This document shows positions 1 to 64,000 of a DNA stretch of 64,000 nt, piece by piece. A model generated the notes under the pieces. The model did no database searches. It was not told where the DNA came from and saw only the letters and a program-made list of their open reading frames with translations. Position 1 is the first letter of the stretch, and every line of letters begins with the position of its first letter. The DNA is taken from the NCBI GenBank assembly GCA_019695115.1, contig JAIBAP010000004.1, positions 1-64,000 on the forward strand. Reading direction: 5' to 3'. This DNA comes from Caldilineales bacterium. GTDB lineage: Bacteria > Chloroflexota > Anaerolineae > J102. A program made the position numbers and the translations under genes.

Positions 1-1
1 G

Positions 2-172
2 TTTGTGATCGGCTTTGTGGAAGTGATGGCGTTTTTCGCTTCCTCATATATTGGGCATGGGCGCTGGCAAGTGAATGTTATTCAATCTGTCCTTTACCTT
101 GCAGGCATCGGCTTGTCAGGATATTCGCTTTTCAAAGGAACGGAACATGCTGTGGCGCATGACGGCGGATGA
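2..172 (+). CDS. C-terminal end of a membrane protein (partial)
   Basis: An open frame enters from the left window edge and stops with TGA at 170-172, giving the last 56 residues of a protein. There are two hydrophobic stretches (about residues 2-16 and 29-42), the second ending in a short basic then acidic tail, so this is probably the end of an integral membrane protein. I do not recognise the family. It precedes a run of small membrane proteins on the same strand, which makes it a plausible relative of those, but the start lies outside the window. Confidence 0.5.
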   Translation, partial: FVIGFVEVMAFFASSYIGHGRWQVNVIQSVLYLAGIGLSGYSLFKGTEHAVAHDGG

Positions 173-387
173 CAACCTCCCCGCACAAACGAAGTTCAAG
201 CAATGGCTGCCAAGCCTATCCAGCCCTGCAAACATTCATCGTTCATCATTCACCCTTCATCGTTCCAAAGACAACACCCCGCCCAACACCAAAGTGTCTA
301 CCCAACAACACCGCGGCGCGGGTATAGTGTCTGTGCAGTGAGCAAACGGATATTGACCATCGCATCCAAAACAAAAGGAGATTCAAA
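173..387. other. Intergenic, no gene seen
   Basis: This 215-bp gap is less GC-rich than its flanks and contains loosely repeated TTCATCGTT/TTCATCATT words near 237-270. No convincing gene or RNA is visible. A good ribosome site (AAAAGGAG) sits at its right end, just ahead of the ATG at 388. Confidence 0.5.
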
Positions 388-1107
388 ATGAGCTCAACTC
401 GAAAGATCGCCGTGATCACAGGCGTGCTTTTCATCCTTGCGACCCTCACCGGCCCCTTGCTGGCGACGCCGCTCACACCGGATATGACCGGCGCCGATTA
501 CCTTGTCCGGTTCGCTGAACAGACGAACCAGGCGGCCGCAGGGGTGTTACTCTGGATCATCAGCGCCTTTACAGGCGCCGGCATCGCCATCGCCATGTAT
601 CCGGTTCTGAAAGAGCGGAATCCGGGTCTCGCCATGGGATCCGTCATCTTCAGGACGATTGAGGCCGCCTTTTACCTGGTCGGTAAAGTGTGCCTGCTGT
701 CGCTGCTCACACTCGGCCAGCAGTTCAGGGCCGCGGGAGCCGTCGAGCGCCCGGCGCTGCAGGCGATCGGCAACCTGTTGGTGAGCGTGTACGACCACGC
801 CGGGCTGGTGGCAGTGTTCGCCTTCTGCGTGGGTGCATACATGTACTACACCCTGCTCTTCCAGGCACGGCTCATTCCGCGCTGGCTGTCGGGCTTCGGC
901 GTCGTCGCGATCACCCTGCTGCTGACGGCGTGCGTGCTGGCCACCTTCAGCGGCAACCCGATTACCAGCTACATTCCCCTGGCGGCGCCTATCGCCGTGC
1001 AGGAAATCATCCTGGCGGTCTGGCTGATCGTCAAGGGATTCAATCCCTCTGCCGGCGCTTCTCTGTCTGCGCAAAGGGCGACGAACAAGCTCTTGAGCGC
1101 GGCGTAA
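388..1107 (+). CDS. DUF4386 family membrane protein
   Basis: The 239-residue protein has the DUF4386 look: an N-terminal Arg/Lys then a long hydrophobic helix, about six to seven membrane segments, the FQARLIPRWLSGFG loop in the last third and a final VWLIVKGF motif. The function of the family is unknown; members are common in Chloroflexota, Bacteroidota and Actinomycetota. The start is fixed by AAAAGGAG 7 nt upstream. It is the first of three related proteins within 3.2 kb (388, 2003, 2801), suggesting local duplication. A GC-rich hairpin follows directly. Confidence 0.85.
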   Translation: MSSTRKIAVITGVLFILATLTGPLLATPLTPDMTGADYLVRFAEQTNQAAAGVLLWIISAFTGAGIAIAMYPVLKERNPGLAMGSVIFRTIEAAFYLVGKVCLLSLLTLGQQFRAAGAVERPALQAIGNLLVSVYDHAGLVAVFAFCVGAYMYYTLLFQARLIPRWLSGFGVVAITLLLTACVLATFSGNPITSYIPLAAPIAVQEIILAVWLIVKGFNPSAGASLSAQRATNKLLSAA

Positions 1108-1124
1108 ACTTGCACGAGCGGGGA

Positions 1125-1149
1125 GAGGGAGGGCTGAAGACCCTCCCTC
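1125..1149 (+). terminator. Hairpin after the DUF4386 gene
   Basis: A perfect 9-bp stem (GAGGGAGGG / CCCTCCCTC, 1125-1133 with 1141-1149) closes a 7-nt loop, starting 18 nt after the stop codon. There is no T-run, so it may be a Rho-type boundary or mRNA-stabilising hairpin rather than a strong intrinsic terminator. Confidence 0.45.
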
Positions 1150-1266
1150 ATGCCCCTCTTGCTGCGCGTAGTTAGTCTCGTCGCAAGAATCTCTCTCAGT
1201 CCGTGGTTTTCATCAAGGGCGTGAAGGATCGGAAACTAACAAGAACCCCAAGAGGAGAAAAACAAG

Positions 1267-1554
1267 GTGACTCGGTCCATGACCAGACCCATGTCAAACG
1301 AACACGAACCAAGACCGGACGCAAACCAACCCGTGATCTATCAAATCAGGATCAAAGGGCGCCTGAGTCCCCAGTGGGCAGACTGGTTCGAGGGCCTGAC
1401 CATCACGCTGGCCGAGGACGACGACACGCTGCTGACCGGCCCGGTGGTTGATCAGGCCGCGCTGCATGGCTTGCTCAAGAAGATCCGTGATCTGGGAATG
1501 CCGTTGCTCTCAGTCAATCAGTTTCCTCCCCTGGAACCTGCCAACCAACCCTAA
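1267..1554 (+). CDS. Small conserved soluble protein, function unknown
   Basis: This 95-residue protein has a core (residues about 25-85) that reads YQIRIKGRLSPQWADWFEG, then TLLTGPVVDQAALHGLLKKI. It is a recognisable small conserved family often found beside DUF4386 genes, with no known function. It is soluble and acidic. The GTG start at 1267 is preceded by AGAGGAG at 9-nt spacing; ATG codons at 1279 and 1291 are alternatives without as good a site. It probably forms an operon with the next two membrane proteins. Confidence 0.75.
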   Translation: MTRSMTRPMSNEHEPRPDANQPVIYQIRIKGRLSPQWADWFEGLTITLAEDDDTLLTGPVVDQAALHGLLKKIRDLGMPLLSVNQFPPLEPANQP

Positions 1555-1566
1555 AAGGAGTAAAAC

Positions 1567-1992
1567 GTGAACACAAACAACAAACTGATCGAAGTCCAGG
1601 ACAAGAAGGTCACGCTGTCCACATTGTGGGTCTTTGTGATGTTCTGTATCGCCTACGCCGACCTCATCGGCTTCATCGAACCTGGCACGCTGGAGAAGAT
1701 CATCAATGGGAATACAGGGTTCGTACTCACCCCCGCGATCATCCTGATTTTCAGCCTGTTTCAGGCGCTCCCGATTGCCATGATCCTCGTGTCTCGCTGG
1801 TTCCGTCGCGATGTGAACCGCTGGTTGAATATCGTTGCCAGCGTGCTCACGTTACTCTATGTTCTTGGCGGCGGGAATTGGCAAAGCGTCAGCTACCCTG
1901 TCTTTGCCGCTTTGGAAGTCCTCGCCCTGCTCGGGATCATCTGGCTGGCGTGGAGCTGGCGCAATGACGAAGCCTCATCTGTTCAGAAATAA
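1567..1992 (+). CDS. DUF6326 family membrane protein
   Basis: The 141-residue protein has four predicted membrane helices. The STLWVFVMFCIAYADLIGF segment near residue 20 and the RWFRRDVNRWLNI loop near 80 are typical of DUF6326, a family of unknown function. AAGGAG sits 7 nt before the start. It lies 12 nt after the small soluble protein and 10 nt before the next membrane protein, so the three are probably co-transcribed. Confidence 0.75.
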   Translation: MNTNNKLIEVQDKKVTLSTLWVFVMFCIAYADLIGFIEPGTLEKIINGNTGFVLTPAIILIFSLFQALPIAMILVSRWFRRDVNRWLNIVASVLTLLYVLGGGNWQSVSYPVFAALEVLALLGIIWLAWSWRNDEASSVQK

Positions 1993-2002
1993 GGAGATAA
2001 AC

Positions 2003-2665
2003 ATGAAAACCTTGCAGAAATCTGGCGGCCTGGCCGCGCTTTACCTGGCAGTCGCGTACCTGGTCGGAATGGTGCTCTTTATCGCCGTGCTGGCTTCCCC
2101 CAGCATCACCGATCCGGCCCAGAGAGCGGCCCTGCTCGTCCGAATGCCGATGGTCATCTTCTCAACCAACCTGCTCATGTACGTGTTCTTTGGCGTCGTT
2201 CTGATCGTCCTGGCGCTGGCGCTGCACGACCGGCTGCGGGCCGGCGCGCCGGCGCTGATGCAGGTCGCCACCGCGCTGGGGATCATCTGGGCCGGTTCGC
2301 TGATCGCCAGCGGCATGGTCGCCAACGCCGGCATCGCCCCCACCGTTGCGCTCTACGCCCAAGACCCGGCCCAGGCCGCGCTGGCCTGGCAGGGCATCGA
2401 AACCGTGGCCAGCGGGCTGGGCAACGGCAACGGCGAAATCCTGGGCGGGCTGTGGACGCTGCTGGTCAGCCTGGCCGCGCTGCGGATGGGTGGGCTACCG
2501 AAGGGGCTGAATGTCGTCGGGCTGCTGGTCGGCGCGGTCGGCGTCATCTCACTGCTGCCGCCGTTGACCGGCGCGTTGACCGGAGTTTTCGGCCTGGGCC
2601 AGATCGTCTGGTTCGTCTGGCTGGGGATCCTGTTGCTGCGCAGCCATGCGGGCAAGATGGCGTAA
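2003..2665 (+). CDS. DUF4386-like membrane protein
   Basis: The ATG at 2003 follows AAGGAG (1991-1996), giving a 220-residue protein; the reading frame is open further upstream but that part overlaps the preceding gene and is not used. About six hydrophobic helices are seen, with the layout of DUF4386 proteins: N-terminal helix, acidic loop with ITDPAQRAALL, then paired helices. No catalytic motif is visible and the function is unknown. It is the second of three related proteins in this run. Confidence 0.75.
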   Translation: MKTLQKSGGLAALYLAVAYLVGMVLFIAVLASPSITDPAQRAALLVRMPMVIFSTNLLMYVFFGVVLIVLALALHDRLRAGAPALMQVATALGIIWAGSLIASGMVANAGIAPTVALYAQDPAQAALAWQGIETVASGLGNGNGEILGGLWTLLVSLAALRMGGLPKGLNVVGLLVGAVGVISLLPPLTGALTGVFGLGQIVWFVWLGILLLRSHAGKMA

Positions 2666-2668
2666 GTT

Positions 2669-2766
2669 GTAGGGGCGGGTTTCTCCGCATCAACAAGAAA
2701 CCCGTTGCTATCACACAGCTGCCGAGCAAGTCGAGCTTGCTTTGGCCGGGCAAAACCCGCCCCTAC
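2669..2766. repeat. Palindromic intergenic element with 14-bp inverted ends
   Basis: Perfect 14-bp inverted termini (GTAGGGGCGGGTTT at 2669-2682, complement at 2753-2766) enclose 70 bp with an inner GCAAG/CTTGC stem around 2726-2740. The size and structure suggest a small non-autonomous palindromic repeat (MITE or REP-like). It lies between two co-directional genes. No second copy occurs in this window. Confidence 0.6.
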
Positions 2767-2800
2767 TTAAATGCGCCCAGATCAAACAAGGAGACCTAAA

Positions 2801-3538
2801 ATGAACACCTACAGAGGGACCGCCGTCATCGTCGGCGTGCTGTTCATCATCGGCACGGTTTCAGGCATCCTGAGCGGCGTCGTGACCGGCCCGATCATGG
2901 CCGAGGCGACGTATCCGCTCAACGTCGCTGCGAGCGAGACCCCATGGATCGCCGGAACGCTCCTCATTGCGCTGATGGGGCTGTCGCTGGCGATGATGCC
3001 GGTGCTGCTCTACCCGCTGCTCAAGCAGCACAACCACGTCCTGGCGCTGGGCGCGGTTCTGTTCCGCGGAGCCATCGAAGCCATCTCGTACGCGATCATG
3101 GTGATCAGTATGCTCCTGATGGTGACCGTGAGCGAGGCATCTCTGCACGCCGCCGCAACGGAGGCAGCCAGTTTGCAGACATTAGGGTCCATGCTCACGG
3201 CCGCGAAAGACTGGACCGAAATGTGGGGGGCGCTCGTGTTCAGCATCGGCGCGCTGATGATCTACGCTGTGTTCTATCAGGCCAGGCTCGTGCCCCGCTG
3301 GCTGTCAGCCTGGGGCTTCATCGGCGGCGGGTTGTACTTCGCCGCCAACCTGGTCAGCCTGTTTGGCCCGCGACACGTGGCGCCAGACATCGCAGCGGGC
3401 ATCGGGCAGTTGATGATCCCGCTTGCGCTGCAAGAGATGGTATTTGCGGTCTGGCTGATCGGGAAGGGATTCAATGCGCCGGCCGTCGCTTCCGGGGCGG
3501 TCAAAACGGCCACGCACGAGCTTGTGAGCGCGGCATAG
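2801..3538 (+). CDS. DUF4386 family membrane protein
   Basis: This protein has 245 residues from ATG 2801, which is preceded by AAGGAG. It is closely related in layout to the protein at 388: N-terminal hydrophobic helix, FYQARLVPRWLSAWG loop, VFAVWLIGKGFN near the end, and an ELVSAA tail like the ELLSAA tail of the first. That similarity indicates paralogous duplication. The function is unknown. It ends convergently with the O-methyltransferase on the other strand, with a shared hairpin between them. Confidence 0.85.
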   Translation: MNTYRGTAVIVGVLFIIGTVSGILSGVVTGPIMAEATYPLNVAASETPWIAGTLLIALMGLSLAMMPVLLYPLLKQHNHVLALGAVLFRGAIEAISYAIMVISMLLMVTVSEASLHAAATEAASLQTLGSMLTAAKDWTEMWGALVFSIGALMIYAVFYQARLVPRWLSAWGFIGGGLYFAANLVSLFGPRHVAPDIAAGIGQLMIPLALQEMVFAVWLIGKGFNAPAVASGAVKTATHELVSAA

Positions 3539-3557
3539 GTCGTCCCACGGGTTCCAG

Positions 3558-3576
3558 GGAGGGCGGAATGCCCTCC
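3558..3576. terminator. Hairpin between convergent genes
   Basis: A perfect 7-bp stem (GGAGGGC / GCCCTCC) with a 5-nt loop lies exactly between the two converging stop codons. It could act as a bidirectional transcription boundary. No T-run follows on either strand. Confidence 0.4.
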
Positions 3577-4188
3577 TCACTGGCCTAGCGGGCCGCTGCT
3601 AGCCTTGCGACACACCAGCACACCCTTGCCGATGGGCGCCACCAGCGCGTCGACGCGGACGTCGGCCTGCGTCCGCTCCAGCAGCAGCCGCAAGGCCTCG
3701 GCGTGACTGATGGCGTTGTCGGCCACGAGCAGCCCGCCCTCGACCAGGCGGGGCACGACCAGCTCGTACACCTCGCCGTAAACCTCCTTCTCGGCGTCCA
3801 AGAAGCAGAAGGCGATCTGCTCGTAGGTGGGGATATGCTGTCGTGCATCTGCGGCCACCAGATCGACGAGCTCAGTGACGCCGGCGAGGCGAAACGTCTC
3901 TTGCGCCAGGGCGACCTTTTCGGGCAGCAGCTCGAAAGTAGTCAGGCGGCGGCCGGCGGCGGCAGCGGCCAGGGACAGCCACAGGGCCGAGTAGCCACCG
4001 CTGGCGCCGACCTCCAGCCAGACGCCGGGTGGGGTGTTGGCCGCCAGCAGGGCCAGGAAGCGGCCCGTTTCCGACGGGATCTGGCGCAGACGCTGGAGTC
4101 GTGGGGTTCCGTCCAACCGGTCTTCGGCATCGCGCTCCTCCAGAGCACGCATCCGCGCCATCAACGCCGGTGGCAGATTGTGAAACAT
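3577..4188 (-). CDS. SAM-dependent O-methyltransferase
   Basis: The 203-residue protein resembles class I methyltransferases of the O-methyltransferase family 3 (catechol/caffeoyl-CoA type). Motif I is [15 protein letters not shown] near residue 60; [18 protein letters not shown] followed by GGLLVADN is the typical second half. The start is the ATG at 4188, preceded on the minus strand by AAGGAGG at good spacing. The substrate cannot be read from sequence. It faces the nucleoside phosphorylase divergently. Confidence 0.8.
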
Positions 4189-4383
4189 GGCTTTCGTCCT
4201 CCTTCGAGTTGCATCGGATTTTCGTCGCACCTGCCTCTTGGGGCATCATAGCCGATGCGAGGCGCCCCGCCCTACTTTCCGCTTTACACGCAACCAGTCC
4301 CTTCAGCGGCGGCGGGCGCTTCGCCCTGAACGACCTGGCGCTGGCGGCCTCTGGCTCGTACGTTTTTTTGGAGGAGGAAAGCG

Positions 4384-5139
4384 ATGTATCCCATCCTTGA
4401 ACACGATTTCACCACGGAAGCGAAGATCGAACCGGCCCGCATCATCGCGCCGGGCGATGTGCCCGAGCACTGCCTCATCTCCTTCTTCCGGGAGGTGAAT
4501 GAAAAAGTGATCGACGAGAAACAGGCCAGAATCGCGGTTCCGAACGGCTGGGAGGATGGCGAACATCCCATTTACGAGATCGAGCATCGCGGTCGCAGGC
4601 TGGCGTTCTTTCATCCCGGCGTGGGCGCGCCGTTGGCTGCCGGGCTGCTCGAAGAAGCCATCGCCTTTGGCTGTAGGAAATTCATCGTCTGCGGCGGCTG
4701 CGGGGTACTGGAAAAGGAACTGACCGTTGGCAGGCTCATCTTGGTAGAAAGCGCCGTGCGCGACGAAGGCGTGTCCTATCACTACCTCCAGCCAGGACGC
4801 GAAATCAAGGCGCAGCCGCAGGCGTTGGCAGCGCTTCGCTCGACGCTGGCAGCAGGCGGCATCCCGTTTGTGACCGGCAAAACCTGGACGACAGACGCCC
4901 CTTACCGCGAAACCCAGGCCATGATTGACGCCCGCCGCGCCGAAGGCTGCCTGACTGTCGAGATGGAAGCAGCCAGCCTGATGGCCGTGGCTCGATTCAG
5001 GAACGTCCTGTTGGGCCAAATCTTGTATGCGGGCGACGACCTGAGCGGCGACGCCTGGGATCAGCGGAGCTGGCAGTCGCGCCAGGAAGTGCGTGCAAGT
5101 CTGTTTTGGCTGGCGGCTGACGCCTGCCTGGCGATGTAA
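4384..5139 (+). CDS. Nucleoside phosphorylase (uridine phosphorylase-like)
   Basis: This 251-residue protein is of the purine/uridine phosphorylase superfamily. The phosphate and base site segments VGAPLAAGLLEEAIAFG, FIVCGGCGVL and the ribose-binding GCLTVEMEAASL are visible. It should cleave a nucleoside with phosphate to base and ribose-1-phosphate in the cytosol. GGAGGAGG precedes the ATG. It stands alone, converging with the GNAT gene 7 bp downstream. Confidence 0.8.
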   Translation: MYPILEHDFTTEAKIEPARIIAPGDVPEHCLISFFREVNEKVIDEKQARIAVPNGWEDGEHPIYEIEHRGRRLAFFHPGVGAPLAAGLLEEAIAFGCRKFIVCGGCGVLEKELTVGRLILVESAVRDEGVSYHYLQPGREIKAQPQALAALRSTLAAGGIPFVTGKTWTTDAPYRETQAMIDARRAEGCLTVEMEAASLMAVARFRNVLLGQILYAGDDLSGDAWDQRSWQSRQEVRASLFWLAADACLAM

Positions 5140-5146
5140 GAGCATT

Positions 5147-5554
5147 TCACTGCTGGCGCTTGATGGCGAACGCATTCTCCAATTTCTCGAACCCCACCTT
5201 GGGATAGTATGCCATCGCCGCCGGCGCAGACAGCAGGATGAGGGTGCATTCCGGCCCGGTCTCGGCCTGCGTACGCCGGATCAGCTCCCGGCCGATCCCC
5301 GCCCGCTGGTAGGCTTCGTCCACCGCCAGGTCGGAGAGATAGCAGCAAAAGGCGAAGTCGGTCAGCGAGCGGGCAACGCCGACCAGCGTATCGCCCTCCC
5401 AGGCGGTGATGGTCAGGTTGGCGTGGGCCAGCATGCGCCCGACGCGGGCAACGTCATCGATGGGCCGGCGGGCGGCCAGAGTGGACCGCCGCAGCACGTC
5501 GATGAACTGCTCGACGCTCAATTCCCCGTTGACTCGATACTGGATTTCCGGCAC
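5147..5554 (-). CDS. GNAT family N-acetyltransferase
   Basis: The 135-residue protein has the acetyl-CoA pyrophosphate loop VDEAYQRAGIGRELI (about residues 78-92) and a following AYYPKVGFEKL segment typical of GNAT motif B. The start is GTG at 5554, supported by AAAGGAG 8 nt upstream. The substrate is unknown. Confidence 0.8.
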   Translation of the reverse strand: MPEIQYRVNGELSVEQFIDVLRRSTLAARRPIDDVARVGRMLAHANLTITAWEGDTLVGVARSLTDFAFCCYLSDLAVDEAYQRAGIGRELIRRTQAETGPECTLILLSAPAAMAYYPKVGFEKLENAFAIKRQQ

Positions 5555-5676
5555 GGACGTTCTCCTTTGCTGGCGCTGTGTGGCGGGACATTTGGCTGGT
5601 GAAGCCGATCTCGGCGGGCGGCGCCGATCTGGCAGCCGCTGCCCGCCTCAGCCGGCCCCTCGCGGTGAGGGATTCA

Positions 5677-6720
5677 TCAAACAGCCGCGGAAGGCAAGAG
5701 CTGCCGCCACAGCTGCCGGCCCAGACCCACGAACGTCGCCAGCCAGGCCAGCAGCGCTGCATAGACGAAATAGCGCGGGATGAGGAAAAGGGTCTCGAAA
5801 GGCAGGGCCTGCGCCAGCCGGAAGGTGCAGACCGTGTACATCCCCAGCGGAAAGACCATGCCCCAGTATTGCGGGTCGTAACTCAGCGGGAAACGTTCGA
5901 CCCCATGCCGCCAGATGCCCAGGATCAGCAGCAGGGGGATCCACCACGTGCCCGCGGCCCAGAAGAAAAGGGTGAAGCCTTTGAGGAATGGCAGCAACTC
6001 GCCCAGCAGCGACCACTGACCGGCATTGAGGATGAGCGTGGCCCCGGCCAGGGTGGTGATGGCCACCGCCCCCATGTTGATCCAGTAGGGCGGACTGAGG
6101 GCGGCGCTGTCGAGGGCCAGAAAGGTGAAGCGGTAGAAGATCAGGGTGATGATGCTCAGGTAGAGCATGCAGCCCAAGAGATACATGCACAGGCAGAAGA
6201 ACAGCCCGAACTCGGGCGGGTTCTCCATCCCGGCCAGCAACAACACTCCCAGGATGGAGACCGATTGCGTGGCCACGGCGGCGATCAGCCAGGCGCCGTT
6301 GATCCCTTCCTGCAATGTGGGCTTCTGCTTGCGCACGGTGACGGCAGTGAAGAAGGTATACATCACCAACAGCCACAAGCCGATCCCTATCCCCCACAAG
6401 ACCCAGGCCGCCGACCGGCTGCCGGTCAGCAGGATGAGCTGCACGCCCAGCACGCAGCTGCCGGCAATCACCGTAAAGAAGCCCGGCCCGCGGCCGTGGC
6501 TGCGAATGTCGGCCCACACGCGCGGCCAGAAGAAGAACAGCCGGCCCAGCAACATGAGCCACAACACGCCGTAGGCCGCCACATTCACCACCAGCAGCCC
6601 ACGGGCGACGGCCTGCATCCCCAGCAAAAAGGCGGCGATGGAGACGATCCCGGTCGCCATGACCAGGGCGAAGTAGCCGGGGAAGAGGTCGGCGATGCCA
6701 TCGGCGATGCGGCTGCGCAT
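5677..6720 (-). CDS. TDT/SLAC1-family anion channel or exporter
   Basis: The 347-residue integral membrane protein has about ten helices and an N-terminal [17 protein letters not shown] motif typical of the tellurite-resistance/dicarboxylate transporter (TDT) superfamily, which includes TehA, Ssu1 sulfite efflux and plant SLAC1 nitrate/chloride channels. It is the last gene of the minus-strand molybdoenzyme operon, 2 nt after the previous gene, with GGAGGG before the ATG. By inference it may move nitrate, nitrite or another small anion for that enzyme; the ion is not determined by sequence. Confidence 0.8.
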
Positions 6721-6721
6721 T

Positions 6722-6952
6722 TCAGCCCTCCAGCCGGTTGAGATAGCGTAGCAGACCGATGTTCAGCCCCAGGCAGAGCAGGCTGGCAATGGCCGCCGGC
6801 AAGAGGATGGCGTAGTCGCCGCCGAGATAGGCGTTGACCGTGGCGGTGAACAGCCAGAGCTGCAAGATGATGATGATCACCACCAGGAAGAGGATGCCGG
6901 TGGCGATGGTCAAACGCTGCGAACGAGCAAAGTGCGAATGCCGGCGATTCAT
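6722..6952 (-). CDS. Small membrane protein, DUF6755-like
   Basis: The ATG at 6952 gives 76 residues: a basic N-terminus ([13 protein letters not shown]) and two membrane helices around residues 15-35 and 43-67. It begins one base after the stop of the Rieske gene, so translation is coupled. Its constant placement with Rieske/molybdoenzyme genes suggests an accessory or anchor subunit; this is inference. The longer upstream-open reading frame is rejected because it overlaps the Rieske gene. Confidence 0.65.
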
Positions 6953-6953
6953 C

Positions 6954-7502
6954 TCAAGCCGTCCTTTCTTCGATGCCGGTGGCGACGATCTCGCCGTTGC
7001 GGATTTCAAGCAACACTCGCGCCAGGGGGCGTTGCGGCGGCCCAGACAGCGGTCGCCCACTCAACAGGTCGAAGACGCCGTCATGGCAGGGGCAGTGCAG
7101 CTCGCTTTCGTCCACGGCCGGGATGACCGGGCAGAGCAAGTGGGTGCACTGCTGCTCGTAGGCGACGAAGGTCTCTGCATCCACCCGCACCAGCAGGCGG
7201 GCGGCGCTGCCTTCAGGGTATTGAAAGAGCAACGAACCGCCCACGGGGATGTCATCGACGCCGGCGATCACCTGCGCCGGCGGGGCGGGAGCGGCCTTCT
7301 GCACCTGGCCGCTGGCCAAGAGCACGACATGCCCGGCGCTGAAGGCGGCGCTGGTGAGCAGGAGGAATTTAATGAACTCGCGACGGGTCAGATATTCGTC
7401 CTGCGGCCAGTCGATGGGAAAATCCTGGCGCCAGCGCGGCTGCTCATCGGGCGCGCGGCCATCGGGCGGCGTGGTCAGTTGCTCCAAATCGGGATGTACC
7501 AT
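6954..7502 (-). CDS. Rieske [2Fe-2S] protein with twin-arginine-like anchor
   Basis: This protein has 182 residues. A TRREFIKF twin-arginine-like motif at about residue 39 is followed by a hydrophobic segment (46-64), so the protein is probably membrane-anchored with the cluster domain outside. The Rieske ligands are seen as C119-T-H121 and C137-P-C139-H140. It should pass electrons between quinol or cytochrome partners and the molybdoenzyme. The start ATG 7502 is preceded by a weak AGGA. It sits between the ferredoxin subunit and the small membrane protein in one operon. Confidence 0.85.
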   Translation of the reverse strand: MVHPDLEQLTTPPDGRAPDEQPRWRQDFPIDWPQDEYLTRREFIKFLLLTSAAFSAGHVVLLASGQVQKAAPAPPAQVIAGVDDIPVGGSLLFQYPEGSAARLLVRVDAETFVAYEQQCTHLLCPVIPAVDESELHCPCHDGVFDLLSGRPLSGPPQRPLARVLLEIRNGEIVATGIEERTA

Positions 7503-7522
7503 CGTTCTGTTTTTCCTGGGGT

Positions 7523-8182
<660 letters not shown>

Positions 8183-8186
8183 GGGG

Positions 8187-8402
8187 CTATGGCCTCGCTG
8201 AAACACCCTGCACCGCTGCGAGTGCGCATTCCCAGGCGCCCTCGTGGCACAGGCCATCGGCGCGGGCATTCTCGTAGGCCGTCAAAGCCGCCTGGATCAG
8301 AGCTGCCAGGTCGTCGCCGGCGGCCGGCGCCAGCAGCGCCGCCAATTGCCGGTGGAGGCTGGCCGGGTCGGAGGGCAGCGTGGTCGCCTGTTCAGGGTTC
8401 AT
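8187..8402 (-). CDS. Small helical protein in molybdoenzyme operon, unknown
   Basis: This 71-residue, Ala/Leu-rich, probably all-helical protein has two cysteines near the end ([12 protein letters not shown]). Its ATG lies inside the last codons of the molybdoenzyme gene (11-nt overlap) and it ends 4 nt before the ferredoxin start, so it is a genuine operon member. It is the right size for an assembly chaperone or small accessory subunit, but I do not recognise a family. Confidence 0.6.
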
Positions 8403-10629
8403 CGCTCACCGCCTTCCTCACTCGCACCGCACACACCTTGTACTCCGGGATCTTCGAGATCGGGTCCTGGGCGGCGATGGTGAGCCGGTTGGCCGACTGC
8501 CGGCCCGGCCAGTGGTAGGGGATGAAGATCGTATCGGGGCGGATGGTCTTGACCACCTGCGCCCGCAAGGTGATGGCGCCGCGCCGCGACTCGACCGTGG
8601 CCCAGTCGCCGTCGGCCAGGCCCATCTGCGCGGCCAGGGCCGGGTGCATCTCGATGCGCGGCTCCGGATAGTTGTCGACCAGCGGGCCGATGCGCCGCGT
8701 CTGTTCGCCGGAAAGGAACTGGCTGATCACCCGGCCGGTGGTGAGGATGAGCGGGTAATCGGCGTCCACATCCTCGGCCGGCGGCGTGAAGGGGGCGACG
8801 TGGAAGCGCGCTTTGCCGTCGGGGAAGTAGAAAGGGCCGGCCCCCCGCGCCACCGGGTTCCATGACCCCGGCTCGAACAGCCGCGGTGTGCCGGGATGAT
8901 CCTCGCTGGGGCAGGGCCAGAAAATGCCGTTGTGCGCCTCCACCTTCTCGTAGGTGATGCCGGCGTAGTCGGCCACGCCACCCTGCGAGGCCCGGCGCAG
9001 TTCGTTCAGGATTTCCTCGGGGCCGGCGAAGGTCATCCCCTGGGGCCGGCCCAACGCCTGGGCGATGTCCTGGACGATGCGCCAATCCTGGCGGGCCTCG
9101 CCGGGCGGCTGCACCGCCTGGTTGATTTTGATCACCCGGCCCTCGGCGGCGGTGACGATGCCCTCGTCCTCCTCGTGCAGCGAACCGGGCAGGACGATGT
9201 CGGCGTGGCGGGCGGTCTCGTTGAGAAAGAAGTCGATGGCCACGTAGAATTCGAGCTTGTCCAGCGCCGCTTCCACGAACTGATTGTCGGGCAGCGAGAC
9301 CACCGGGTTGAAGCAAAGGCTGAGCAGCCCTTTGATCTCGCCACGGTCGATCTTGCGGAACAACTCGTACGCGTCCACGCCCGGCTGTGGCAGGTCGGCC
9401 GGGTCCATGCCCCAGACGGCGGCCACATGGGCGCGATGGTCGGGATTGCCCAGGTCGCGGGCGCCGGGGAGCTGGTCGGCCTTCTGGCCGTGTTCGCGCC
9501 CGCCCTGGCCGTTGCCCTGGCCGGTGATGGTGGCGTAGCCGCAGTTCGGGCGGCCGATGCGGCCCGTAGCCAGCACCATGTTGATCGCCCCCAGCACGTT
9601 CTGCACCCCCTTGCTGTGGTGCTCGATCCCGCGGGCGTGCAGCAGGAAGCTGGTGCGCGCCGTCCCCCACCATTCCGCCGCCTGCCGGATCGCCTTCTCG
9701 GCGATGCCTGTGACCTGGGCGGTGCGGGCGGGCGTCCACTGGGCCACATGCGCGGCCGCCGCCTCGAAGCCCACGGTGTGCTGGCGGATGAAGTCGTGAT
9801 CCAGCCAGTCGTGCTCGATCATCAGATGCAGCACGCCATTGAAAAGGGCGATGTCGCGGCCCGGCTTGATCGGCAGGAAGAGGTCGCAGGTGCGGGCGAT
9901 GGGGGTGATGCGGGGGTCGACGACGATCACCCGGGCGCCGTTCTCGCGCGCCTGCCAGACATAATCGGTGGTAATCGGCGCGCACTCGGCCACATTGGCC
10001 CCGCTGATCCAGACCACCTCGGCGCCGAGAATGTCGCCCCAGGGGTTGGCGGCGCGGTCGATGCCAAAGGCTTTCTTGTTGCCGGCGGCGGCGCTGACCA
10101 TGCACAGCCGGCCGTTGTAGTCGATGTGCGAGGTGCGCAGGGTCATGTGGGCGAACTTGCCCATGAGGTAGGTCTTTTCGGTGGTCAGGCTGGCGCCGCT
10201 GAGGAGGGCGAAGGCGTCGCGGCCGTACTGGGCCTGGATGCGGTCGATCTCGGCGGCGACGCGGCGGATGGCCTCGTCGTAGGGCATGGCGCTGAAGCCG
10301 CCCGGCGCACTTGCGTCCCGCCGATAGGCGTGCAGCAGCCGGTCGGGGTGCGCGCCCTGCAAGTAGCGTTTGACGCCCTTGGGGCAGAGCTTGCCCTGGT
10401 TGAAGGGAAACTCGTACCACGGCTCGAAACCGATCACCTGGTTGTCCTTGACCTTGAGTTGGATGCCGCACTGCTGGCCGCAGAAGCAGCAGTGGGTCTT
10501 GACAACCTGATCCGGTTCGACGCCCGTATCCAGCCGCAGCCCCTGTGAATAGACGACGGTGGGGCCGAAGGGGCGCTTTTCTTGGGCAAGTTCGAGGGCA
10601 ATCGCGGACACGCTTCGTTCCTCAGGCAT
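8392..10629 (-). CDS. NasA/NapA-type molybdopterin oxidoreductase (probable nitrate reductase)
   Basis: This is the 745-residue catalytic subunit. The N-terminal [4Fe-4S] ligands fit C47-x2-C50-x3-C54-x27-C82. The Mo ligand is Cys176 in [10 protein letters not shown], close to the RLCMSSAVAG of assimilatory nitrate reductases, so nitrate is the best guess; formate dehydrogenases share the fold and cannot be excluded. The C-terminal cofactor-binding domain ([12 protein letters not shown], about 600 on) is complete. No Tat signal is visible, so the enzyme is probably cytosolic. Its ATG overlaps the cytochrome b stop by 8 nt. Confidence 0.8.
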
Positions 10630-11776
10630 GAAAATGGCGGGCGTCTTCCTCGCCCAACGGCCCTGCCCCCAGGCCGGGGTTGACATAGCTCGGCTGGGAG
10701 GGGTTGTATCCGGCGGGCAGAGCGAGCGGGGCGCCGCCGCGGTCGGCCTGCCACAGCGCCGCCTGCGCCAGCGCCACCGAGGCCCGGCGGCAGGGCGGGC
10801 AGAGCCACTGGTAGTGCTCCACCGGGCTGCCGGGCATCTCGTAGGCATAGCCCAGCGCCTTTTCCACCGTAATCAAGTCCTGTACGTGCATCAGCGAGGT
10901 GAAAGGCTGGCCGCAGCGCCGGCAAGGGGCCGCCTGCTCGCGCGCGCCCACCTCTTTGTAGAAGCGCACACCGATCTGGGCCGGGCGCTGGAAGATGTGG
11001 AAGAATTTGCCGAAGGGCAGCCAGAGAAAGGTGACGATGACGGTGACGGCATGGAAGATGGCGATGAATTCGTAGGCGTAGCCGCTGAGCCAGGTGTAGC
11101 TGGCGGTGATCATCAGCCCACTGAGGCTGACGGCGAACAGCAGGATCAGGGGCAGGAAGTCTTCGACGAAAAGCTGCAAGGCAGCCGCCCCTTCCTCGCG
11201 CATGCGCCGGCGCATGGCCAGCATCACCCCGGCGATGACGATGAACGACGCCCAGACCAGGCCGTGAAAGGCGAAGAAGGCGAAAACCGAAGCGATCGGG
11301 AAGGTGAAGGTGGGGAAGCCAAAGACGAAAGCCCGGTAGTGGGTCAGGTCGCCGGGGATCGATTCGAAATGCAGCCAGCCGAAGACGAGCGGGAAGGTGA
11401 TGGCGATGGCCAGCACGCAGCCCCACATGATCAGCAGGTGCGTCACGCCGCGCAGCCGGTCGCGGGCCAGGATGAAGCGGTTGAGCAAGAAGTCGTCGAA
11501 CAGATGCCGCGCCCACGAACCCAGGTTGCGCTGGCGATGGCCCCCGCGCAGAAAAGTCTGCCAGCCGCGCTTCCAGTACATCGCCGTCGGCGGCCGTTGC
11601 AGCCACATGGCATAGCGATAGGTCAGGCCAAAGGTGGCGAACAACACCGAAACGGTGTAGGCGACGAGGGCGGCGTCGAAATGGGCCAGATTGCGCGAGC
11701 CGATCAGGATCAGCAGGCCGAGCAGAAAGGTCAGGGCCAGACCCCACAGAGTCGCTTTGATCGCTTCCTTGCTCAT
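10622..11776 (-). CDS. NarI-like cytochrome b subunit with C-terminal zinc-ribbon
   Basis: The 384-residue protein has about seven membrane helices and conserved His residues in helices ([24 protein letters not shown]), as in NarI/HdrE-type di-heme cytochrome b. The C-terminal soluble tail (about 285-345) has CRRCG and CPPCRR pairs that look like a rubredoxin-like zinc ribbon. It is likely the quinone-linked anchor of the following molybdoenzyme. It is the first gene of the minus-strand operon. Confidence 0.75.
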
Positions 11777-12172
11777 GGGCGTCTCGTTCGTGGCACAGGG
11801 GTGTGGACAACAGAACGGCGGCGAGGAGGGTCGTCACCCTCCGGCGAAAAAGATGCGCCCCTTTTACATCGTCTGCGCCGATTTCGCAAATCAAGCCCCG
11901 ACGCTGCTCTTCTGCCACTGCGGTGGGGTGATGAGGCAAGCGACGGACAGGCGCCAATCGGCGCCCACCTGACCAAGCCGCTGCACCTGGCTTGTGAAGA
12001 AATTCTTTTTATTGACAAACAGCCAACATGCTGTATAGTTAATATGCTCCATTTTTTTGACGCTGCTCAAATAAATGAAGCGTATTGATCAGCAGCATCC
12101 TCCCACTTCCACACGCCGGTGGGCGGCGACCAGCCCTCATTCCAACCCATTTTCCCACCAGGAGAATTCACG
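11777..12172. other. Divergent intergenic region
   Basis: This 396-bp gap separates the minus-strand respiratory operon from the plus-strand aromatic operon. Its right half holds the conserved promoter segment described separately (11993-12082). A short open frame from ATG 12044 (14 codons, stop at 12086-12088) may be a leader peptide. The region next to the cytochrome gene shows no strong promoter hexamers. Confidence 0.5.
11993..12082 (+). promoter_or_regulatory. Promoter/operator shared with the benzoyl-CoA reductase operon
   Basis: TTGACA (12012-12017), a 16-nt spacer and TATAGT (12034-12039) form a good sigma-70-type promoter for trpB2. The 90-bp segment aligns without gaps to 36231-36320 with about 64 identical positions, including TGTGAA, TTATTGACA, CTGTATA and GACG-TGCT. 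A weak GCT-N11-AGC inverted repeat at 12065-12081 matches a better one in the second copy. Confidence 0.75.
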
Positions 12173-13555
12173 ATGAGCGACCAGTACAAGTATATTCTGA
12201 CCGAAAACGACCTGCCAAAAGACTGGTATAACATCAACCCCGATATGCCCGTCAACCCGGCCGTAACCGCCTGGAACGCAGTGCTGCACCCGCAGACCCA
12301 GGAGCCGGTGACGCCTGATTTCCTCTCCGTCCTCTTCCCCATGCGCTTCATCGGCGAGGCGGTCAGCCTGGAACGCTGGATCGAGATCCCCGAAGAAGTG
12401 CGGGAGATCTACAAGCTGTGGCGGCCGACGCCGATGATCCGGGCCAGACGGTTGGAGAAGGCGCTGGACACGCCTGCCCACATCTACTACAAATACGAAG
12501 GCGTCTCGCCGGTCGGCTCGCACAAGCCCAACACGGCGGTGCCGCAGGCGTTCTATGCCAAGCAGGAGGGCGTGGTCGGATTCACCACCGAGACCGGGGC
12601 CGGACAGTGGGGGTCGTCGCTGGCTATGGCGACCAACTTCTTCGGGTTGGAATGCCATGTCTACATGGTGAAGGTCTCATACCATCAGAAACCCTACCGC
12701 CGCATCATCATGGAGAACTTCGGCGCCACGGTCACGGCCAGCCCCTCGGACAAGACGAACTACGGGCGCAGTGTGCTGGCCGAGAACCCGGATAGCCCCG
12801 GCTCGCTGGGCATCGCCATTTCGGAAGCGGTGGAAGCGGCGGTGATGTCGAATGGCAAATACAAGTACTCACTCGGCTCTGTGCTCGGCCCGGTGCTGCT
12901 GCATCAGACGGTGATCGGGTTGGAATCGCTCAAGCAGATGGAAATGGCCGGGGAATACCCGGATGTGGTGATCGGCTGCGTGGGTGGGGGCAGCAACTTC
13001 GCCGGTTTCGCCTTCCCCTTCGTCCACCAAAACCTGACCAACGGCAAGAACAGCCGCATCGTGGCCGTGGAGCCGACCGCCTGCCCGACGCTGACGAAGG
13101 GCAAGTACACCTTCGACTATGGCGACACGGCCCGCATGGCGCCCATCGTCAAGATGCACACCCTCGGCCACGATTTCGTGCCGGCGGGCATCCATGCCGG
13201 TGGGCTGCGCTATCACGGCATGGCCCCGCACGTCTCGGCCCTGGTGGATGCCGGCCACATCGAGGCCGTGGCCCTCGACCAGTTGGACACCTTCGAAGGG
13301 GCGCTGATGTTCGCCCGGGCCGAGGGTCTGTTCCCGGCCCCCGAATCGGCGCACGCGGTGCGACAGGCGATCAACGAAGCCCTCAAGTGCAAGGAAGAAG
13401 GCGTGAGCAAGGTGATTGCCTTCAATCTGTCGGGGCATGGCTTCTTCGATCTAACCGCCTACGACGAATACAACAAGGGCAATTTGCAGCGATTCGAGTA
13501 TCCCGAGGCGCAGATCGAAGCCTCCATGGCTCGCCTGCCCCAGGTTCAGCTCTAA
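12173..13555 (+). CDS. trpB2: TrpB2-type tryptophan synthase beta-like enzyme
   Basis: The 460-residue PLP enzyme is of the TrpB2 group. The PLP lysine is K118 in GSHKPNTA; the phosphate-binding [11 protein letters not shown] loop and TETGAGQWG are present. TrpB2 enzymes join indole to a serine-derived aminoacrylate, and some use O-phosphoserine instead of serine. GGAG lies 9 nt before ATG 12173; the frame is open upstream but has no ribosome site. It leads an operon with a free-serine-kinase homolog and indolepyruvate oxidoreductase. No trpA is present, so it probably salvages or interconverts indole. Confidence 0.85.
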
Positions 13556-13564
13556 GACACTCGA

Positions 13565-13609
13565 CCAACCGGGCCTGCCTGCTTCGACGCCGCAGGCAGG
13601 CCCGGTTGG
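13565..13609 (+). terminator. Perfect 18-bp hairpin between trpB2 and the serine-kinase homolog
   Basis: The arms at 13565-13582 and 13592-13609 are perfectly complementary, with a 9-nt loop, starting 9 nt after the trpB2 stop. There is no T-run. It may be a partial terminator or an mRNA-processing element that sets different levels for trpB2 and the genes behind it. Confidence 0.6.
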
Positions 13610-13627
13610 CGCAGGAGGAGTTCGACG

Positions 13628-14470
13628 ATGAACGACCTCACTCCGTCCGACATTTGCCTGCGGATCGTACCGGTTTCGTCCTTGCAGCTGCACGAGGAGG
13701 ATGATCCCTACCGCGTCAAACGGCTGATGCAGGCGGTGCAGCGCGATGGCAAACTGAAAAACCCGATCATCGTGGCCAGGCAGATGCAGGGGGACGAGAG
13801 CTACGTCGTCCTCGACGGCGCCACCCGCACCACCGCCCTCCAGGAAATGGGCATCCCCTACGCCCTGGTGCAGATCGTGGACTACCACTCCAGCCGGGTG
13901 AAACTCGACATCTGGCATCACATCATCGTCGGGCTGCCGGAGACGCGGCTGATGGGCAATCTGGGCGAGTTTCCCGATCTGAGGGTGATGCGGCTCGACG
14001 AGGCGCACGCGCAAGGGAAACTGGGGCACCACGAGATGTTGGCGCGGCTGATGTTTCGCAACGGCCAGCTATTTACCATCACCGCCACGGGCAGCATCCA
14101 CGAGCAGGCCGAACGCCTCTGCGAATTCGTGGCCCTCTACCGGGGCAAGGCCGAGGTGCACCGGACGGTAGCAGTCGACCTGCCCTGTCTGCTCGATGAC
14201 TATCCCAACCTGACGGCCGTTGTCTCCTTCCCTCCCTTCACCCCGGACGAGATCATGCAGATCGCGGCCAACGGCAAAAAGGTGCCGATGGGGATCACCC
14301 GCCACCTGATCGCCGGCAGAGCCTTGGGTCTGGGGGTGCCGCTGGAGGTGTTGACCAGGGACGACACGCAGGAAGAAAAGAACGCCTGGCTGGAACAGCA
14401 GATCCGCATGCGCCTGCACGCCAACAAGATCCGGCTGTACCAGGAGCCGGTGTTTGTCTTCGATGACTAG
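13628..14470 (+). CDS. SbnI/SerK-like free serine kinase (ParB/sulfiredoxin fold)
   Basis: The 280-residue protein has an N-terminal ParB/Srx domain: VPVSSLQLHEED (E23) and YVVLDGATRTTAL (D63) align with the catalytic Glu and Asp of SbnI/SerK. The C-terminal half (VPMGITRHLIAGRALGLGVPLE, then QEPVFVF) also follows SbnI closely. Those enzymes phosphorylate free serine to O-phosphoserine. Placed right behind trpB2, it could supply the O-phosphoserine used by TrpB2 enzymes; this link is inference. AGGAGG precedes the ATG. A ParB-type regulator is the alternative. Confidence 0.75.
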   Translation: MNDLTPSDICLRIVPVSSLQLHEEDDPYRVKRLMQAVQRDGKLKNPIIVARQMQGDESYVVLDGATRTTALQEMGIPYALVQIVDYHSSRVKLDIWHHIIVGLPETRLMGNLGEFPDLRVMRLDEAHAQGKLGHHEMLARLMFRNGQLFTITATGSIHEQAERLCEFVALYRGKAEVHRTVAVDLPCLLDDYPNLTAVVSFPPFTPDEIMQIAANGKKVPMGITRHLIAGRALGLGVPLEVLTRDDTQEEKNAWLEQQIRMRLHANKIRLYQEPVFVFDD

Positions 14471-14550
14471 TGTTGCTGGCGTGATTCCTGGAGCCACGAC
14501 TGCCGTGAACACCAAGTCACGAAGGTCACGAAGAAGACAGATCATGAATC

Positions 14551-16431
14551 ATGTCAACTAGACTCCTGCTAGGAAACGAAGCCATTGGCCTGGCGCTGGT
14601 GGAGCAGGACTGCCGGGTGGTGACCGGTTATCCGGGCACACCCAGCTCCGAGATCCTGGCCGGCGTGATCAAATACAAGCAGCAACACGACCGCCAGGTC
14701 TACACCGAATGGTCGACCAACGAGAAGGTGGCCCTGGAAGTGGCGCTTGCCGCCACCTGGGTGGGGCTGCGCGCGGCCGTCACCATGAAGCAGGTGGGGC
14801 TGAATGTCGCCTCCGACCCGCTATTCAGCGCCGCCTACCTCGGCGTCAAGGCCGGGTTCCTGGTCATCGCCGCCGACGACCCCGGCCTGCACTCTTCGCA
14901 GACGGAGCAGGACTCGCGGCTGCTGGCCCTGGCGGCCAAGGTGCCGGTGTTCGACCCCTCCAGCCCAGAGGAGGCGCGGGCCATGGTCGGCGACGCCCTC
15001 TCGCTCTCCGAGCGCTTCGGCCAGCCGGTGATGCTGCGGCCCACCACCCGCATCTGTCACGCCCTGCAGAACATGGAGTTGAACGGCCTGGAACCGGCTC
15101 GGCCCGTGTCAGAGCAGCGTTTCCGCAAGGAGCCGGAACGATGGGCCTCGACGCCCAAATTTCGTTTCCGCCAGCACCTGGACCTGAACCGAAAACTGGC
15201 CGAGATCGAGAAGGAGTTCGACGCCTCGCCGCTCAATTTCGTTCATGACGCCAGCGCCAACCGGGTGGGTGTCATCACCTCTGGCGTCGCCTATCACACC
15301 ACCCTGCAGGCCCTGGAACAACTGGGGGTGCGCCTGCCCGTGCTCAAGATCGGCACGCCCTATCCCCTGCCGCGGGCGCTGGTGAGCGAGTTCATGGCCG
15401 GGCTTGAGGCGGTGATCGTGGTGGAAGAGACCGATGTCTGCATCGAGTTGCAGATGCCGGCCGGCCAGGCGACCGTGCATGGCCGGCGCAATGGCATCAT
15501 CCCCAGCGCCGGCGAACTGACGCCCGAAGTGGTGTTTGCGGCTTTCAAGGCCGTGCTCGGCCCCCTCGGCGTGGTCACCAACATACCGCCTGACGATGCC
15601 CAGTTGGGGGAGACGGTGCGCATCCTGCCCTTGCCCGTCCGCCGGCCGCGACTCTGCCCCGGCTGCGGCCATCGCTCCGCCTTCTTTGCCATGAAGCGGA
15701 CGTTCGGGCCGAAGGCGATCTATCCCGGCGACATCGGCTGTTATACCTTGGGATCGAACCTGCGGGCGGTGGACACGCTGGTGGATATGGGCGCCTCGAT
15801 CTCGATGGCGCACGGCTTCTATCATGCCAACCGCATCACCGGCGACCAGCGCCCGGTGATCGCCACCATCGGCGACTCCACTTTCCTGCACTCCGGCATC
15901 GTGCCCCTGATCAACGCCGTACACACCGGCGCCCGCTTCGTGCTGGTCATCCTCGACAACCACACCACGGCCATGACCGGGTTCCAGCCGACGATGGCCA
16001 ACGACACGCTGGCCGATGGCAGCGACGCCGCTCATAGCGTCTCGCTGGCCGGGATGGCGCGCGCCTGCGGGGCCAGGTTCGTGGTCGAGGCCGACCCCTA
16101 CCAGCACGAGAGTTTCAGCGCCCTGTTGCAGCAGGCCTACAATTTCTCGCAGTCCGAGCAGGGCGGCGTGGCCGTGATCGTCGCCGACCACCCCTGCGTG
16201 CTCTACGACAACAGCCCCATCCAGGAGCACCCGGCGCCGGTTGTGATCACCGAGGAGTGCGACGGCTGCCGTTTCTGTGTGGAAGCGTTCGAGTGCCCCG
16301 CCCTGGTGTTGGCGCCCGACCGCAGCCGTGTCAACATCGATTACAAGATCTGCGTCAATTGTGGCCAATGTATCGATGCTTGTTTCAAAGGTTTTATTGT
16401 GCCAGATCACGAAAAGGTTATTAGTTTTTAG
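14551..16431 (+). CDS. iorA: Indolepyruvate:ferredoxin oxidoreductase, alpha subunit
   Basis: This protein has 626 residues. The order is: pyruvate-oxidoreductase N-domain (TGYPGTPSSEIL near residue 25), middle domain, TPP-binding domain (CPGCGHRSAFFAM near 370, GDSTFLHSGI near 445) and a C-terminal two-cluster ferredoxin (CDGCRFC and CVNCGQCIDAC). Indolepyruvate, or phenylpyruvate, is oxidised with CoA to the arylacetyl-CoA, reducing ferredoxin. The gamma/beta partner follows at 16548. The ribosome site is weak. It makes indoleacetyl-CoA for the ring-cleavage genes downstream. Confidence 0.9.
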   Translation: MSTRLLLGNEAIGLALVEQDCRVVTGYPGTPSSEILAGVIKYKQQHDRQVYTEWSTNEKVALEVALAATWVGLRAAVTMKQVGLNVASDPLFSAAYLGVKAGFLVIAADDPGLHSSQTEQDSRLLALAAKVPVFDPSSPEEARAMVGDALSLSERFGQPVMLRPTTRICHALQNMELNGLEPARPVSEQRFRKEPERWASTPKFRFRQHLDLNRKLAEIEKEFDASPLNFVHDASANRVGVITSGVAYHTTLQALEQLGVRLPVLKIGTPYPLPRALVSEFMAGLEAVIVVEETDVCIELQMPAGQATVHGRRNGIIPSAGELTPEVVFAAFKAVLGPLGVVTNIPPDDAQLGETVRILPLPVRRPRLCPGCGHRSAFFAMKRTFGPKAIYPGDIGCYTLGSNLRAVDTLVDMGASISMAHGFYHANRITGDQRPVIATIGDSTFLHSGIVPLINAVHTGARFVLVILDNHTTAMTGFQPTMANDTLADGSDAAHSVSLAGMARACGARFVVEADPYQHESFSALLQQAYNFSQSEQGGVAVIVADHPCVLYDNSPIQEHPAPVVITEECDGCRFCVEAFECPALVLAPDRSRVNIDYKICVNCGQCIDACFKGFIVPDHEKVISF

Positions 16432-16484
16432 TTATTGGCGACGAACCGCTTAAGAAGCTGGAACACGAACTACGCTATCGGTTC

Positions 16485-16518
16485 AGGTGCGACGCACTTC
16501 TCAAAGTGCGTCGCACCT
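16485..16518. repeat. Palindromic repeat, copy 1
   Basis: This is a perfect 15-bp inverted repeat (AGGTGCGACGCACTT and its complement) with a 4-nt loop. An identical pair of arms occurs at 51393-51426. Both copies sit between adjacent co-directional genes. It is a REP/MITE-like element or a processing hairpin. Confidence 0.75.
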
Positions 16519-16547
16519 CTACGGTAACACTTACGAACTACGATCGC

Positions 16548-17099
16548 ATGGAAACGAAGATCATCATTTGTGGGCTGGGAGGTCAGGGTGTGGTCTTTCT
16601 CACCCGGCTGCTGGCCAACACCGCCCTGGCCAACGGCCATGCCGTCATGGTCTCGGAGACGCATGGCATGAGCCAGCGCGGCGGCTCGGTGCTCTCGCAT
16701 CTCAAGATCGACGGCAACCAGGCCCCCCTGATCCAGCATGGCACAGCCGACCTGCTGCTGGCGCTGGAGGTGGACGAAGCCGCCCGGCATCTCACCTACC
16801 TGCGGCCAGGCGGGATGGCCCTGGTCGATGCCGCCCAGGGGCTGCGGCCCGAACTGGACGCCGACATCGCCCGCCTGAACCTGCGCGTGCACTGTCTCCC
16901 TGCCAGCCAGATGGCGCTCGACCTGGGCGCGCCGGCGGTGGCCAACGTCATCCTGGCCGGTTTCGCCGCCGGCTTCGCCGCCATGCCCTTCTCGTTCGCG
17001 ACCCTCCGTCAAGCGCTGCAAGACGGTTCCGGCCGCAACCGCGACCTCAACCTGGCCGCGCTCGATGCGGGATTCAGGTCAGTAGTCAGTAGTCAGTAA
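16548..17099 (+). CDS. iorB: Indolepyruvate:ferredoxin oxidoreductase, beta subunit
   Basis: This is the 183-residue pyruvate-oxidoreductase gamma-type domain, starting METKIIICGLGGQGVVFLTRLL with the typical GLGGQGV loop, then SETHGMSQRGGSVLSH. It pairs with the iorA product. ATG 16548 is chosen because the fold begins there; no strong ribosome site is seen, and the palindrome lies just upstream. The last residues (SVVSSQ) are encoded by the heptameric CAGTAGT repeat that follows, so the repeat has grown into the 3' end of the gene. Confidence 0.9.
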   Translation: METKIIICGLGGQGVVFLTRLLANTALANGHAVMVSETHGMSQRGGSVLSHLKIDGNQAPLIQHGTADLLLALEVDEAARHLTYLRPGGMALVDAAQGLRPELDADIARLNLRVHCLPASQMALDLGAPAVANVILAGFAAGFAAMPFSFATLRQALQDGSGRNRDLNLAALDAGFRSVVSSQ

Positions 17100-17329
17100 T
17101 CAGTGTTCAGTATTCAGTTGTTATTTCGGTCTCGTTGTTGAATTATTGGTTACTGGTTATTGGTTACTGGTTATTAGTTACTTTCGCCATTTATAAGATT
17201 CATCAAATACTGACGACTGACGACTGACCACTGATTACTGATTACTGATTACTGACGACTGACCACTGATTACTGATTACTGATTACTGACCACTGATTA
17301 CTGATTACTGATTACTGATTACTGACCGA
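17077..17329. repeat. Heptameric intergenic repeat array
   Basis: This array has a 7-nt period, made of variants CAGTAGT, TTACTGG/TTATTGG, GACGACT and GATTACT, spanning the whole gap between iorB and the FAD subunit gene. It reads in one direction as GATTACT and in the other as AGTAATC, so both orientations are mixed. No gene is seen. Confidence 0.85.
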
Positions 17330-18208
17330 ATGCCTCCCTTCCACCACCATACGCCCACCACCCTGACCGAGGCCATCGGCCTGCTGGCCCAGGCCAACGG
17401 CAGCGCCCAGGTCATCGCTGGCGGCACCGACCTGGTCTTGCAGATGCGCAACGGCCTGAAGGCCCCGCAGACGGTGATCAACATCAAGCGGCTGCCTGAG
17501 TTGAAGGGCATCGAGTACGACGAGGCAACCGGCCTGCGGCTGGGGGCGCTCACCACCCTGCGCCAGATCCACCGCTCGCCCCTGATCCAGACCCACTACC
17601 CCATCCTCTCCCACGCCGCCAGCCAGATGGCCTCGGAGCAGATCCGGGCCTTCGCCACCGTCGGCGGCAACCTTTGCAACGGCTCCCCCTCCGCCGACCA
17701 GGCCACGCCGCTGCTGGCCCTGGACGCCAGCGTGCACCTGGTCGGGCCGCAGGGGATGCGGGCGCTGCCGCTGCACGAGTTCTTCCTCGGCCCCGGCCAG
17801 ACGGCTCTGCGCCCCGGCGAACTGTTGCAGTGGATCAGCGTCCCCCCCCTGGCCGGCCAGGCGATCTTCCTCAAGCACATCCCGCGGGCGTTCATGGATA
17901 TTTCGGTGGTGTGCGTGGCCCTGCGGCTGGCGATGGCGGAGGACCTCTGCCAGGAAGCGCGCATCGTCCTGGGCGCGGTGGCCCCCACCCCGCTGCGAGC
18001 GCGGCAGACCGAGGCCCTGTTGACCGGCCAGGCCCTGACGCCAGAGCGCATCCAGGCGGCAGCCGGGACGGCGGCGGTAGAAAGCCGGCCCATCGACGAC
18101 GCCAAAGGCTCGGCCTGGTATCGCCGGCACATGGTCGGGGTGCTCGTGCGCCGCGGCCTCAGCGCCCTGGGAGGCCGGGCGGGAGGCCGGGCGGGAGGCC
18201 GAGCATGA
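17330..18208 (+). CDS. Molybdenum hydroxylase, FAD subunit
   Basis: This 292-residue subunit is of the xanthine dehydrogenase family (CoxM-like). FAD-contact motifs AGGTDLVLQM (about 31-40) and ATVGGNLCNGSPSADQATPLL (about 108-128) are present. It lacks the extra cysteine insert of 4-hydroxybenzoyl-CoA reductase HcrB, which favours an oxidative hydroxylase. The C-terminus ends in a threefold GGRA tail from three 12-bp repeats. It overlaps the next gene by ATGA. It is part of the proposed indoleacetate ring-hydroxylating enzyme. Confidence 0.85.
   Translation: MPPFHHHTPTTLTEAIGLLAQANGSAQVIAGGTDLVLQMRNGLKAPQTVINIKRLPELKGIEYDEATGLRLGALTTLRQIHRSPLIQTHYPILSHAASQMASEQIRAFATVGGNLCNGSPSADQATPLLALDASVHLVGPQGMRALPLHEFFLGPGQTALRPGELLQWISVPPLAGQAIFLKHIPRAFMDISVVCVALRLAMAEDLCQEARIVLGAVAPTPLRARQTEALLTGQALTPERIQAAAGTAAVESRPIDDAKGSAWYRRHMVGVLVRRGLSALGGRAGGRAGGRA
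18169..18204 (+). repeat. Three 12-bp tandem repeats at the gene end
   Basis: GGGAGGCCGGGC occurs twice exactly and a third time with one change, in frame at the C-terminal end of the FAD subunit gene and directly ahead of the next start codon. It also provides the GGAGG-like ribosome site for the 2Fe-2S subunit. Confidence 0.8.
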
Positions 18209-18660
18209 AGAAAGCCATCACCCTCACCGTCAACGGCGACCGCCGCGAGTTATACGTGGCCACGCACCACAGCCTGCTGGATGTGATCCGCAACGAACTG
18301 GGGCTGATGGGCACGCACCGCGGCTGCGACACCGGCAATTGCGGCGCCTGCACCGTGCAGGTGGACGGTCTGGCCATGAACGCCTGCCTGCTCCTGGCCG
18401 TGGACTACGACGGCAGCGACATCCTCACCATCGAGGGCGTGGCCCAGGAGGGCGCACTGCACCCGGTGCAGCGGGCGCTGGTCGAGAAAGGCGGCATCCA
18501 GTGCGGCTTCTGCACCCCCGGCATGGTCATGAACACCCTCGCCCTCCTCGCCGACGACCCACACCCCACCGAAGCCGACATCCGCGCCCGCCTCTCCGGC
18601 AACCTCTGCCGCTGTACGGGATACGCTAAGATCGTCGAAGCAATCGTTAGTGGTCAGTAA
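18205..18660 (+). CDS. Molybdenum hydroxylase, [2Fe-2S] subunit
   Basis: The 151-residue protein has both clusters of this family: plant-type cysteines 41, 46, 49 and 61 and the second set C100-x2-C103 with C135-R-C137. It transfers electrons from the Mo centre to FAD. The start overlaps the FAD subunit stop (ATGA). The protein ends VSGQ, where the last codons look like the heptameric CAGT repeat seen in the gaps. Confidence 0.92.
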   Translation: MKKAITLTVNGDRRELYVATHHSLLDVIRNELGLMGTHRGCDTGNCGACTVQVDGLAMNACLLLAVDYDGSDILTIEGVAQEGALHPVQRALVEKGGIQCGFCTPGMVMNTLALLADDPHPTEADIRARLSGNLCRCTGYAKIVEAIVSGQ

Positions 18661-18672
18661 TCAGTGACACCC

Positions 18673-21084
18673 ATGTCTTCCCACATCGGCCAGCGCCTGC
18701 CCAAACTCGATGCGCCGGACAAAGCCGCCGGACGGGCCACCTATGGCCACGACGTGCGTCTGCCCGGCCTGCTGCACGGCAAAATCCTCTACTCCGCCCA
18801 CGCCCACGCCCGCGTCGTGCGCGTGGACGCCTCCCGCGCCGAACGGCTGCCCGGCGTCAAGTGCGTGCTCACCGCCGCCGACAATCCCCCCACCCATTTC
18901 GGCTACGGCAAGGACCAGACCGCCTTCAAGACCATCGCCCGCAGCCGCCGGGATGAGATCGCCGCCGTGGCCGCGGTCGACCCGGATGTGGCTGCCCAGG
19001 CCCTCAGCCTGATCGAGGTGGAGTACGAACCACTGCCCGCCCTCTTCTCTGTGGCCGCAGCCCTGGCCCCCGGCGCCCCCCTCATCCACCCCGAACATGG
19101 CTCCAACCTCTTCCAGACCTATCGCTACGAGCACGGCGACCTGGCCCGCGGCGAAGCCGAATCGGACCTGATCCTGGAAAGCCGCTATCATCTCCCTTAT
19201 GTCAATCACGCCTGCATGGAGACGAGCGTGGTCGTGGCCCACTACGAGCAGGGCGGCCGCCTCACCCTGTGGAGCACCACCCAGATCCCCTTCCTCTTGC
19301 AGCGCGACCTGGCCGAGGCCCTGGGCATCCCCGGCAGCCAGATCCGCATCATCCAGACCGCCATCGGCGGCGCCTTTGGCCGCGGGCTGGACATCTACCC
19401 CTTCGAGCCGATCGCGGCCCTGCTGTCGCTACGCAGCGGCCGGCCGGTGCGGGTGGCCTTTTCGCGGCGGGAGGAATTCCTGGCCGGCCCCGCCCGCCAA
19501 CCGGCCGAGGTGCTCATCCGCGCCGGCGCCCGGCGGGATGGCCGCCTCACCTTTCGCGATGTGTCCACCGCCCTCGACATCGGCGCCTACGTCTCGTGGG
19601 GGTCGGTGACGCCGCTGGTGATGATGGAGACCACCGCCTCCCTCTACAAAATCCCGCACGTGCGCTTCCAGGCCGACTGCATCTACACCAACAACCTGGT
19701 CACCGGGGCCATGCGCGGCTACGGCAACCCCCAATCCACCTTTTTCGTGGAGACGATGATGGATCGGTTGGCCGAGGCCCTGGGCATGGACCCGGTCGAA
19801 TTCCGTCTGATCAACGCCAACGAACCCAACAGCACCACCCCGCAGGGCCTGGTGATCACCTCCTGCGGCCTGAAAGAGTGCCTGCAAGCCGTCGCCGCCG
19901 CCGCCGACCGCCCGGCCGCCGCGCGGGGCCGGGCGGTCGGCGGCGGCCAGACCGCGGCCCACGGGCCTGAACCCACGCCGCAAGCAGCGCAGCCCAACTC
20001 GCTCAAACGCGGGGTGGGCTTCGCCGCCACCCTCAACGTCGGCGGCGGCGCCCGCATCTACCGCAGCGACGGCTGCGGGGCCACGGTCAAGGTCGATGAC
20101 TTCGGCCACGTCACCCTCATCACCGGCTCCACCGAGATCGGCCAGGGGTCGGAGACGGTGCTGGCCCAGATCGTGGCCGAGGCGTTGGGCGTGCAGCCGC
20201 AGGAAGTCGCGGTCGTCAACAGCGACACCGACATCAAACCCTGGGATGTGGGCGTGCACGCCAGCCGCACCACCTTCATCGCCGGCAACGCCGCCCACCT
20301 GGCGGCGCTGGACGCCCGCAGCCAGATCTTCGAGACCGCCGCCGAGATGCTCGGCGTCAGCCCCGACCGCCTGACCGCCAGCGATGGCCGCATCCGTCTG
20401 GCCGACGCGCCCGACGCGCCCGCCCTGCCCCTCTCGCGCGTGGTGCGCCAGCGCCACTTCCGCCAGGGCGGGCAGATCGTGGTCGGCGAGGGCTGGTACG
20501 ACCCGCCCACCCAGATGGTGGACAAGGACACCTACAAGGGCAACATCTCTGCCGCCTATGGCTTCGGCGCTCAGATGGCCGAGGTGGAGGTGGATGAGGA
20601 GACCGGGCGGGTGCGCGTGCTGCGCCTGGCCTGCGCCAACGATATCGGCCGGGCGATCAACCCCATGGCCGTCGAGGGCCAGATCGAAGGCGGCGCGCAG
20701 ATGGGGCTGGGCTACGCCCTCTCGGAAGAGCTGATCGTGGCCGACGGCCAGGTGCTGAACCCCGACTTCCACCACTACCGCCTCTTCACCGCCGCCGACA
20801 TGCCCGAGATCGAGACCATCCTCGTCGAAACCGACGACCCCGGCGGGCCTTACGGGGCCAAAGGCGTGGGCGAGATGGGCGGCACGCCCACCGCCGCCGC
20901 CATCGCCAACGCCATCTACGACGCCACCAAAGGTGGCGCCGCCTCCAAAGGTGGCGCCGCCTCCAAAGGTGGCGCCGCCTCCAAAGGTGGTGGCGCCGCC
21001 ATTGGCATCCGCCTGACCGAGCTGCCCATGACCCCCGAACGGGTCTTGGCCGCCATCCTCCAACGCGACCAGGAGACCGCATGA
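18673..21084 (+). CDS. Molybdenum hydroxylase, molybdopterin subunit
   Basis: This is the 803-residue large subunit of the xanthine dehydrogenase family. Mo-site features include GGAFGRGLDIYPFE near residue 235, AMRGYGNPQSTF near 350 and the catalytic-Glu loop GAKGVGEMGG near 730. It should hydroxylate a heteroaromatic ring carbon with water-derived oxygen. With neighbouring hydantoinase and mutase genes, C2 hydroxylation of indoleacetate or its CoA ester is the best guess. ATG 18673 is chosen; GTG 18664 is possible. A KGGAAS repeat lies near the C-terminus. It overlaps the aminotransferase start. Confidence 0.85.
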   Translation: MSSHIGQRLPKLDAPDKAAGRATYGHDVRLPGLLHGKILYSAHAHARVVRVDASRAERLPGVKCVLTAADNPPTHFGYGKDQTAFKTIARSRRDEIAAVAAVDPDVAAQALSLIEVEYEPLPALFSVAAALAPGAPLIHPEHGSNLFQTYRYEHGDLARGEAESDLILESRYHLPYVNHACMETSVVVAHYEQGGRLTLWSTTQIPFLLQRDLAEALGIPGSQIRIIQTAIGGAFGRGLDIYPFEPIAALLSLRSGRPVRVAFSRREEFLAGPARQPAEVLIRAGARRDGRLTFRDVSTALDIGAYVSWGSVTPLVMMETTASLYKIPHVRFQADCIYTNNLVTGAMRGYGNPQSTFFVETMMDRLAEALGMDPVEFRLINANEPNSTTPQGLVITSCGLKECLQAVAAAADRPAAARGRAVGGGQTAAHGPEPTPQAAQPNSLKRGVGFAATLNVGGGARIYRSDGCGATVKVDDFGHVTLITGSTEIGQGSETVLAQIVAEALGVQPQEVAVVNSDTDIKPWDVGVHASRTTFIAGNAAHLAALDARSQIFETAAEMLGVSPDRLTASDGRIRLADAPDAPALPLSRVVRQRHFRQGGQIVVGEGWYDPPTQMVDKDTYKGNISAAYGFGAQMAEVEVDEETGRVRVLRLACANDIGRAINPMAVEGQIEGGAQMGLGYALSEELIVADGQVLNPDFHHYRLFTAADMPEIETILVETDDPGGPYGAKGVGEMGGTPTAAAIANAIYDATKGGAASKGGAASKGGAASKGGGAAIGIRLTELPMTPERVLAAILQRDQETA
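20929..21000 (+). repeat. 18-bp coding tandem repeat
   Basis: Three exact 18-bp units and a fourth altered one, in frame, encode KGGAAS repeats inside the Mo subunit, between its final helix region and the last 35 residues. Each unit contains the GGTGGCGCC palindrome core. This is a likely slippage site for length variation. Confidence 0.85.
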
Positions 21085-22196
21085 CCGCGCCCCGCCTGAA
21101 CCCGAACCTCCTCAGCCTCCCCACCTATGTCGCCGGCAAATCGGTCGATGAAGTCAAGGAGGAGTTGGGGCTGGCCGAAATCATCAAACTGGCCTCGAAC
21201 GAAAGCCCGATCGGGCCATCGCCGCGGGCGATTGCGGCCGCGCGGGCCGTGCTGGATCAGGCCCATCGCTACCCTGGCGGGCTGGGCCTGACCTTGCGCC
21301 GCACCCTGGCCCGGCGCATCGATCGCGGCCTGCACGAGGACAACTTCATGCTCGGCAATGGCGGCACCGACATCCTGCGACTGATCACGCAGGCTTTTGT
21401 CTTCGATGGCGGCAACACGGTGATGGGCCGCGCCACCTTTCCCATGTACAAGATCTTCACCACCATGTTCAACGGCGAGCCGCGCCTCACGCCGCCCTGC
21501 TCCGACTACCGCCAGGATCTCGACGCCATGGCCGCGGCCATCGACGCCGACACTCGCCTCGTCTTCCTCTGCTCGCCCAACAACCCCACCGGCCACACCA
21601 TCTCGCAGCGCCAGGCGGAGCGATTCATGGACCGCGTGCCGCCGCACGTGGTGGTCGTATTCGATGAATCCTATTTCGAGTATGTCGATGACCCAGACTA
21701 TGCCGACAGCCTGAGTTTTCTGCACCAGGGTCGCCCGGTGCTGATCGTGCGCAGCTTCTCCAAGGCCGGCGGGCTGGCCAACATGCGGATCGGCTATCTG
21801 ATCGGGCCGGTCGAGCTGGCGAACTATGTCAGCCGCGCCAAAGCCCCCTTCCACACCGGCGATGTCTCGCTGGCCGCGGCCCTGGCCAGCCTGGACGACG
21901 CCGACTTCATCGCCCGGCAGACGCAGGCGGTGCAAGAGGGGCGCCGCTATCTGTACGAAGCCCTGACCGGCCTGGGTCTGCACTGCCTGCCCTCGCAGGC
22001 CAATTTCGTCACCTTCTACGACCCGCCCCTGCCGGCCGAGGCCCTGACCGCGGCCCTGCTCCGCCGCGGCTTCATCGTCCGGGCTATGGCCGGCTTCGGC
22101 ATGCCCAACGCCGTGCGCGTCAGCGTGGGCAGCCCGTATGAAAATGCTGCTTTCATCGCCGCCCTGACCGCCATCCTGACCCCAGTCCCCGCCTGA
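21081..22196 (+). CDS. HisC-like PLP aminotransferase (probable aromatic aminotransferase)
   Basis: This 371-residue class I/II aminotransferase has PLP lysine K228 in RSFSKAGGLANMRIGY, CSPNNPTG at about 164 and the AFGMPNAVRVSVG-type C-terminal Arg segment. It resembles histidinol-phosphate aminotransferases, a group that includes aromatic amino acid aminotransferases. It is translationally coupled to the Mo hydroxylase (ATGA) and no other his gene is nearby. By context it probably makes indolepyruvate or phenylpyruvate from the amino acid. Confidence 0.8.
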   Translation: MTAPRLNPNLLSLPTYVAGKSVDEVKEELGLAEIIKLASNESPIGPSPRAIAAARAVLDQAHRYPGGLGLTLRRTLARRIDRGLHEDNFMLGNGGTDILRLITQAFVFDGGNTVMGRATFPMYKIFTTMFNGEPRLTPPCSDYRQDLDAMAAAIDADTRLVFLCSPNNPTGHTISQRQAERFMDRVPPHVVVVFDESYFEYVDDPDYADSLSFLHQGRPVLIVRSFSKAGGLANMRIGYLIGPVELANYVSRAKAPFHTGDVSLAAALASLDDADFIARQTQAVQEGRRYLYEALTGLGLHCLPSQANFVTFYDPPLPAEALTAALLRRGFIVRAMAGFGMPNAVRVSVGSPYENAAFIAALTAILTPVPA

Positions 22197-22206
22197 GACC
22201 TCCGCC

Positions 22207-22644
22207 ATGAATTATGTCAAGCACATCGAACGCGTCGCCCTGGCCGTGCCCAACCTGGAGGAAGCGCAGACCTTCTTCGAGACCTGGTTCGGGGCCGTCT
22301 TCATGCCAGAAGAGATCATCGAGGACATGGGCATCCGCTACCGCCCCTTCCAGGTAGGCGGCAGCCGCATGGAACTGCTGGAGCCGACCCGCGACGACAG
22401 CCCCGTGGCCCGTTTCCTGGCCCACAACCGCGGCCCCGGCGTCCACCACATCACCTTCGAGGTGGATGACCTGGACGCGGCCGTGGCCGAGTTGGAGCGC
22501 CGCGGGGGGCGCATCGCCTATCGCCACACCTACGCCGAGGGCGTGACCTTCGAGGGCAAGGTCTGGCGCGAGGCCTTCGTCCACCCCAAAGATGCCTTTG
22601 GTGTGCTTATCCATCTGGCCGAAAAGCGCCCCGCCCCACAATAA
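22207..22644 (+). CDS. VOC-fold epimerase, methylmalonyl-CoA epimerase-like
   Basis: This 145-residue glyoxalase-fold protein begins KHIERVALAVPNLEEAQTFFE; metal ligands are likely in GVHHITFEVDDL and the terminal FVHPKDAFGVLIHLAE. Methylmalonyl-CoA epimerases invert the alpha carbon of malonyl-CoA-type thioesters. Beside a split B12 mutase, it probably epimerises (2-aminobenzyl)malonyl-CoA or its succinyl isomer; ordinary methylmalonyl-CoA is the alternative. Confidence 0.8.
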   Translation: MNYVKHIERVALAVPNLEEAQTFFETWFGAVFMPEEIIEDMGIRYRPFQVGGSRMELLEPTRDDSPVARFLAHNRGPGVHHITFEVDDLDAAVAELERRGGRIAYRHTYAEGVTFEGKVWREAFVHPKDAFGVLIHLAEKRPAPQ

Positions 22645-22645
22645 A

Positions 22646-22709
22646 CCCACCCACCTAGTTCGACGCTGGGTCGAACAGGTCGCTACACAGCGACTTTTCG
22701 GTGGGTGGG
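22646..22709. repeat. Branched palindrome (three-way junction)
   Basis: Outer 10-bp arms (CCCACCCACC at 22646-22655 with 22700-22709) enclose two perfect inner hairpins: GTTCGAC/GTCGAAC (22658-22676) and GTCGCT/AGCGAC (22679-22694). The unit starts 2 nt after the epimerase stop. It could be a mobile palindromic element or a terminator. No second copy is in the window. Confidence 0.65.
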
Positions 22710-22763
22710 CAAAACCGGGCGTACCGATTTTTGACAACCACAGGATAGCCAACCCTTGTTGAC

Positions 22764-23948
22764 ATGTCAAGCACCCCGCTCTCCCTCACCATCCTCTCCC
22801 TCGAACAGGCCACCATCCTGCCCTTCATGACCCTGCGGCTGGCCCTGGAGGGCGCCCGCGTGATCCGGGTGGAAGCGCCCCCGCGCGGGGATCCCAATCG
22901 CTGGGTGGGGCCGGAGGTGATCGCCGGGGAGGGCGGCATGAACGCCTACTTCCTGCCCCACAACCTGGGCAAAGAGGCGATCACCCTCGACCTGGGCAGC
23001 GCCGGCGGCCGGGCCTTGCTCCACCGCCTGATCCGCGAGCTGCCGGTAGATGTCTTCGCCACCAATCAGCGCCCGCGCAGCTACCAGAAGTTGGGCATCG
23101 ACTACGAAACCCTGGCCGCTCTCAAGCCCGACCTGATCTGGCTGGGCATCACCGGCTTTGGCCCGGACAACGACGAGGCCGCCTACGACCCGGTCTTGCA
23201 GGCCCGCGCCGGCTTCATGGAACTGACCGGCGAAAAAGCGGGCGAGCCGATGGTCTTCGGCCTGCCGATGGTAGATTTGGGCGCCGGCGAGCACGCCTAC
23301 GGCCAGGTGATGAAGGCCCTCTACCAGCGCGCGCACAGCGGCGAGGGCTGCCGCATCGACATCTCCATGTTCCAATCCGCCCTCTCCTGGATGAACTCGC
23401 CCATCCTGCTCAGCCAGAGCTTTGGCCTGCCCACCACCCGGCACGGCAACACCCACCCCTTCTTTGCACCCGCCTCGGTCTATCCCGCCGCCGATGGCTA
23501 CCTCTACCTGGCCGTGGGCAACGACCGCCAATGGGCGGCCATCGCCGAACTGCCCGCGTTCGCCGGTCTGGCCCGCGCCGACTACGCTCGCAACGCCGGT
23601 CGCATCGCCGACGTCGGCGCCCTGAACCAGAGCATCGCCGCCATCACCCGCACGCAGCCCACCGCCGCCTGGATCGAGACCTTCAACGCCCTCGGTGTGC
23701 CCGCTGCCCGCGTCAACACCCTGCCCGATGTCTGCGCCGACCCCTTGCTGGCCGGCCGCATGGTGCGGGCGACCGACCCCCGCTCCGGCCTGGAGATCGC
23801 CATCCCGCCGCCGCCGGTCATCCCCGCGCCGTTGCAGGGCCAGGGGCTGCGGGTGGGCTTCCCGCCCCGGCTGGGCGAGCACAACGCCGCCATCTTTGCC
23901 AGCCTGGGCCTGGATGCCGCCCAACTCGCCGCCGAAGGAGTGATCTGA
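22764..23948 (+). CDS. Family III CoA-transferase
   Basis: This 394-residue protein is of the formyl/succinyl-CoA transferase family (CaiB/BaiF), with the catalytic Asp at about D142 in AAYDPVLQARAG and the N-terminal EGARVIRVEAPPRGD motif. It moves CoA between carboxylic acids. In the anaerobic auxin pathway a family III phenylsuccinyl-CoA transferase (IaaL) activates (2-aminophenyl)succinate; the neighbours make the same role likely here. The stop overlaps the acyl-CoA dehydrogenase start by one base. Confidence 0.85.
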   Translation: MSSTPLSLTILSLEQATILPFMTLRLALEGARVIRVEAPPRGDPNRWVGPEVIAGEGGMNAYFLPHNLGKEAITLDLGSAGGRALLHRLIRELPVDVFATNQRPRSYQKLGIDYETLAALKPDLIWLGITGFGPDNDEAAYDPVLQARAGFMELTGEKAGEPMVFGLPMVDLGAGEHAYGQVMKALYQRAHSGEGCRIDISMFQSALSWMNSPILLSQSFGLPTTRHGNTHPFFAPASVYPAADGYLYLAVGNDRQWAAIAELPAFAGLARADYARNAGRIADVGALNQSIAAITRTQPTAAWIETFNALGVPAARVNTLPDVCADPLLAGRMVRATDPRSGLEIAIPPPPVIPAPLQGQGLRVGFPPRLGEHNAAIFASLGLDAAQLAAEGVI

Positions 23949-25093
23949 TGGATTTCGCCCTCTCTGCCGAACAAATCCGCTTCCGCGAGGCCGTGCGCCA
24001 GTTCACCGCCCGCGAGGTGGCCCCCGCCGCCCGCGAGATGGACGAACGAGCCGAGTTTCCGCAGGCGTTGTTCCAGCGCTGCGCGGCCAACGGCTATTTC
24101 GGCCTGCGCTATCCCGAGGCCGTGGGGGGGATGGAGGCCGATTTCCTCACCTATTGCCTGATGATCGAGGAGTTGGCGGCCGGTTCGCTGGCCCTGGCCT
24201 CGATCGTGGCCATGCAGACGCTGATGGGCACCGATCTGGTCTTCCGCTTTGGCACGGATGAGCACCGCGCTCGCCTGATCGAGCCGGCGTTGCGGGGGGA
24301 GAAGATCGGAACCATCGCCATGACCGAGCCGGATTTCGGCTCCGACCTGGGCGGGATCACCACACGGGCCGAGCGCAGCGGCGAGGGCTGGGTGATCACC
24401 GGGCGCAAGATGTGGATCACCTCGGCCACGGTGGCCGATTTCTTCAGCGTGGCGGCCAAAACCGACCCGACCGCCGGGTTCAAGGGCATCGATTTCTTCC
24501 TGGTGGAGAAGGGCATGCCGGGCCTGAGTGTGGGCCGGCGCATCGACAAGCTGGGCGTGCGCGCCTCCGAGACCTCGGAACTGATCCTGGATGGGGTGCA
24601 GGTGCCGGCCGCCCATCTGCTGGGGCAGCAGGGCACGGGCTTCCGCAACCTGGGCGCCATCCTCACCCAGATCCGGGTGATGACGGGGGCGCTGGGGCTG
24701 GGGCTGGGCCAGGCGGCGCTGGATGCCGCCATCCGCTACGCCAATGAGCGGGCGCAGTTCGGCAAGCCCATCGCCACATACCAGGCCGTGGCCCACAAGA
24801 TCGCGGAGATGGGCACGCGGCTGGAGGCGGCGCGCACGCTGGTCTACCGGGCGGCCTGGGACATCGACCAGGGCCGCCGCGACAACACCCTGGCCTCGAT
24901 GACCAAGCTCTTTGCCACCGAAACCGCCAATTTCATCGCCGACGAATGCACCCGCATCTTCGGCAGCTATGGCTTTGCCATGGAATACGACGCCCAGCGC
25001 TACTACCGCGACGCCCGCTTCCTGCTCTACGGCGGCGGCACCTCCGAGATCCTGCGCACCATGATCGCCCGCGACCTGACCGAAGCCCGCTAG
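23948..25093 (+). CDS. Acyl-CoA dehydrogenase family, catalytic Glu absent (benzylmalonyl-CoA dehydrogenase-like)
   Basis: This is a 381-residue flavoprotein with the full three-domain acyl-CoA dehydrogenase layout: IAMTEPDFGSDLGGI near 120, WITSATVADFF near 155, ERAQFGKPI near 268. The usual YEGTSEI base is replaced: the segment reads LYGGGTSEIL, so Gly (about G363) stands where the catalytic Glu should be. I see no Glu at the alternative isovaleryl-CoA dehydrogenase position either. A decarboxylating enzyme acting on (2-aminobenzyl)malonyl-CoA (IaaF type) would make its carbanion by losing CO2 and would not need that base. Confidence 0.85.
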   Translation: MDFALSAEQIRFREAVRQFTAREVAPAAREMDERAEFPQALFQRCAANGYFGLRYPEAVGGMEADFLTYCLMIEELAAGSLALASIVAMQTLMGTDLVFRFGTDEHRARLIEPALRGEKIGTIAMTEPDFGSDLGGITTRAERSGEGWVITGRKMWITSATVADFFSVAAKTDPTAGFKGIDFFLVEKGMPGLSVGRRIDKLGVRASETSELILDGVQVPAAHLLGQQGTGFRNLGAILTQIRVMTGALGLGLGQAALDAAIRYANERAQFGKPIATYQAVAHKIAEMGTRLEAARTLVYRAAWDIDQGRRDNTLASMTKLFATETANFIADECTRIFGSYGFAMEYDAQRYYRDARFLLYGGGTSEILRTMIARDLTEAR

Positions 25094-25105
25094 AGGAGCC
25101 TCCCG

Positions 25106-25504
25106 ATGACTGACAAACCCATCCGCGTGCTGATTGCCAAACCGGGGCTTGACGGCCACGACCGCGGGGCCAAAGTCGTGGCCCTGGCCCTGCGCGACGC
25201 CGGCTTCGAGGTCATCTACACCGGCCTGCACCAGACCGTCGAGCAAATCGTCGAGGCCGCCATCCAGGAAGATGCGGACGTGATCGGCCTCTCGATCCTC
25301 TCCGGCGCCCACCTGCCCATCTCGGCCCGGCTGATGGAGCGATTGCGGGCCGAGGGCGTGGACGACAAGCGGGTGATCGTGGGCGGCAACATCCCCGCCG
25401 CCGACATCCCCGCCCTCCAATCCCTGGGCGTGGCCGGCGTCTTCCCCAGCAGCAGCCGGTTCGAGGAGATTGTGGGGTTTATTCGTGGGAGTGGTGGTTA
25501 TTAG
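25106..25504 (+). CDS. B12-binding small subunit of an acyl-CoA mutase
   Basis: The 132-residue cobalamin-binding domain has the base-off motif D16-G-H18-D-R-G21, the later [10 protein letters not shown] and the VGGNIP loop. It works with a separately encoded large subunit (25740). Split mutases include isobutyryl-CoA, hydroxyisobutyryl-CoA and the auxin-pathway (2-aminophenyl)succinyl-CoA mutase (IaaGH). It follows the dehydrogenase by 12 nt with GAGGAG upstream. Confidence 0.9.
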
Positions 25505-25739
25505 AGATTGGTTATTGGTTATTGGAGATTGGAGATTGGAGATTGTCGGTTTTAGGCATTTTGTAGTTGCAATGATATGCAAAACAAAGATTTATGGAAA
25601 TTGTTATAATAAGTCAAGATATGATTCATATTCTGCCAAAATAGCAGATTGTCCCTATAAATCTCACCCTTCACCCATCGCGTACCATCAACAACCAATA
25701 ACCAATAACCAATCTCCAAATAACCAATCTCCAATCCCC
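25505..25739. other. Heptamer repeats flanking an AT-rich core
   Basis: TTATTGG/AGATTGG heptamers (25505-25546) and the opposite-strand form CCAATAA/CCAATCT (25693-25736) flank an AT-rich 140-bp core. The core holds a perfect TATAAT at 25605-25610 without a clear -35 box, a possible promoter for the mutase large subunit. The flanking repeats form a long imperfect inverted repeat. Confidence 0.6.
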
Positions 25740-27341
25740 ATGTCAACCAAAACCCGCCCCGTCATCCTCGAATCAGGCATCCCCGTCCAGCCGGTCTACG
25801 GGCCGGAGGACATCGGCGGGGGCGAAGCGCCGCCGGGCATCGGCCGGCCGGGTGAGTTCCCCTTCACCCGCGGCATCCACCCGCTGATGTATCGCCAGCG
25901 CCCCTTCACCATGCGCCAGTACGCCGGGTTCGGCACACCCGCGGCCACCAACGAACGCTTCAAATTCCTGATCGAAAACGGCCAGACCGCGCTCAACGTC
26001 GCCTTCGACCTGCCCACGCAGATGGGGCTGGACTCGGCCGACCCCCTGGCCGAGGGCGAAGTGGGGCGGGTGGGCATGGCGGTGGATACCTTGGCCGACA
26101 TGGAGGTGGCCTTCGCCGGCATCCCCATCGACCGCATCAGCGTCTCGCTGACCGTGAACGCGGTGGCCGCGCCGATCATGGCCATGTATTTCGTCGTGGC
26201 TGAAAAACACGGCCTGCCTCTGGCCGAAGTGCGCGGCACGGCCCAGAACGACATCCTCAAAGAACACATCGGCCGCGGGGCCTGGGTCTTCCCGGTGGAG
26301 CCGGGCGTGAAGCTGATCGGCGACACGATCGAATTCTGCGCCCGCCAGGCGCCCAAATACTACCCCGTCTCCGTCTGCGGCTACCACATCCGCGAATCGG
26401 GCGCGCACCCGGTGCAGGAGATCGCCTACGCCTTCGGCATCGCCCAGGAATACATCCGCCGCGGGCTGGCCCGCGGGCTGGCCGTGGACGAATTCGCCGG
26501 CCAGATCTCCTTCAATTTCGACATCTTCGGCAATTTCTTCGAGCAGATCGGCAAATTCCGGGCGGCGCGGCGGCTGTGGGCCAGGCTAATGCGGGACGAA
26601 TTCGCCGCCCAGGACCCGCGCACCATGCAGATGAAGATGATCGCCGGCGGCGGCGGCGGCGGGCTGACCATCGAGCAGCCAGAGAACAACATCGTGCGCG
26701 GGGCCTACTACGCCCTCATCTCCGCCCTCTCTGGCACGCAGACCATGGCCCTGTGCAGCTACGACGAGGCCTACACCATCCCCACCGAAAAGGCGGCGCT
26801 GATCTCGCTGCGCACGATGCAGATCCTGATCGAAGAGATGGGCGTGGGCGACACCGTGGATCCGTTGGGCGGCGCCTACTACGTGGAATGGCTGACGAAC
26901 GAGATGGAGAACCGCATCGTGGCCGAGATGCAGCGGGTGCAGAGGCAGTGGGGCGGCATCGTGCCGGCGGTGAGCGAGGGCCTCATCCAGTCCGAGGTGG
27001 CGCGACAGGCCTATGAGAGCGAGCGCAGAATGCAGGCGGGCGAGATCGCCAAGGTGGGCGTCAATCGCTACCGCATGGAGGAGGAGGCGCGGGAGGTGGA
27101 GATGCACCCCTACCGCGGCGAGGATGCCGAGGAATCGATCCGCCGCACCGCCCAGGTGAAGGCGGGGCGCGAGGCCGAAGCCGTGGCCGCGGCCCTGGCC
27201 CAACTGCACGCTGACGCCGCCGCCGGCCAGAACACGATGCCGGCGCTGATGGCCGCCGTGCGCGCCTACGCCACCCTGGGCGAGATCATGAGCGTGCTCA
27301 AGGGCGTTTACGGCGTCTTTCGCGAGCCTGTACGATTATGA
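25740..27341 (+). CDS. Acyl-CoA mutase large subunit (methylmalonyl-CoA mutase N-domain family)
   Basis: The 533-residue TIM-barrel subunit has YRQRPFTMRQYAGFGT (about 48-63), AFDLPTQMGLDSADP and AQNDILKEH as in methylmalonyl-CoA mutase. There are Phe and Met where methylmalonyl-CoA mutase usually has Trp and Ile (PWTIRQYAGF), so the acyl pocket differs and a bulkier substrate is plausible. There is no B12 domain; the partner is at 25106. By context it interconverts (2-aminophenyl)succinyl-CoA and (2-aminobenzyl)malonyl-CoA. ATG 25740 follows the repeat and lacks a good ribosome site. Confidence 0.85.
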   Translation: MSTKTRPVILESGIPVQPVYGPEDIGGGEAPPGIGRPGEFPFTRGIHPLMYRQRPFTMRQYAGFGTPAATNERFKFLIENGQTALNVAFDLPTQMGLDSADPLAEGEVGRVGMAVDTLADMEVAFAGIPIDRISVSLTVNAVAAPIMAMYFVVAEKHGLPLAEVRGTAQNDILKEHIGRGAWVFPVEPGVKLIGDTIEFCARQAPKYYPVSVCGYHIRESGAHPVQEIAYAFGIAQEYIRRGLARGLAVDEFAGQISFNFDIFGNFFEQIGKFRAARRLWARLMRDEFAAQDPRTMQMKMIAGGGGGGLTIEQPENNIVRGAYYALISALSGTQTMALCSYDEAYTIPTEKAALISLRTMQILIEEMGVGDTVDPLGGAYYVEWLTNEMENRIVAEMQRVQRQWGGIVPAVSEGLIQSEVARQAYESERRMQAGEIAKVGVNRYRMEEEAREVEMHPYRGEDAEESIRRTAQVKAGREAEAVAAALAQLHADAAAGQNTMPALMAAVRAYATLGEIMSVLKGVYGVFREPVRL

Positions 27342-27375
27342 TCGTTTTCTCGGAACTATGCAGAATAAAGCGATT

Positions 27376-27723
27376 TCATATGTCTAGCTGAAAATGCATA
27401 GCTTCGATGATTTTTTGGCGTAGCCCAAAACCAGCTAGTTCACCGAGACTCCTTTCTAGTCTGCTTTTGTCCAGTGTACGGATTTGATAACATAATGCAA
27501 TTGAATCGACAAGTAAACCCGCTGTTCCCGACGGTAGAAGAACCTCATTAGGATAGATGACTCGATCAGCGGATTTCTTTGAAGTCAAGGGAATAACATT
27601 CACCACTGGCAAAAGCTGATTGATCCGCTCTCTACTCACAACCAAGACTGGACGCCGACCGCCCTGCTCCGATCCGCTCACAGGATCCAGGGTGGCAAGG
27701 AAAACACACCATTGGTATTTCAT
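27376..27723 (-). CDS. MazF/PemK-type toxin
   Basis: This 115-residue protein starts at ATG 27723 (MKYQWCVFLATLDP). RRPVLVVSRERIN and VNVIPLTS are the hallmark of the MazF/PemK/CcdB fold of mRNA interferases. It overlaps the upstream antitoxin by 4 nt. The base composition is clearly AT-richer than the flanks, a sign of transfer. It is oriented against the aromatic operon and sits between the mutase and hydantoinase genes. Confidence 0.8.
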   Translation of the reverse strand: MKYQWCVFLATLDPVSGSEQGGRRPVLVVSRERINQLLPVVNVIPLTSKKSADRVIYPNEVLLPSGTAGLLVDSIALCYQIRTLDKSRLERSLGELAGFGLRQKIIEAMHFQLDI

Positions 27724-27968
27724 TGAGGCATTTCCCACCATTCGCCATCAGCAGCAGCAAATGCCTGCATGTTTTCATAAAGATCTTGCAAGAACATAGG
27801 ATCGTGTACAGCCAACTCTAGCTGTCTAAGTTTCTCTCCTTCTTGATCCAAAGCATCGTTCTCGAGAAACTTTTCAACTAATCTGTATTCTTCTAAAGGC
27901 AAAATAACACCAATTGCGTTCCCAGTAATATCTGTGATCAATTGGCGTTTAAGTGCGACTTTTAGCAT
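27720..27968 (-). CDS. Antitoxin of the MazF-type pair
   Basis: The 82-residue acidic protein has a short N-terminal swapped-hairpin-like segment (ITDITGNAIGVILPLEEYRLVEKFLE) and a charged C-terminal tail, as in Phd/MazE-like antitoxins. It sits first in the pair with ATGA coupling to the toxin. GAGGTGA precedes the ATG. The composition is AT-rich like the toxin. Confidence 0.75.
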   Translation of the reverse strand: MLKVALKRQLITDITGNAIGVILPLEEYRLVEKFLENDALDQEGEKLRQLELAVHDPMFLQDLYENMQAFAAADGEWWEMPQ

Positions 27969-28145
27969 AGTTCACCTCGAATTTTTCATTTCTTTGAAAA
28001 TGATCCATCTACGATTGAACCGCTGGATGGCAGACCCACTGTGAGCCTCTGAAGCCTGGCAACGGGCCTGACTACCTGGCTCAACGCTTCACCAAGCATA
28101 CCATGTTTCTCCTCGTCAACCAACTGCGCCCCCACGGAGACCTTC

Positions 28146-30224
28146 ATGCGCCTCGGCTGTGATATCGGCGGCACCTTCACCGATTTCGTGCTCTTGGACG
28201 ACGCCAGCGGCGAAATGCACGTCTACAAATGCCTGACCACGCCCGGCGATCCCTCGGACGCGGTGGAAGAGGGCGTGCGGGCGCTGTCCGCGCGCCTCCC
28301 CGACCTGGCCAGGCGACTGCAAGAGGTCATCCACGGCACCACGCTGGTGATCAACGCCATCATCGAGCGCAAAGGCGCGGTCACCGCCCTGCTGACCACG
28401 GCGGGCTTCGGCGATGTGCTGGAGATGGGCCGCGAAATCCGCTACGCACCCTACGATATCTTCGCCGAATTTCCGGAACCGCTCGTCCCCCGCCACCGCC
28501 GACTAGAAGTGCGGGAGCGGGTGCGGGCCGACGGCAAGGTGCTGATCCCCCTGGCGGAGGAGGAGGCGCGGGCCGTCGTCCGCCATCTCCCCGGCCTGGG
28601 CGTGGACTCCGTGGCCGTCTGCCTGCTCAACTCCTTCGAGAACCCGGCCCACGAGCTGGCGCTGAAACAGATCGTCCAGGAAGAGCTGCCCGGCCTCTCC
28701 CTCTCCATCTCCTACGAGGTGCTGCCGCAGATCCGCGAGTACGAGCGCACCAGCACCACGGTCGCCAATGCTTATGTCAAGCCGCTGGTCGAACGCTACC
28801 TGCGCCGGCTGTCCGGGCGCCTGGCCGGGCTGGGCTTTGCCGGGCGCCTGTTCATCATGCTTTCCAGCGGCGGCGTCACCTCGGTCGAGACCGCGGCGGA
28901 GTTCCCGGTGCGGATCATCGAATCTGGCCCGACGGCGGCGGTCATCGCCGGAGAATATTTCAGCCGTCTGTTTGGGATGCCGGAGATGTTTTGCTTCGAT
29001 ATGGGCGGCACGACGGCCAAATCCTGCCTGATCCAGGACGGACAGGCGGGCGTGGTGCCGACGTTCGAGGTGGGGCGGGTGCAACGCTTTATGAAAGGCA
29101 GCGGCCTGACGATTCAAGTGCCGGTGGTGGATTTGATGGAGATCGGCGCCGGCGGGGGGAGCATCGCCCACGTCAGCCGGATGGGCACCCTGCAAGTGGG
29201 GCCAGAAAGCGCCAGCGCCGTCCCCGGCCCGATCTGCTACGGGCGGGGCGGCGCGCAACCCACCGTCACCGACGCCGATCTGCTGCTCGGCTACCTGGAC
29301 GCGGCTTACTTTCTGGGGGGCGCAATGTCCCTGGACGCGGAGGCTGCCCGGAAAGGGATCGAGACCCAAATTGCCGAACCCCTGGGCGTCTCGTATTTGC
29401 AGGCGGTGTGGGGCATCCACGATCTGATCAACGAGACCATGGCCGCAGCGGCGAAAACACACATCGCCGAACGGGGCGGCAACCCCCGGCTGGTCACAGT
29501 GGCCGCGTTCGGGGGCGCGGGGCCGGTGCACGCCTACGGACTGGCGCGCAAACTGGGCGCGCCGCGCGTCGTCGTCCCGCCCAACGCGGGGGTGGGGTCG
29601 GCGCTCGGGTTTTTCACCGCCCCGCGCGCCTTCGATCTGGTGCGGAGTCACAAAGTCCCGCTGGCGAGTGCGGATTTCCACGAGATCGAACGCCTTTTCC
29701 GCACCATCGAGGCGGAGGGCGAAAGGACGCTACGAAGAGCCGGGGCCATCGAACCCATCGTTTACACCCGCTCGGTGGATGCGCGGTTCGTCGGGCAGGG
29801 TTCGGAAACCAACCTGCCCCTGCCGGACGGCGATTTCGGCACGTTCACCCCGGAGACGCTGCGCCGCCGGTTCGACGAAGGGTACGAGAAACTGTATGGG
29901 CGCACCTACCCGGAGATTCCGGTGGAGTTCGTCAACTTCCGCGTGCGGGCGAGTTTGCCGATCCAATTGCTGGAGTTGCCCCGTTTGCAGACGAACAGGC
30001 AAGGTTCGAACGCGGCGCGGAAAGGCGAACGGCTGGCGTACTCCGGCCTGGCGGGGGGCTTCATCCCCTTTGCCGTCTACGACCGCTACCTGCTCCCGCC
30101 CGGCGCCGCCTTCCCCGGCCCGGCCATCATCGAGGAGCGGGAGTCCACCGTGATCGTGGGCGAGGACGCGCGGGCGCGGGTGGATGAGTTTGGGTTTTTG
30201 TGGATGGAGTTGGAGGGCGCATGA
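28146..30224 (+). CDS. Hydantoinase/oxoprolinase A subunit (ATP-dependent lactamase)
   Basis: The 692-residue protein begins with the actin-fold ATP motif CDIGGTFTDF (residues 5-14); HGTTLVINAIIERKG, FDMGGTTAKSCL near 285 and GGAGPVHAYGLARKLG near 460 are typical of HyuA. The family hydrolyses cyclic amides, often using ATP. Next to a heteroaromatic ring hydroxylase and CoA-transferase, opening of the oxindole lactam to (2-aminophenyl)succinate is the likely job, as for the hydantoinase-like enzyme of the iaa pathway. ATGA overlap with subunit B. Confidence 0.88.
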   Translation: MRLGCDIGGTFTDFVLLDDASGEMHVYKCLTTPGDPSDAVEEGVRALSARLPDLARRLQEVIHGTTLVINAIIERKGAVTALLTTAGFGDVLEMGREIRYAPYDIFAEFPEPLVPRHRRLEVRERVRADGKVLIPLAEEEARAVVRHLPGLGVDSVAVCLLNSFENPAHELALKQIVQEELPGLSLSISYEVLPQIREYERTSTTVANAYVKPLVERYLRRLSGRLAGLGFAGRLFIMLSSGGVTSVETAAEFPVRIIESGPTAAVIAGEYFSRLFGMPEMFCFDMGGTTAKSCLIQDGQAGVVPTFEVGRVQRFMKGSGLTIQVPVVDLMEIGAGGGSIAHVSRMGTLQVGPESASAVPGPICYGRGGAQPTVTDADLLLGYLDAAYFLGGAMSLDAEAARKGIETQIAEPLGVSYLQAVWGIHDLINETMAAAAKTHIAERGGNPRLVTVAAFGGAGPVHAYGLARKLGAPRVVVPPNAGVGSALGFFTAPRAFDLVRSHKVPLASADFHEIERLFRTIEAEGERTLRRAGAIEPIVYTRSVDARFVGQGSETNLPLPDGDFGTFTPETLRRRFDEGYEKLYGRTYPEIPVEFVNFRVRASLPIQLLELPRLQTNRQGSNAARKGERLAYSGLAGGFIPFAVYDRYLLPPGAAFPGPAIIEERESTVIVGEDARARVDEFGFLWMELEGA

Positions 30225-31885
30225 AATTCGACCCCATCACCCTCGAAATCCTTTGGCGACGGCTGCTCTCCATCGTCGATGAGGCGGACGCGGCGGTGGC
30301 GCGCACGGCTTTCTCCAGCGTTTTGCGCGACGCCCATGACTATACCTGCATGTTCACCGACCGGCAGGGGCGGGAACTCGTGCAAGGGACGTTGGCCACG
30401 CCCGGCCAGAGCGGGGCCATGGCCCTGGGCATCAAAAAACTGGTGCAGAGCATCCCCGCCCACACCTTCGCCGAGGGCGATGTGTTCATCACCAACGACC
30501 CCTGGGCGCTGGCCGGACACCTGAACGATATTTGCGTCTTCAGCCCCATTTTCCACCACGACCAGCTGGCCGCGTTCACCGCCTGCGTGCTGCACCATGC
30601 CGACATCGGCGGGCGGATAGCGTCCGACAACCACGACGTGTTCGAGGAAGGACTGTTCATCCCCCTGGTCAAGCTGTACGACGCCGGCCAGCTCAACCAG
30701 GCCGTGCTGGACCTGATCCGCTGGAACGTGCGCACGCCGGAGAATGTGATCGGCGACATCCGCGCCCAAATCGCGGCCAACCATGTCTGCGCGCAGCAGG
30801 TGCGGCGGATGCTGGAGGAGTACCATCTGGCCGGGCTGGACGAGCTGGCAGAGGAGATCATCGCCCGCAGCGAGGCCAGTGTGCGCGGGGCCATCGCCCA
30901 GACGCCGCCGGGAGTTTACCGGGCCGAGGGCCGGATCGAGCAGATGGCGGGCCGCGACGACCTGGTGATCCGGGCGGCAGTGGAGGTGCGGGGCAGCGAT
31001 CTTTTCATCGATCTCAACGGCTCCTCGCCGCAGGTGGATTGGGGCGGGAATGTGGTCTTCAACTTCACTTACGCCTATGTCCACACGGCGATCAAAAGCA
31101 TCTTCGACCCCGATTTGCCGAACAACGAGGGGGCTGCCGCGCCCATTCACCTCACCGCGCCCGAAGGCACGGTGGTCAACTGCCGTTTTCCGGCGGCGGT
31201 GGCCGCGCGCATGCAGATCGGTCACTTCCTGACCGAAATCATCTACCGCGCCCTGGCCCCGGCCCTGCCCGACCGCGTGCTCGCGGCCAGCGGCGGCACG
31301 CCGGCCACCATGACCGTGTTCTATGGCCGCGGCCACGACCGCCGGCCCTTCCACGCCGTGCTGATCCGCGGCGGCGGCATGGGCGCCAGCGCCCGCGGGG
31401 ATGGGGCCGGCTGCTTCATCTTCCCGGCCAACGGCGCCAACACCCCGGTGGAGATCCTGGAGAGCGACACCCCCCTGGTCTTCGAGCGGCGGGAACTGAT
31501 CCCCGATTCGGGCGGCGCCGGCGAGTTCCGCGGCGCCCTGGGCCGCCGGGCGGTGATCCGCGTGCCCGACGACGAGACCGCGCCCCTGCCGCCGGTGACT
31601 TTGGGCGTGCAATCGGGCCGCTTCCGCCTGCCGCCGGAAGGATTGGCGGGCGGGCAGCCGGGCCGCTGCGCCCGCTTCCTGGTCAACGGCGTTCCCGGCG
31701 ACCCCTACGGCCTGACGCGCTTGCAGCCGGGCGATGTGGTGACGCTGGAAGGCGCGGGCGGGGGCGGCTATGGCGATCCCCAGCGCCGCCAGCCGGAACG
31801 GATCGAAAAAGACCTGCACGAAGGCAAGATCACGCCCGCAGGCGCGCAGCGAAACTACGGTTTCGGTGTTTCTAAATCATCGTAA
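30221..31885 (+). CDS. Hydantoinase/oxoprolinase B subunit
   Basis: This 554-residue HyuB protein starts MKFDPITLEILWRRL; VFITNDPWALAGHLNDICVF (about 88-107) and HHADIGGR (about 126) are the family hallmarks, with a C-terminal GGGGYGDPQRR. It forms the second half of the ATP-dependent ring-opening enzyme with the preceding gene. Start chosen at ATG 30221, which overlaps the subunit A stop; a GTG frame extension upstream lies inside subunit A and is rejected. Confidence 0.88.
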   Translation: MKFDPITLEILWRRLLSIVDEADAAVARTAFSSVLRDAHDYTCMFTDRQGRELVQGTLATPGQSGAMALGIKKLVQSIPAHTFAEGDVFITNDPWALAGHLNDICVFSPIFHHDQLAAFTACVLHHADIGGRIASDNHDVFEEGLFIPLVKLYDAGQLNQAVLDLIRWNVRTPENVIGDIRAQIAANHVCAQQVRRMLEEYHLAGLDELAEEIIARSEASVRGAIAQTPPGVYRAEGRIEQMAGRDDLVIRAAVEVRGSDLFIDLNGSSPQVDWGGNVVFNFTYAYVHTAIKSIFDPDLPNNEGAAAPIHLTAPEGTVVNCRFPAAVAARMQIGHFLTEIIYRALAPALPDRVLAASGGTPATMTVFYGRGHDRRPFHAVLIRGGGMGASARGDGAGCFIFPANGANTPVEILESDTPLVFERRELIPDSGGAGEFRGALGRRAVIRVPDDETAPLPPVTLGVQSGRFRLPPEGLAGGQPGRCARFLVNGVPGDPYGLTRLQPGDVVTLEGAGGGGYGDPQRRQPERIEKDLHEGKITPAGAQRNYGFGVSKSS

Positions 31886-32077
31886 TCATCCCTACCCCCT
31901 CCGCCGGCCTCGAGGTGGAGCGCCCGTTTGCCAGCGCCCGCAACCCTCAGGACATACGATCCGGACCCGCCCCCCCAACCGCACAAGGAGGCTGCCTATC
32001 GACGACGAACGCCGCCCACACACTCGCACCGTCCCAATCCTTTATCCATTCACTCATTTGCTTTGGGAGGTAACGCA

Positions 32078-32665
32078 ATGAACACTCGTCAGATCGCACT
32101 GGCCGCGGCCCTGCTGGCCCTGGTCTTCCTCGCCCACGCCGCCGGCCGTTTTGCCCAGATCGGCGGCGCCCAGATCGCGCTCAGCATCGCCGTCTACACG
32201 CTCATGGCCCTGCTGCTGGCCCCATCGTTGGGGTGGGGGCCGCTGGTCGGCATCGCCCTGGGTGTGGGCATCCTCACCATGCTGGCCACCTCCAGCCCGG
32301 TGCCCTGGGCCAACATCCCCGCCCACGGCGGCGGCTTCCTGGTCGCTGCCTTCCTGGCCAAACGCTTCGTGAAGAAGAATGAAGCCCTGGCGCTGGGGCC
32401 GCAGCAAGTCATCCTGGCCGTGGCCACCAACATCGCCTGGGTGCTGTTCGCCATCTTCACCTGGGTGGGCATCAACCCGGCTTCCGGCTTCCACGAACGC
32501 AACTTCGCACGCATGGGCATGACCTTCGGCGAAGGTTTCATCGCCTGGTTCCTGTTCGGCTTCGTCGGCGTCGTCATCCCCACCTGGATCTTCGGGGCCA
32601 TCATCCTGCCCATCCTCTACCGGGCGGTGCGCCCTGCCCTCGTCCGCCAGGGCATGCTCGGCTAG
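32078..32665 (+). CDS. ECF transporter S component (substrate-binding membrane protein)
   Basis: The 195-residue membrane protein has about five to six helices, starts right before ECF ATPase and T genes, and has a GGGAGG ribosome site. The pattern of LLLAPSLGWGPLVGIALGVG, then a Pro-rich TSSPVPWANIPAHGGGF loop resembles the TrpP tryptophan S-component layout; this similarity is judged by eye and weak. In this aromatic cluster tryptophan, indoleacetate or a cofactor are candidate cargoes. Confidence 0.65.
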   Translation: MNTRQIALAAALLALVFLAHAAGRFAQIGGAQIALSIAVYTLMALLLAPSLGWGPLVGIALGVGILTMLATSSPVPWANIPAHGGGFLVAAFLAKRFVKKNEALALGPQQVILAVATNIAWVLFAIFTWVGINPASGFHERNFARMGMTFGEGFIAWFLFGFVGVVIPTWIFGAIILPILYRAVRPALVRQGMLG

Positions 32666-32680
32666 ATCCCTGCTCACCGC

Positions 32681-32713
32681 GCGCCCCGGCCCGGCTGGAT
32701 CAGGCCGGGGCGC
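32681..32713 (+). terminator. 11-bp GC-rich hairpin inside the ECF operon
   Basis: GCGCCCCGGCC (32681-32691) pairs perfectly with 32703-32713 around an 11-nt loop; CCCCTTTG follows. It lies between the S-component and the first ATPase and may lower downstream expression relative to the S protein. Confidence 0.5.
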
Positions 32714-32736
32714 CCCTTTGCTCGCAAGGAGCCGCC

Positions 32737-33603
32737 ATGCCCGTCCCAGAGGCCGTCATCGCCCTTGAAGATGTGTACTACAAATACCCCACCAGCCAGG
32801 ACTGGGTCTTGCGGGGGGTGAACCTGGAGATCTACCGCGGCGAGTTCCTGGGGCTGGTGGGCACCACCAGCGCCGGCAAAACCACGCTCTGCCAGTGCTT
32901 CAACGGCCTCATCCCCCACTACACCCTGGGAACCTACTCCGGGCAGACGCTGGTCGAGGGCAAAGACACCCGTGAAAGCGATGTCGCCAGCCTCTCCGGC
33001 GCGGTGGGCGTGGTCTTCCAGGATGCCGACGCCCAGCTGGTGATGTCGTCGGTGCTGGAGGAGGTGATGCTGGGCCTGACCATGCGGGGGATGCCGGGCC
33101 GGCAGGCGCGAGACAAGGCGCGGCAGATGTTGGAGAAGATGGGCATCGCCCACCTGGCCGAGCGCCCGCCCTACGCCCTCTCCGGCGGCCAGAAACAGCG
33201 CGCGGCCATTGCTGCGGTCATGGTCATGCGCCCCAAGATCCTGGTGCTGGACGAAGCCACCTCCGAGTTGGACTCGCTGACCGTGCACCGCATCTTCGAC
33301 CTCTGCCAGGAACTGAACGAACAGGGCGAGACCATCGTCCTGGTCACACACGAGATGGAATTGCTCTCGCAGTACGCCGACCGCATCGTGCTTTTCGACG
33401 CCGGGCAGGTGCTGCTGCAAGGCCCACCCCGCCAGGTCTTCCAGCAGGCCGAGACCTTCCACCGCGTGGGGGTGCGGCTGCCGCAGGTCACAGAACTGGT
33501 GCAGTCCTTGGGCGGGCGGCTGGGCGCGGCCACGCTGCCACTGAGCGTGGACGAGGCGCAGGCCCTGATCGCAGGGCAGGGAGGCAACGGCGATGCCCAC
33601 TGA
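32737..33603 (+). CDS. ECF transporter ATPase (EcfA, first)
   Basis: This 288-residue ABC ATPase has Walker A GTTSAGKTTLC (about 47-57), Q-loop VGVVFQDAD, signature LSGGQKQRAA and Walker B ILVLDEATSELD with switch His in LVTHEME. It pairs with the following ATPase as a heterodimer driving the S component. Overlaps the next gene by 11 nt. Confidence 0.9.
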   Translation: MPVPEAVIALEDVYYKYPTSQDWVLRGVNLEIYRGEFLGLVGTTSAGKTTLCQCFNGLIPHYTLGTYSGQTLVEGKDTRESDVASLSGAVGVVFQDADAQLVMSSVLEEVMLGLTMRGMPGRQARDKARQMLEKMGIAHLAERPPYALSGGQKQRAAIAAVMVMRPKILVLDEATSELDSLTVHRIFDLCQELNEQGETIVLVTHEMELLSQYADRIVLFDAGQVLLQGPPRQVFQQAETFHRVGVRLPQVTELVQSLGGRLGAATLPLSVDEAQALIAGQGGNGDAH

Positions 33604-34435
33604 ACCGCTGATCCGCGTCGAAAAGATGAGCTTCGCCTACCGGCCCGGCGTCGATGTCATCCACGATATCGACCTCACCATCGATCCGGGAGAATTCACC
33701 GCCATCATCGGCAACAACGGCTCTGGCAAGAGCACGCTGATGAAGCTGATCCTGGGCCTGCTCAAGCCCACGCGGGGCCGCATCACCGTCGGCGGCATCG
33801 ACACCCGCACGGCCAAAGTCTCGGACATGGCCCGGCGCATCGGCTTCATCTTCCAGGAGCCGAACGAGCAGTTGTTCGCCAACTCGGTGGAAGAAGAGGT
33901 CCGCTTTGGCCTGCGCAACCTGGACTTGACGGCGGAGGAGGTCGAAAGCCGGGTGAACGAGACCCTCGACCTCTTCGGCCTGCAGCCCCTGCGCGAGGTC
34001 TTCCCACGTTTCCTGGCCCGCGGCGACAAACAGAAGGTCTGCATTGCCGCCATCGTGGCCATGCACCCGCAGATCATCCTCCTGGACGAACCAACCACCG
34101 GCCAGGATCACCGCGATAGCCGCAAGATCATGGAACTGGCCGAGACGCTGAACGCCAGGGGCATCACCGTGCTGCTGGTGACGCACGACATGCCCAACGT
34201 CGCCCAATACGCCCGCCGGGTGATCCTGCTCAACGATGGCGTGCTGGTCAAGCGCGCGGCCACCCTGGAGGTGCTGGCCGACCCGGCGCTGATGCAATCG
34301 TGCAGCCTGGTGCCGCCGCAGATCACGCGGCTGGGGCTGGCCATGCAGCCGTTGGGCCTCCAGCCGGCGCTGAAGGTGCAGGAGATGGCCGCGCAGCTGG
34401 CGCACTGGCTCGACCAAAGGCAGGCAAGCGCATGA
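33593..34435 (+). CDS. ECF transporter ATPase (EcfA, second) with altered signature
   Basis: This 280-residue ABC ATPase has Walker A IGNNGSGKSTL (about 40-50), Q-loop GFIFQEPNEQLFANSVEEEV typical of ECF, Walker B IILLDEPTTGQD and switch LVTHDMP. The ABC signature reads FLARGDKQKV instead of LSGGQ-K/R, so one of the two ATP sites of the heterodimer may be degenerate. Start overlaps the preceding ATPase; stop overlaps the T gene (ATGA). Confidence 0.88.
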   Translation: MPTEPLIRVEKMSFAYRPGVDVIHDIDLTIDPGEFTAIIGNNGSGKSTLMKLILGLLKPTRGRITVGGIDTRTAKVSDMARRIGFIFQEPNEQLFANSVEEEVRFGLRNLDLTAEEVESRVNETLDLFGLQPLREVFPRFLARGDKQKVCIAAIVAMHPQIILLDEPTTGQDHRDSRKIMELAETLNARGITVLLVTHDMPNVAQYARRVILLNDGVLVKRAATLEVLADPALMQSCSLVPPQITRLGLAMQPLGLQPALKVQEMAAQLAHWLDQRQASA

Positions 34436-35253
34436 TCACCGAACTTTTCGGCCCCCTGCGGAGCATCGACGCCCGCGTCAAGCTGGCCTGGCTGCTGGCA
34501 ACCTTTGTCGCCGGCGTGGTCTACACCAACATCCCCTCCCTGCTGGCCGTCCTGGCCACCATCGCCGCCGTCGCCATCCTGGGCCGCGTCTTCATCCCGG
34601 TGGTGGTGAAGCTGAAGGGCCTGTGGCTGATCGTGATCGTCATCGGCCTCATCTTCAGCCTCACCGTGGGCGGCGAAACCTGGTTCTACCTGATCCCGAC
34701 CTTCGTGCCGTGGATCGGCGGCAGCTTGGCCGTCAGCCGCGAGGGCACGCTTTTGGGCATCGTCTCGATCTTGCGCATGTTCATCTTCGTGCTGCCGGTG
34801 CTGTTGATGGTGGCCACCACCAGCAACTCCGACATGCTACGGGCGTTCATGTTCCTGCGCATGCCGATGGAATTCGCCCTCATGATCGTGCTGGCGCTCA
34901 ACTTCGTGCCCCTGTACATCGACGAGATGTGGCGCATTGCCGACGCCCAACGCGCCCGCGCTCACTCGCTCATGGACAAGGGCGCCCTGGGCAAGATGCG
35001 GGGCATGATCCCCATCTTCGTGCCGCTGACCCTCAACGCCGTCGACCGCGCCGACACCATCGGCAAGGTGCTAGAGATTCGCGGCTTCTCGCGCCGGCGT
35101 TTTTCGGTTGAATTCGACCCACCCACGCCCGCCAGCTGGCTCTTCCTGGCGTTCTGCGGCCTCTTGCTGGCGGTGGCGCTGGCCTCGGCCCTGCTCCGGC
35201 AAGACCTGATCCTGAGCGGGCTGCGGGCGCTGGCCGCGGGGCTGGGTCTGTGA
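34432..35253 (+). CDS. ECF transporter T component
   Basis: The 273-residue protein is the EcfT scaffold, with about five helices and two cytoplasmic coupling motifs: ADAQRARAHSLMDKG (about 180) and KVLEIRGFSRRR (about 215), which contact the ATPases. It is coupled by ATGA to the second ATPase. The four genes 32078-35253 thus form a complete dedicated ECF importer. Confidence 0.85.
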   Translation: MITELFGPLRSIDARVKLAWLLATFVAGVVYTNIPSLLAVLATIAAVAILGRVFIPVVVKLKGLWLIVIVIGLIFSLTVGGETWFYLIPTFVPWIGGSLAVSREGTLLGIVSILRMFIFVLPVLLMVATTSNSDMLRAFMFLRMPMEFALMIVLALNFVPLYIDEMWRIADAQRARAHSLMDKGALGKMRGMIPIFVPLTLNAVDRADTIGKVLEIRGFSRRRFSVEFDPPTPASWLFLAFCGLLLAVALASALLRQDLILSGLRALAAGLGL

Positions 35254-35264
35254 TCGAGGCACCC

Positions 35265-35606
35265 ATGTCCTACCTCTTCGACCCGCAAGACATCGCCTGG
35301 CAGCCCCACCCTCGCTTCGAGGGGGCCAGCCTGCGCCCCCTGATCACCCCCGACCACAATCCGGGGCTGACCGTCTCGCAGGTGCGGCTACTGCCGGGCA
35401 GCGAACTGCCCCCGCACAGCCATCCAGCCAGCACCGAGACCTTTTTTGTCCTCACAGGCGCCGTTTTATGTCGCGTCGGCGACGAAGAACGACTCCTGCG
35501 CCGCGGCGAGATCGGCTACGCGCCGCCCGGCGTGGTGCATCAGGTGCGCAACCCCGGCCCAGAGCCGGCGGAAGCCCTCTCCATCTTCAACCCGCCCCTT
35601 TCCTGA
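35265..35606 (+). CDS. Small cupin protein
   Basis: From ATG 35265 (GAGG 6 nt upstream) the protein has 113 residues; a GTG at 35250 overlapping the EcfT stop is possible. Cupin motif 1 is seen in PPHSHPASTETFFVLTG and motif 2 in GEIGYAPPGVVHQVRNPG, with His, His, Glu and His as probable metal ligands. Enzymatic or sensory role unknown; co-transcribed with the ECF genes. Confidence 0.8.
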   Translation: MSYLFDPQDIAWQPHPRFEGASLRPLITPDHNPGLTVSQVRLLPGSELPPHSHPASTETFFVLTGAVLCRVGDEERLLRRGEIGYAPPGVVHQVRNPGPEPAEALSIFNPPLS

Positions 35607-35615
35607 AGCCCCCTG

Positions 35616-35656
35616 ACCTCCAATCTCCAATCTCCAATCTCCAATCTCCAATCTCC
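35616..35656. repeat. Heptameric CCAATCT array
   Basis: About five copies of the 7-nt unit CCAATCT lie between the cupin and hemerythrin genes. Same family as the other intergenic arrays. Confidence 0.85.
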
Positions 35657-35683
35657 CCCCCACCCAAAGGACCCCTTCCCCTC

Positions 35684-36235
35684 ATGGCCCAACACCCCAT
35701 CAAGACCCTCCTGCGCGAACACGCCGAGATCATGGCCGAGGTCGGCCACATGCGCCTGGCCGTGCAACAACTGGCCGACCAGGGCGACGCCGCCGTAGCC
35801 GAGGCCCTGCCCGTCTTCGCCGCCGTCGCCCAGATGATGGCCACCCAGTTGGAGCTGCACCGGCAGAAAGAAGACCAGGTCTTCTTCCCCGCCATCGAAG
35901 CGGTGATCGGACAATTCGGCCCCACCAGCGTCATGCGCATCGAGCACCAGCAGATCCATGCCCAGGGCGTGCTGCTGCGGGAGACGCTGTACGAACTCAA
36001 CCAGGTCCAGCATCCGGCCATCGAGGCGGGGGCGGCGAAGCTGCGCGGGCTGGTGGCCGCGGGGGGGAGCGCCGTCGCCCTGCGTCGCGCCGGCGAAGAG
36101 ATTATCGATCTGCTCAACTCTCACTTCGGGAAAGAGGAGCACATCCTCTTCCCCATGGCCCAGAGCCTGCTCGATGGGGTGGCGCTGAGCGAGATCGCGG
36201 CCCGGTTCGAGGAAATGGACGCCGCCGGGGTGTGA
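35684..36235 (+). CDS. Hemerythrin-like HHE domain protein
   Basis: The 183-residue all-helical protein has HHE-type iron-ligand segments: LLREHAEIMAEVGH near the start, LELHRQKEDQVFFP (about 66-79), RIEHQQIHAQG (about 86-96) and NSHFGKEEHILFP (about 145-157). Such proteins bind oxygen or sense NO/O2 through a di-iron site. Just upstream of an oxygen-sensitive benzoyl-CoA reductase, an oxygen-scavenging or sensing role is plausible. Its stop codon lies within the conserved promoter segment of the next operon. Confidence 0.8.
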   Translation: MAQHPIKTLLREHAEIMAEVGHMRLAVQQLADQGDAAVAEALPVFAAVAQMMATQLELHRQKEDQVFFPAIEAVIGQFGPTSVMRIEHQQIHAQGVLLRETLYELNQVQHPAIEAGAAKLRGLVAAGGSAVALRRAGEEIIDLLNSHFGKEEHILFPMAQSLLDGVALSEIAARFEEMDAAGV

Positions 36236-36320
36236 AAAAAATCACCTTATTGACAGCCGGGCAGTTTTCTGTATACTAAATATGACGCAGTTTTCTGACG
36301 ATGCTAATATTAATGGAGCA
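36231..36320 (+). promoter_or_regulatory. Promoter/operator of the benzoyl-CoA reductase operon
   Basis: TTGACA (36250-36255), 16-nt spacer and TATACT (36272-36277) precede bzdN. The segment aligns gap-free with 11993-12082 (about 64 of 90 identical). ATGCT-N11-AGCAT (36301-36321) is a candidate operator overlapping the predicted transcript leader, which makes repression by a regulator such as the nearby PaaX-family protein possible. Confidence 0.75.
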
Positions 36321-36326
36321 TGTGCC

Positions 36327-37493
36327 GTGGCCCCACTGACCTTCCCCGAATGGCGCAACCAACCGCTCGAAGAAATCCTCTATCAGTGTCGCGAACTCCT
36401 GGAAGACACCAATTTCCCCACCGTCAAACGCTGGCGCCAGGCGGGGGGGAAGGTGTTGGGGCATTTCCAGGTGTACTTTCCAGAGGAGATCGCCCACGCC
36501 GCCGGCATGTTGCCGTTCAAGGTGCGCGGCGCGCCTGTGGAACCGATGCAGGCCGACTCTCGTTTCGGCTCCTATCTCTGTTCCATCCTCAAGACCTCGC
36601 TGGAGCTGGCTCTGAGCAAGCGGGTGCAGATGGAGATGTTCGTCACGCACCCCATTTGCGATGCCGCCCGCAATCTGGCGGCGGTGTGGGGCCGGAATTT
36701 CAGCTATCCCTGCCAGATTCTCTATCTGCCGCAGAACGCCAACTCCGGCTTTGCCGCCACCTACCTGCGCCATGAGTACGACCGCCTGCGCCGGCAGGTC
36801 GAGGAGATCGTGGGGCATGCGGTGACGGACGAGGATCTGCGGCGGTCGTTGGCCATCTACAACCGCAACCGGGCGCTGCTGCGCGAGTTGTACGCCATCA
36901 AGCGGGAGACGCCGTGGCAGGCGTCGGGCTACGAGACTTATCTGTTGCTGGCGGTGGGGGGGATGATCCCGCGCGAGGAGCACAACGAACTGCTAGAGAC
37001 AGCCCTGCCGCTGCTGCGCGCGCGCCCGGCCAAGAAGCAGGACAAGATCCGGGTGGTGTACGAGGGCGGCTTCTGCGAGCAGCCGCCGCTGGACATGCTG
37101 CGGGCGCTGTCGCAATCGACCTACGTGGTGGACGATGACCTGCTGATCGGGCTGCGCTGGATCCTGGAGGATGTCCCCACCGAGGGCGACCCGCTCTACA
37201 ACCTGGCGGAGGCCTATCTGGAGAAGTCGTCGTACAGCCCGGTGCAGCACGACCTGCGCAAGCCGAAGGAAGAGATGTTGTTGCAGCGCATCCACGGCGC
37301 CCACGCCTCGGCGGCGGTGGTGACGGCGGCAAAGATGTGCGAGCCGGGTCTGGAGGAGCAGGTGGCCTACACCCACACACTCGATGCCAATGGCATCCCC
37401 TATTTCGTCAGCGAATTCGAAGAGAACATGACTAGTTTCGACCATCTGGAGATTCAGTTGGAGACGTTTGTCGAGAGCTTGCTGTTTGCGTAG
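36327..37493 (+). CDS. bzdN: Benzoyl-CoA reductase subunit, BzdN/BcrC-like
   Basis: This is the 388-residue HgdB-fold subunit. PVEPMQADSRFGSYLCSILK (about 64-83), FCEQPPLDML and TAAKMCEPGLEE hold the cysteines expected to bind the active-site [4Fe-4S] clusters. Size and position match BzdN/BcrC. The start is taken as GTG 36327 with GGAG at 8-nt spacing; an in-frame ATG at 36282 lies 5 nt behind the -10 box and would need a leaderless message. It forms the catalytic half with the next gene for two-electron ring reduction of benzoyl-CoA. Confidence 0.82.
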   Translation: MAPLTFPEWRNQPLEEILYQCRELLEDTNFPTVKRWRQAGGKVLGHFQVYFPEEIAHAAGMLPFKVRGAPVEPMQADSRFGSYLCSILKTSLELALSKRVQMEMFVTHPICDAARNLAAVWGRNFSYPCQILYLPQNANSGFAATYLRHEYDRLRRQVEEIVGHAVTDEDLRRSLAIYNRNRALLRELYAIKRETPWQASGYETYLLLAVGGMIPREEHNELLETALPLLRARPAKKQDKIRVVYEGGFCEQPPLDMLRALSQSTYVVDDDLLIGLRWILEDVPTEGDPLYNLAEAYLEKSSYSPVQHDLRKPKEEMLLQRIHGAHASAAVVTAAKMCEPGLEEQVAYTHTLDANGIPYFVSEFEENMTSFDHLEIQLETFVESLLFA

Positions 37494-37700
37494 GTTTGTT
37501 ATGGAGATTGGTTATTGGAGATTGGTTATTGGAGATTGGTTATTGGAGATTGGTTATTGGAGATTGGTTATTGGAGATTGGTTATTGGCTCACGCATCAC
37601 GCATCACGCATCACGCATCACGCATCACGCATCACGCAACACGCAACAGGCAAAATCCGGGCCTAAAACCCATCAGTTTCTTTATTCAAGGTAAGTTATC
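37494..37700. repeat. Heptameric repeats (AGATTGG/TTATTGG and CACGCAT)
   Basis: Ten or more 7-nt units alternate GTTATTG and GAGATTG (37502-37590), then seven CACGCAT/CACGCAA units (37591-37645). The array separates bzdN from bzdO. No gene is seen; the ribosome site AAGGTAAG for bzdO is at its end. Confidence 0.88.
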
Positions 37701-38981
37701 ATGACTACAGATCAACGCAGCGAACTTGTTGGCCGGGGGAACCGGGAGGGGGCGGATCTGTTTCGCTCCTGGTTCGAGGAGTTGAGCGCGACGGCGGAGC
37801 AAGGCGGCCAATCTGCCTACGTGTTCGTGATGGGCAGTATCGCCGAGGTGCTGCGCGTGTTCGACCTGCCCACAGTCTTCCCGGAGATCAACTCCCTGCA
37901 AACGGCGGTGCGCCGCGTGGCGCACGAATTCCTGAACGAGGCCGAGGATTACGGCTATTCGCCCGACATCTGCGGCTATGTCAAGGCGGATGTGGCCGTC
38001 CAGTTGCGCAAAGGCGCGCACCCCATGGGCCAGATCCCCAAGCCCACGCTGGCGGTGTACACCAATGCCTGCAACACCTACATCAAGTGGGCGGAGATCT
38101 GGGAGCGGATGTACAAGATCCCGATCTTCACCCTCGATGTGCCGGGCACGCGGCAGGCGGGCGGGCAGACCTGGCGCGGCGACCCGGATTTCGAGAACGA
38201 CCGCAAGTATGTGGCGGCGCAGTTGAAGGAACTCATCGCCCTGTGTGAGCAGGTGACGGGCATCCCCTTCGACATCGACCGCCTGCGCGAGGTGCTGGGC
38301 CATGCCAATGTCATGAGCCGGGGCTGGGCGCGGGTGCTGGAACTGAACCGCAGCCGGCCCTCCCTGTTCAACGCCCTCACCGATGGCACCGTCTACCTGG
38401 GCGTGGCCAACGGCTTCCGCGGGCGGGCCGAAGGCGCGGCCTTCTTCGACCGGCTGGTGGAGGAGATGGAGTACAAGGCCGAGCAGGGCATCGGCACCCT
38501 CACCAACGAGAAATACCGGCTGCTTTTCGTCGGCGTGCCCTGCTACCCCATTTTCCGCCGCTTCAACGAGATGTTCACGCAGTGGGGCGGCACCTTCATC
38601 AATTCCACCTATCTCTGGTTCGCTTCTGGCGGCACCAACCGCGGCTTCCAGTACGACCTCGCCAACCCGCTCGACAGCCTGGCCGAGGGCATCCTGATCA
38701 ACGTGCGCGATGCCATGGATAGCATGTTCTACCAGGATCAGGTGCTGGCCGGGATGGTGGAGGAGTTCGAAGCCGACGGCATCATCTACCACCCGATCAA
38801 GAGCTGCCGCACCGTCTCGACCGGGCTGGCCGACAACCGCCGGGCGGTGATGGCGGCCCGCGACATCCCCACCTTGTTCATCGAGTCGGACATGATGGAC
38901 CGGCGGGTGGTGTCGGAAGCGCAGCTCAAGAATCGTATCGACGCCTATTTCGAGGGGCTGGCCGCGCGCCGCGCCGCCTGA
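37701..38981 (+). CDS. bzdO: Benzoyl-CoA reductase subunit, BzdO/BcrB-like
   Basis: This is the 426-residue HgdB-fold subunit, larger than the first as BzdO/BcrB is. Cysteines in [12 protein letters not shown] (about 93), [13 protein letters not shown] (about 116) and [12 protein letters not shown] (about 370) are candidates for the cluster ligands. The [10 protein letters not shown] segment near the C-terminus is typical of the family. It pairs with BzdN to carry benzoyl-CoA and the low-potential clusters. Confidence 0.85.
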
Positions 38982-38986
38982 CCTTC

Positions 38987-39008
38987 GTGCGCATCTGGGG
39001 ATGCGCAC
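38987..39008 (+). other. Hairpin and short GCGCACTCC repeats
   Basis: GTGCGCATC pairs with GATGCGCAC around TGGG, beginning 6 nt after the bzdO stop, followed by three imperfect copies of GCGCACTCC-type units to 39050. A possible mRNA processing or stabilising element between bzdO and bzdP. Confidence 0.5.
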
Positions 39009-39078
39009 TCCGCAGGGTTGCGCACTCCACAAGGTTGCGTACCCCGCACCCTCTCACCCCCACGAAAGGAGCACCCAC

Positions 39079-39891
39079 ATGAGCTATTCAGCCGGCGTGG
39101 ATGTTGGATCGACCCAAACCAAGGCCATTGTGATCAATGAAGCCCGGCAGATCGTCGGCCGGGCGCTGATCGACACCGGCGCCAATGTCATCCAGGCGGC
39201 GGAGAACGCCTATACGCGGGCGCTGGAAGACGGCGGCATCCGCGAAGAAGAAGTCGAGTACGTGATCGGCACCGGCTATGGCCGCTACAAAGTCACCTTT
39301 GGCAACACACAGGTGACGGAGATCAGTTGCCATGCCCGCGGGGCCGCGCACATGTTCCCCGCCACCCGCACCGTGCTCGACATGGGCGGGCAGGATACGA
39401 AGGCCATCCGCGTGGGGGGCAACGGCGAGATCATCGACTTCTGCATGAACGACAAATGCGCGGCCGGCACCGGTCGCTTCCTGGGCGCGGCGGCCTCGGC
39501 CCTGGAAATCCCCCTGCCCAACCTGGGGCCGACGGCGATGAAGGCCGAGCGCCCCGTCCGCATCAGCACCACCTGCACCGTCTTCGCCGAATCGGAGGTG
39601 CTTTCCTGGCTGGGCAAGGGCAAGAAGATCGAGGACATCCTCATGGGGGTGCACCAATCGATCGCCAAGCGTTCGATCGGGCTGATGCGCCGGGTGGGGG
39701 TCGAGGATCAAGTCACCTTCACCGGCGGGGTGGCCAAGAACATCGGCATGATCTACGCCCTGGAAGACAACCTGGGCATCAAATTAAACGTCAGCGACGA
39801 TTCGCACTTCATGGGCGCGCTAGGCGCGGCCCTCTTTGCCATGGATGCAATCGTCAGCAGCCGCGCCCCTCTGCCCGACACGGAGGCTTGA
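39079..39891 (+). CDS. bzdP: Benzoyl-CoA reductase ATPase subunit, BzdP-like
   Basis: This 270-residue protein is of the BadF/BadG/HgdC activator family. ATP-binding [13 protein letters not shown] (6-18) and [10 protein letters not shown] (101-110) are present; C127 in [11 protein letters not shown] and C166 in [12 protein letters not shown] bind the subunit-bridging [4Fe-4S] cluster. It drives electron transfer to the ring with ATP hydrolysis. The length fits Azoarcus-type BzdP rather than the longer Thauera BcrA. AAAGGA precedes ATG 39079. Confidence 0.85.
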
Positions 39892-39971
39892 CCATGACGT
39901 GCATGATCCGCCCATCCGAGCCATCCGCCCACCCCCGCCCTCTGCCCAACACGGAGGCTTGACCATGACGT
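39868..39971 (+). repeat. Duplicated bzdP/bzdQ junction with decoy start
   Basis: A 33-bp segment covering the end of bzdP, a GGAGG site and the ATGACGT start occurs twice (39868-39900 and 39939-39971), with one mismatch and a 71-bp offset. It leaves a 22-codon mini-ORF (39894-39962) with its own ribosome site, ending 2 nt before the bzdQ ATG. Confidence 0.8.
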
Positions 39972-40819
39972 ACACCGCAGGCATCGATGTGGGTTCGACC
40001 TATACCAAAGCCGTCGTCATCGACGCCGACAAGCGCATCCTCGGCAAGGCGATGACCAACACCGGCTTCCAACTGACCAAATCGGCCCGTTCGGCCCTGG
40101 ATGAGGCGCTGGCCGAGGCGGGGCTGAGCAGCGAGGGGCTGGCCTACACCGTGGCCACCGGCTTTGGCCGCCACCAGATCCCCTTCGCCGATGTCACCGC
40201 CACCGACCTGACCGCCAGCGCCAGGGGCGTCTCCACGCTCTTCCCCCGCACCCACACCATCCTCGATGTGGGCGGCCAGACAATGAAAGCGATCCGGCTG
40301 GATGACGAGACCAAGGTCAAGTCCTTCCGCCTGAACGACAAGTGCGCCGCCGGCACCGGCGCCTTCCTGGAGAAAACCGCCCGCTACATGGGCTTCTCCA
40401 CCGAAGAGATCGGCCCACTGGCGGCCACCTCCAAGGGCGCGGTGCCCATCTCTGGCGTCTGCGCCGTCTTCGCCGAATCGGAAGTGATCAACCACCTCTC
40501 CCTGGGCGCCGCCCCCTCCGACATCATGTTCGGGGCCATCTCCTCGCTGGTCGATCGCTCGGTGCAGTTGATGAAGCGGGTGCAGATGGAGCCGGAGTTC
40601 ACCCTGATCGGCGGCATCCTCCGCTTCCCCAGCATGGCCGCCGTGGTGCGGCGGGAGTTGGGCAGCGAGGTCAACGTGCCCGCGGGCGAGTTGGTGCAGT
40701 TCACCACCGCCTTCGGCGCCGCCATCCTGGGTCAGGTGCGCCTGCACAAGATCGAAGGCCAGCCGGCCGACGGCCAGCCGGCCGACCTGGAGACGCTCTC
40801 CGCCCCGGCTTTCGCCTGA
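39965..40819 (+). CDS. bzdQ: Benzoyl-CoA reductase ATPase subunit, BzdQ-like
   Basis: This 284-residue activator-family protein is parallel to BzdP: IDVGSTYTKAVVI (7-19), DVGGQTMKAI (101-110), C127 in [11 protein letters not shown] and C166 in SGVCAVFAESEV. Two different ATPase subunits distinguish benzoyl-CoA reductases from 2-hydroxyacyl-CoA dehydratases, which have one homodimeric activator. The C-terminus ends in a QPADGQPADLE repeat. ATG 39965 is preceded by GGAGG. Confidence 0.85.
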   Translation: MTYTAGIDVGSTYTKAVVIDADKRILGKAMTNTGFQLTKSARSALDEALAEAGLSSEGLAYTVATGFGRHQIPFADVTATDLTASARGVSTLFPRTHTILDVGGQTMKAIRLDDETKVKSFRLNDKCAAGTGAFLEKTARYMGFSTEEIGPLAATSKGAVPISGVCAVFAESEVINHLSLGAAPSDIMFGAISSLVDRSVQLMKRVQMEPEFTLIGGILRFPSMAAVVRRELGSEVNVPAGELVQFTTAFGAAILGQVRLHKIEGQPADGQPADLETLSAPAFA

Positions 40820-40828
40820 ACCTGCCCC

Positions 40829-41077
40829 ATGTACCTGGCGCCCGACATCGAACGACCGCCCAAGCCCGAGCTGGTCGCCCAGGGCTGGGAGCGCCGTTTC
40901 ATGGCCGGGGCGGGCCGCGCCAAAGAGTCGCAGGAACTCTATGCCGCCATGGGCTACGAGGTTCATCTCGAACCGGTTGCCGCCGCCGACCTGAGTGATG
41001 AGTGCCAGGATTGCCGTCTGGCTACTGGCTTCTTTGTGACCGTCTACACCCGCAAACGAGACGACCACGCATCATGA
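40829..41077 (+). CDS. Small CxxC protein, unknown, between bzdQ and paaX-like gene
   Basis: The 82-residue protein carries one CQDC pair (residues about 59-62) in a segment reading SDECQDCRLATGFFVTVYTRK. The stop overlaps the next start (ATGA), so it is translated with the regulator. It could bind metal or an Fe-S cluster as an accessory of the reductase. I do not recognise the family. Confidence 0.65.
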   Translation: MYLAPDIERPPKPELVAQGWERRFMAGAGRAKESQELYAAMGYEVHLEPVAAADLSDECQDCRLATGFFVTVYTRKRDDHAS

Positions 41078-41946
41078 CGACATCACCGTCGACGGGCTTG
41101 CCTCGCTCCGCCTCCATTCCCGTCCGCACCCAGTTCGTCTTCTTCACCTTGCTGGGCGACTATGTGTTGCCCAACGGCGGCAAGATCTGGACGAGCGACC
41201 TGCTGGCCTCGCTAAAGCTGCTGGACGTGAGCGAACGGGCGGTGCGCTCCACCCTCTCGCGCATGACCCGCAAAGGCTGGATCGCGCCAAAAAAGCATGG
41301 CCGGCGCAGCCAATACCTCATCACCGCCCGCGGGCGCACGCTGCTGGAAACCGGCTATGCCCGCATCTTCGAGCCTGTCTTCACCGACTGGGACCAGACC
41401 TGGCATCTGGCCGTCTACTCGCTGCCCGAAGACATGCGCCAACTGCGCCACGAATTGCGCAAACAGCTGGCCTGGTTGGGCTTTGGCCGCCTGGCGCCGG
41501 GGACGTGGATCTCGCCCCACAACCGCCAGGCGGAGCTAGAGCGCTTGTTCCGCGAGCTTGACATCGCCGCCTTTGCCGAACAGTTCTCCGGCCTGCACTT
41601 GGGGCCTTCGAGCGGGCAGGAGTTGGTCAAGCGTTGCTGGGACTTGCAGGAGCTTGAGCAGCAGTACCGGGACTTCGTGGCCCGCTACCAGCCCGACTTC
41701 GAACATTTCGCCAGCCTGCCGCCGCCGCAGTTGTGCAGCGAAGCCGAGGAGTGTTTCGTGCGCCGCTTCTGGATCACGCACGAGTTCCAGGGCCTGCCCC
41801 TGCGCGACCCCAACCTGCCCACCGAGTTGCTGCCCCCGGATTGGATCGGTTTCACCGCCCGCCAGCTCGTCAACGACTACCGCACCCTCCTCCGCGACCC
41901 CGCCAACGGCTTCATTCGCTCGGTGATGGATGGGAGTGTTCAGTAG
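41074..41946 (+). CDS. PaaX-family transcriptional regulator
   Basis: The 290-residue protein has an N-terminal winged helix (FFTLLGDYVLPNGGKIWTSDLL, SERAVRSTLSRMTRKGWI, about 17-65), then a PaaX central domain (WDQTWHLAVYSLPEDMRQLRHELRKQL) and a C-terminal domain ending in VNDYRTLLRDP. PaaX proteins are phenylacetyl-CoA-responsive repressors. It is the only regulator within the aromatic region, so it probably controls the bzd genes and perhaps the conserved promoters at 11993 and 36231. Confidence 0.85.
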   Translation: MTTSPSTGLPRSASIPVRTQFVFFTLLGDYVLPNGGKIWTSDLLASLKLLDVSERAVRSTLSRMTRKGWIAPKKHGRRSQYLITARGRTLLETGYARIFEPVFTDWDQTWHLAVYSLPEDMRQLRHELRKQLAWLGFGRLAPGTWISPHNRQAELERLFRELDIAAFAEQFSGLHLGPSSGQELVKRCWDLQELEQQYRDFVARYQPDFEHFASLPPPQLCSEAEECFVRRFWITHEFQGLPLRDPNLPTELLPPDWIGFTARQLVNDYRTLLRDPANGFIRSVMDGSVQ

Positions 41947-41977
41947 CAAACGCTTTTCGCCGAAAAGGAACGAATCC

Positions 41978-43108
41978 ATGTCTCTTGATTGGCTGCCCCG
42001 CACGCATACGCTTGTCGACCATGACCTCGGCGGCGATGACTATTTCCGGGCCGAACCGCCCAGCGTGATCTACGAAAAGAAGGCGATCCGCGACCCGCAG
42101 GGCAACCCGGTCGAAGGGCTGTACTCGGCCTGGGTGTGGCTGAACAACCCCGCCCAGTACAACTCCTACACCACCGACATGGTCAAAGGCGTGATCGCGG
42201 GCATGAAGCGGGCGTCGATGGACCGCAGCGTGGTGGCCATCGTCTTCACCGGCGTCGGCGACAAGGCCTTCTGCACCGGCGGCAACACCAAAGAGTACGC
42301 CGAATACTACAGCCGCCGCCCCAGCGAATATGCCCTCTACATGGACCTGTTCAATGCCATGGTCGACGGCATCCTCAACACCAAGAAGCCGGTGATCTGC
42401 CGGGTGAACGGGATGCGCGTGGCCGGGGGCCAGGAGATCGGGGGGGCCTGCGACATCGCCATCGCCTCGGATCTGGCCGTGTTCGGGCAGGCAGGCCCGC
42501 GGCACGGCTCCGCCCCGGTCGGCGGCTCCACCGACTTCCTGCCCTGGTATCTGACCATCGAAGACGCCATGTGGAATTGCATCTCCTGCGAGCTGTGGAG
42601 CGCCTACAAGATGCACCGCAAGGGCTATGTCAGCAAGGTGACGCCGGTGCTGCGCCAGGATGGCGCCTGGCTGCGCAACCCCAGCGTCATCACCGAGGAC
42701 TATGTGCGGGATGGGGCCATCGTCTACGGCGAGATGAAGCGCGGGGCCGAGTTGGCCGCGGCCCGCGAGGTGCAGAAAGCCGCGGTCATCGACCTCAGCC
42801 TGCTGGATCAGGCGGTGGACGAGGTGCTGTGGACCTTCACCAATCTCTTCCCCCACTGCCTGCAGATGTCGATCGACGGCATCCGGGCCAAGAAGAAGTT
42901 CTTCTGGGACGCGGCCAAGGACTACTACCGCCACTGGCTGGCCGCCAACATGAACAACGAGGCCTTCCTCGGCTTCACCGCCTTCAACAACCGCAAGCTC
43001 ACCGGCAAGGACACGATCGATTTCATCCACTACCGCCAACTCCTGGCCCAGGGCGTCGAGGCCGGCGACGAGTTGTTTGCCCAAGTCCTGCCGGCGCCAA
43101 ATGCGTAG
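41978..43108 (+). CDS. oah: 6-oxocyclohex-1-ene-1-carbonyl-CoA hydrolase
   Basis: The 376-residue crotonase-fold enzyme is the same length as Thauera Oah. NPAQYNSYTTDMVKGVI, GVGDKAFCTGGNTKEYAEYY, GQEIGGACD and FGQAGPRHGSAPVGG match Oah/BamA nearly word for word. It adds water and opens the ring of 6-oxocyclohexene-carbonyl-CoA to give 3-hydroxypimelyl-CoA, the diagnostic step of anaerobic benzoyl-CoA degradation. The ATG 41978 has AAAGGAAC upstream; the earlier in-frame ATG overlaps the regulator gene. Confidence 0.92.
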   Translation: MSLDWLPRTHTLVDHDLGGDDYFRAEPPSVIYEKKAIRDPQGNPVEGLYSAWVWLNNPAQYNSYTTDMVKGVIAGMKRASMDRSVVAIVFTGVGDKAFCTGGNTKEYAEYYSRRPSEYALYMDLFNAMVDGILNTKKPVICRVNGMRVAGGQEIGGACDIAIASDLAVFGQAGPRHGSAPVGGSTDFLPWYLTIEDAMWNCISCELWSAYKMHRKGYVSKVTPVLRQDGAWLRNPSVITEDYVRDGAIVYGEMKRGAELAAAREVQKAAVIDLSLLDQAVDEVLWTFTNLFPHCLQMSIDGIRAKKKFFWDAAKDYYRHWLAANMNNEAFLGFTAFNNRKLTGKDTIDFIHYRQLLAQGVEAGDELFAQVLPAPNA

Positions 43109-43213
43109 ATTAGTGATTGGTGATTGGTTATTAGCTATTGGTTATTGACGCTTGGCAAACGAATCACCAATCACCAATCTCCAATCTCCAATCTCCAATA
43201 ACCAATTAAAACC
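43109..43213. repeat. Heptameric TTATTGG/CCAATCT array, both orientations
   Basis: GTGATTGG/TTATTGG units run to about 43147, then the complementary CCAATCT/CCAATAA form to 43206, giving an imperfect inverted repeat between oah and dch. Confidence 0.85.
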
Positions 43214-43978
43214 ATGTCCTATTCCTTCCTCTCGACCGCAATCGCCGATGGCGTGGCCTGGCTGACGCTGAACCGGCCGCCGGTCAATGTCCTGCACTTG
43301 CCGATGCTGCGCGAGATGGAGGCGGCGCTGGCGGCGCTGGCCCAGGATGAGGCCGTGCGCGTCCTCCTCTTGCAGGCCGAAGGCAAGCTCTTTTCGGCCG
43401 GGGTGGATGTGGCCGACCACACCGCCGATAAGGTGGGCGAGATGATCCCCCTCTTCGACCGCGTCTGCCAGGCCCTGGCCGAGTTCCCCATCCCCACGGT
43501 GGCGGCCGTACAGGGTCACGCTCTGGGCGGCGGCTGCGAGCTGGTGTTGTGCTGCGACCTGGCTGTGCTGGCCGAACACGCCAAGATCGGCCAGCCGGAG
43601 ATCCAACTGGCTGCGTTGGCGCCCATTGCCGCCCTGCGCCTGCCCTATCTCGTCGGCTACCGCGCCGCCGCCGACCTCATGTTCAGCGGTCGCAGCCTCA
43701 CGGCGCCAGAGGCGCTGCACCTGGGGCTGGTCAATGCCGTGCTGCCGGCGGCAGGGGTGCGCGAGTGGGCGCAGGAGAAGGCCGCGGCCATCGCCGGCCT
43801 CAGCCGGGCCGCCACCCTGCTGCTCAAAAAAGCCCTGCTGCTCGGCTACGGCGACTGGGCCGGCCGCCTGCCCGCGGTCGAGCAGTCGTATCTGCAAGAC
43901 CTGATGGCCACCGCCGATGCCCACGAGGGCCTGCAAGCCTTTCTGGAAAAACGCCCGCCCGTCTGGCGCCACCGCTGA
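43214..43978 (+). CDS. dch: Cyclohexa-1,5-dienecarbonyl-CoA hydratase
   Basis: The 254-residue crotonase-family enzyme has the Dch signature SAGVDVADHT (61-70), IPTVAAVQGHALGGGCELVL (about 95-114) and a C-terminal FLEKRPPVW. It hydrates the dienoyl-CoA formed by benzoyl-CoA reductase to 6-hydroxycyclohexene-carbonyl-CoA. Clustering with bzdNOPQ and oah makes the assignment strong. No clear ribosome site is seen; the start follows the repeat array. Confidence 0.88.
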   Translation: MSYSFLSTAIADGVAWLTLNRPPVNVLHLPMLREMEAALAALAQDEAVRVLLLQAEGKLFSAGVDVADHTADKVGEMIPLFDRVCQALAEFPIPTVAAVQGHALGGGCELVLCCDLAVLAEHAKIGQPEIQLAALAPIAALRLPYLVGYRAAADLMFSGRSLTAPEALHLGLVNAVLPAAGVREWAQEKAAAIAGLSRAATLLLKKALLLGYGDWAGRLPAVEQSYLQDLMATADAHEGLQAFLEKRPPVWRHR

Positions 43979-43999
43979 ACTCATCGAGGAGATGCTGCT

Positions 44000-44443
44000 A
44001 TGCCCGCACGCGGCCTGACTTTCGGCCAATTCAATCTCGGCGACCGCTTCCTTTCCCCAAGCCGCACGGTGACGGAAGCAGATGTCGTGGCCTTCGCCGG
44101 GCTTTCCGGCGATTTCAACCCCCTGCACACCGACGCCGAGTTCGGCCGCCAGACGCCCTTTGGCGAGCGCATCGCCCACGGCATGTTGATCGCGGCCATG
44201 TCCACCGGCATGGCCAACTGGACCGGCATCTTCGAGGGCACCACCCTGGCCCTGATGGAGCAGATCCTGCGCTACAAAGGCGCGGTGCGCTTCGGCGACA
44301 CCGTGCACCTGGAATTAGAAGTGCTGGAGAAGAAACCCACCTCCAAGCCCGACCGCGGCGTCGTCCGCTTCGCCGCCCGCATCCTCAACCACCGCCAGGA
44401 GATGGTCATCGATGGTGAGTGGACGCTTTTGATGAGTAATTAG
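44000..44443 (+). CDS. MaoC-like (R)-hydratase
   Basis: The 147-residue hot-dog fold protein has the hydratase-2 motif FAGLSGDFNPLHTDAEFGRQTPFGERIAHG with the catalytic Asp and His. It hydrates a trans-2-enoyl-CoA. In this cluster it may act on 2-aminocinnamoyl-CoA or on products of ring opening. GAGGAG precedes the ATG. Confidence 0.85.
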   Translation: MPARGLTFGQFNLGDRFLSPSRTVTEADVVAFAGLSGDFNPLHTDAEFGRQTPFGERIAHGMLIAAMSTGMANWTGIFEGTTLALMEQILRYKGAVRFGDTVHLELEVLEKKPTSKPDRGVVRFAARILNHRQEMVIDGEWTLLMSN

Positions 44444-44524
44444 TGATTGGAGATTGGAGATTGGCGATTAGCGGCAAGATCAATAACCAATCTCCAATCT
44501 CCAATAACCAATAAACGGAGAACC
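44440..44524. repeat. Heptameric GATTGGA array, both orientations
   Basis: AGATTGG units (44444-44463) and the complementary CCAATCT/CCAATAA units (44487-44513) lie between the MaoC and SDR genes; the CGGAG ribosome site for the SDR lies just after. Confidence 0.8.
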
Positions 44525-44526
44525 AC

Positions 44527-45288
44527 ATGCTACTCGAAAACAAGGTTGCTTTGATTACCGGCGGGGCGAACGGGATTGGCCGGGCCACCGCCCGCTATTT
44601 CGCCCGCGAGGGGGCGCGGGTCGTGATCGCCGACCTGGATGGGGCCAGCCTGGAGGCCGTCTGCCAGGAGATCATCGCCGCCGGCGGCCTGGCCGCCACG
44701 GCCGTGGGCAATGTGACCGTGCGCGAGGATGTGCAGCGCATGGTCGATACCGCCCTGGGGCGCTTTGGCCGCCTGGACATCCTGATCAACAACGCCGGCA
44801 TCACCCGCGACGCCCTCACCACCCGCGTCAAGGATGGCCAGGTCAAGTTCATGAGCGAGGAGCAGTGGGACGCGGTGCTCGATGTCAACCTCAAAGGCGC
44901 CTGGATGTGCTCGCAGATGGCGGCGCCGCCGATGATGGCGCAGGGCGGGGGCCGCATCGTCAACACCGCCTCGGTCTCGGCCCTGGGCAACATCGGCCAG
45001 GCCAACTACGCCGCCTCCAAGGCCGGCGTGATCGGGCTGACGCGGACGCTGGCCAAAGAGTGGGCGCGCTTCAACATCGCCGTCAACTGCATCGCCCCCG
45101 GCGGCGTCAAGACGCAGATGACCGCCGCCATCCCCGAACCGCTGATGGAAAAGCTGCTGCACGAAATCCCCTTCGGCCGCCTGGCCGAGCCAGAAGAGAT
45201 CGCCTCCGTCCACGCCTTCCTCTGCTCCGGCATGGCCTCCTACATCACCGGCCAGACCATCTTCGTGGATGGAGGGCAGAAGGTTTAG
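44527..45288 (+). CDS. Short-chain dehydrogenase (FabG-like 3-hydroxyacyl-CoA dehydrogenase)
   Basis: The 253-residue SDR has the cofactor motif TGGANGIGRA (about 11-20), NNAG at about 90, Ser in NTASVSALG and the catalytic YAASK near 158. Together with the MaoC hydratase before it and thiolase after it, it completes a beta-oxidation set, plausibly turning 3-hydroxy-3-(aminophenyl)propionyl-CoA to the ketone. Confidence 0.85.
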   Translation: MLLENKVALITGGANGIGRATARYFAREGARVVIADLDGASLEAVCQEIIAAGGLAATAVGNVTVREDVQRMVDTALGRFGRLDILINNAGITRDALTTRVKDGQVKFMSEEQWDAVLDVNLKGAWMCSQMAAPPMMAQGGGRIVNTASVSALGNIGQANYAASKAGVIGLTRTLAKEWARFNIAVNCIAPGGVKTQMTAAIPEPLMEKLLHEIPFGRLAEPEEIASVHAFLCSGMASYITGQTIFVDGGQKV

Positions 45289-45295
45289 GGGGCAC

Positions 45296-46492
45296 ATGCT
45301 CCACACCCACATCCCCTACGGCGGTTATTGGTGCACTCCCTTTGTCAAATGGCAGGGGGCGTTCGCCAATCTGCACCCGCTCAAGTTTGCGGCCGAGACG
45401 GCGCGGCGGGCGCTGGCAGAGCGCGGCCTGGCGCCGCAGGTCTTCAGCGGCCTCTTTCTGGGCGCGACGGTGCCCAGCCGGGGCGCGTTCTACGCCGCGC
45501 CGTGGCTGGCCGGGATGATCGGGGCCGGGGAGATCACCGGGCCAACCATGAGCCAGGCCTGCGCCACCTCTGCCCGCGTGCTGGCCAGCGCCGCCTTCGA
45601 GATCGAAAGCGGCGGCGCCGGCCCCCTCCTCTGCCTGACCGCCGACCGCACCTCCAACGGCCCGCACCTCCTCTACCCCAACCCCCTGGCCCCCGGCGCC
45701 CGCGGCGAGGCCGAAGATTGGGTGTGGGACAACTTCAACTGCGACCCTTTCGCCGGGCTGAGCATGATTGAGACGGCCGAGAACGTGGCCCGGGCCGCCG
45801 GCATCTCCACCGCCGAGCAACACGAGGTGGCCCTGCTGCGCTACCAGCAGTACGAGCAGGCCCTGGCCGACGACGCCGCCTTCCACCGCCGCTACATGGT
45901 CACGCCGATCGAGATCAACCCCAGCGGGCGCAAGGTCACGGCCACGGTGCAGGATGACGAGGGCGTCTTCCCCACCACCGCCGCGGGGCTGGCCCGCCTG
46001 AAACCAGTGCTGGCCGAGGGAACCGTCACCTACGGCGGCCAGACCTACCCCGCCGATGGCAACGCCGGCCTGATCCTGGCCAGCCGCGAGCAGGCAGCCG
46101 AACTGAGCCGGGAGCCGGGGATCGAAATCCGCATCATCGCCTTTGCCGAGGGCCGGGCGCAGAAGGGCTTCATGCCCGCGGCCAATGTCCCCGCCATCCG
46201 CCGCGTGCTCGACCGCGCCGGCATCACCCTGGCCGATGTGAAGGCGATCAAGACCCACAACCCCTTTGCCGTCAACGATTGCTACCTCACCCGCGAGCTG
46301 GGCATCCCCGCCGCAGCCATGAACAACTACGGCTGCTCGCTGATCTGGGGCCACCCGCAAGCGCCCACGGGCATGCGCCTGCTGATCGAACTGATCGAAG
46401 AGCTGGCCCTGCTGGGCGGCGGCTACGGCCTTTTCAGTGGCTGCGCCGCCGGCGACACCGCCGCAGCAGTCGTGATTCGGGTGGACGGATAG
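45296..46492 (+). CDS. Thiolase family acyl-CoA acetyltransferase
   Basis: This 398-residue thiolase has nucleophile C89 in MSQACATSARVL, the second-domain segments THNPFAVNDCYL and NNYGCSLIWGHPQAPTG (replacing GGAIALGHP) and the final SGCAAGDTAAA Cys. The altered GHP motif suggests an unusual substrate. It may cleave 2-aminobenzoylacetyl-CoA to 2-aminobenzoyl-CoA and acetyl-CoA, the end of the side-chain pathway. ATG 45296 follows AGGGGG and lies 7 nt after the SDR stop. Confidence 0.8.
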   Translation: MLHTHIPYGGYWCTPFVKWQGAFANLHPLKFAAETARRALAERGLAPQVFSGLFLGATVPSRGAFYAAPWLAGMIGAGEITGPTMSQACATSARVLASAAFEIESGGAGPLLCLTADRTSNGPHLLYPNPLAPGARGEAEDWVWDNFNCDPFAGLSMIETAENVARAAGISTAEQHEVALLRYQQYEQALADDAAFHRRYMVTPIEINPSGRKVTATVQDDEGVFPTTAAGLARLKPVLAEGTVTYGGQTYPADGNAGLILASREQAAELSREPGIEIRIIAFAEGRAQKGFMPAANVPAIRRVLDRAGITLADVKAIKTHNPFAVNDCYLTRELGIPAAAMNNYGCSLIWGHPQAPTGMRLLIELIEELALLGGGYGLFSGCAAGDTAAAVVIRVDG

Positions 46493-46714
46493 GCAGTGGT
46501 CAGTGGTCAGTGATCAGTGGTCAGTATTCAGTGTTCAGTATTCAGTATTCAGTGGTCAGTATTCGTATTCAGTTTTCAGTGGTCGGTGGTCGGTAGACTC
46601 GAATTTACCGATTTGTCAGTCTAGCACCGATTCTCCGATCGCCCAATAACCAATCCCCAATAACCAATCTCCAATAACCAATAACCAATCTCCAATCTCC
46701 AATCTCCAATCCCC
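46493..46714. repeat. Heptameric repeats (CAGTGGT/CAGTATT, then CCAATAA/CCAATCT)
   Basis: The CAGT-type heptamers occupy 46495-46590 and the CCAAT-type 46644-46710, with 50 bp of unique sequence between. No gene is visible in this 222-bp gap. Confidence 0.88.
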
Positions 46715-47734
46715 ATGAAAGCCGCGATTTTCTACGCACCCCACCAACCGCTACAGATCGAGGAGCTGCCTGCGCCGGCGCCGGGGCCGGGGGAGGTGCT
46801 GGTCAAGGTGGCGGCCTGCGGGCTGTGCCACACCGACCTCTCCTACATCGACCACGGCGTGCCCACCTTCAAGCAGCCGCCGCTGGTGCTGGGCCACGAG
46901 GTCTCCGGGCTGATCGCGGCTGCCGGCGCGGGCGCGGCCTGGCGCGAGGGCGACCGCGTCCTGGTTCCTGCCGTCTACGGCTGCGGCCAGTGCGCGATGT
47001 GCCGCACCGGGCGAGAGAACATCTGCGAGCGCATGGTCATGTTCGGCAACAATGTCGATGGCGGCTACGCCGAATACATGCTGGCCCCGGCCAAAGATGT
47101 CGTCGCCCTGCCCGCCGAGATCCCCCTGATCGAGGGCGCCATCATCGCCGACGCCGTCACCACCCCCTACCATGCCGTCGTCAACCGCGGCCAGGTCAGG
47201 CCGGGGGATAGCGTCGTCGTCTTCGGCTGCGGCGGCGTCGGCATCAACATCGTCCAGATCGCCGCCGCCCTGGGCGCGCAGGTAGTGGCGGTGGACATCG
47301 CCGACGAGAAACTGGCCATCGCCCGGCAACTGGGCGCGCAGGCCGTGGTCAACGCCAAAACCGTCGCGCGGGTGGACAAAGAGGTGCGCGCCCTCACCGG
47401 CGGCGGCGCCGCCATCGGCTTCGAGGCCATCGGCAACCCGATCACGCAGGAGCAGACCTTTGCCTCTGTGCGCAACGGCGGCCGCTTCGTCATGGTCGGC
47501 TACTCACCCAAGCCCATGACCCTCAACTCCGGGCGGGTGATGTACCGGGAGATGGAGTTGATCGGCTCGTTGGGCTGCCGGGCGGTGGATTATCCCCGCG
47601 TCCTGGCCCTGGCCAGCAGCGGCAAGATCAAGATCAAAGAACTGGTCACCGCCCGCTTCCCCCTCGATCAGATCAACCAGGCCCTCGACCACGTGCGCGG
47701 GGGCGAGGGCATCCGCTCGGTGGTCATGCCATGA
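46715..47734 (+). CDS. had: Zinc alcohol dehydrogenase, probable 6-hydroxycyclohexene-carbonyl-CoA dehydrogenase
   Basis: This 339-residue MDR enzyme has the catalytic Zn segment [15 protein letters not shown] (about 33) and GHEVSG, the structural zinc [15 protein letters not shown] (about 90-104), and NAD-binding [13 protein letters not shown] (about 166). Had is a zinc MDR dehydrogenase of similar size. It is the only MDR in the cluster and fits the missing step between Dch and Oah. The subfamily is assigned mainly by context. Confidence 0.75.
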
Positions 47735-48618
47735 TCGACTTCCACATCCATATCAGCCATCCCAGCCACCTGCGGCCCTGGGTGAAGGACTGGTACCACC
47801 AGAACTTCGAGAAGGACTTTGCCGGGCCATTGCAGGCCAGCGGGCTGGATGTAGATGCCTACGTCGACAGCGTCCTGACGCCGGCAGGCATCCGGGCGCT
47901 TTTGCAGGCGACCGGCATCGATTGGGCCGTGGCCCTGGCCGATCCCACCCCCATCACCACCGGCATGACCACCAACGACTACATGGGCGAGTTCTGCCGG
48001 CAGGCCAACGCCCTGCCCGACCCCGCACATGGCCCGGCCGGGCGGCTGCTGCCCTGCGCCAGCATCAATCCCTACCTGGAGAACGACCTGGGCGAGGAGT
48101 TGGAGCGGCTGGTGCAAGCCTACGGCGTGCGCGTGATCAAGGTCTACCCCGTCTACCAACACCACTACCCCAACGACGCCCGCCTCTACCCCCTCTATGC
48201 CAGAGCCGAGGCACTGGGCCTGCCCATGCTGGTGCACACCGGCTCCTCCGTCTTCAAAGGCGCCCGCATCAAATACGGCGACCCCCTGCTGCTGGACGAT
48301 GTGGCCATCGACTTCCCCCGCCTCACCATCCTCATGGCCCATTGCGGGCGACCTTTCTGGTACGAGCAGGCCTTTTGGATGGCGCGCCGCCACGACAACG
48401 TCTACATGGAACTCTCTGGCCTGCCCGCCAAAAACCTGCTGACCACCTTCCCCCGGCTGGAGATGCTGGCCCACAAAGTCATCTACGGCTCCGACTGGCC
48501 CGGCAACCCCGACCTGGGACGCAACATCGCCACCATCCAGGCCCTGCCCATCTCCGACGCCAGCAAACAAGCCATTCTCCACGACAACGCCGCCCGCCTT
48601 TTAGGTCTCATGACCTGA
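47731..48618 (+). CDS. Amidohydrolase-2 family protein
   Basis: This 295-residue TIM-barrel protein has the metal site H5-x-H7 ([10 protein letters not shown]) at the extreme N-terminus, a HTGSSVFKG segment near 170, [12 protein letters not shown] near 203 and the final YGSDWPGNP Asp near 253, as in amidohydrolase-2 (decarboxylase/hydrolase) enzymes. It is coupled to had by ATGA. The reaction is not known; no such step exists in the classical benzoyl-CoA route. Confidence 0.8.
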
Positions 48619-48903
48619 ACCACCCGCCCGCCCGGCAAAGGAGACTGACCCCAGCCCCCATCCCTTACCTCCACCCGATCACTGACCATTGGTTATTGGT
48701 TATTGGTTATTGGTTATTGGTTACTGACCACAGTTCACCAATTACCGATTACTACTCACTGATTACTGCTCACTGATTACTGATTACTGATTACTGCTCA
48801 CTGCTCACTGATTACTGCTCACTGATTACTGATTACTGACCACTGATTACTGCTCACTAATTACTGACCCCTACCCATCCACCGCTGACAGAGGAGAGAT
48901 GAC
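48619..48903. repeat. Heptameric repeats (TTATTGG and GATTACT)
   Basis: About four TTATTGG units (48687-48722) are followed by GATTACT/GCTCACT units to 48870, then the AGAGGAGAG ribosome site for the binding protein. No gene or clear promoter seen in this gap of 285 bp. Confidence 0.88.
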
Positions 48904-51330
48904 ATGCCCACTCGACATCCTTTTCGTTTCTTGTTCCTGATCGTCTTGCTGGCGCTGGCCGTGGCCGCCTGCTCACGTGTGACGCCTGAACCACCCACCG
49001 CCACGCCCGTCCCGCCCACCCAGGCCCCCGCGGCCACCTCCGCGCCTGCGCCAAGCCCCACCCCTGCCGGTCCCGCGCAGGGCGACCCTTACAAGATCGG
49101 CATCTTTTTCTCCATCACCGGCCCTGGCTCCTCGCTCGGCGTCCCCGAACGCGATACAGCGCAGATGGTGATCGAGCAGGTCAATGCCGCCGGCGGCATC
49201 GAAGGCCCCGACGGCAAGCTGCACCTGCTGGAGGCCACGATCGAGGACGACCAGTCTGACCCGAACGAGGGCGTGCTGATCGTCAAGCGACAGATCGAAG
49301 CTGGCGTGCCCGTCATCGTCGGCGGCACCACCAGCGGCGTCAGCATGGCCGTGATCGACACCCTCACCGAGGCCCAGGTGCCCTTCATCTCCAACGCCTC
49401 CGCCGGCTCCATCATCCTCCCCGTCGCCGAACGCCACTGGATCTTCAAGACCCCGCAGCAGAACGTGCCCGTGGCCCAGGTGCAGATGGAGTGGGCCAAG
49501 GCCCGCGGCATCACCAAAGTCGCCTCCTTCGGCGTCAACAACGGCTTCGGCGCCGACTCCATGGCCGCCCTCAAGAGCGTCGCCCCGGACGCTGGCGTCG
49601 AGATCGTCTGGGAAGGCACCTTCGAGCCGGGCGACACCGACTTCACCGCCCAACTGACGCAGATCGCCGGCTCTGGCGCCGAGGCCCTGATCGTCCACGC
49701 CACCCCTGGCGAGGGCGCCCCCCTCACCGTCCAGTTCCGCGACCTGGGCCTGAACGTGCCCATCGTCCACAACCACGGCATCGGCAACCAGGCCTTCATC
49801 GACCTGGCCGGCGAGGCGGCCGAGGGCGTGCTCTTCCCCATCGGCAAGCTGCTGGTGGCAGATGACCTGCCCGCCACCGACCCACAGAAGGGTGTGCTGA
49901 CGCAATATGTCACTGATTACGCTGGCTTCACCGGCGGCTCCAAACCCAGCACCTTCGGCGGCCACGCCTGGGACGCCATGCAGATGACGATCATGGCCCT
50001 GCAAGCCGTCGGCCCCGACCCCGCCGCCATCCGCGACTATCTGGAAGGCATCCAGAACTTCGCCGGCATCTCCGGCATCTTCAACATGTCGGACCAGGAT
50101 CACAACGGCATCGGCAAGGAATCGCTGGTGATGGTCGAGATCAAAGACGGCGGCTGGGAGTACGTCCCCCCGGCCCTGTACAAGGATGCCCCCACCACGG
50201 GCTTGCGCGAGGTGGGCGACCCTTACAAGATCGGCGTCTTCTTCTCCATCACCGGCCCTGGCTCCTCGCTCGGCGTCCCCGAACGCGACACCGCCCAGAT
50301 GGTGATCGAGCAGGTGAACGCTCGCGGCGGCTTGCTCGGCCCGGATGGCAAACTGCACCCGATCGAGGCCACAATCGAGGACGACCAGTCTGACCCGAAC
50401 GAGGGCGTGCTGATCGTCAAACGGCAGCTCGAGGCTGGCGTGCCCGTCATCGTCGGCGGCACCACCAGCGGCGTCAGCATGGCCGTGATCGACACCCTCA
50501 CCGAGGCCCAGGTGCCCTTCATCTCCAACGCCTCCGCCGGCTCCATCATCCTCCCCGTCGCCGAACGCCACTGGATCTTCAAGACCCCGCAGCAGAACGT
50601 GCCCGTGGCCCAGGTGCAGATGGAGTGGGCCAAGGCCCGCGGCATCACCAAAGTCGCCTCCTTCGGCGTCAACAACGGCTTCGGCGCCGACTCCATGGCC
50701 GCCCTCAAGAGCGTCGCCCCGGACGCTGGCGTCGAGATCGTCTGGGAAGGCACCTTCGAGCCGGGCGACACCGACTTCACCGCCCAACTGACGCAGATCG
50801 CCGGCTCTGGCGCCGAGGCCCTGATCGTCCACGCCACCCCTGGCGAGGGCGCCCCCCTCACCGTCCAGTTCCGCGACCTAGGGCTGAACGTGCCCATCGT
50901 CCACAACCACGGCATCGGCAACCAGGCCTTCATCGACCTGGCCGGCGAGGCGGCCGAGGGCGTGCTCTTCCCCATTGGCAAGCTACTGGTGGCCAATGGC
51001 CTGCCCGACACCGACCCGCAGAAGGCCACCCTGCTGCGCTACATCGACCAGTACGGCGCCTTCACCGGCGGCTCCAAGCCCAGCACCTTCGGCGGCCACG
51101 CCTGGGACGCCATGCAGATGGTCTTCTCGGCCCTCCAGGCCGTCGGCCCCGACTCCGCCGCCATCCGCGACTACCTGGAAAGCATCCAGAACTTCGCCGG
51201 CATCTCTGGCATCTTCAACATGTCGGACCAGGATCACAACGGTATCGGCAAGGAATCGCTGGTGATGGTGCAGATCAAAGACGGCGGCTGGACCTACGTC
51301 GCGCCGGAAACCTACGCGAACACGCCGTAA
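48904..51330 (+). CDS. Lipoprotein with two tandem Liv-type substrate-binding domains
   Basis: The 808-residue protein has a signal sequence with a lipobox (VAAC, Cys near 22), a Pro/Thr/Ala-rich linker, then two complete type I periplasmic binding domains (about 59-436 and 437-808), each starting GDPYKIG and ending in a KDGGW motif. The repeats are 1134 bp apart and nearly identical in DNA. Normal LivK is about 370-400 residues with one domain. It feeds the LivHM permease following, probably with an aromatic or branched acid. Confidence 0.88.
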   Translation: MPTRHPFRFLFLIVLLALAVAACSRVTPEPPTATPVPPTQAPAATSAPAPSPTPAGPAQGDPYKIGIFFSITGPGSSLGVPERDTAQMVIEQVNAAGGIEGPDGKLHLLEATIEDDQSDPNEGVLIVKRQIEAGVPVIVGGTTSGVSMAVIDTLTEAQVPFISNASAGSIILPVAERHWIFKTPQQNVPVAQVQMEWAKARGITKVASFGVNNGFGADSMAALKSVAPDAGVEIVWEGTFEPGDTDFTAQLTQIAGSGAEALIVHATPGEGAPLTVQFRDLGLNVPIVHNHGIGNQAFIDLAGEAAEGVLFPIGKLLVADDLPATDPQKGVLTQYVTDYAGFTGGSKPSTFGGHAWDAMQMTIMALQAVGPDPAAIRDYLEGIQNFAGISGIFNMSDQDHNGIGKESLVMVEIKDGGWEYVPPALYKDAPTTGLREVGDPYKIGVFFSITGPGSSLGVPERDTAQMVIEQVNARGGLLGPDGKLHPIEATIEDDQSDPNEGVLIVKRQLEAGVPVIVGGTTSGVSMAVIDTLTEAQVPFISNASAGSIILPVAERHWIFKTPQQNVPVAQVQMEWAKARGITKVASFGVNNGFGADSMAALKSVAPDAGVEIVWEGTFEPGDTDFTAQLTQIAGSGAEALIVHATPGEGAPLTVQFRDLGLNVPIVHNHGIGNQAFIDLAGEAAEGVLFPIGKLLVANGLPDTDPQKATLLRYIDQYGAFTGGSKPSTFGGHAWDAMQMVFSALQAVGPDSAAIRDYLESIQNFAGISGIFNMSDQDHNGIGKESLVMVQIKDGGWTYVAPETYANTP
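49081..51327 (+). repeat. In-frame 1134-bp tandem duplication
   Basis: Copy 1 runs from 49081 and copy 2 from 50215. A stretch of roughly 435 bp (about 49305-49740 versus 50439-50874) shows no difference by eye, while the ends differ at many silent sites. This points to recent duplication or ongoing gene conversion in the middle. Confidence 0.85.
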
Positions 51331-51439
51331 GTTAGTGTTCCGTGTTCCGTGTTCCGTAGTCAGTGTTCGGCGTTCAGTAGTCGGTTGACTTCAGGTGCGA
51401 CGCACTTCGAGAAGTGCGTCGCACCTCCCCCTCATACCA
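51331..51439. repeat. Heptamers plus palindromic repeat, copy 2
   Basis: GTTCCGT and CAGT heptamers (51334-51385) precede the 15-bp perfect palindrome at 51393-51407/51412-51426, whose arms are identical to those at 16485-16518. The hairpin lies between binding protein and permease genes, a common place for mRNA-stabilising structures in importer operons. Confidence 0.85.
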
Positions 51440-52369
51440 ATGACCCTTCAGGCTCAGTTCCTCCAATTCCTGCTTGCCGGCGTGACGGTGGGCAGCATCT
51501 ACGCGCTGATCGCGTTGGGCTTTGTCACCATCTACAACGTGACCGGCATCATCAACTTCGCCCAGGGCGAATTCGCCGTCTATGGCGCCTTTCTGGCCAT
51601 CACCGTCTTCCAGAAGACGCGGCTGCTCAGCAACAACTTCGAGGTGGCGCTGCTGTGGCCGCTGCCCCTGGCCGCCCTCTTTGGCGTGGTCATGACCACC
51701 CTGCTGGGCATGTTGCTGTATCGGGTGTGCATCCAACCGGCGCGGCGGGCCTCGATCCTGAGCATGATCATCATCACCATCGGCGCCGCCTTCGTCCTGC
51801 GCGGGGTGGCGCTGCTGCTGTGGGGCACCGACCCTTACCGCCTCCCGGTCTTCAGCAAAGGCCCGCCCTTCCGGCTCTTCGACACCATCCTCACCCGGCA
51901 GAGCGTGTGGGTGATCGCGGTCACAGCGGTGTTGCTGGTGATCATCTACTGGTTCTTCAACCACACCTACACCGGCCGCACCCTGCGCGCCTGCGCCGAC
52001 AACCCCAAAGCCGCCCGGTTGATGGGCATCGACCCGCAGCGCATGAGCATGCTGGCCTTCGCCATCAGCGCCGCCATGACCGCAGTCGCCGGCGTCGTCA
52101 TCGTCCCCTCCACCTTCATGACCTACGACCGGGGCCTGAGCCTGGGGCTGAAGGGCTTCGTGGCAGCGATCATGGGCGGCATGTCCAACCCGGCGGGAGC
52201 GGTGTTGGGCGGCGTGTTGCTGGGGGTGCTAGAGGCCTTCGGGGCCGGCTATCTCTCCTCTGGCTACAAAGACGCCATCGCCTTCATCGTTCTCTTCATC
52301 GTCCTCGCCGTGCGACTGGGCGGCCTGTGGCGAGGGCGGGCGGCAGCGACGGAGCGCGCCGGCCTATGA
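51440..52369 (+). CDS. livH: Branched-chain-type ABC permease LivH
   Basis: This 309-residue membrane protein has about eight helices, GSIYALIALGFVTIYNVTGIINFAQGEF at the start typical of LivH, and the EAA-like RACADNPKAARLMGID loop for the ATPase. ATG 51440 is chosen at the family's usual start; the open frame further upstream runs into the palindrome. The stop overlaps livM by ATGA. Confidence 0.9.
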   Translation: MTLQAQFLQFLLAGVTVGSIYALIALGFVTIYNVTGIINFAQGEFAVYGAFLAITVFQKTRLLSNNFEVALLWPLPLAALFGVVMTTLLGMLLYRVCIQPARRASILSMIIITIGAAFVLRGVALLLWGTDPYRLPVFSKGPPFRLFDTILTRQSVWVIAVTAVLLVIIYWFFNHTYTGRTLRACADNPKAARLMGIDPQRMSMLAFAISAAMTAVAGVVIVPSTFMTYDRGLSLGLKGFVAAIMGGMSNPAGAVLGGVLLGVLEAFGAGYLSSGYKDAIAFIVLFIVLAVRLGGLWRGRAAATERAGL

Positions 52370-53403
52370 ACACCCTTCGTCGCTCCCCCAACCTGGTCGC
52401 CCTCCTGGCTCTGGCCGTGGTCGTGGCCCTGACGCCGGCGCTGGTCGAGAACAACTACCTCCTCACCGTGCTGATCCTGGTCGGTGAGTTCGCCATGATC
52501 ACCATCGGCCTCTCGTTGCTCATGGGCTATGCCGGGCAGATCTCGTTGGGCCAGGCCACCTTTGCCGGCATCGGCGCCTACGCCGTCGCCATCCTCACCA
52601 CCCGCTTTGGCCTTTCGCCCTGGCTGGCGCTGGCCGCGGGCGTGTTGCTGGCCGCGGGCGTGGCCTGGCTCGTGGGCCGGCTGATCTTCCGCCTGAGCGG
52701 GCACTACCTGGCCATGGCCACCGTGGGCATGAACATCATCCTCGTCCTCATCCTGACCCAGGAAGGCGAGTGGACGGGTGGGCCTTCCGGCTTCCGCGGC
52801 GTCCCCCATCTCGCGCTCGGCAGCCTGACCCTCAAGAGCGACGTCCAAAACTACTATTTGATCTGGTTTTTCACCTTGCTCGTGATCGCCCTTTCGCTCA
52901 ACATCGTCAACTCGCGGGTGGGGCGAGCGATGCGGGCCTTGCACGGCAGCGAGGTCGCGGCCGAGACGCTCGGCATCGACACCAATCGCTTCAAATTGCA
53001 GGTCTTTGCCCTCAGCGCCGCCTTCGGCGCCCTGGCTGGCGGGCTGCACGCCTCCTATCTGGGCTTCATCAGCCCCTCCAGCTACACCATCGGCGTCAGC
53101 ATCGAGGTGGTGGTGATGGCGGTGGTGGGCGGGCTGGCCAGCATCTGGGGGGCGGTGTTCGGCGCCGGCGCCGTCCTGGCCATCGAACAGTGGCTGCGCA
53201 CCGCCATCCGCGAGATCATCCCCAACGCCTCCGGCGAACACGAGATCATCGCCTTCGGCCTGATTCTGATCCTGATCATGATCTTCGCACCCGAAGGATT
53301 GGTCACGGCCCTGGCCAACGCCATCCGGTCGCGAGCGCCCCGCCGCTGGCGCCGGCCCGGCTTGCAGCCCCAGCCCGACCAGACACAGCCGGCAGGAGGT
53401 TGA
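52366..53403 (+). CDS. livM: Branched-chain-type ABC permease LivM
   Basis: The 345-residue membrane protein has LLMGYAGQISLGQATFAGIGAYA (about 44-66), the ATPase-coupling segment SEVAAETLGIDTNRFKLQVF near 200 and about nine helices. It partners LivH. Two bases separate it from the CoA ligase gene. Confidence 0.9.
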   Translation: MNTLRRSPNLVALLALAVVVALTPALVENNYLLTVLILVGEFAMITIGLSLLMGYAGQISLGQATFAGIGAYAVAILTTRFGLSPWLALAAGVLLAAGVAWLVGRLIFRLSGHYLAMATVGMNIILVLILTQEGEWTGGPSGFRGVPHLALGSLTLKSDVQNYYLIWFFTLLVIALSLNIVNSRVGRAMRALHGSEVAAETLGIDTNRFKLQVFALSAAFGALAGGLHASYLGFISPSSYTIGVSIEVVVMAVVGGLASIWGAVFGAGAVLAIEQWLRTAIREIIPNASGEHEIIAFGLILILIMIFAPEGLVTALANAIRSRAPRRWRRPGLQPQPDQTQPAGG

Positions 53404-53405
53404 CC

Positions 53406-54698
53406 ATGCCCGCCATGTACCAGCCCGACCTGGAAACCTTGCCCCGCCCGGCCCTGCTCGATCGGCAATGGCAGCGCTTGCAGCACACCCTGGCCCACAT
53501 CGCCGCCGGCAACCCGGCCTACGCCCGCCGCTTCCACGACTGCGGCCCCCTCGCCAGCCTGGCCGACATCCGCCGCCTGCCCTTCATGAGCAAGGCCGAC
53601 CTGCGCGAAGCCTACCCCTTCCAACTGGCCTGCGTGCCCCAAACCGAGATGGTGCGCATGCAGATGAGTTCCGGCACCACCGGCATCCCGATCATCTGCC
53701 CGCACACGGCCAACGACGTGCGGCAGTGGGGCGAGATCTCGGCCCGCTGTCTGACTGCAGCCGGGGTGGGGCGGGAGGATGTGATCCAGATCACGCCCTC
53801 TTTTGGCCTCTTCAACGGCGGCTTTGGCTTCCACTACGGCGCCAGCGCCCTGGAGACGATGATCATCCCCATCGGCGCCGGCCGCACCAGCCTGCAACTG
53901 CAATTCCTGCGCGATCTGGGCGTCACCGCCCTGGCCGCCGTCGCCAGCTATCCCTTGCGCTTGATGGAGGTGGCGGCAGAAGAAGGCTTCGACTTCCACC
54001 GCCAGACGCGGCTGCGCGTGGGCATCTTCGGGGCCGAGGTGTGGAGCGACGAACTGCGCCGCCGCGTGGAAGAGACGATGGGCATCGAGACCTTCGACAT
54101 CATCGGCATGACCGAAACCGGGGGCGTGGGCATGGGCATCGATTGCCCGGCCCACAGCGGCATCCACGTCTGGGAAGACCACTATCTGGTCGAGATCATC
54201 GACCCGGAGACGGGCGAAGCGGTGGCCGATGGCGACTGGGGCGAGATGGTGGTCACTACCCTCACCCGCGAGGCCCTGCCCCTGATCCGCTTCCGCACCC
54301 GCGACATCACCCGCGTCCTCACGCGCGACGCCTGCACCTGCGGACGCACCGGGCTGCGCCTGGACCGCATCGCCTACCGCAGCGATGACATGCTCAAGAC
54401 CAAGGGCATCAATTTCTATCCCAAACAGGTGGAGACCATCCTGCTGGAGCACGACCAGGTGGCCAACGACTATCAGATTCATCTGCAACGGGTGGCGGGC
54501 AAGGATGAAGTCCGCATCCTGGTGGAATCGCCGCTGGCGGCGGAGGCGGCAGCCAGCCGGGCGTTGGCCCGCCGGCTGAGCGACAAACTCCACGACCGTC
54601 TGGGCCTGCGGGCGCAGATCGAACTCGTGCCCGTGGGCAGCATCGAGCGGCTGCCCGGCAAGGCGGTGCGGGTGATCGACCGGAGGAATGCGGCATGA
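53406..54698 (+). CDS. Phenylacetate-CoA ligase family (arylacetate-CoA ligase)
   Basis: This 430-residue PaaK-like adenylate-forming enzyme has the P-loop MSSGTTGIPI (about 96-105), GMTETGG near 236 and a C-terminal domain beginning DDMLKTKGINFYPKQVE. It activates an arylacetate (phenylacetate, indoleacetate) or benzoate to the CoA thioester with ATP. Being embedded between livM and livG, it is made with the importer that probably brings its substrate in. Confidence 0.88.
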   Translation: MPAMYQPDLETLPRPALLDRQWQRLQHTLAHIAAGNPAYARRFHDCGPLASLADIRRLPFMSKADLREAYPFQLACVPQTEMVRMQMSSGTTGIPIICPHTANDVRQWGEISARCLTAAGVGREDVIQITPSFGLFNGGFGFHYGASALETMIIPIGAGRTSLQLQFLRDLGVTALAAVASYPLRLMEVAAEEGFDFHRQTRLRVGIFGAEVWSDELRRRVEETMGIETFDIIGMTETGGVGMGIDCPAHSGIHVWEDHYLVEIIDPETGEAVADGDWGEMVVTTLTREALPLIRFRTRDITRVLTRDACTCGRTGLRLDRIAYRSDDMLKTKGINFYPKQVETILLEHDQVANDYQIHLQRVAGKDEVRILVESPLAAEAAASRALARRLSDKLHDRLGLRAQIELVPVGSIERLPGKAVRVIDRRNAA

Positions 54699-55496
54699 GC
54701 GACGCCCCCCTGCTGCGCGCCAGCCGGCTGTTCAAGCGCTTTGGCGGCGTCATGGCCGTCAACGATGTCAGCTTCGATGTCCTGCCGGGGCAGATTCTGG
54801 CCCTGATCGGGCCGAACGGCGCCGGCAAGACCACCACCTTCAACCTCATCTCCGGCACCCACAGCCCGGATCGGGGCGAGGTGCTGTTCGGAGAGCGGCG
54901 CATCTCTGGCCTGCGCCCCAGCCAGATCGCCCAGCACGGCCTGGCCCGCACCTTCCAGAACTTGCAGATCTTCGGCAACATGACCGTGCTGGAAAACGTG
55001 ATGGTGGGTTGCCATCTGCAGGGCAAGACCGGGTTCGCGGCGGCGGCGTTGCGGCTGCCCAGGGCCGGGGCCGAAGAAAAACGAATCCGCGGCCAGGCGA
55101 TGGCCTATCTCGCCCAGACGGGGCTGGCCGAACGAGCGCACCACCCGGCCGCCTCGCTGCCTTTCGGCCAGCAGCGGCTGGTGGAGATCGCCCGCGCCCT
55201 GGCCGTGCAGCCCAAACTGCTGCTGCTGGATGAGCCGGCCGCCGGGCTGAACCGCACCGAGACCGAGGAACTCGACCGCCTGATCCTGCGCATCCGCAAC
55301 CAGGGCATCTCGGTGCTGCTGGTCGAGCACGATATGAATCTGGTGATGGCTATCGCCGACCAGGTGGTGGTGTTGCACTACGGCAGCAAGATCGCCGAAG
55401 GCGCGCCGGCGCAGGTGCAGGCCAACCCAGAAGTGATCGCGGCCTACCTGGGCGATGACTGGGCCGCGCCTCTGCCCACACGGCGGGAGGATGCCA

Positions 55497-55504
<8 letters not shown>
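54695..55504 (+). CDS. livG: Branched-chain-type ABC ATPase LivG
   Basis: This 269-residue ABC ATPase has Walker A GPNGAGKTT, the LivG-type signature LPFGQQRLVEIARAL, Walker B LLLLDEPAAGLN and LVEHDMN. It overlaps the ligase stop (ATGA) and the livF start (8 nt). Confidence 0.92.
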
Positions 55505-56237
<733 letters not shown>

Positions 56238-56363
56238 GTCAGTGGTCAGTAGTCAGTAGGTCAGTAGTCAGTAGGTCAGTATTCAGTGGTCAGTGGCCAG
56301 TAGTCAGGTCACGCAACACGCAACACGCAACACGGAACACGGAACAAAAAGGAGCACACTCAC
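56238..56363. repeat. Heptameric repeats (CAGTAGT and CACGCAA)
   Basis: CAGT-type units (56240-56305) and ACGCAACACGCAAC units (56309-56344) fill the gap before the AAGGAGC ribosome site of the thioesterase. Confidence 0.85.
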
Positions 56364-56759
56364 ATGAAAGACACCCTTGCACCCGGCTTGACGAGCACGG
56401 TGCGCTATGAGATCGACGAACGCCGCGTGATCGGCTTCATGGGCGACGAAGGCCGGGTGTATGCCACGCCCGAGCTGGTGCGCGACATCGAGAACACCTG
56501 CCGCAACCTCCTCCTGCCCCACCTGGACGCCGGCGAGGATTCGGTCGGCATCCGCGTGGAATTGGATCACACCGCGGCCACGCCCTTTGGCATGTGGGTG
56601 GAGATCACGGCCACGCTGACGGCGCTGGACGGCCGCCGCGCCCAATTCGAGATCGTCGCCCACGACCCGGTGGAGCCGGTGGCCCGCGCCGCCCACGCCC
56701 GCTTCATCGTCGATGTCAACAAGACCCTGGCAAGGTTGAAGAAGAAGGTAGAGCGGTAG
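56364..56759 (+). CDS. FlK-like hot-dog thioesterase
   Basis: The 131-residue protein resembles the fluoroacetyl-CoA thioesterase family: ATPELVRDIENTC (about 32-44) and VELDHTAATPFGMWVEI (about 67-83) carry the Thr, Glu and His triad seen in FlK. It hydrolyses small acyl-CoA esters. It may release stalled aryl-CoA or regenerate CoA in this aromatic pathway. Confidence 0.82.
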   Translation: MKDTLAPGLTSTVRYEIDERRVIGFMGDEGRVYATPELVRDIENTCRNLLLPHLDAGEDSVGIRVELDHTAATPFGMWVEITATLTALDGRRAQFEIVAHDPVEPVARAAHARFIVDVNKTLARLKKKVER

Positions 56760-56877
56760 ATTGGTTAGTGGTTAGTGGTTAGTGGTTATTCGTGGTGCGT
56801 GTTGCGTGTTGCGTGTTGCATGTTGCATGTTACGTTTTCACGCATCACGTTTCACGCCTCACGTTTCAACATCAAGG
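56760..56877. repeat. Heptameric repeats (GGTTAGT and TGTTGCG)
   Basis: GTTAGTG units (56763-56786) are followed by GTGTTGC/TGTTGCA units (56800-56830) and CACGTTT/CACGCAT variants to 56867, leading to the padB-like gene. Confidence 0.82.
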
Positions 56878-59643
56878 ATGAGCGATGTGAACGCAAAAAC
56901 AGCACAAATACAATCGATCCCCACGTATTGCTACCAATGCGTGGCCGGGCCGGACTTGCTGACGGTGCAGGTGAAGAATGGCGTGGCCACCATGGTCGAG
57001 CCGAATTTCGCCGCCGCCGATGTCCACCCCGGCGGCGGCACGGTCTGCGTCAAGGCCTACGGCCTGGTGCAGAAGGTCTACAATCCCCACCGGATTCTGA
57101 CCCCGCTGAAACGCACCAACCCCAAAAAAGGCCGCGACGAAGACCCCGCTTTCGTCCCCATCTCCTGGGATGAGGCCCTGGACACGGTCGCGAACAAGCT
57201 CAAGGAAATCCGGGGCAAGGGCCTGGTGGATGAATCGGGCTACCCGCGTGTGGCGGTCAGTCTGGGCGGCGCCGGCATCGCCCCGCACTACATGGGCACC
57301 TTCTCCGCCTTCCTGTCCGCCTGGCGCGGGCCGATTGACATGAGCTTCGGCAGCGGCCAGGGCGTCAAGTGCTATCACTCCGAGCACCTCTACGGCGAGC
57401 TGTGGCACCGCGCCTTCACCGTCTGCTCCGACACCCCGCTCACGAACTACGTCGTCTCTTTCGGCGCCAACCTGGAGGCTTCCGGCGGCGTGTGTGGGGT
57501 CTGGCGCCACGCCGAGGCGCGGGCGCGGGGCATGAAGCGGGTGCAGATCGAGCCGCACCTGTCGGTCACGGGCGGGTGCTCGGCGGAATGGGTGCCGATC
57601 AAACCCAAAACCGACGCCGCCTTCCTGCACGGCATGATCCACGTCCTGCTCTTCGAAACCGCGCCTGAATTGCTGGATGTGCCCTTCCTCAAGCAGATGA
57701 CCAGCTGCCCCTATCTGGTAGCGCCCAACGGCTTCTACCTGCGCGACCCGGAGACCCACAAACCCCTGCTCTGGGACAACCACCAGGGCAAAGCCGTGCC
57801 CTGGGACACGCCCGACACCGACCCGGCGCTGGCAGGGACGTTCACCGTCAGCGGCATCGAGATCGGCGCCGACGACGAAACCTGGAGCCACGAAGCCGTC
57901 GCCTGCCCAACCGCCTTCGAAAAATTGCTGGCATTCGAGACGCCGCACACCCCAGAATGGGCCGCCGCCATCTGCGACGTTCCGGCAGACACCATCCGCC
58001 GCGTCGCCCACGAATTCTTGGAGCACGCCGAAGTCGGCAAGACGATCGAGATCGAAGGTCGCGTCCTGCCCTTCCGCCCGGTGGCCGTCGTCCTGGGCAA
58101 AACGGTCAGCAATGGCTGGGGCGGGTACGACTGCGCCTGGGGACGCACCCTCCTGGCCTGCCTGGTCGGGGGCCTGGATGTGCCGGGCGGGCTGGTGGGG
58201 ACGGCCGTGCGTCTCAACCGCCCGGCCCGCGACCGCCAGGGCAGCGTGGCGCCCAACCCGGATGGATTCATGGAATATCCCTGGAACCCCACCGACCGGG
58301 TCAACTGGATGGCCAGGCCAAGCGTCCGCCACGCCCACAGCACCCTGGTGCCCCTGGCGGCCGATTCGCCCTGGAGCCAGGCTCTGGGGCCGACGCACCT
58401 GGCCTGGATGCAGCAACGAGAGAAATTCGCCCACTGGCCCGACCCCACCGTGCCCGACATCTGGTTCGTGTACCGCACCAACCCCGCCATCTCCTTCTGG
58501 GACACGCCCAACGTCACCGCCACCATGGCGACCTTCCCCTTTGTGGTTGCCTTTGCCTACACGATGGACGAAACCAACTGGATGGCCGACGTGATCCTGC
58601 CCGAAGCCACCGACCTGGAAAGCCTCCAGCTCATGCGCATCGGGGGCACGAAATACATGGAGCAATTCTGGGATCACCAGGGATTTGCGCTGCGCCAACC
58701 GGTGGTGGAGAAGCAAGGCGACACCCGCGACTTCACCTGGATCTCCACCGAACTGGCGCGGCGCTGCGGTTTGCTGGAGAACTACAACAAAGCCATCAAC
58801 CGCGGCGCGGCGGGGCCGATGCTCAAGGGCGACAACTACGATTTCAGCCTGGATCCCTCCCAGGCGCACTCGGTCGAGGCGATCTGGGATGCGGTCTGCC
58901 GCGGGGCCAGCGCCGAACTGAGCGACGGCGAGGAAACCGATGGCCTGGACTGGTACAAGGAGCACGGCTTCAAAGTCCGGCCCTATTCCCGCCTGAAATG
59001 GTATCTGTACCCCACCCTGGTGGACATGGGCTTGCGCTATGAACTGCCCTACCAGGAGCGCCTGTACCGCAAGGGCAAGGAATTGGGCAACCGCCTGCAC
59101 GAACGGGGCATCGATTGGTGGGATACGCAGTTGACCGAATACGACCCCCTGCCCACCTGGCACAACTTCCCGGAGATGATCCGGCAAGGGATTGCCAAAC
59201 ACTATGGCGGCAATGACGCCGACGGGGGCAATGGCGCCTCCTACCCCTTCTGGCTGGTGACAGCCCGGAGCATGCAATACTCGTGGGGGAGCAACGTCGG
59301 CATCCAGATCATGAAAGAAGTGGCCGAGAACATCAAGGGACACAACGGCGTGGTCATCAACACCGGCAAGGCCAGGGAGTTGGGCATCGAGGAGGGCGAC
59401 CTGATCGAAGTGCGCTCGGCCGTGCGGGCGACGCGCGGGCACGCGGTGCTGCGGCAGGGCATCCGCCCCGACACCCTGCTGATGATGGGGCAGTTCGATC
59501 ACTGGGTGACGCCTTATGCCAAGGATTTCGAGATGCCCAGCATCAACACCATCGCCCCCATGCTGCTGGAGTTGACCGACGCTACCGGCTCTGGCGCCGA
59601 TGTCGTGCCTGTGGCCATCAAGAAGCTAGGAGGTGGGCGATGA
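56878..59643 (+). CDS. padB: PadB-like molybdopterin oxidoreductase (phenylacetyl-CoA:acceptor oxidoreductase large subunit)
   Basis: This 921-residue DMSO-reductase family catalytic subunit has an N-terminal cluster motif C18-x2-C21 and C57, with Pro where the third Cys of the standard C-x2-C-x3-C is expected. MPT-binding segments (SFGSGQGVKCYH, RTNPAISFWDTPN, the terminal SWGSNVGIQ domain) are complete. Gene order large-FeS-membrane plus aryl-CoA context match PadBCD, which oxidises phenylacetyl-CoA to phenylglyoxylate. GTG 56887 with AAGGATGAG upstream is an alternative start. Confidence 0.7.
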   Translation: MSDVNAKTAQIQSIPTYCYQCVAGPDLLTVQVKNGVATMVEPNFAAADVHPGGGTVCVKAYGLVQKVYNPHRILTPLKRTNPKKGRDEDPAFVPISWDEALDTVANKLKEIRGKGLVDESGYPRVAVSLGGAGIAPHYMGTFSAFLSAWRGPIDMSFGSGQGVKCYHSEHLYGELWHRAFTVCSDTPLTNYVVSFGANLEASGGVCGVWRHAEARARGMKRVQIEPHLSVTGGCSAEWVPIKPKTDAAFLHGMIHVLLFETAPELLDVPFLKQMTSCPYLVAPNGFYLRDPETHKPLLWDNHQGKAVPWDTPDTDPALAGTFTVSGIEIGADDETWSHEAVACPTAFEKLLAFETPHTPEWAAAICDVPADTIRRVAHEFLEHAEVGKTIEIEGRVLPFRPVAVVLGKTVSNGWGGYDCAWGRTLLACLVGGLDVPGGLVGTAVRLNRPARDRQGSVAPNPDGFMEYPWNPTDRVNWMARPSVRHAHSTLVPLAADSPWSQALGPTHLAWMQQREKFAHWPDPTVPDIWFVYRTNPAISFWDTPNVTATMATFPFVVAFAYTMDETNWMADVILPEATDLESLQLMRIGGTKYMEQFWDHQGFALRQPVVEKQGDTRDFTWISTELARRCGLLENYNKAINRGAAGPMLKGDNYDFSLDPSQAHSVEAIWDAVCRGASAELSDGEETDGLDWYKEHGFKVRPYSRLKWYLYPTLVDMGLRYELPYQERLYRKGKELGNRLHERGIDWWDTQLTEYDPLPTWHNFPEMIRQGIAKHYGGNDADGGNGASYPFWLVTARSMQYSWGSNVGIQIMKEVAENIKGHNGVVINTGKARELGIEEGDLIEVRSAVRATRGHAVLRQGIRPDTLLMMGQFDHWVTPYAKDFEMPSINTIAPMLLELTDATGSGADVVPVAIKKLGGGR

Positions 59644-60305
59644 CCCGTTACATCATGATCGCAGACCTGCGCCGCTGCGTGGGCTGCCAGACCTGCACCG
59701 CTGCCTGCCGGCAAATGAACGGCACCCCACCCGGCGTGCAGTGGCGCTCGGTGCTCGACCTGGAATCGGGCGAGTTCCCCGATGTGCGGCGCACTTTCAT
59801 CCCGGTCGGCTGCCAGCACTGCTCCTACCCGCCCTGCATGGTCGTCTGCCCCACCACCGCCACCCGCCAGCGCGCCGATGGCCTGGTCACGATCAACTAC
59901 GATCTGTGCATCGGCTGCGGTTATTGCATCGTCGCCTGCCCCTACCAGGCCCGCTTCAAGTATTACAAGCCCAGCTATGCCTACGGCGCGCCGCTCGACA
60001 ATGAGCTGGCGCTGCGCGACGCCAGTCGGGATGGCGTGGCCACCAAGTGCACCTTCTGCATCGACCGCATCGACGCCGGCATCGACGCCGGGCTGACCCC
60101 GGGCGTGGATCCGGAGGCGACGCCGGCCTGCGTCAACTCCTGCATCGCCTTCGCCCTCCATTTCGGCGATATCGAAGACCCGGAGAGCAATGTGTCGGTG
60201 CTGCTGCGCCAGAACGAATCCTTCCAGATGCACGCCGAACTGGGCGCCGACCCCGGTTTCTATTACCTGTGGGATCGGGCGGCGGCGCCAGGAGGCGAGG
60301 AATGA
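59640..60305 (+). CDS. padC: PadC-like ferredoxin subunit
   Basis: The 221-residue four-cluster iron-sulfur protein has CVGCQTCTAAC, CQHCSYPPCMVVCP, CIGCGYCIVACPYQ and CTFC with CVNSC. It links the molybdoenzyme to the membrane subunit. ATGA overlap on both sides shows tight co-translation with the large and membrane subunits. Confidence 0.85.
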   Translation: MTRYIMIADLRRCVGCQTCTAACRQMNGTPPGVQWRSVLDLESGEFPDVRRTFIPVGCQHCSYPPCMVVCPTTATRQRADGLVTINYDLCIGCGYCIVACPYQARFKYYKPSYAYGAPLDNELALRDASRDGVATKCTFCIDRIDAGIDAGLTPGVDPEATPACVNSCIAFALHFGDIEDPESNVSVLLRQNESFQMHAELGADPGFYYLWDRAAAPGGEE

Positions 60306-61195
60306 ACCCTGGACCCACCCACCAATCACCGTGGGACTGGCGCGCCGCCATGCAGTTCATCTGCGGCGGGGCCGGCGCCGGTTTGCTGCTGTTTACCGCC
60401 CTGAGCAGCCTGGGCGACCCGGCCTGGCTGCGACGCGGGGGGCTGTTGGCCGGGTTGCTGGCCCTGGTCTTCGTCGGCCTGGGGCTGTTCTTCGTCTGGA
60501 TCAAGTTGGGCCGGCGCTTGCGGGCGGCGTACGTCATCCTCAACCCGCGCACCTCGTGGATGTCGCGCGAGGCGCTGTTTGCGGGCGGGATGGGGGCGCT
60601 GACCCTGGCCGGACTGGTCGTGCAATCGCCCCCCCTGACCCTGGCCGCGGCGCTCTTCGGCCTGGGCTATCTCTTCTCGCAGGCGCAGATGTTCCAGACC
60701 TCGCGCGGCATCCCGGCCTGGCGGCAGCCGGCGATCACGCCCCTGTTCTTCCTCACCGGCCTGGCCGAGGGCGGGGGGCTGTTCGCGCTCGTGGCCCTGA
60801 TCTTCGGCGGCGCCGCGGCATGGACGACCGCGGCCCTGTTGCTGCTGGTGGCGGCGCGCTGGCTGGCCTGGGCCCGCTACTTCCAGCAGATCGCGGCCCC
60901 CGGCGCCGTGCCTGTCCGCAGCCTGGAGATCCTGTCCGCAACCCGCCGGCTGTTTGTCTCTGGCGGCCACATCGCTCCCGCCCTCCTGCTGTTGCTCGCC
61001 CTGGCCGCCCAGGCGGCGCTGCCGGTGGCGGCGGCGCTGCTGGCGGCCCTGGCCGGGCTGCTGATGATCGCCAGCGGCTGGTATTTCAAATTCAACCTGA
61101 TCACCCGCGCCGCCTTCAACCAGGGCTTCGCCCTCACCCGCACCCCCGCCCGCGCCCCCGGCCACGCCGGCGGCCCGGTCAAGCCGGGGTGGTAG
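60302..61195 (+). CDS. padD: PadD-like membrane subunit (DmsC/NrfD type)
   Basis: This 297-residue protein has about eight hydrophobic helices, beginning DWRAAMQFICGGAGAGLL as in NrfD/DmsC-family quinone-reactive anchors, with ILNPRTSWMSREALFAGG near 80. It should pass electrons from phenylacetyl-CoA oxidation to quinone. The family is weakly conserved; the role rests on gene order. Confidence 0.75.
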   Translation: MNPGPTHQSPWDWRAAMQFICGGAGAGLLLFTALSSLGDPAWLRRGGLLAGLLALVFVGLGLFFVWIKLGRRLRAAYVILNPRTSWMSREALFAGGMGALTLAGLVVQSPPLTLAAALFGLGYLFSQAQMFQTSRGIPAWRQPAITPLFFLTGLAEGGGLFALVALIFGGAAAWTTAALLLLVAARWLAWARYFQQIAAPGAVPVRSLEILSATRRLFVSGGHIAPALLLLLALAAQAALPVAAALLAALAGLLMIASGWYFKFNLITRAAFNQGFALTRTPARAPGHAGGPVKPGW

Positions 61196-61204
61196 CTGAC
61201 CACC

Positions 61205-63358
61205 ATGGCCACCCTCATCCCCACCAAAGGCATGGAACGCTCGTTCGCCGAGGATGTGCACAAGCTCAGGCTCGGCGAGGGCGAGGTGTTCCATGGCGAA
61301 GTCATCCTGGCCCTGACCAAGGCCCTGCTGCAAGCGGGCGTGGCCTATGTGGGCGGCTACCCCGGCGCGCCCATCTCTCACCTGATGGATGTGCTGGCCG
61401 ACGCCCGCCAGGAAGTGTTGGAGCCGATGGGGGTGCAGTTCGAGTCCTCGGCCAACGAGGCGGGGGCCGCGGCCCTGCTGGCCGCGTCGATCCACTATCC
61501 CCTGCGCGGGGCCGTGACCTGGAAATCGGTCGTGGGCACCAACGTCGCCTCCGACGCGCTCTCCAACCTGGCCTCGGCCGGCGTCACTGGCGGCGCCGTC
61601 ATCCTGGTGGGGGAGGATTACGGGGCCGGGGCCAGCGTGCTGCAAGAACGCACCCACGCCCTCGCCCTCAAATCCTCCATCCCCCTCATCGACCCCCGCT
61701 ACGACATGCCCACGCTGGTGGCGCTGACCGAGCAGGCTTTCGACCTCTCCGAAGCCTGCCATCTGCCGGTCATCCTGTCGCTGCGCATCCGCGCCATCCA
61801 CATGACCGGCTCGTTCGTGTGCAAAGATAACCGCACGCCGCCCTACAGCGCTCGCCATCCCTTCCCGCAGCCGCGGCGCGACTACGGCCGCATCGTCCTG
61901 CCCCCCTCCACCTACACGCACGAGCGAGAGAAGTTCGACCAGCGCCTGCCCGCGGCCCGGCGTTTCATCCTCGAACACGAGCTGAACGAGCATTTCCCCG
62001 GCGAGGGCGGCCGCTTCGGCATCATCATGCAGGGCGGGCAGTACAACACCGTGCTGCGCGGGCTGCGCTTGTTGGGCCAGGCCGACGCCTTCGGCCACAC
62101 CGGCATCCCCCTGCTGGTGCTCAACGTCATCCACCCGCTGATCCCGGAGCAGATCGAGACCTTTCTGGCCGGCAAAGAGCAGGTGCTGATCGTGGAGGAG
62201 GGGAACCCGGCCTTCATCGAGCAGCAGGTGGCCGCCATCGCCCAGCGGGCGGGGTGGCGGGGCCGGGTGTGGGGCAAGGATGACCCGCCCGGCGGCGGCG
62301 TGCTGCCCATGGCCGGCGAATACACCGCCGATGTGGTGCGGGCCGGGCTGGCCGCCTGGCTGGGCGAGATGGGCAACCGCCAGGCCGAGCAGCGGCAGGC
62401 CGCCATCCGCCAGCAGACGGAGCACGCCCGCAGCCTAGCAGCCCGGCCCATGCCCCCGCGCCCGCCCGGTTTCTGCACCGGCTGCCCAGAGCGCCCCCTG
62501 TTTGCCGCTCTGAAGCTGATCCAGCAGGAGCGGGGGCCGCTGCACATTGCCATGGACATCGGCTGCAACACCTTCGCCACCCTGCCGCCCTTCGATCTGG
62601 GCAGCACCGTGTTGGGCTATGGCCTCAGCCTGGCCAGCGGCGGGGCCGTGGGGCCGGCCCTGGGCCAACCGACGGTGGTGGTGATGGGCGATGGCGGCTT
62701 CTGGCACAATGGCTTGATCACGGGCGCGGCCAACGCCCAGTGGAACGGCCACGACGCCGTGCTGATCCTGATCGAAAATGGCTACGCCTCGGCCACCGGC
62801 CAGCAGCACATCCCCTCCACCGGCTCCACGCCCTGGGGGACGCCAGTGCAGGTGTCGATCGAGGAGACGCTGCGCGGGATGGGTGTGCGCTGGATCAAGC
62901 GGGTGAATGCCTATGATGTGGCCGCGGCCCGCGCCCTGCTGGAGGAGGCCCTGGATGCCCGCGGCCCGCACCTGCGCGTGGTGATCAGCGACCAGGAGTG
63001 CATGTTGGCCCGCCAGCGCCGCGAGCGCGCGGCCCGCGCCGCGGACGAAAAGCCGGGCAGGCCCGTACCGCAGGCCCGTTTCGGCGTGGATGAGGAGGTC
63101 TGCACCGGCGACCACGCCTGCATGCGGCTGAGCGGCTGCCCCTCGCTGACCCTGCGCCGCGGCGCCGACCCGCTCAAAGACGGCCCCACTGCCTTTGTGG
63201 ATGCCAATTGCCTGGATTGCGGCCTCTGCGGGTCGGTGGCGATGGCGAACCGGCTGTGCCCCTCCTTCTACCGCGCCGAAGTCGTACGCAACCCCTCTCC
63301 CTGGCGGCGGCTGCGGGCCAATGTGGGCCAACGCTTGCTGGGGTGGATGGGCGGATAG
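61205..63358 (+). CDS. Indolepyruvate/phenylglyoxylate oxidoreductase-type alpha subunit
   Basis: The 717-residue protein has the same fold order as IorA (YVGGYPGAPISHL near 48, TPP domain from CTGCPERPLFAAL near 420, GDGGFWHNGL near 500) but differs strongly from the iorA at 14551. The C-terminal ferredoxin domain has an unusual spacing: CTGDHACMRLSGC and CLDCGLCGSVAMANRLC. Following PadBCD, oxidation of phenylglyoxylate to benzoyl-CoA is the likely job, otherwise an arylpyruvate. No beta subunit follows within the window; the ribosome site is poor. Confidence 0.78.
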   Translation: MATLIPTKGMERSFAEDVHKLRLGEGEVFHGEVILALTKALLQAGVAYVGGYPGAPISHLMDVLADARQEVLEPMGVQFESSANEAGAAALLAASIHYPLRGAVTWKSVVGTNVASDALSNLASAGVTGGAVILVGEDYGAGASVLQERTHALALKSSIPLIDPRYDMPTLVALTEQAFDLSEACHLPVILSLRIRAIHMTGSFVCKDNRTPPYSARHPFPQPRRDYGRIVLPPSTYTHEREKFDQRLPAARRFILEHELNEHFPGEGGRFGIIMQGGQYNTVLRGLRLLGQADAFGHTGIPLLVLNVIHPLIPEQIETFLAGKEQVLIVEEGNPAFIEQQVAAIAQRAGWRGRVWGKDDPPGGGVLPMAGEYTADVVRAGLAAWLGEMGNRQAEQRQAAIRQQTEHARSLAARPMPPRPPGFCTGCPERPLFAALKLIQQERGPLHIAMDIGCNTFATLPPFDLGSTVLGYGLSLASGGAVGPALGQPTVVVMGDGGFWHNGLITGAANAQWNGHDAVLILIENGYASATGQQHIPSTGSTPWGTPVQVSIEETLRGMGVRWIKRVNAYDVAAARALLEEALDARGPHLRVVISDQECMLARQRRERAARAADEKPGRPVPQARFGVDEEVCTGDHACMRLSGCPSLTLRRGADPLKDGPTAFVDANCLDCGLCGSVAMANRLCPSFYRAEVVRNPSPWRRLRANVGQRLLGWMGG

Positions 63359-63484
63359 GTCAGTATTCAGTGTTCAGTGTTCAGTGTTCAGTATTCAGTG
63401 TTCAGTGTTCAGTGTTCAGTGTTCAGTATTCAGTGTTCAGTGTTTAGTGCTCAGTGTTCAGTGTTCAGTATTCAGTTTTCAGCG
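63359..63484. repeat. Heptameric CAGTGTT/CAGTATT array
   Basis: About 17 consecutive 7-nt units of CAGTGTT and CAGTATT occupy this gap almost completely. Confidence 0.92.
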
Positions 63485-63497
63485 GTAGGAGGATGTT

Positions 63498-63938
63498 ATG
63501 GGCCAGTTGCCGTATGTTGAGAGTTATCGAGATTTGCAGGCATATCGGAAGGCCCAGGAGCTTGCACGCGAGATATTTCGCTTGACCAAGACGTTTCCAA
63601 AGGAAGAAACCTATTCGTTGACCAGTCAAATTCGTCGTTCATCCCGCTCGATTGGCGCACAGATTGCCGAAGCATGGGCAAAACGATCCTATGAACGACA
63701 TTTCACGGCAAAACTCAGCGATGCCGACGGCGAACAACAAGAGACACAGCACTGGATCGAGACAGCATTTGATTGCGAATATATCACCAACACCGAAAAG
63801 GCTATGTTACTCAACCGTTGCGAAGAAATCGGACGAATCCTCGGCGGCATGATCGCCAAATCCCACCTCTTCTGCTCCCCCAACCAATCCCTGCGCGAAG
63901 AACAAGCCATCTACTTTGTCGAGGGAGAGGTTGATTGA
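63498..63938 (+). CDS. Four-helix-bundle protein (23S rRNA intervening-sequence family)
   Basis: The 146-residue protein has the S23/IVP pattern: YRDLQAYRKAQELAREIF, TKTFPKEETYSLTSQIRRSSRSIGAQIAEAW and a final ILGGMIAKS. Function unknown; members are often mobile. It is flanked on both sides by CAGT heptamers and is AT-richer than the neighbouring genes, consistent with transfer. TAGGAGG precedes the ATG. Confidence 0.85.
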   Translation: MGQLPYVESYRDLQAYRKAQELAREIFRLTKTFPKEETYSLTSQIRRSSRSIGAQIAEAWAKRSYERHFTAKLSDADGEQQETQHWIETAFDCEYITNTEKAMLLNRCEEIGRILGGMIAKSHLFCSPNQSLREEQAIYFVEGEVD

Positions 63939-64000
63939 GTATTCAGTATTCAGTATTCAGTATTCAGTATTCAGTTTTCAGTATTCAGTGTTCAGTTTTC
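63939..64000. repeat. Heptameric CAGTATT array at the window end
   Basis: About eight units of CAGTATT/CAGTTTT follow the last gene and continue past the window edge. Confidence 0.88.

Follow-up and report, generated by a model that had tools for sequence, protein, structure and literature searches.

How does an acyl-CoA dehydrogenase (ACAD) work when the glutamate that normally serves as its catalytic base is missing? The question is raised by a gene in the window, by which we mean the whole 64,000-nucleotide stretch of the Caldilineales contig analyzed here. We concluded, at a probability of roughly 0.9, that its product is an orthologue of IaaF, most likely acting on (2-aminobenzyl)malonyl-CoA by base-free oxidative decarboxylation. 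The gene and its active-site codons are:

23948..25093, forward strand: iaaF, Glu-less (GGG) acyl-CoA dehydrogenase, predicted decarboxylating (2-aminobenzyl)malonyl-CoA dehydrogenase (open reading frame, alignment, Pfam, tree, clade motif)
25031..25039, forward strand: codons Gly362-Gly363-Gly364, in the place of the Tyr-Glu-Gly motif (alignment, motif index)

The 381-residue product contains the N-terminal, middle and C-terminal ACAD Pfam domains, all well over cut-off, and its active-site stretch near the C-terminus reads RDARFLLYGGGTSEIL. In an ungapped alignment with solved relatives, Gly362-Gly363-Gly364 fell on the Tyr-Glu-Gly of RDAR..xIYEGTSEI; therefore, the motif arose by two substitutions (Tyr to Gly362 and Glu to Gly363) and no insertion, and Tyr361 lies one residue upstream of the usual Tyr position. 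The residue immediately before Arg243, which we take to be the alternative base site of isovaleryl-/long-chain acyl-CoA dehydrogenases, is Ile242 in the same alignment. The original prediction, that the motif Glu had given way to Gly363 and that no Glu occupied the isovaleryl-type site, was exact in both observation and numbering. Of the other ACADs in this genome that can be aligned here, six retain the Glu; the exception, C15:88000, has an isovaleryl-type Glu (LNAER) instead. The AlphaFold2 model of the window protein, a monomer without cofactor or substrate, reached a pLDDT of 94.9 and a pTM of 0.93, with TM-scores of 0.94-0.97 to short-chain, medium-chain and glutaryl-CoA dehydrogenases. 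The confidence of the model and its TM-score of ~0.96 to short-chain acyl-CoA dehydrogenase indicate that the fold is intact, as had been claimed for the remainder of the protein.

To place the motif in its family, 47 distinct IaaF-clade sequences were picked by similarity from a scan of genome contigs and from whole-genome searches. They come from five phyla, namely Chloroflexota, Acidobacteriota, Planctomycetota, Pseudomonadota and the phylum of a Syntrophobacteraceae metagenome-assembled genome (MAG). Residues 362 and 364 are Gly throughout (47/47). A single sequence departs from Gly at residue 363, with Ala, and a single one from Ile at residue 242, with Val, the other 46 agreeing in each case; the near-invariance of positions 363 and 242 argues that GGG is neither a sequencing error nor a chance event. 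The conservation of Gly363 in the IaaF group, proposed earlier as a check, is thus confirmed and is also in print (PMC8360864). Residue 241, which adjoins the alternative base site, is more variable (Glu in 32, Asp in two and Gln in 13, including the window protein), a point that we did not come across in PMC8360864, and the invariant clade-specific residues include Arg54-Tyr55, Gln90, Asp332 and Arg336. In the maximum-likelihood tree, which takes in 23 of the 47 clade members (the tree clade has 26 rows), the window protein groups with the IaaF of Aromatoleum toluolicum and of a betaproteobacterium with support of 98/91, all of them Glu-less. The A. toluolicum protein was used for comparison in place of A. 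aromaticum IaaF (WP_011236983). The window protein is ~50% identical to Rhodocyclaceae IaaF, its best named relative, at 93-94% identity, is encoded by a Caldilineales MAG, and a plasmid search gave no match above 60% identity. A sister group of the clade (L063:1501-2634 and L066:1492-2631, with AGGTNDIM or GGGTSDIM) also lacks the Glu and has Asp at the isovaleryl-type site (IDR or VDR). Four remoter Chloroflexota members (L087-L090) showed no recognised small mutase subunit within the 1.5 kb flank, a span at which fetched loci display their operon context in part only, and they may have a different substrate.

The genes around iaaF form the core of an iaa-type operon:

17330..21084 (17330-18208, 18208-18660, 18664-21084), forward strand: xanthine-dehydrogenase-type FAD, FeS and Mo subunits, predicted hydroxylase yielding 2-oxoindoleacetyl-CoA (family models, context)
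22764..23948, forward strand: family III CoA-transferase, IaaL-like, predicted (2-aminophenyl)succinyl-CoA transferase (PF02515, context)
25106..25504, forward strand: B12-binding small subunit of a carbon-skeleton mutase, IaaG/H-like (NCBIfam TIGR00640; kept beside iaaF across loci)
25740..27341, forward strand: large subunit of the B12 mutase (family model, locus comparison)
28146..31885, forward strand: hydantoinase A/B-type subunits, predicted 2-oxoindoleacetyl-CoA gamma-lactamase (PF01968/PF05378/PF02538; conserved)

The CoA-transferase stop codon overlaps the iaaF start. The mutase large subunit stands apart from the three other mutases of the genome (46-49% identity) and is 61-63% identical to the iaaF-side mutases of two Pseudomonadota loci, those of A. 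toluolicum and a betaproteobacterial MAG. The function named in PMC5214803, 2-oxoindoleacetyl-CoA gamma-lactamase, suits the hydantoinase pair. A single run of genes in A. toluolicum encodes hydantoinase A/B, IaaF, the two mutase subunits, the subunits of xanthine-dehydrogenase type and the CoA-transferase, and all of these genes are present in the window. The hydantoinase genes are followed by ECF-type-looking transporter ATPase and permease genes (31928-35253), among which a small membrane protein (32072-32662) with no Pfam match could be the substrate-binding component of an ECF-type transporter. Long open frames in L060 and L062 had raised the idea of an IaaF-mutase fusion; the idea was dropped for L070, which covers the L062 site, and also for L027, in which IaaF is closed by a stop codon.

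Overall, the identity of the window protein as IaaF is supported by the motif, the predicted fold, the clade, the conservation of the motif and the operon content. For the chemistry we rely on the published homologue. Schühle et al. (2021) reported that benzylmalonyl-CoA undergoes enantiospecific oxidative decarboxylation to cinnamoyl-CoA by A. aromaticum IaaF, with no release of phenylpropionyl-CoA, and that GGG replaces YEG in this enzyme and in every IaaF orthologue that they aligned (PMC8360864). Their base-free mechanism is a proposal drawn from the motif and kinetics, and we saw no active-site mutant or structure in the paper (PMC8360864); a 2024 paper restates the missing Glu (PMC11659651). 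By homology, the window enzyme most likely shares the type of substrate, the decarboxylation and the base-free mechanism. The neighbouring B12 mutase would convert (2-aminophenyl)succinyl-CoA into (2-aminobenzyl)malonyl-CoA, from which IaaF would expel the alpha-carboxylate at C2 as CO2 and pass the C3 hydride to FAD, delivering 2-aminocinnamoyl-CoA for beta-oxidation. The electrons would come from decarboxylation in place of proton abstraction by Glu, and Gly-Gly-Gly, without the Tyr and Glu side chains, would make space for the alpha-carboxylate and prevent deprotonation. The usual acid-base residue would have been lost because the substrate most likely gives off CO2 and not a proton. The original prediction of a (2-aminobenzyl)malonyl-CoA dehydrogenase beside a B12 mutase is backed by phylogeny, motif and operon, with the activity itself extrapolated, and its argument that CO2 loss makes a base unnecessary equals the mechanism already proposed for GGG-motif IaaF (PMC8360864). 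With that mechanism in print since 2021, the observation is correct and not novel; the enzyme type and mechanism are known (PMC8360864), and what is new is this Chloroflexota member.

A conventional ACAD with a displaced base would also lack the motif Glu, and base relocation of the kind seen in isovaleryl-CoA and long-chain acyl-CoA dehydrogenases is known in the superfamily (PMC8360864). Residue 241, one position before the isovaleryl-type site, is indeed Glu or Asp in 34 of the 47 clade members. However, the window protein has Gln241 and Ile242; tolerance of Gln makes residue 241 an unlikely base, and an isovaleryl-type base proper is ruled out by Ile242, a position held by Ile or Val in 47/47. 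The sole acidic residue that is both clade-specific and conserved in the 47-member clade is Asp332, which precedes the equally clade-specific Arg336 by four residues in the same predicted helix and is therefore more likely to form a salt bridge than to act as a base. We regard a relocated base as highly improbable. A degenerate, noncatalytic ACAD would present the same picture, given that loss of the catalytic Glu by itself could produce it, but the intact frame and predicted fold, the strong conservation across five phyla and the constant operon make this reading scarcely credible.

Another Glu-less chemistry, with a different leaving group or another aryl- or alkyl-malonyl-CoA-type substrate, is also very unlikely for the window protein. 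The clade is able to diversify, as a tandem Glu-less paralogue adjoins iaaF in L024 and L026; however, the window operon contains the full iaa gene set, and the desulfinase model NCBIfam NF042439 scored 252.3 bits on the window protein against a cut-off of 600. The paralogue (L024:11193-12326, L026:11193-12314, and also L047) is 47-49% identical to window IaaF and carries YGAGTQT or YGGGTQT. It directly follows iaaF in L024 and L026, ahead of a second xanthine-dehydrogenase-type gene set, and in L047/L072 it lies beside CoA-transferase and xanthine-dehydrogenase-type genes; it possibly serves a parallel pathway with another substrate.

With the window protein read as IaaF, three upstream features bear on how its substrate would be supplied:

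14551..17099, forward strand: indolepyruvate:ferredoxin oxidoreductase-type alpha and beta subunits (IorAB), predicted indoleacetyl-CoA source (TIGR03336 641.7 bits, cut-off 650.9)
21081..22196, forward strand: HisC-type aminotransferase, predicted tryptophan/aromatic aminotransferase in the present context (TIGR01141 over cut-off; context)
22207..22644, forward strand: methylmalonyl-CoA-epimerase-like protein, predicted (2-aminobenzyl)malonyl-CoA epimerase (TIGR03081 101.8 bits, cut-off 114.95)

No CoA ligase was recognised within 14.5-31.9 kb of the window, and together with IorAB and the aminotransferase in the operon this suggests entry from tryptophan through indolepyruvate straight to indoleacetyl-CoA, with free auxin not needed. 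The linked IorAB thereby suggests a testable variation in which tryptophan, not free auxin, is the entry. A TrpB-like PLP enzyme (12119-13555; NF009057 and TIGR01415 over cut-offs) lies just upstream of IorAB. The epimerase-like gene, two genes before iaaF, recurs near iaaF in most Anaerolineae-type loci (77-93% identity) and was absent from the fetched Aromatoleum, Acidobacteriota and Planctomycetota loci and from L024 and L026. The genome's second such gene is 33% identical and lies beside another mutase on contig C75. Since a methylmalonyl-CoA epimerase is reported to act on benzylmalonyl-CoA and IaaF to take one enantiomer (PMC8360864), a dedicated (2-aminobenzyl)malonyl-CoA epimerase feeding a stereospecific IaaF is plausible. 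If true, this would be a step undescribed for the Aromatoleum pathway, and the linkage suggests a second testable variation, a stereochemical fix ahead of IaaF.

Approximately 5 kb downstream of the iaa-type cluster lie benzoyl-CoA reductase-type genes:

36282..40819, forward strand: benzoyl-CoA reductase class I-like subunits, C-, B-, A/Q- and D-like (all under the NCBIfam benzoyl-CoA-reductase equivalog cut-offs)
41930-43108, forward strand: 6-oxocyclohexene-carbonyl-CoA hydratase, Oah (TIGR03200 over cut-off)
within 41930..47734, forward strand: dienoyl-CoA/enoyl-CoA hydratase, SDR and thiolase (dienoyl-CoA hydratase model under cut-off)
46715-47734, forward strand: Had-like dehydrogenase (Had model under cut-off)

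Only Oah exceeds a benzoyl-CoA-pathway equivalog cut-off. The whole is a complete-looking locus for tryptophan/indoleacetate breakdown, in which the proposed order would be aminotransferase, IorAB, Mo hydroxylase, lactamase, CoA-transferase, B12 mutase, epimerase, IaaF and benzoyl-CoA reductase-like enzyme. We consider the chances evenly balanced that in some Chloroflexota one such locus encodes an entire anaerobic route for tryptophan, from the aminotransferase and IorAB, bypassing free indoleacetate, through a dedicated epimerase and IaaF to a class I-like benzoyl-CoA reductase. Among the papers covered by our literature search, none joined indoleacetate, Chloroflexi and benzoyl-CoA.

Among known systems, glutaryl-CoA dehydrogenase shares the ACAD fold and oxidative decarboxylation but keeps the YEG Glu, and its oxidation precedes loss of the gamma-carboxylate (PMC8360864), whereas the window protein has Gly363. 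Isovaleryl- and long-chain acyl-CoA dehydrogenases also lack the motif Glu but place one right before the helix Arg, where the window protein has Ile242. The 3-sulfinopropionyl-CoA desulfinase is likewise a Glu-less ACAD (AGG) that expels a leaving group; it differs in losing sulfite, in its overall reaction (PMC8360864) and in its gene context. The closest counterpart is A. aromaticum IaaF, compared through its A. toluolicum homologue, which shares GGG for YEG, the ACAD fold and the clade. As a known system, IaaF (BMal) is a homotetramer with FAD that uses O2 or another acceptor and no ETF; the window genome has three ETF pairs, one of them on the contig of the window (C4:75016-76490), ~11 kb past the window end. 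A rare base-free ACAD type, biochemically studied in one Proteobacterium, is extended here to Chloroflexota and several further phyla, with Gly held at the Glu position almost without exception across the clade. Compared with Aromatoleum, the window protein is ~50% identical and has Gln rather than Glu at 241, and the operon, with no CoA ligase recognised in its examined part, shares the mutase, the CoA-transferase and other iaa genes and adds the epimerase gene, IorAB and the aminotransferase.
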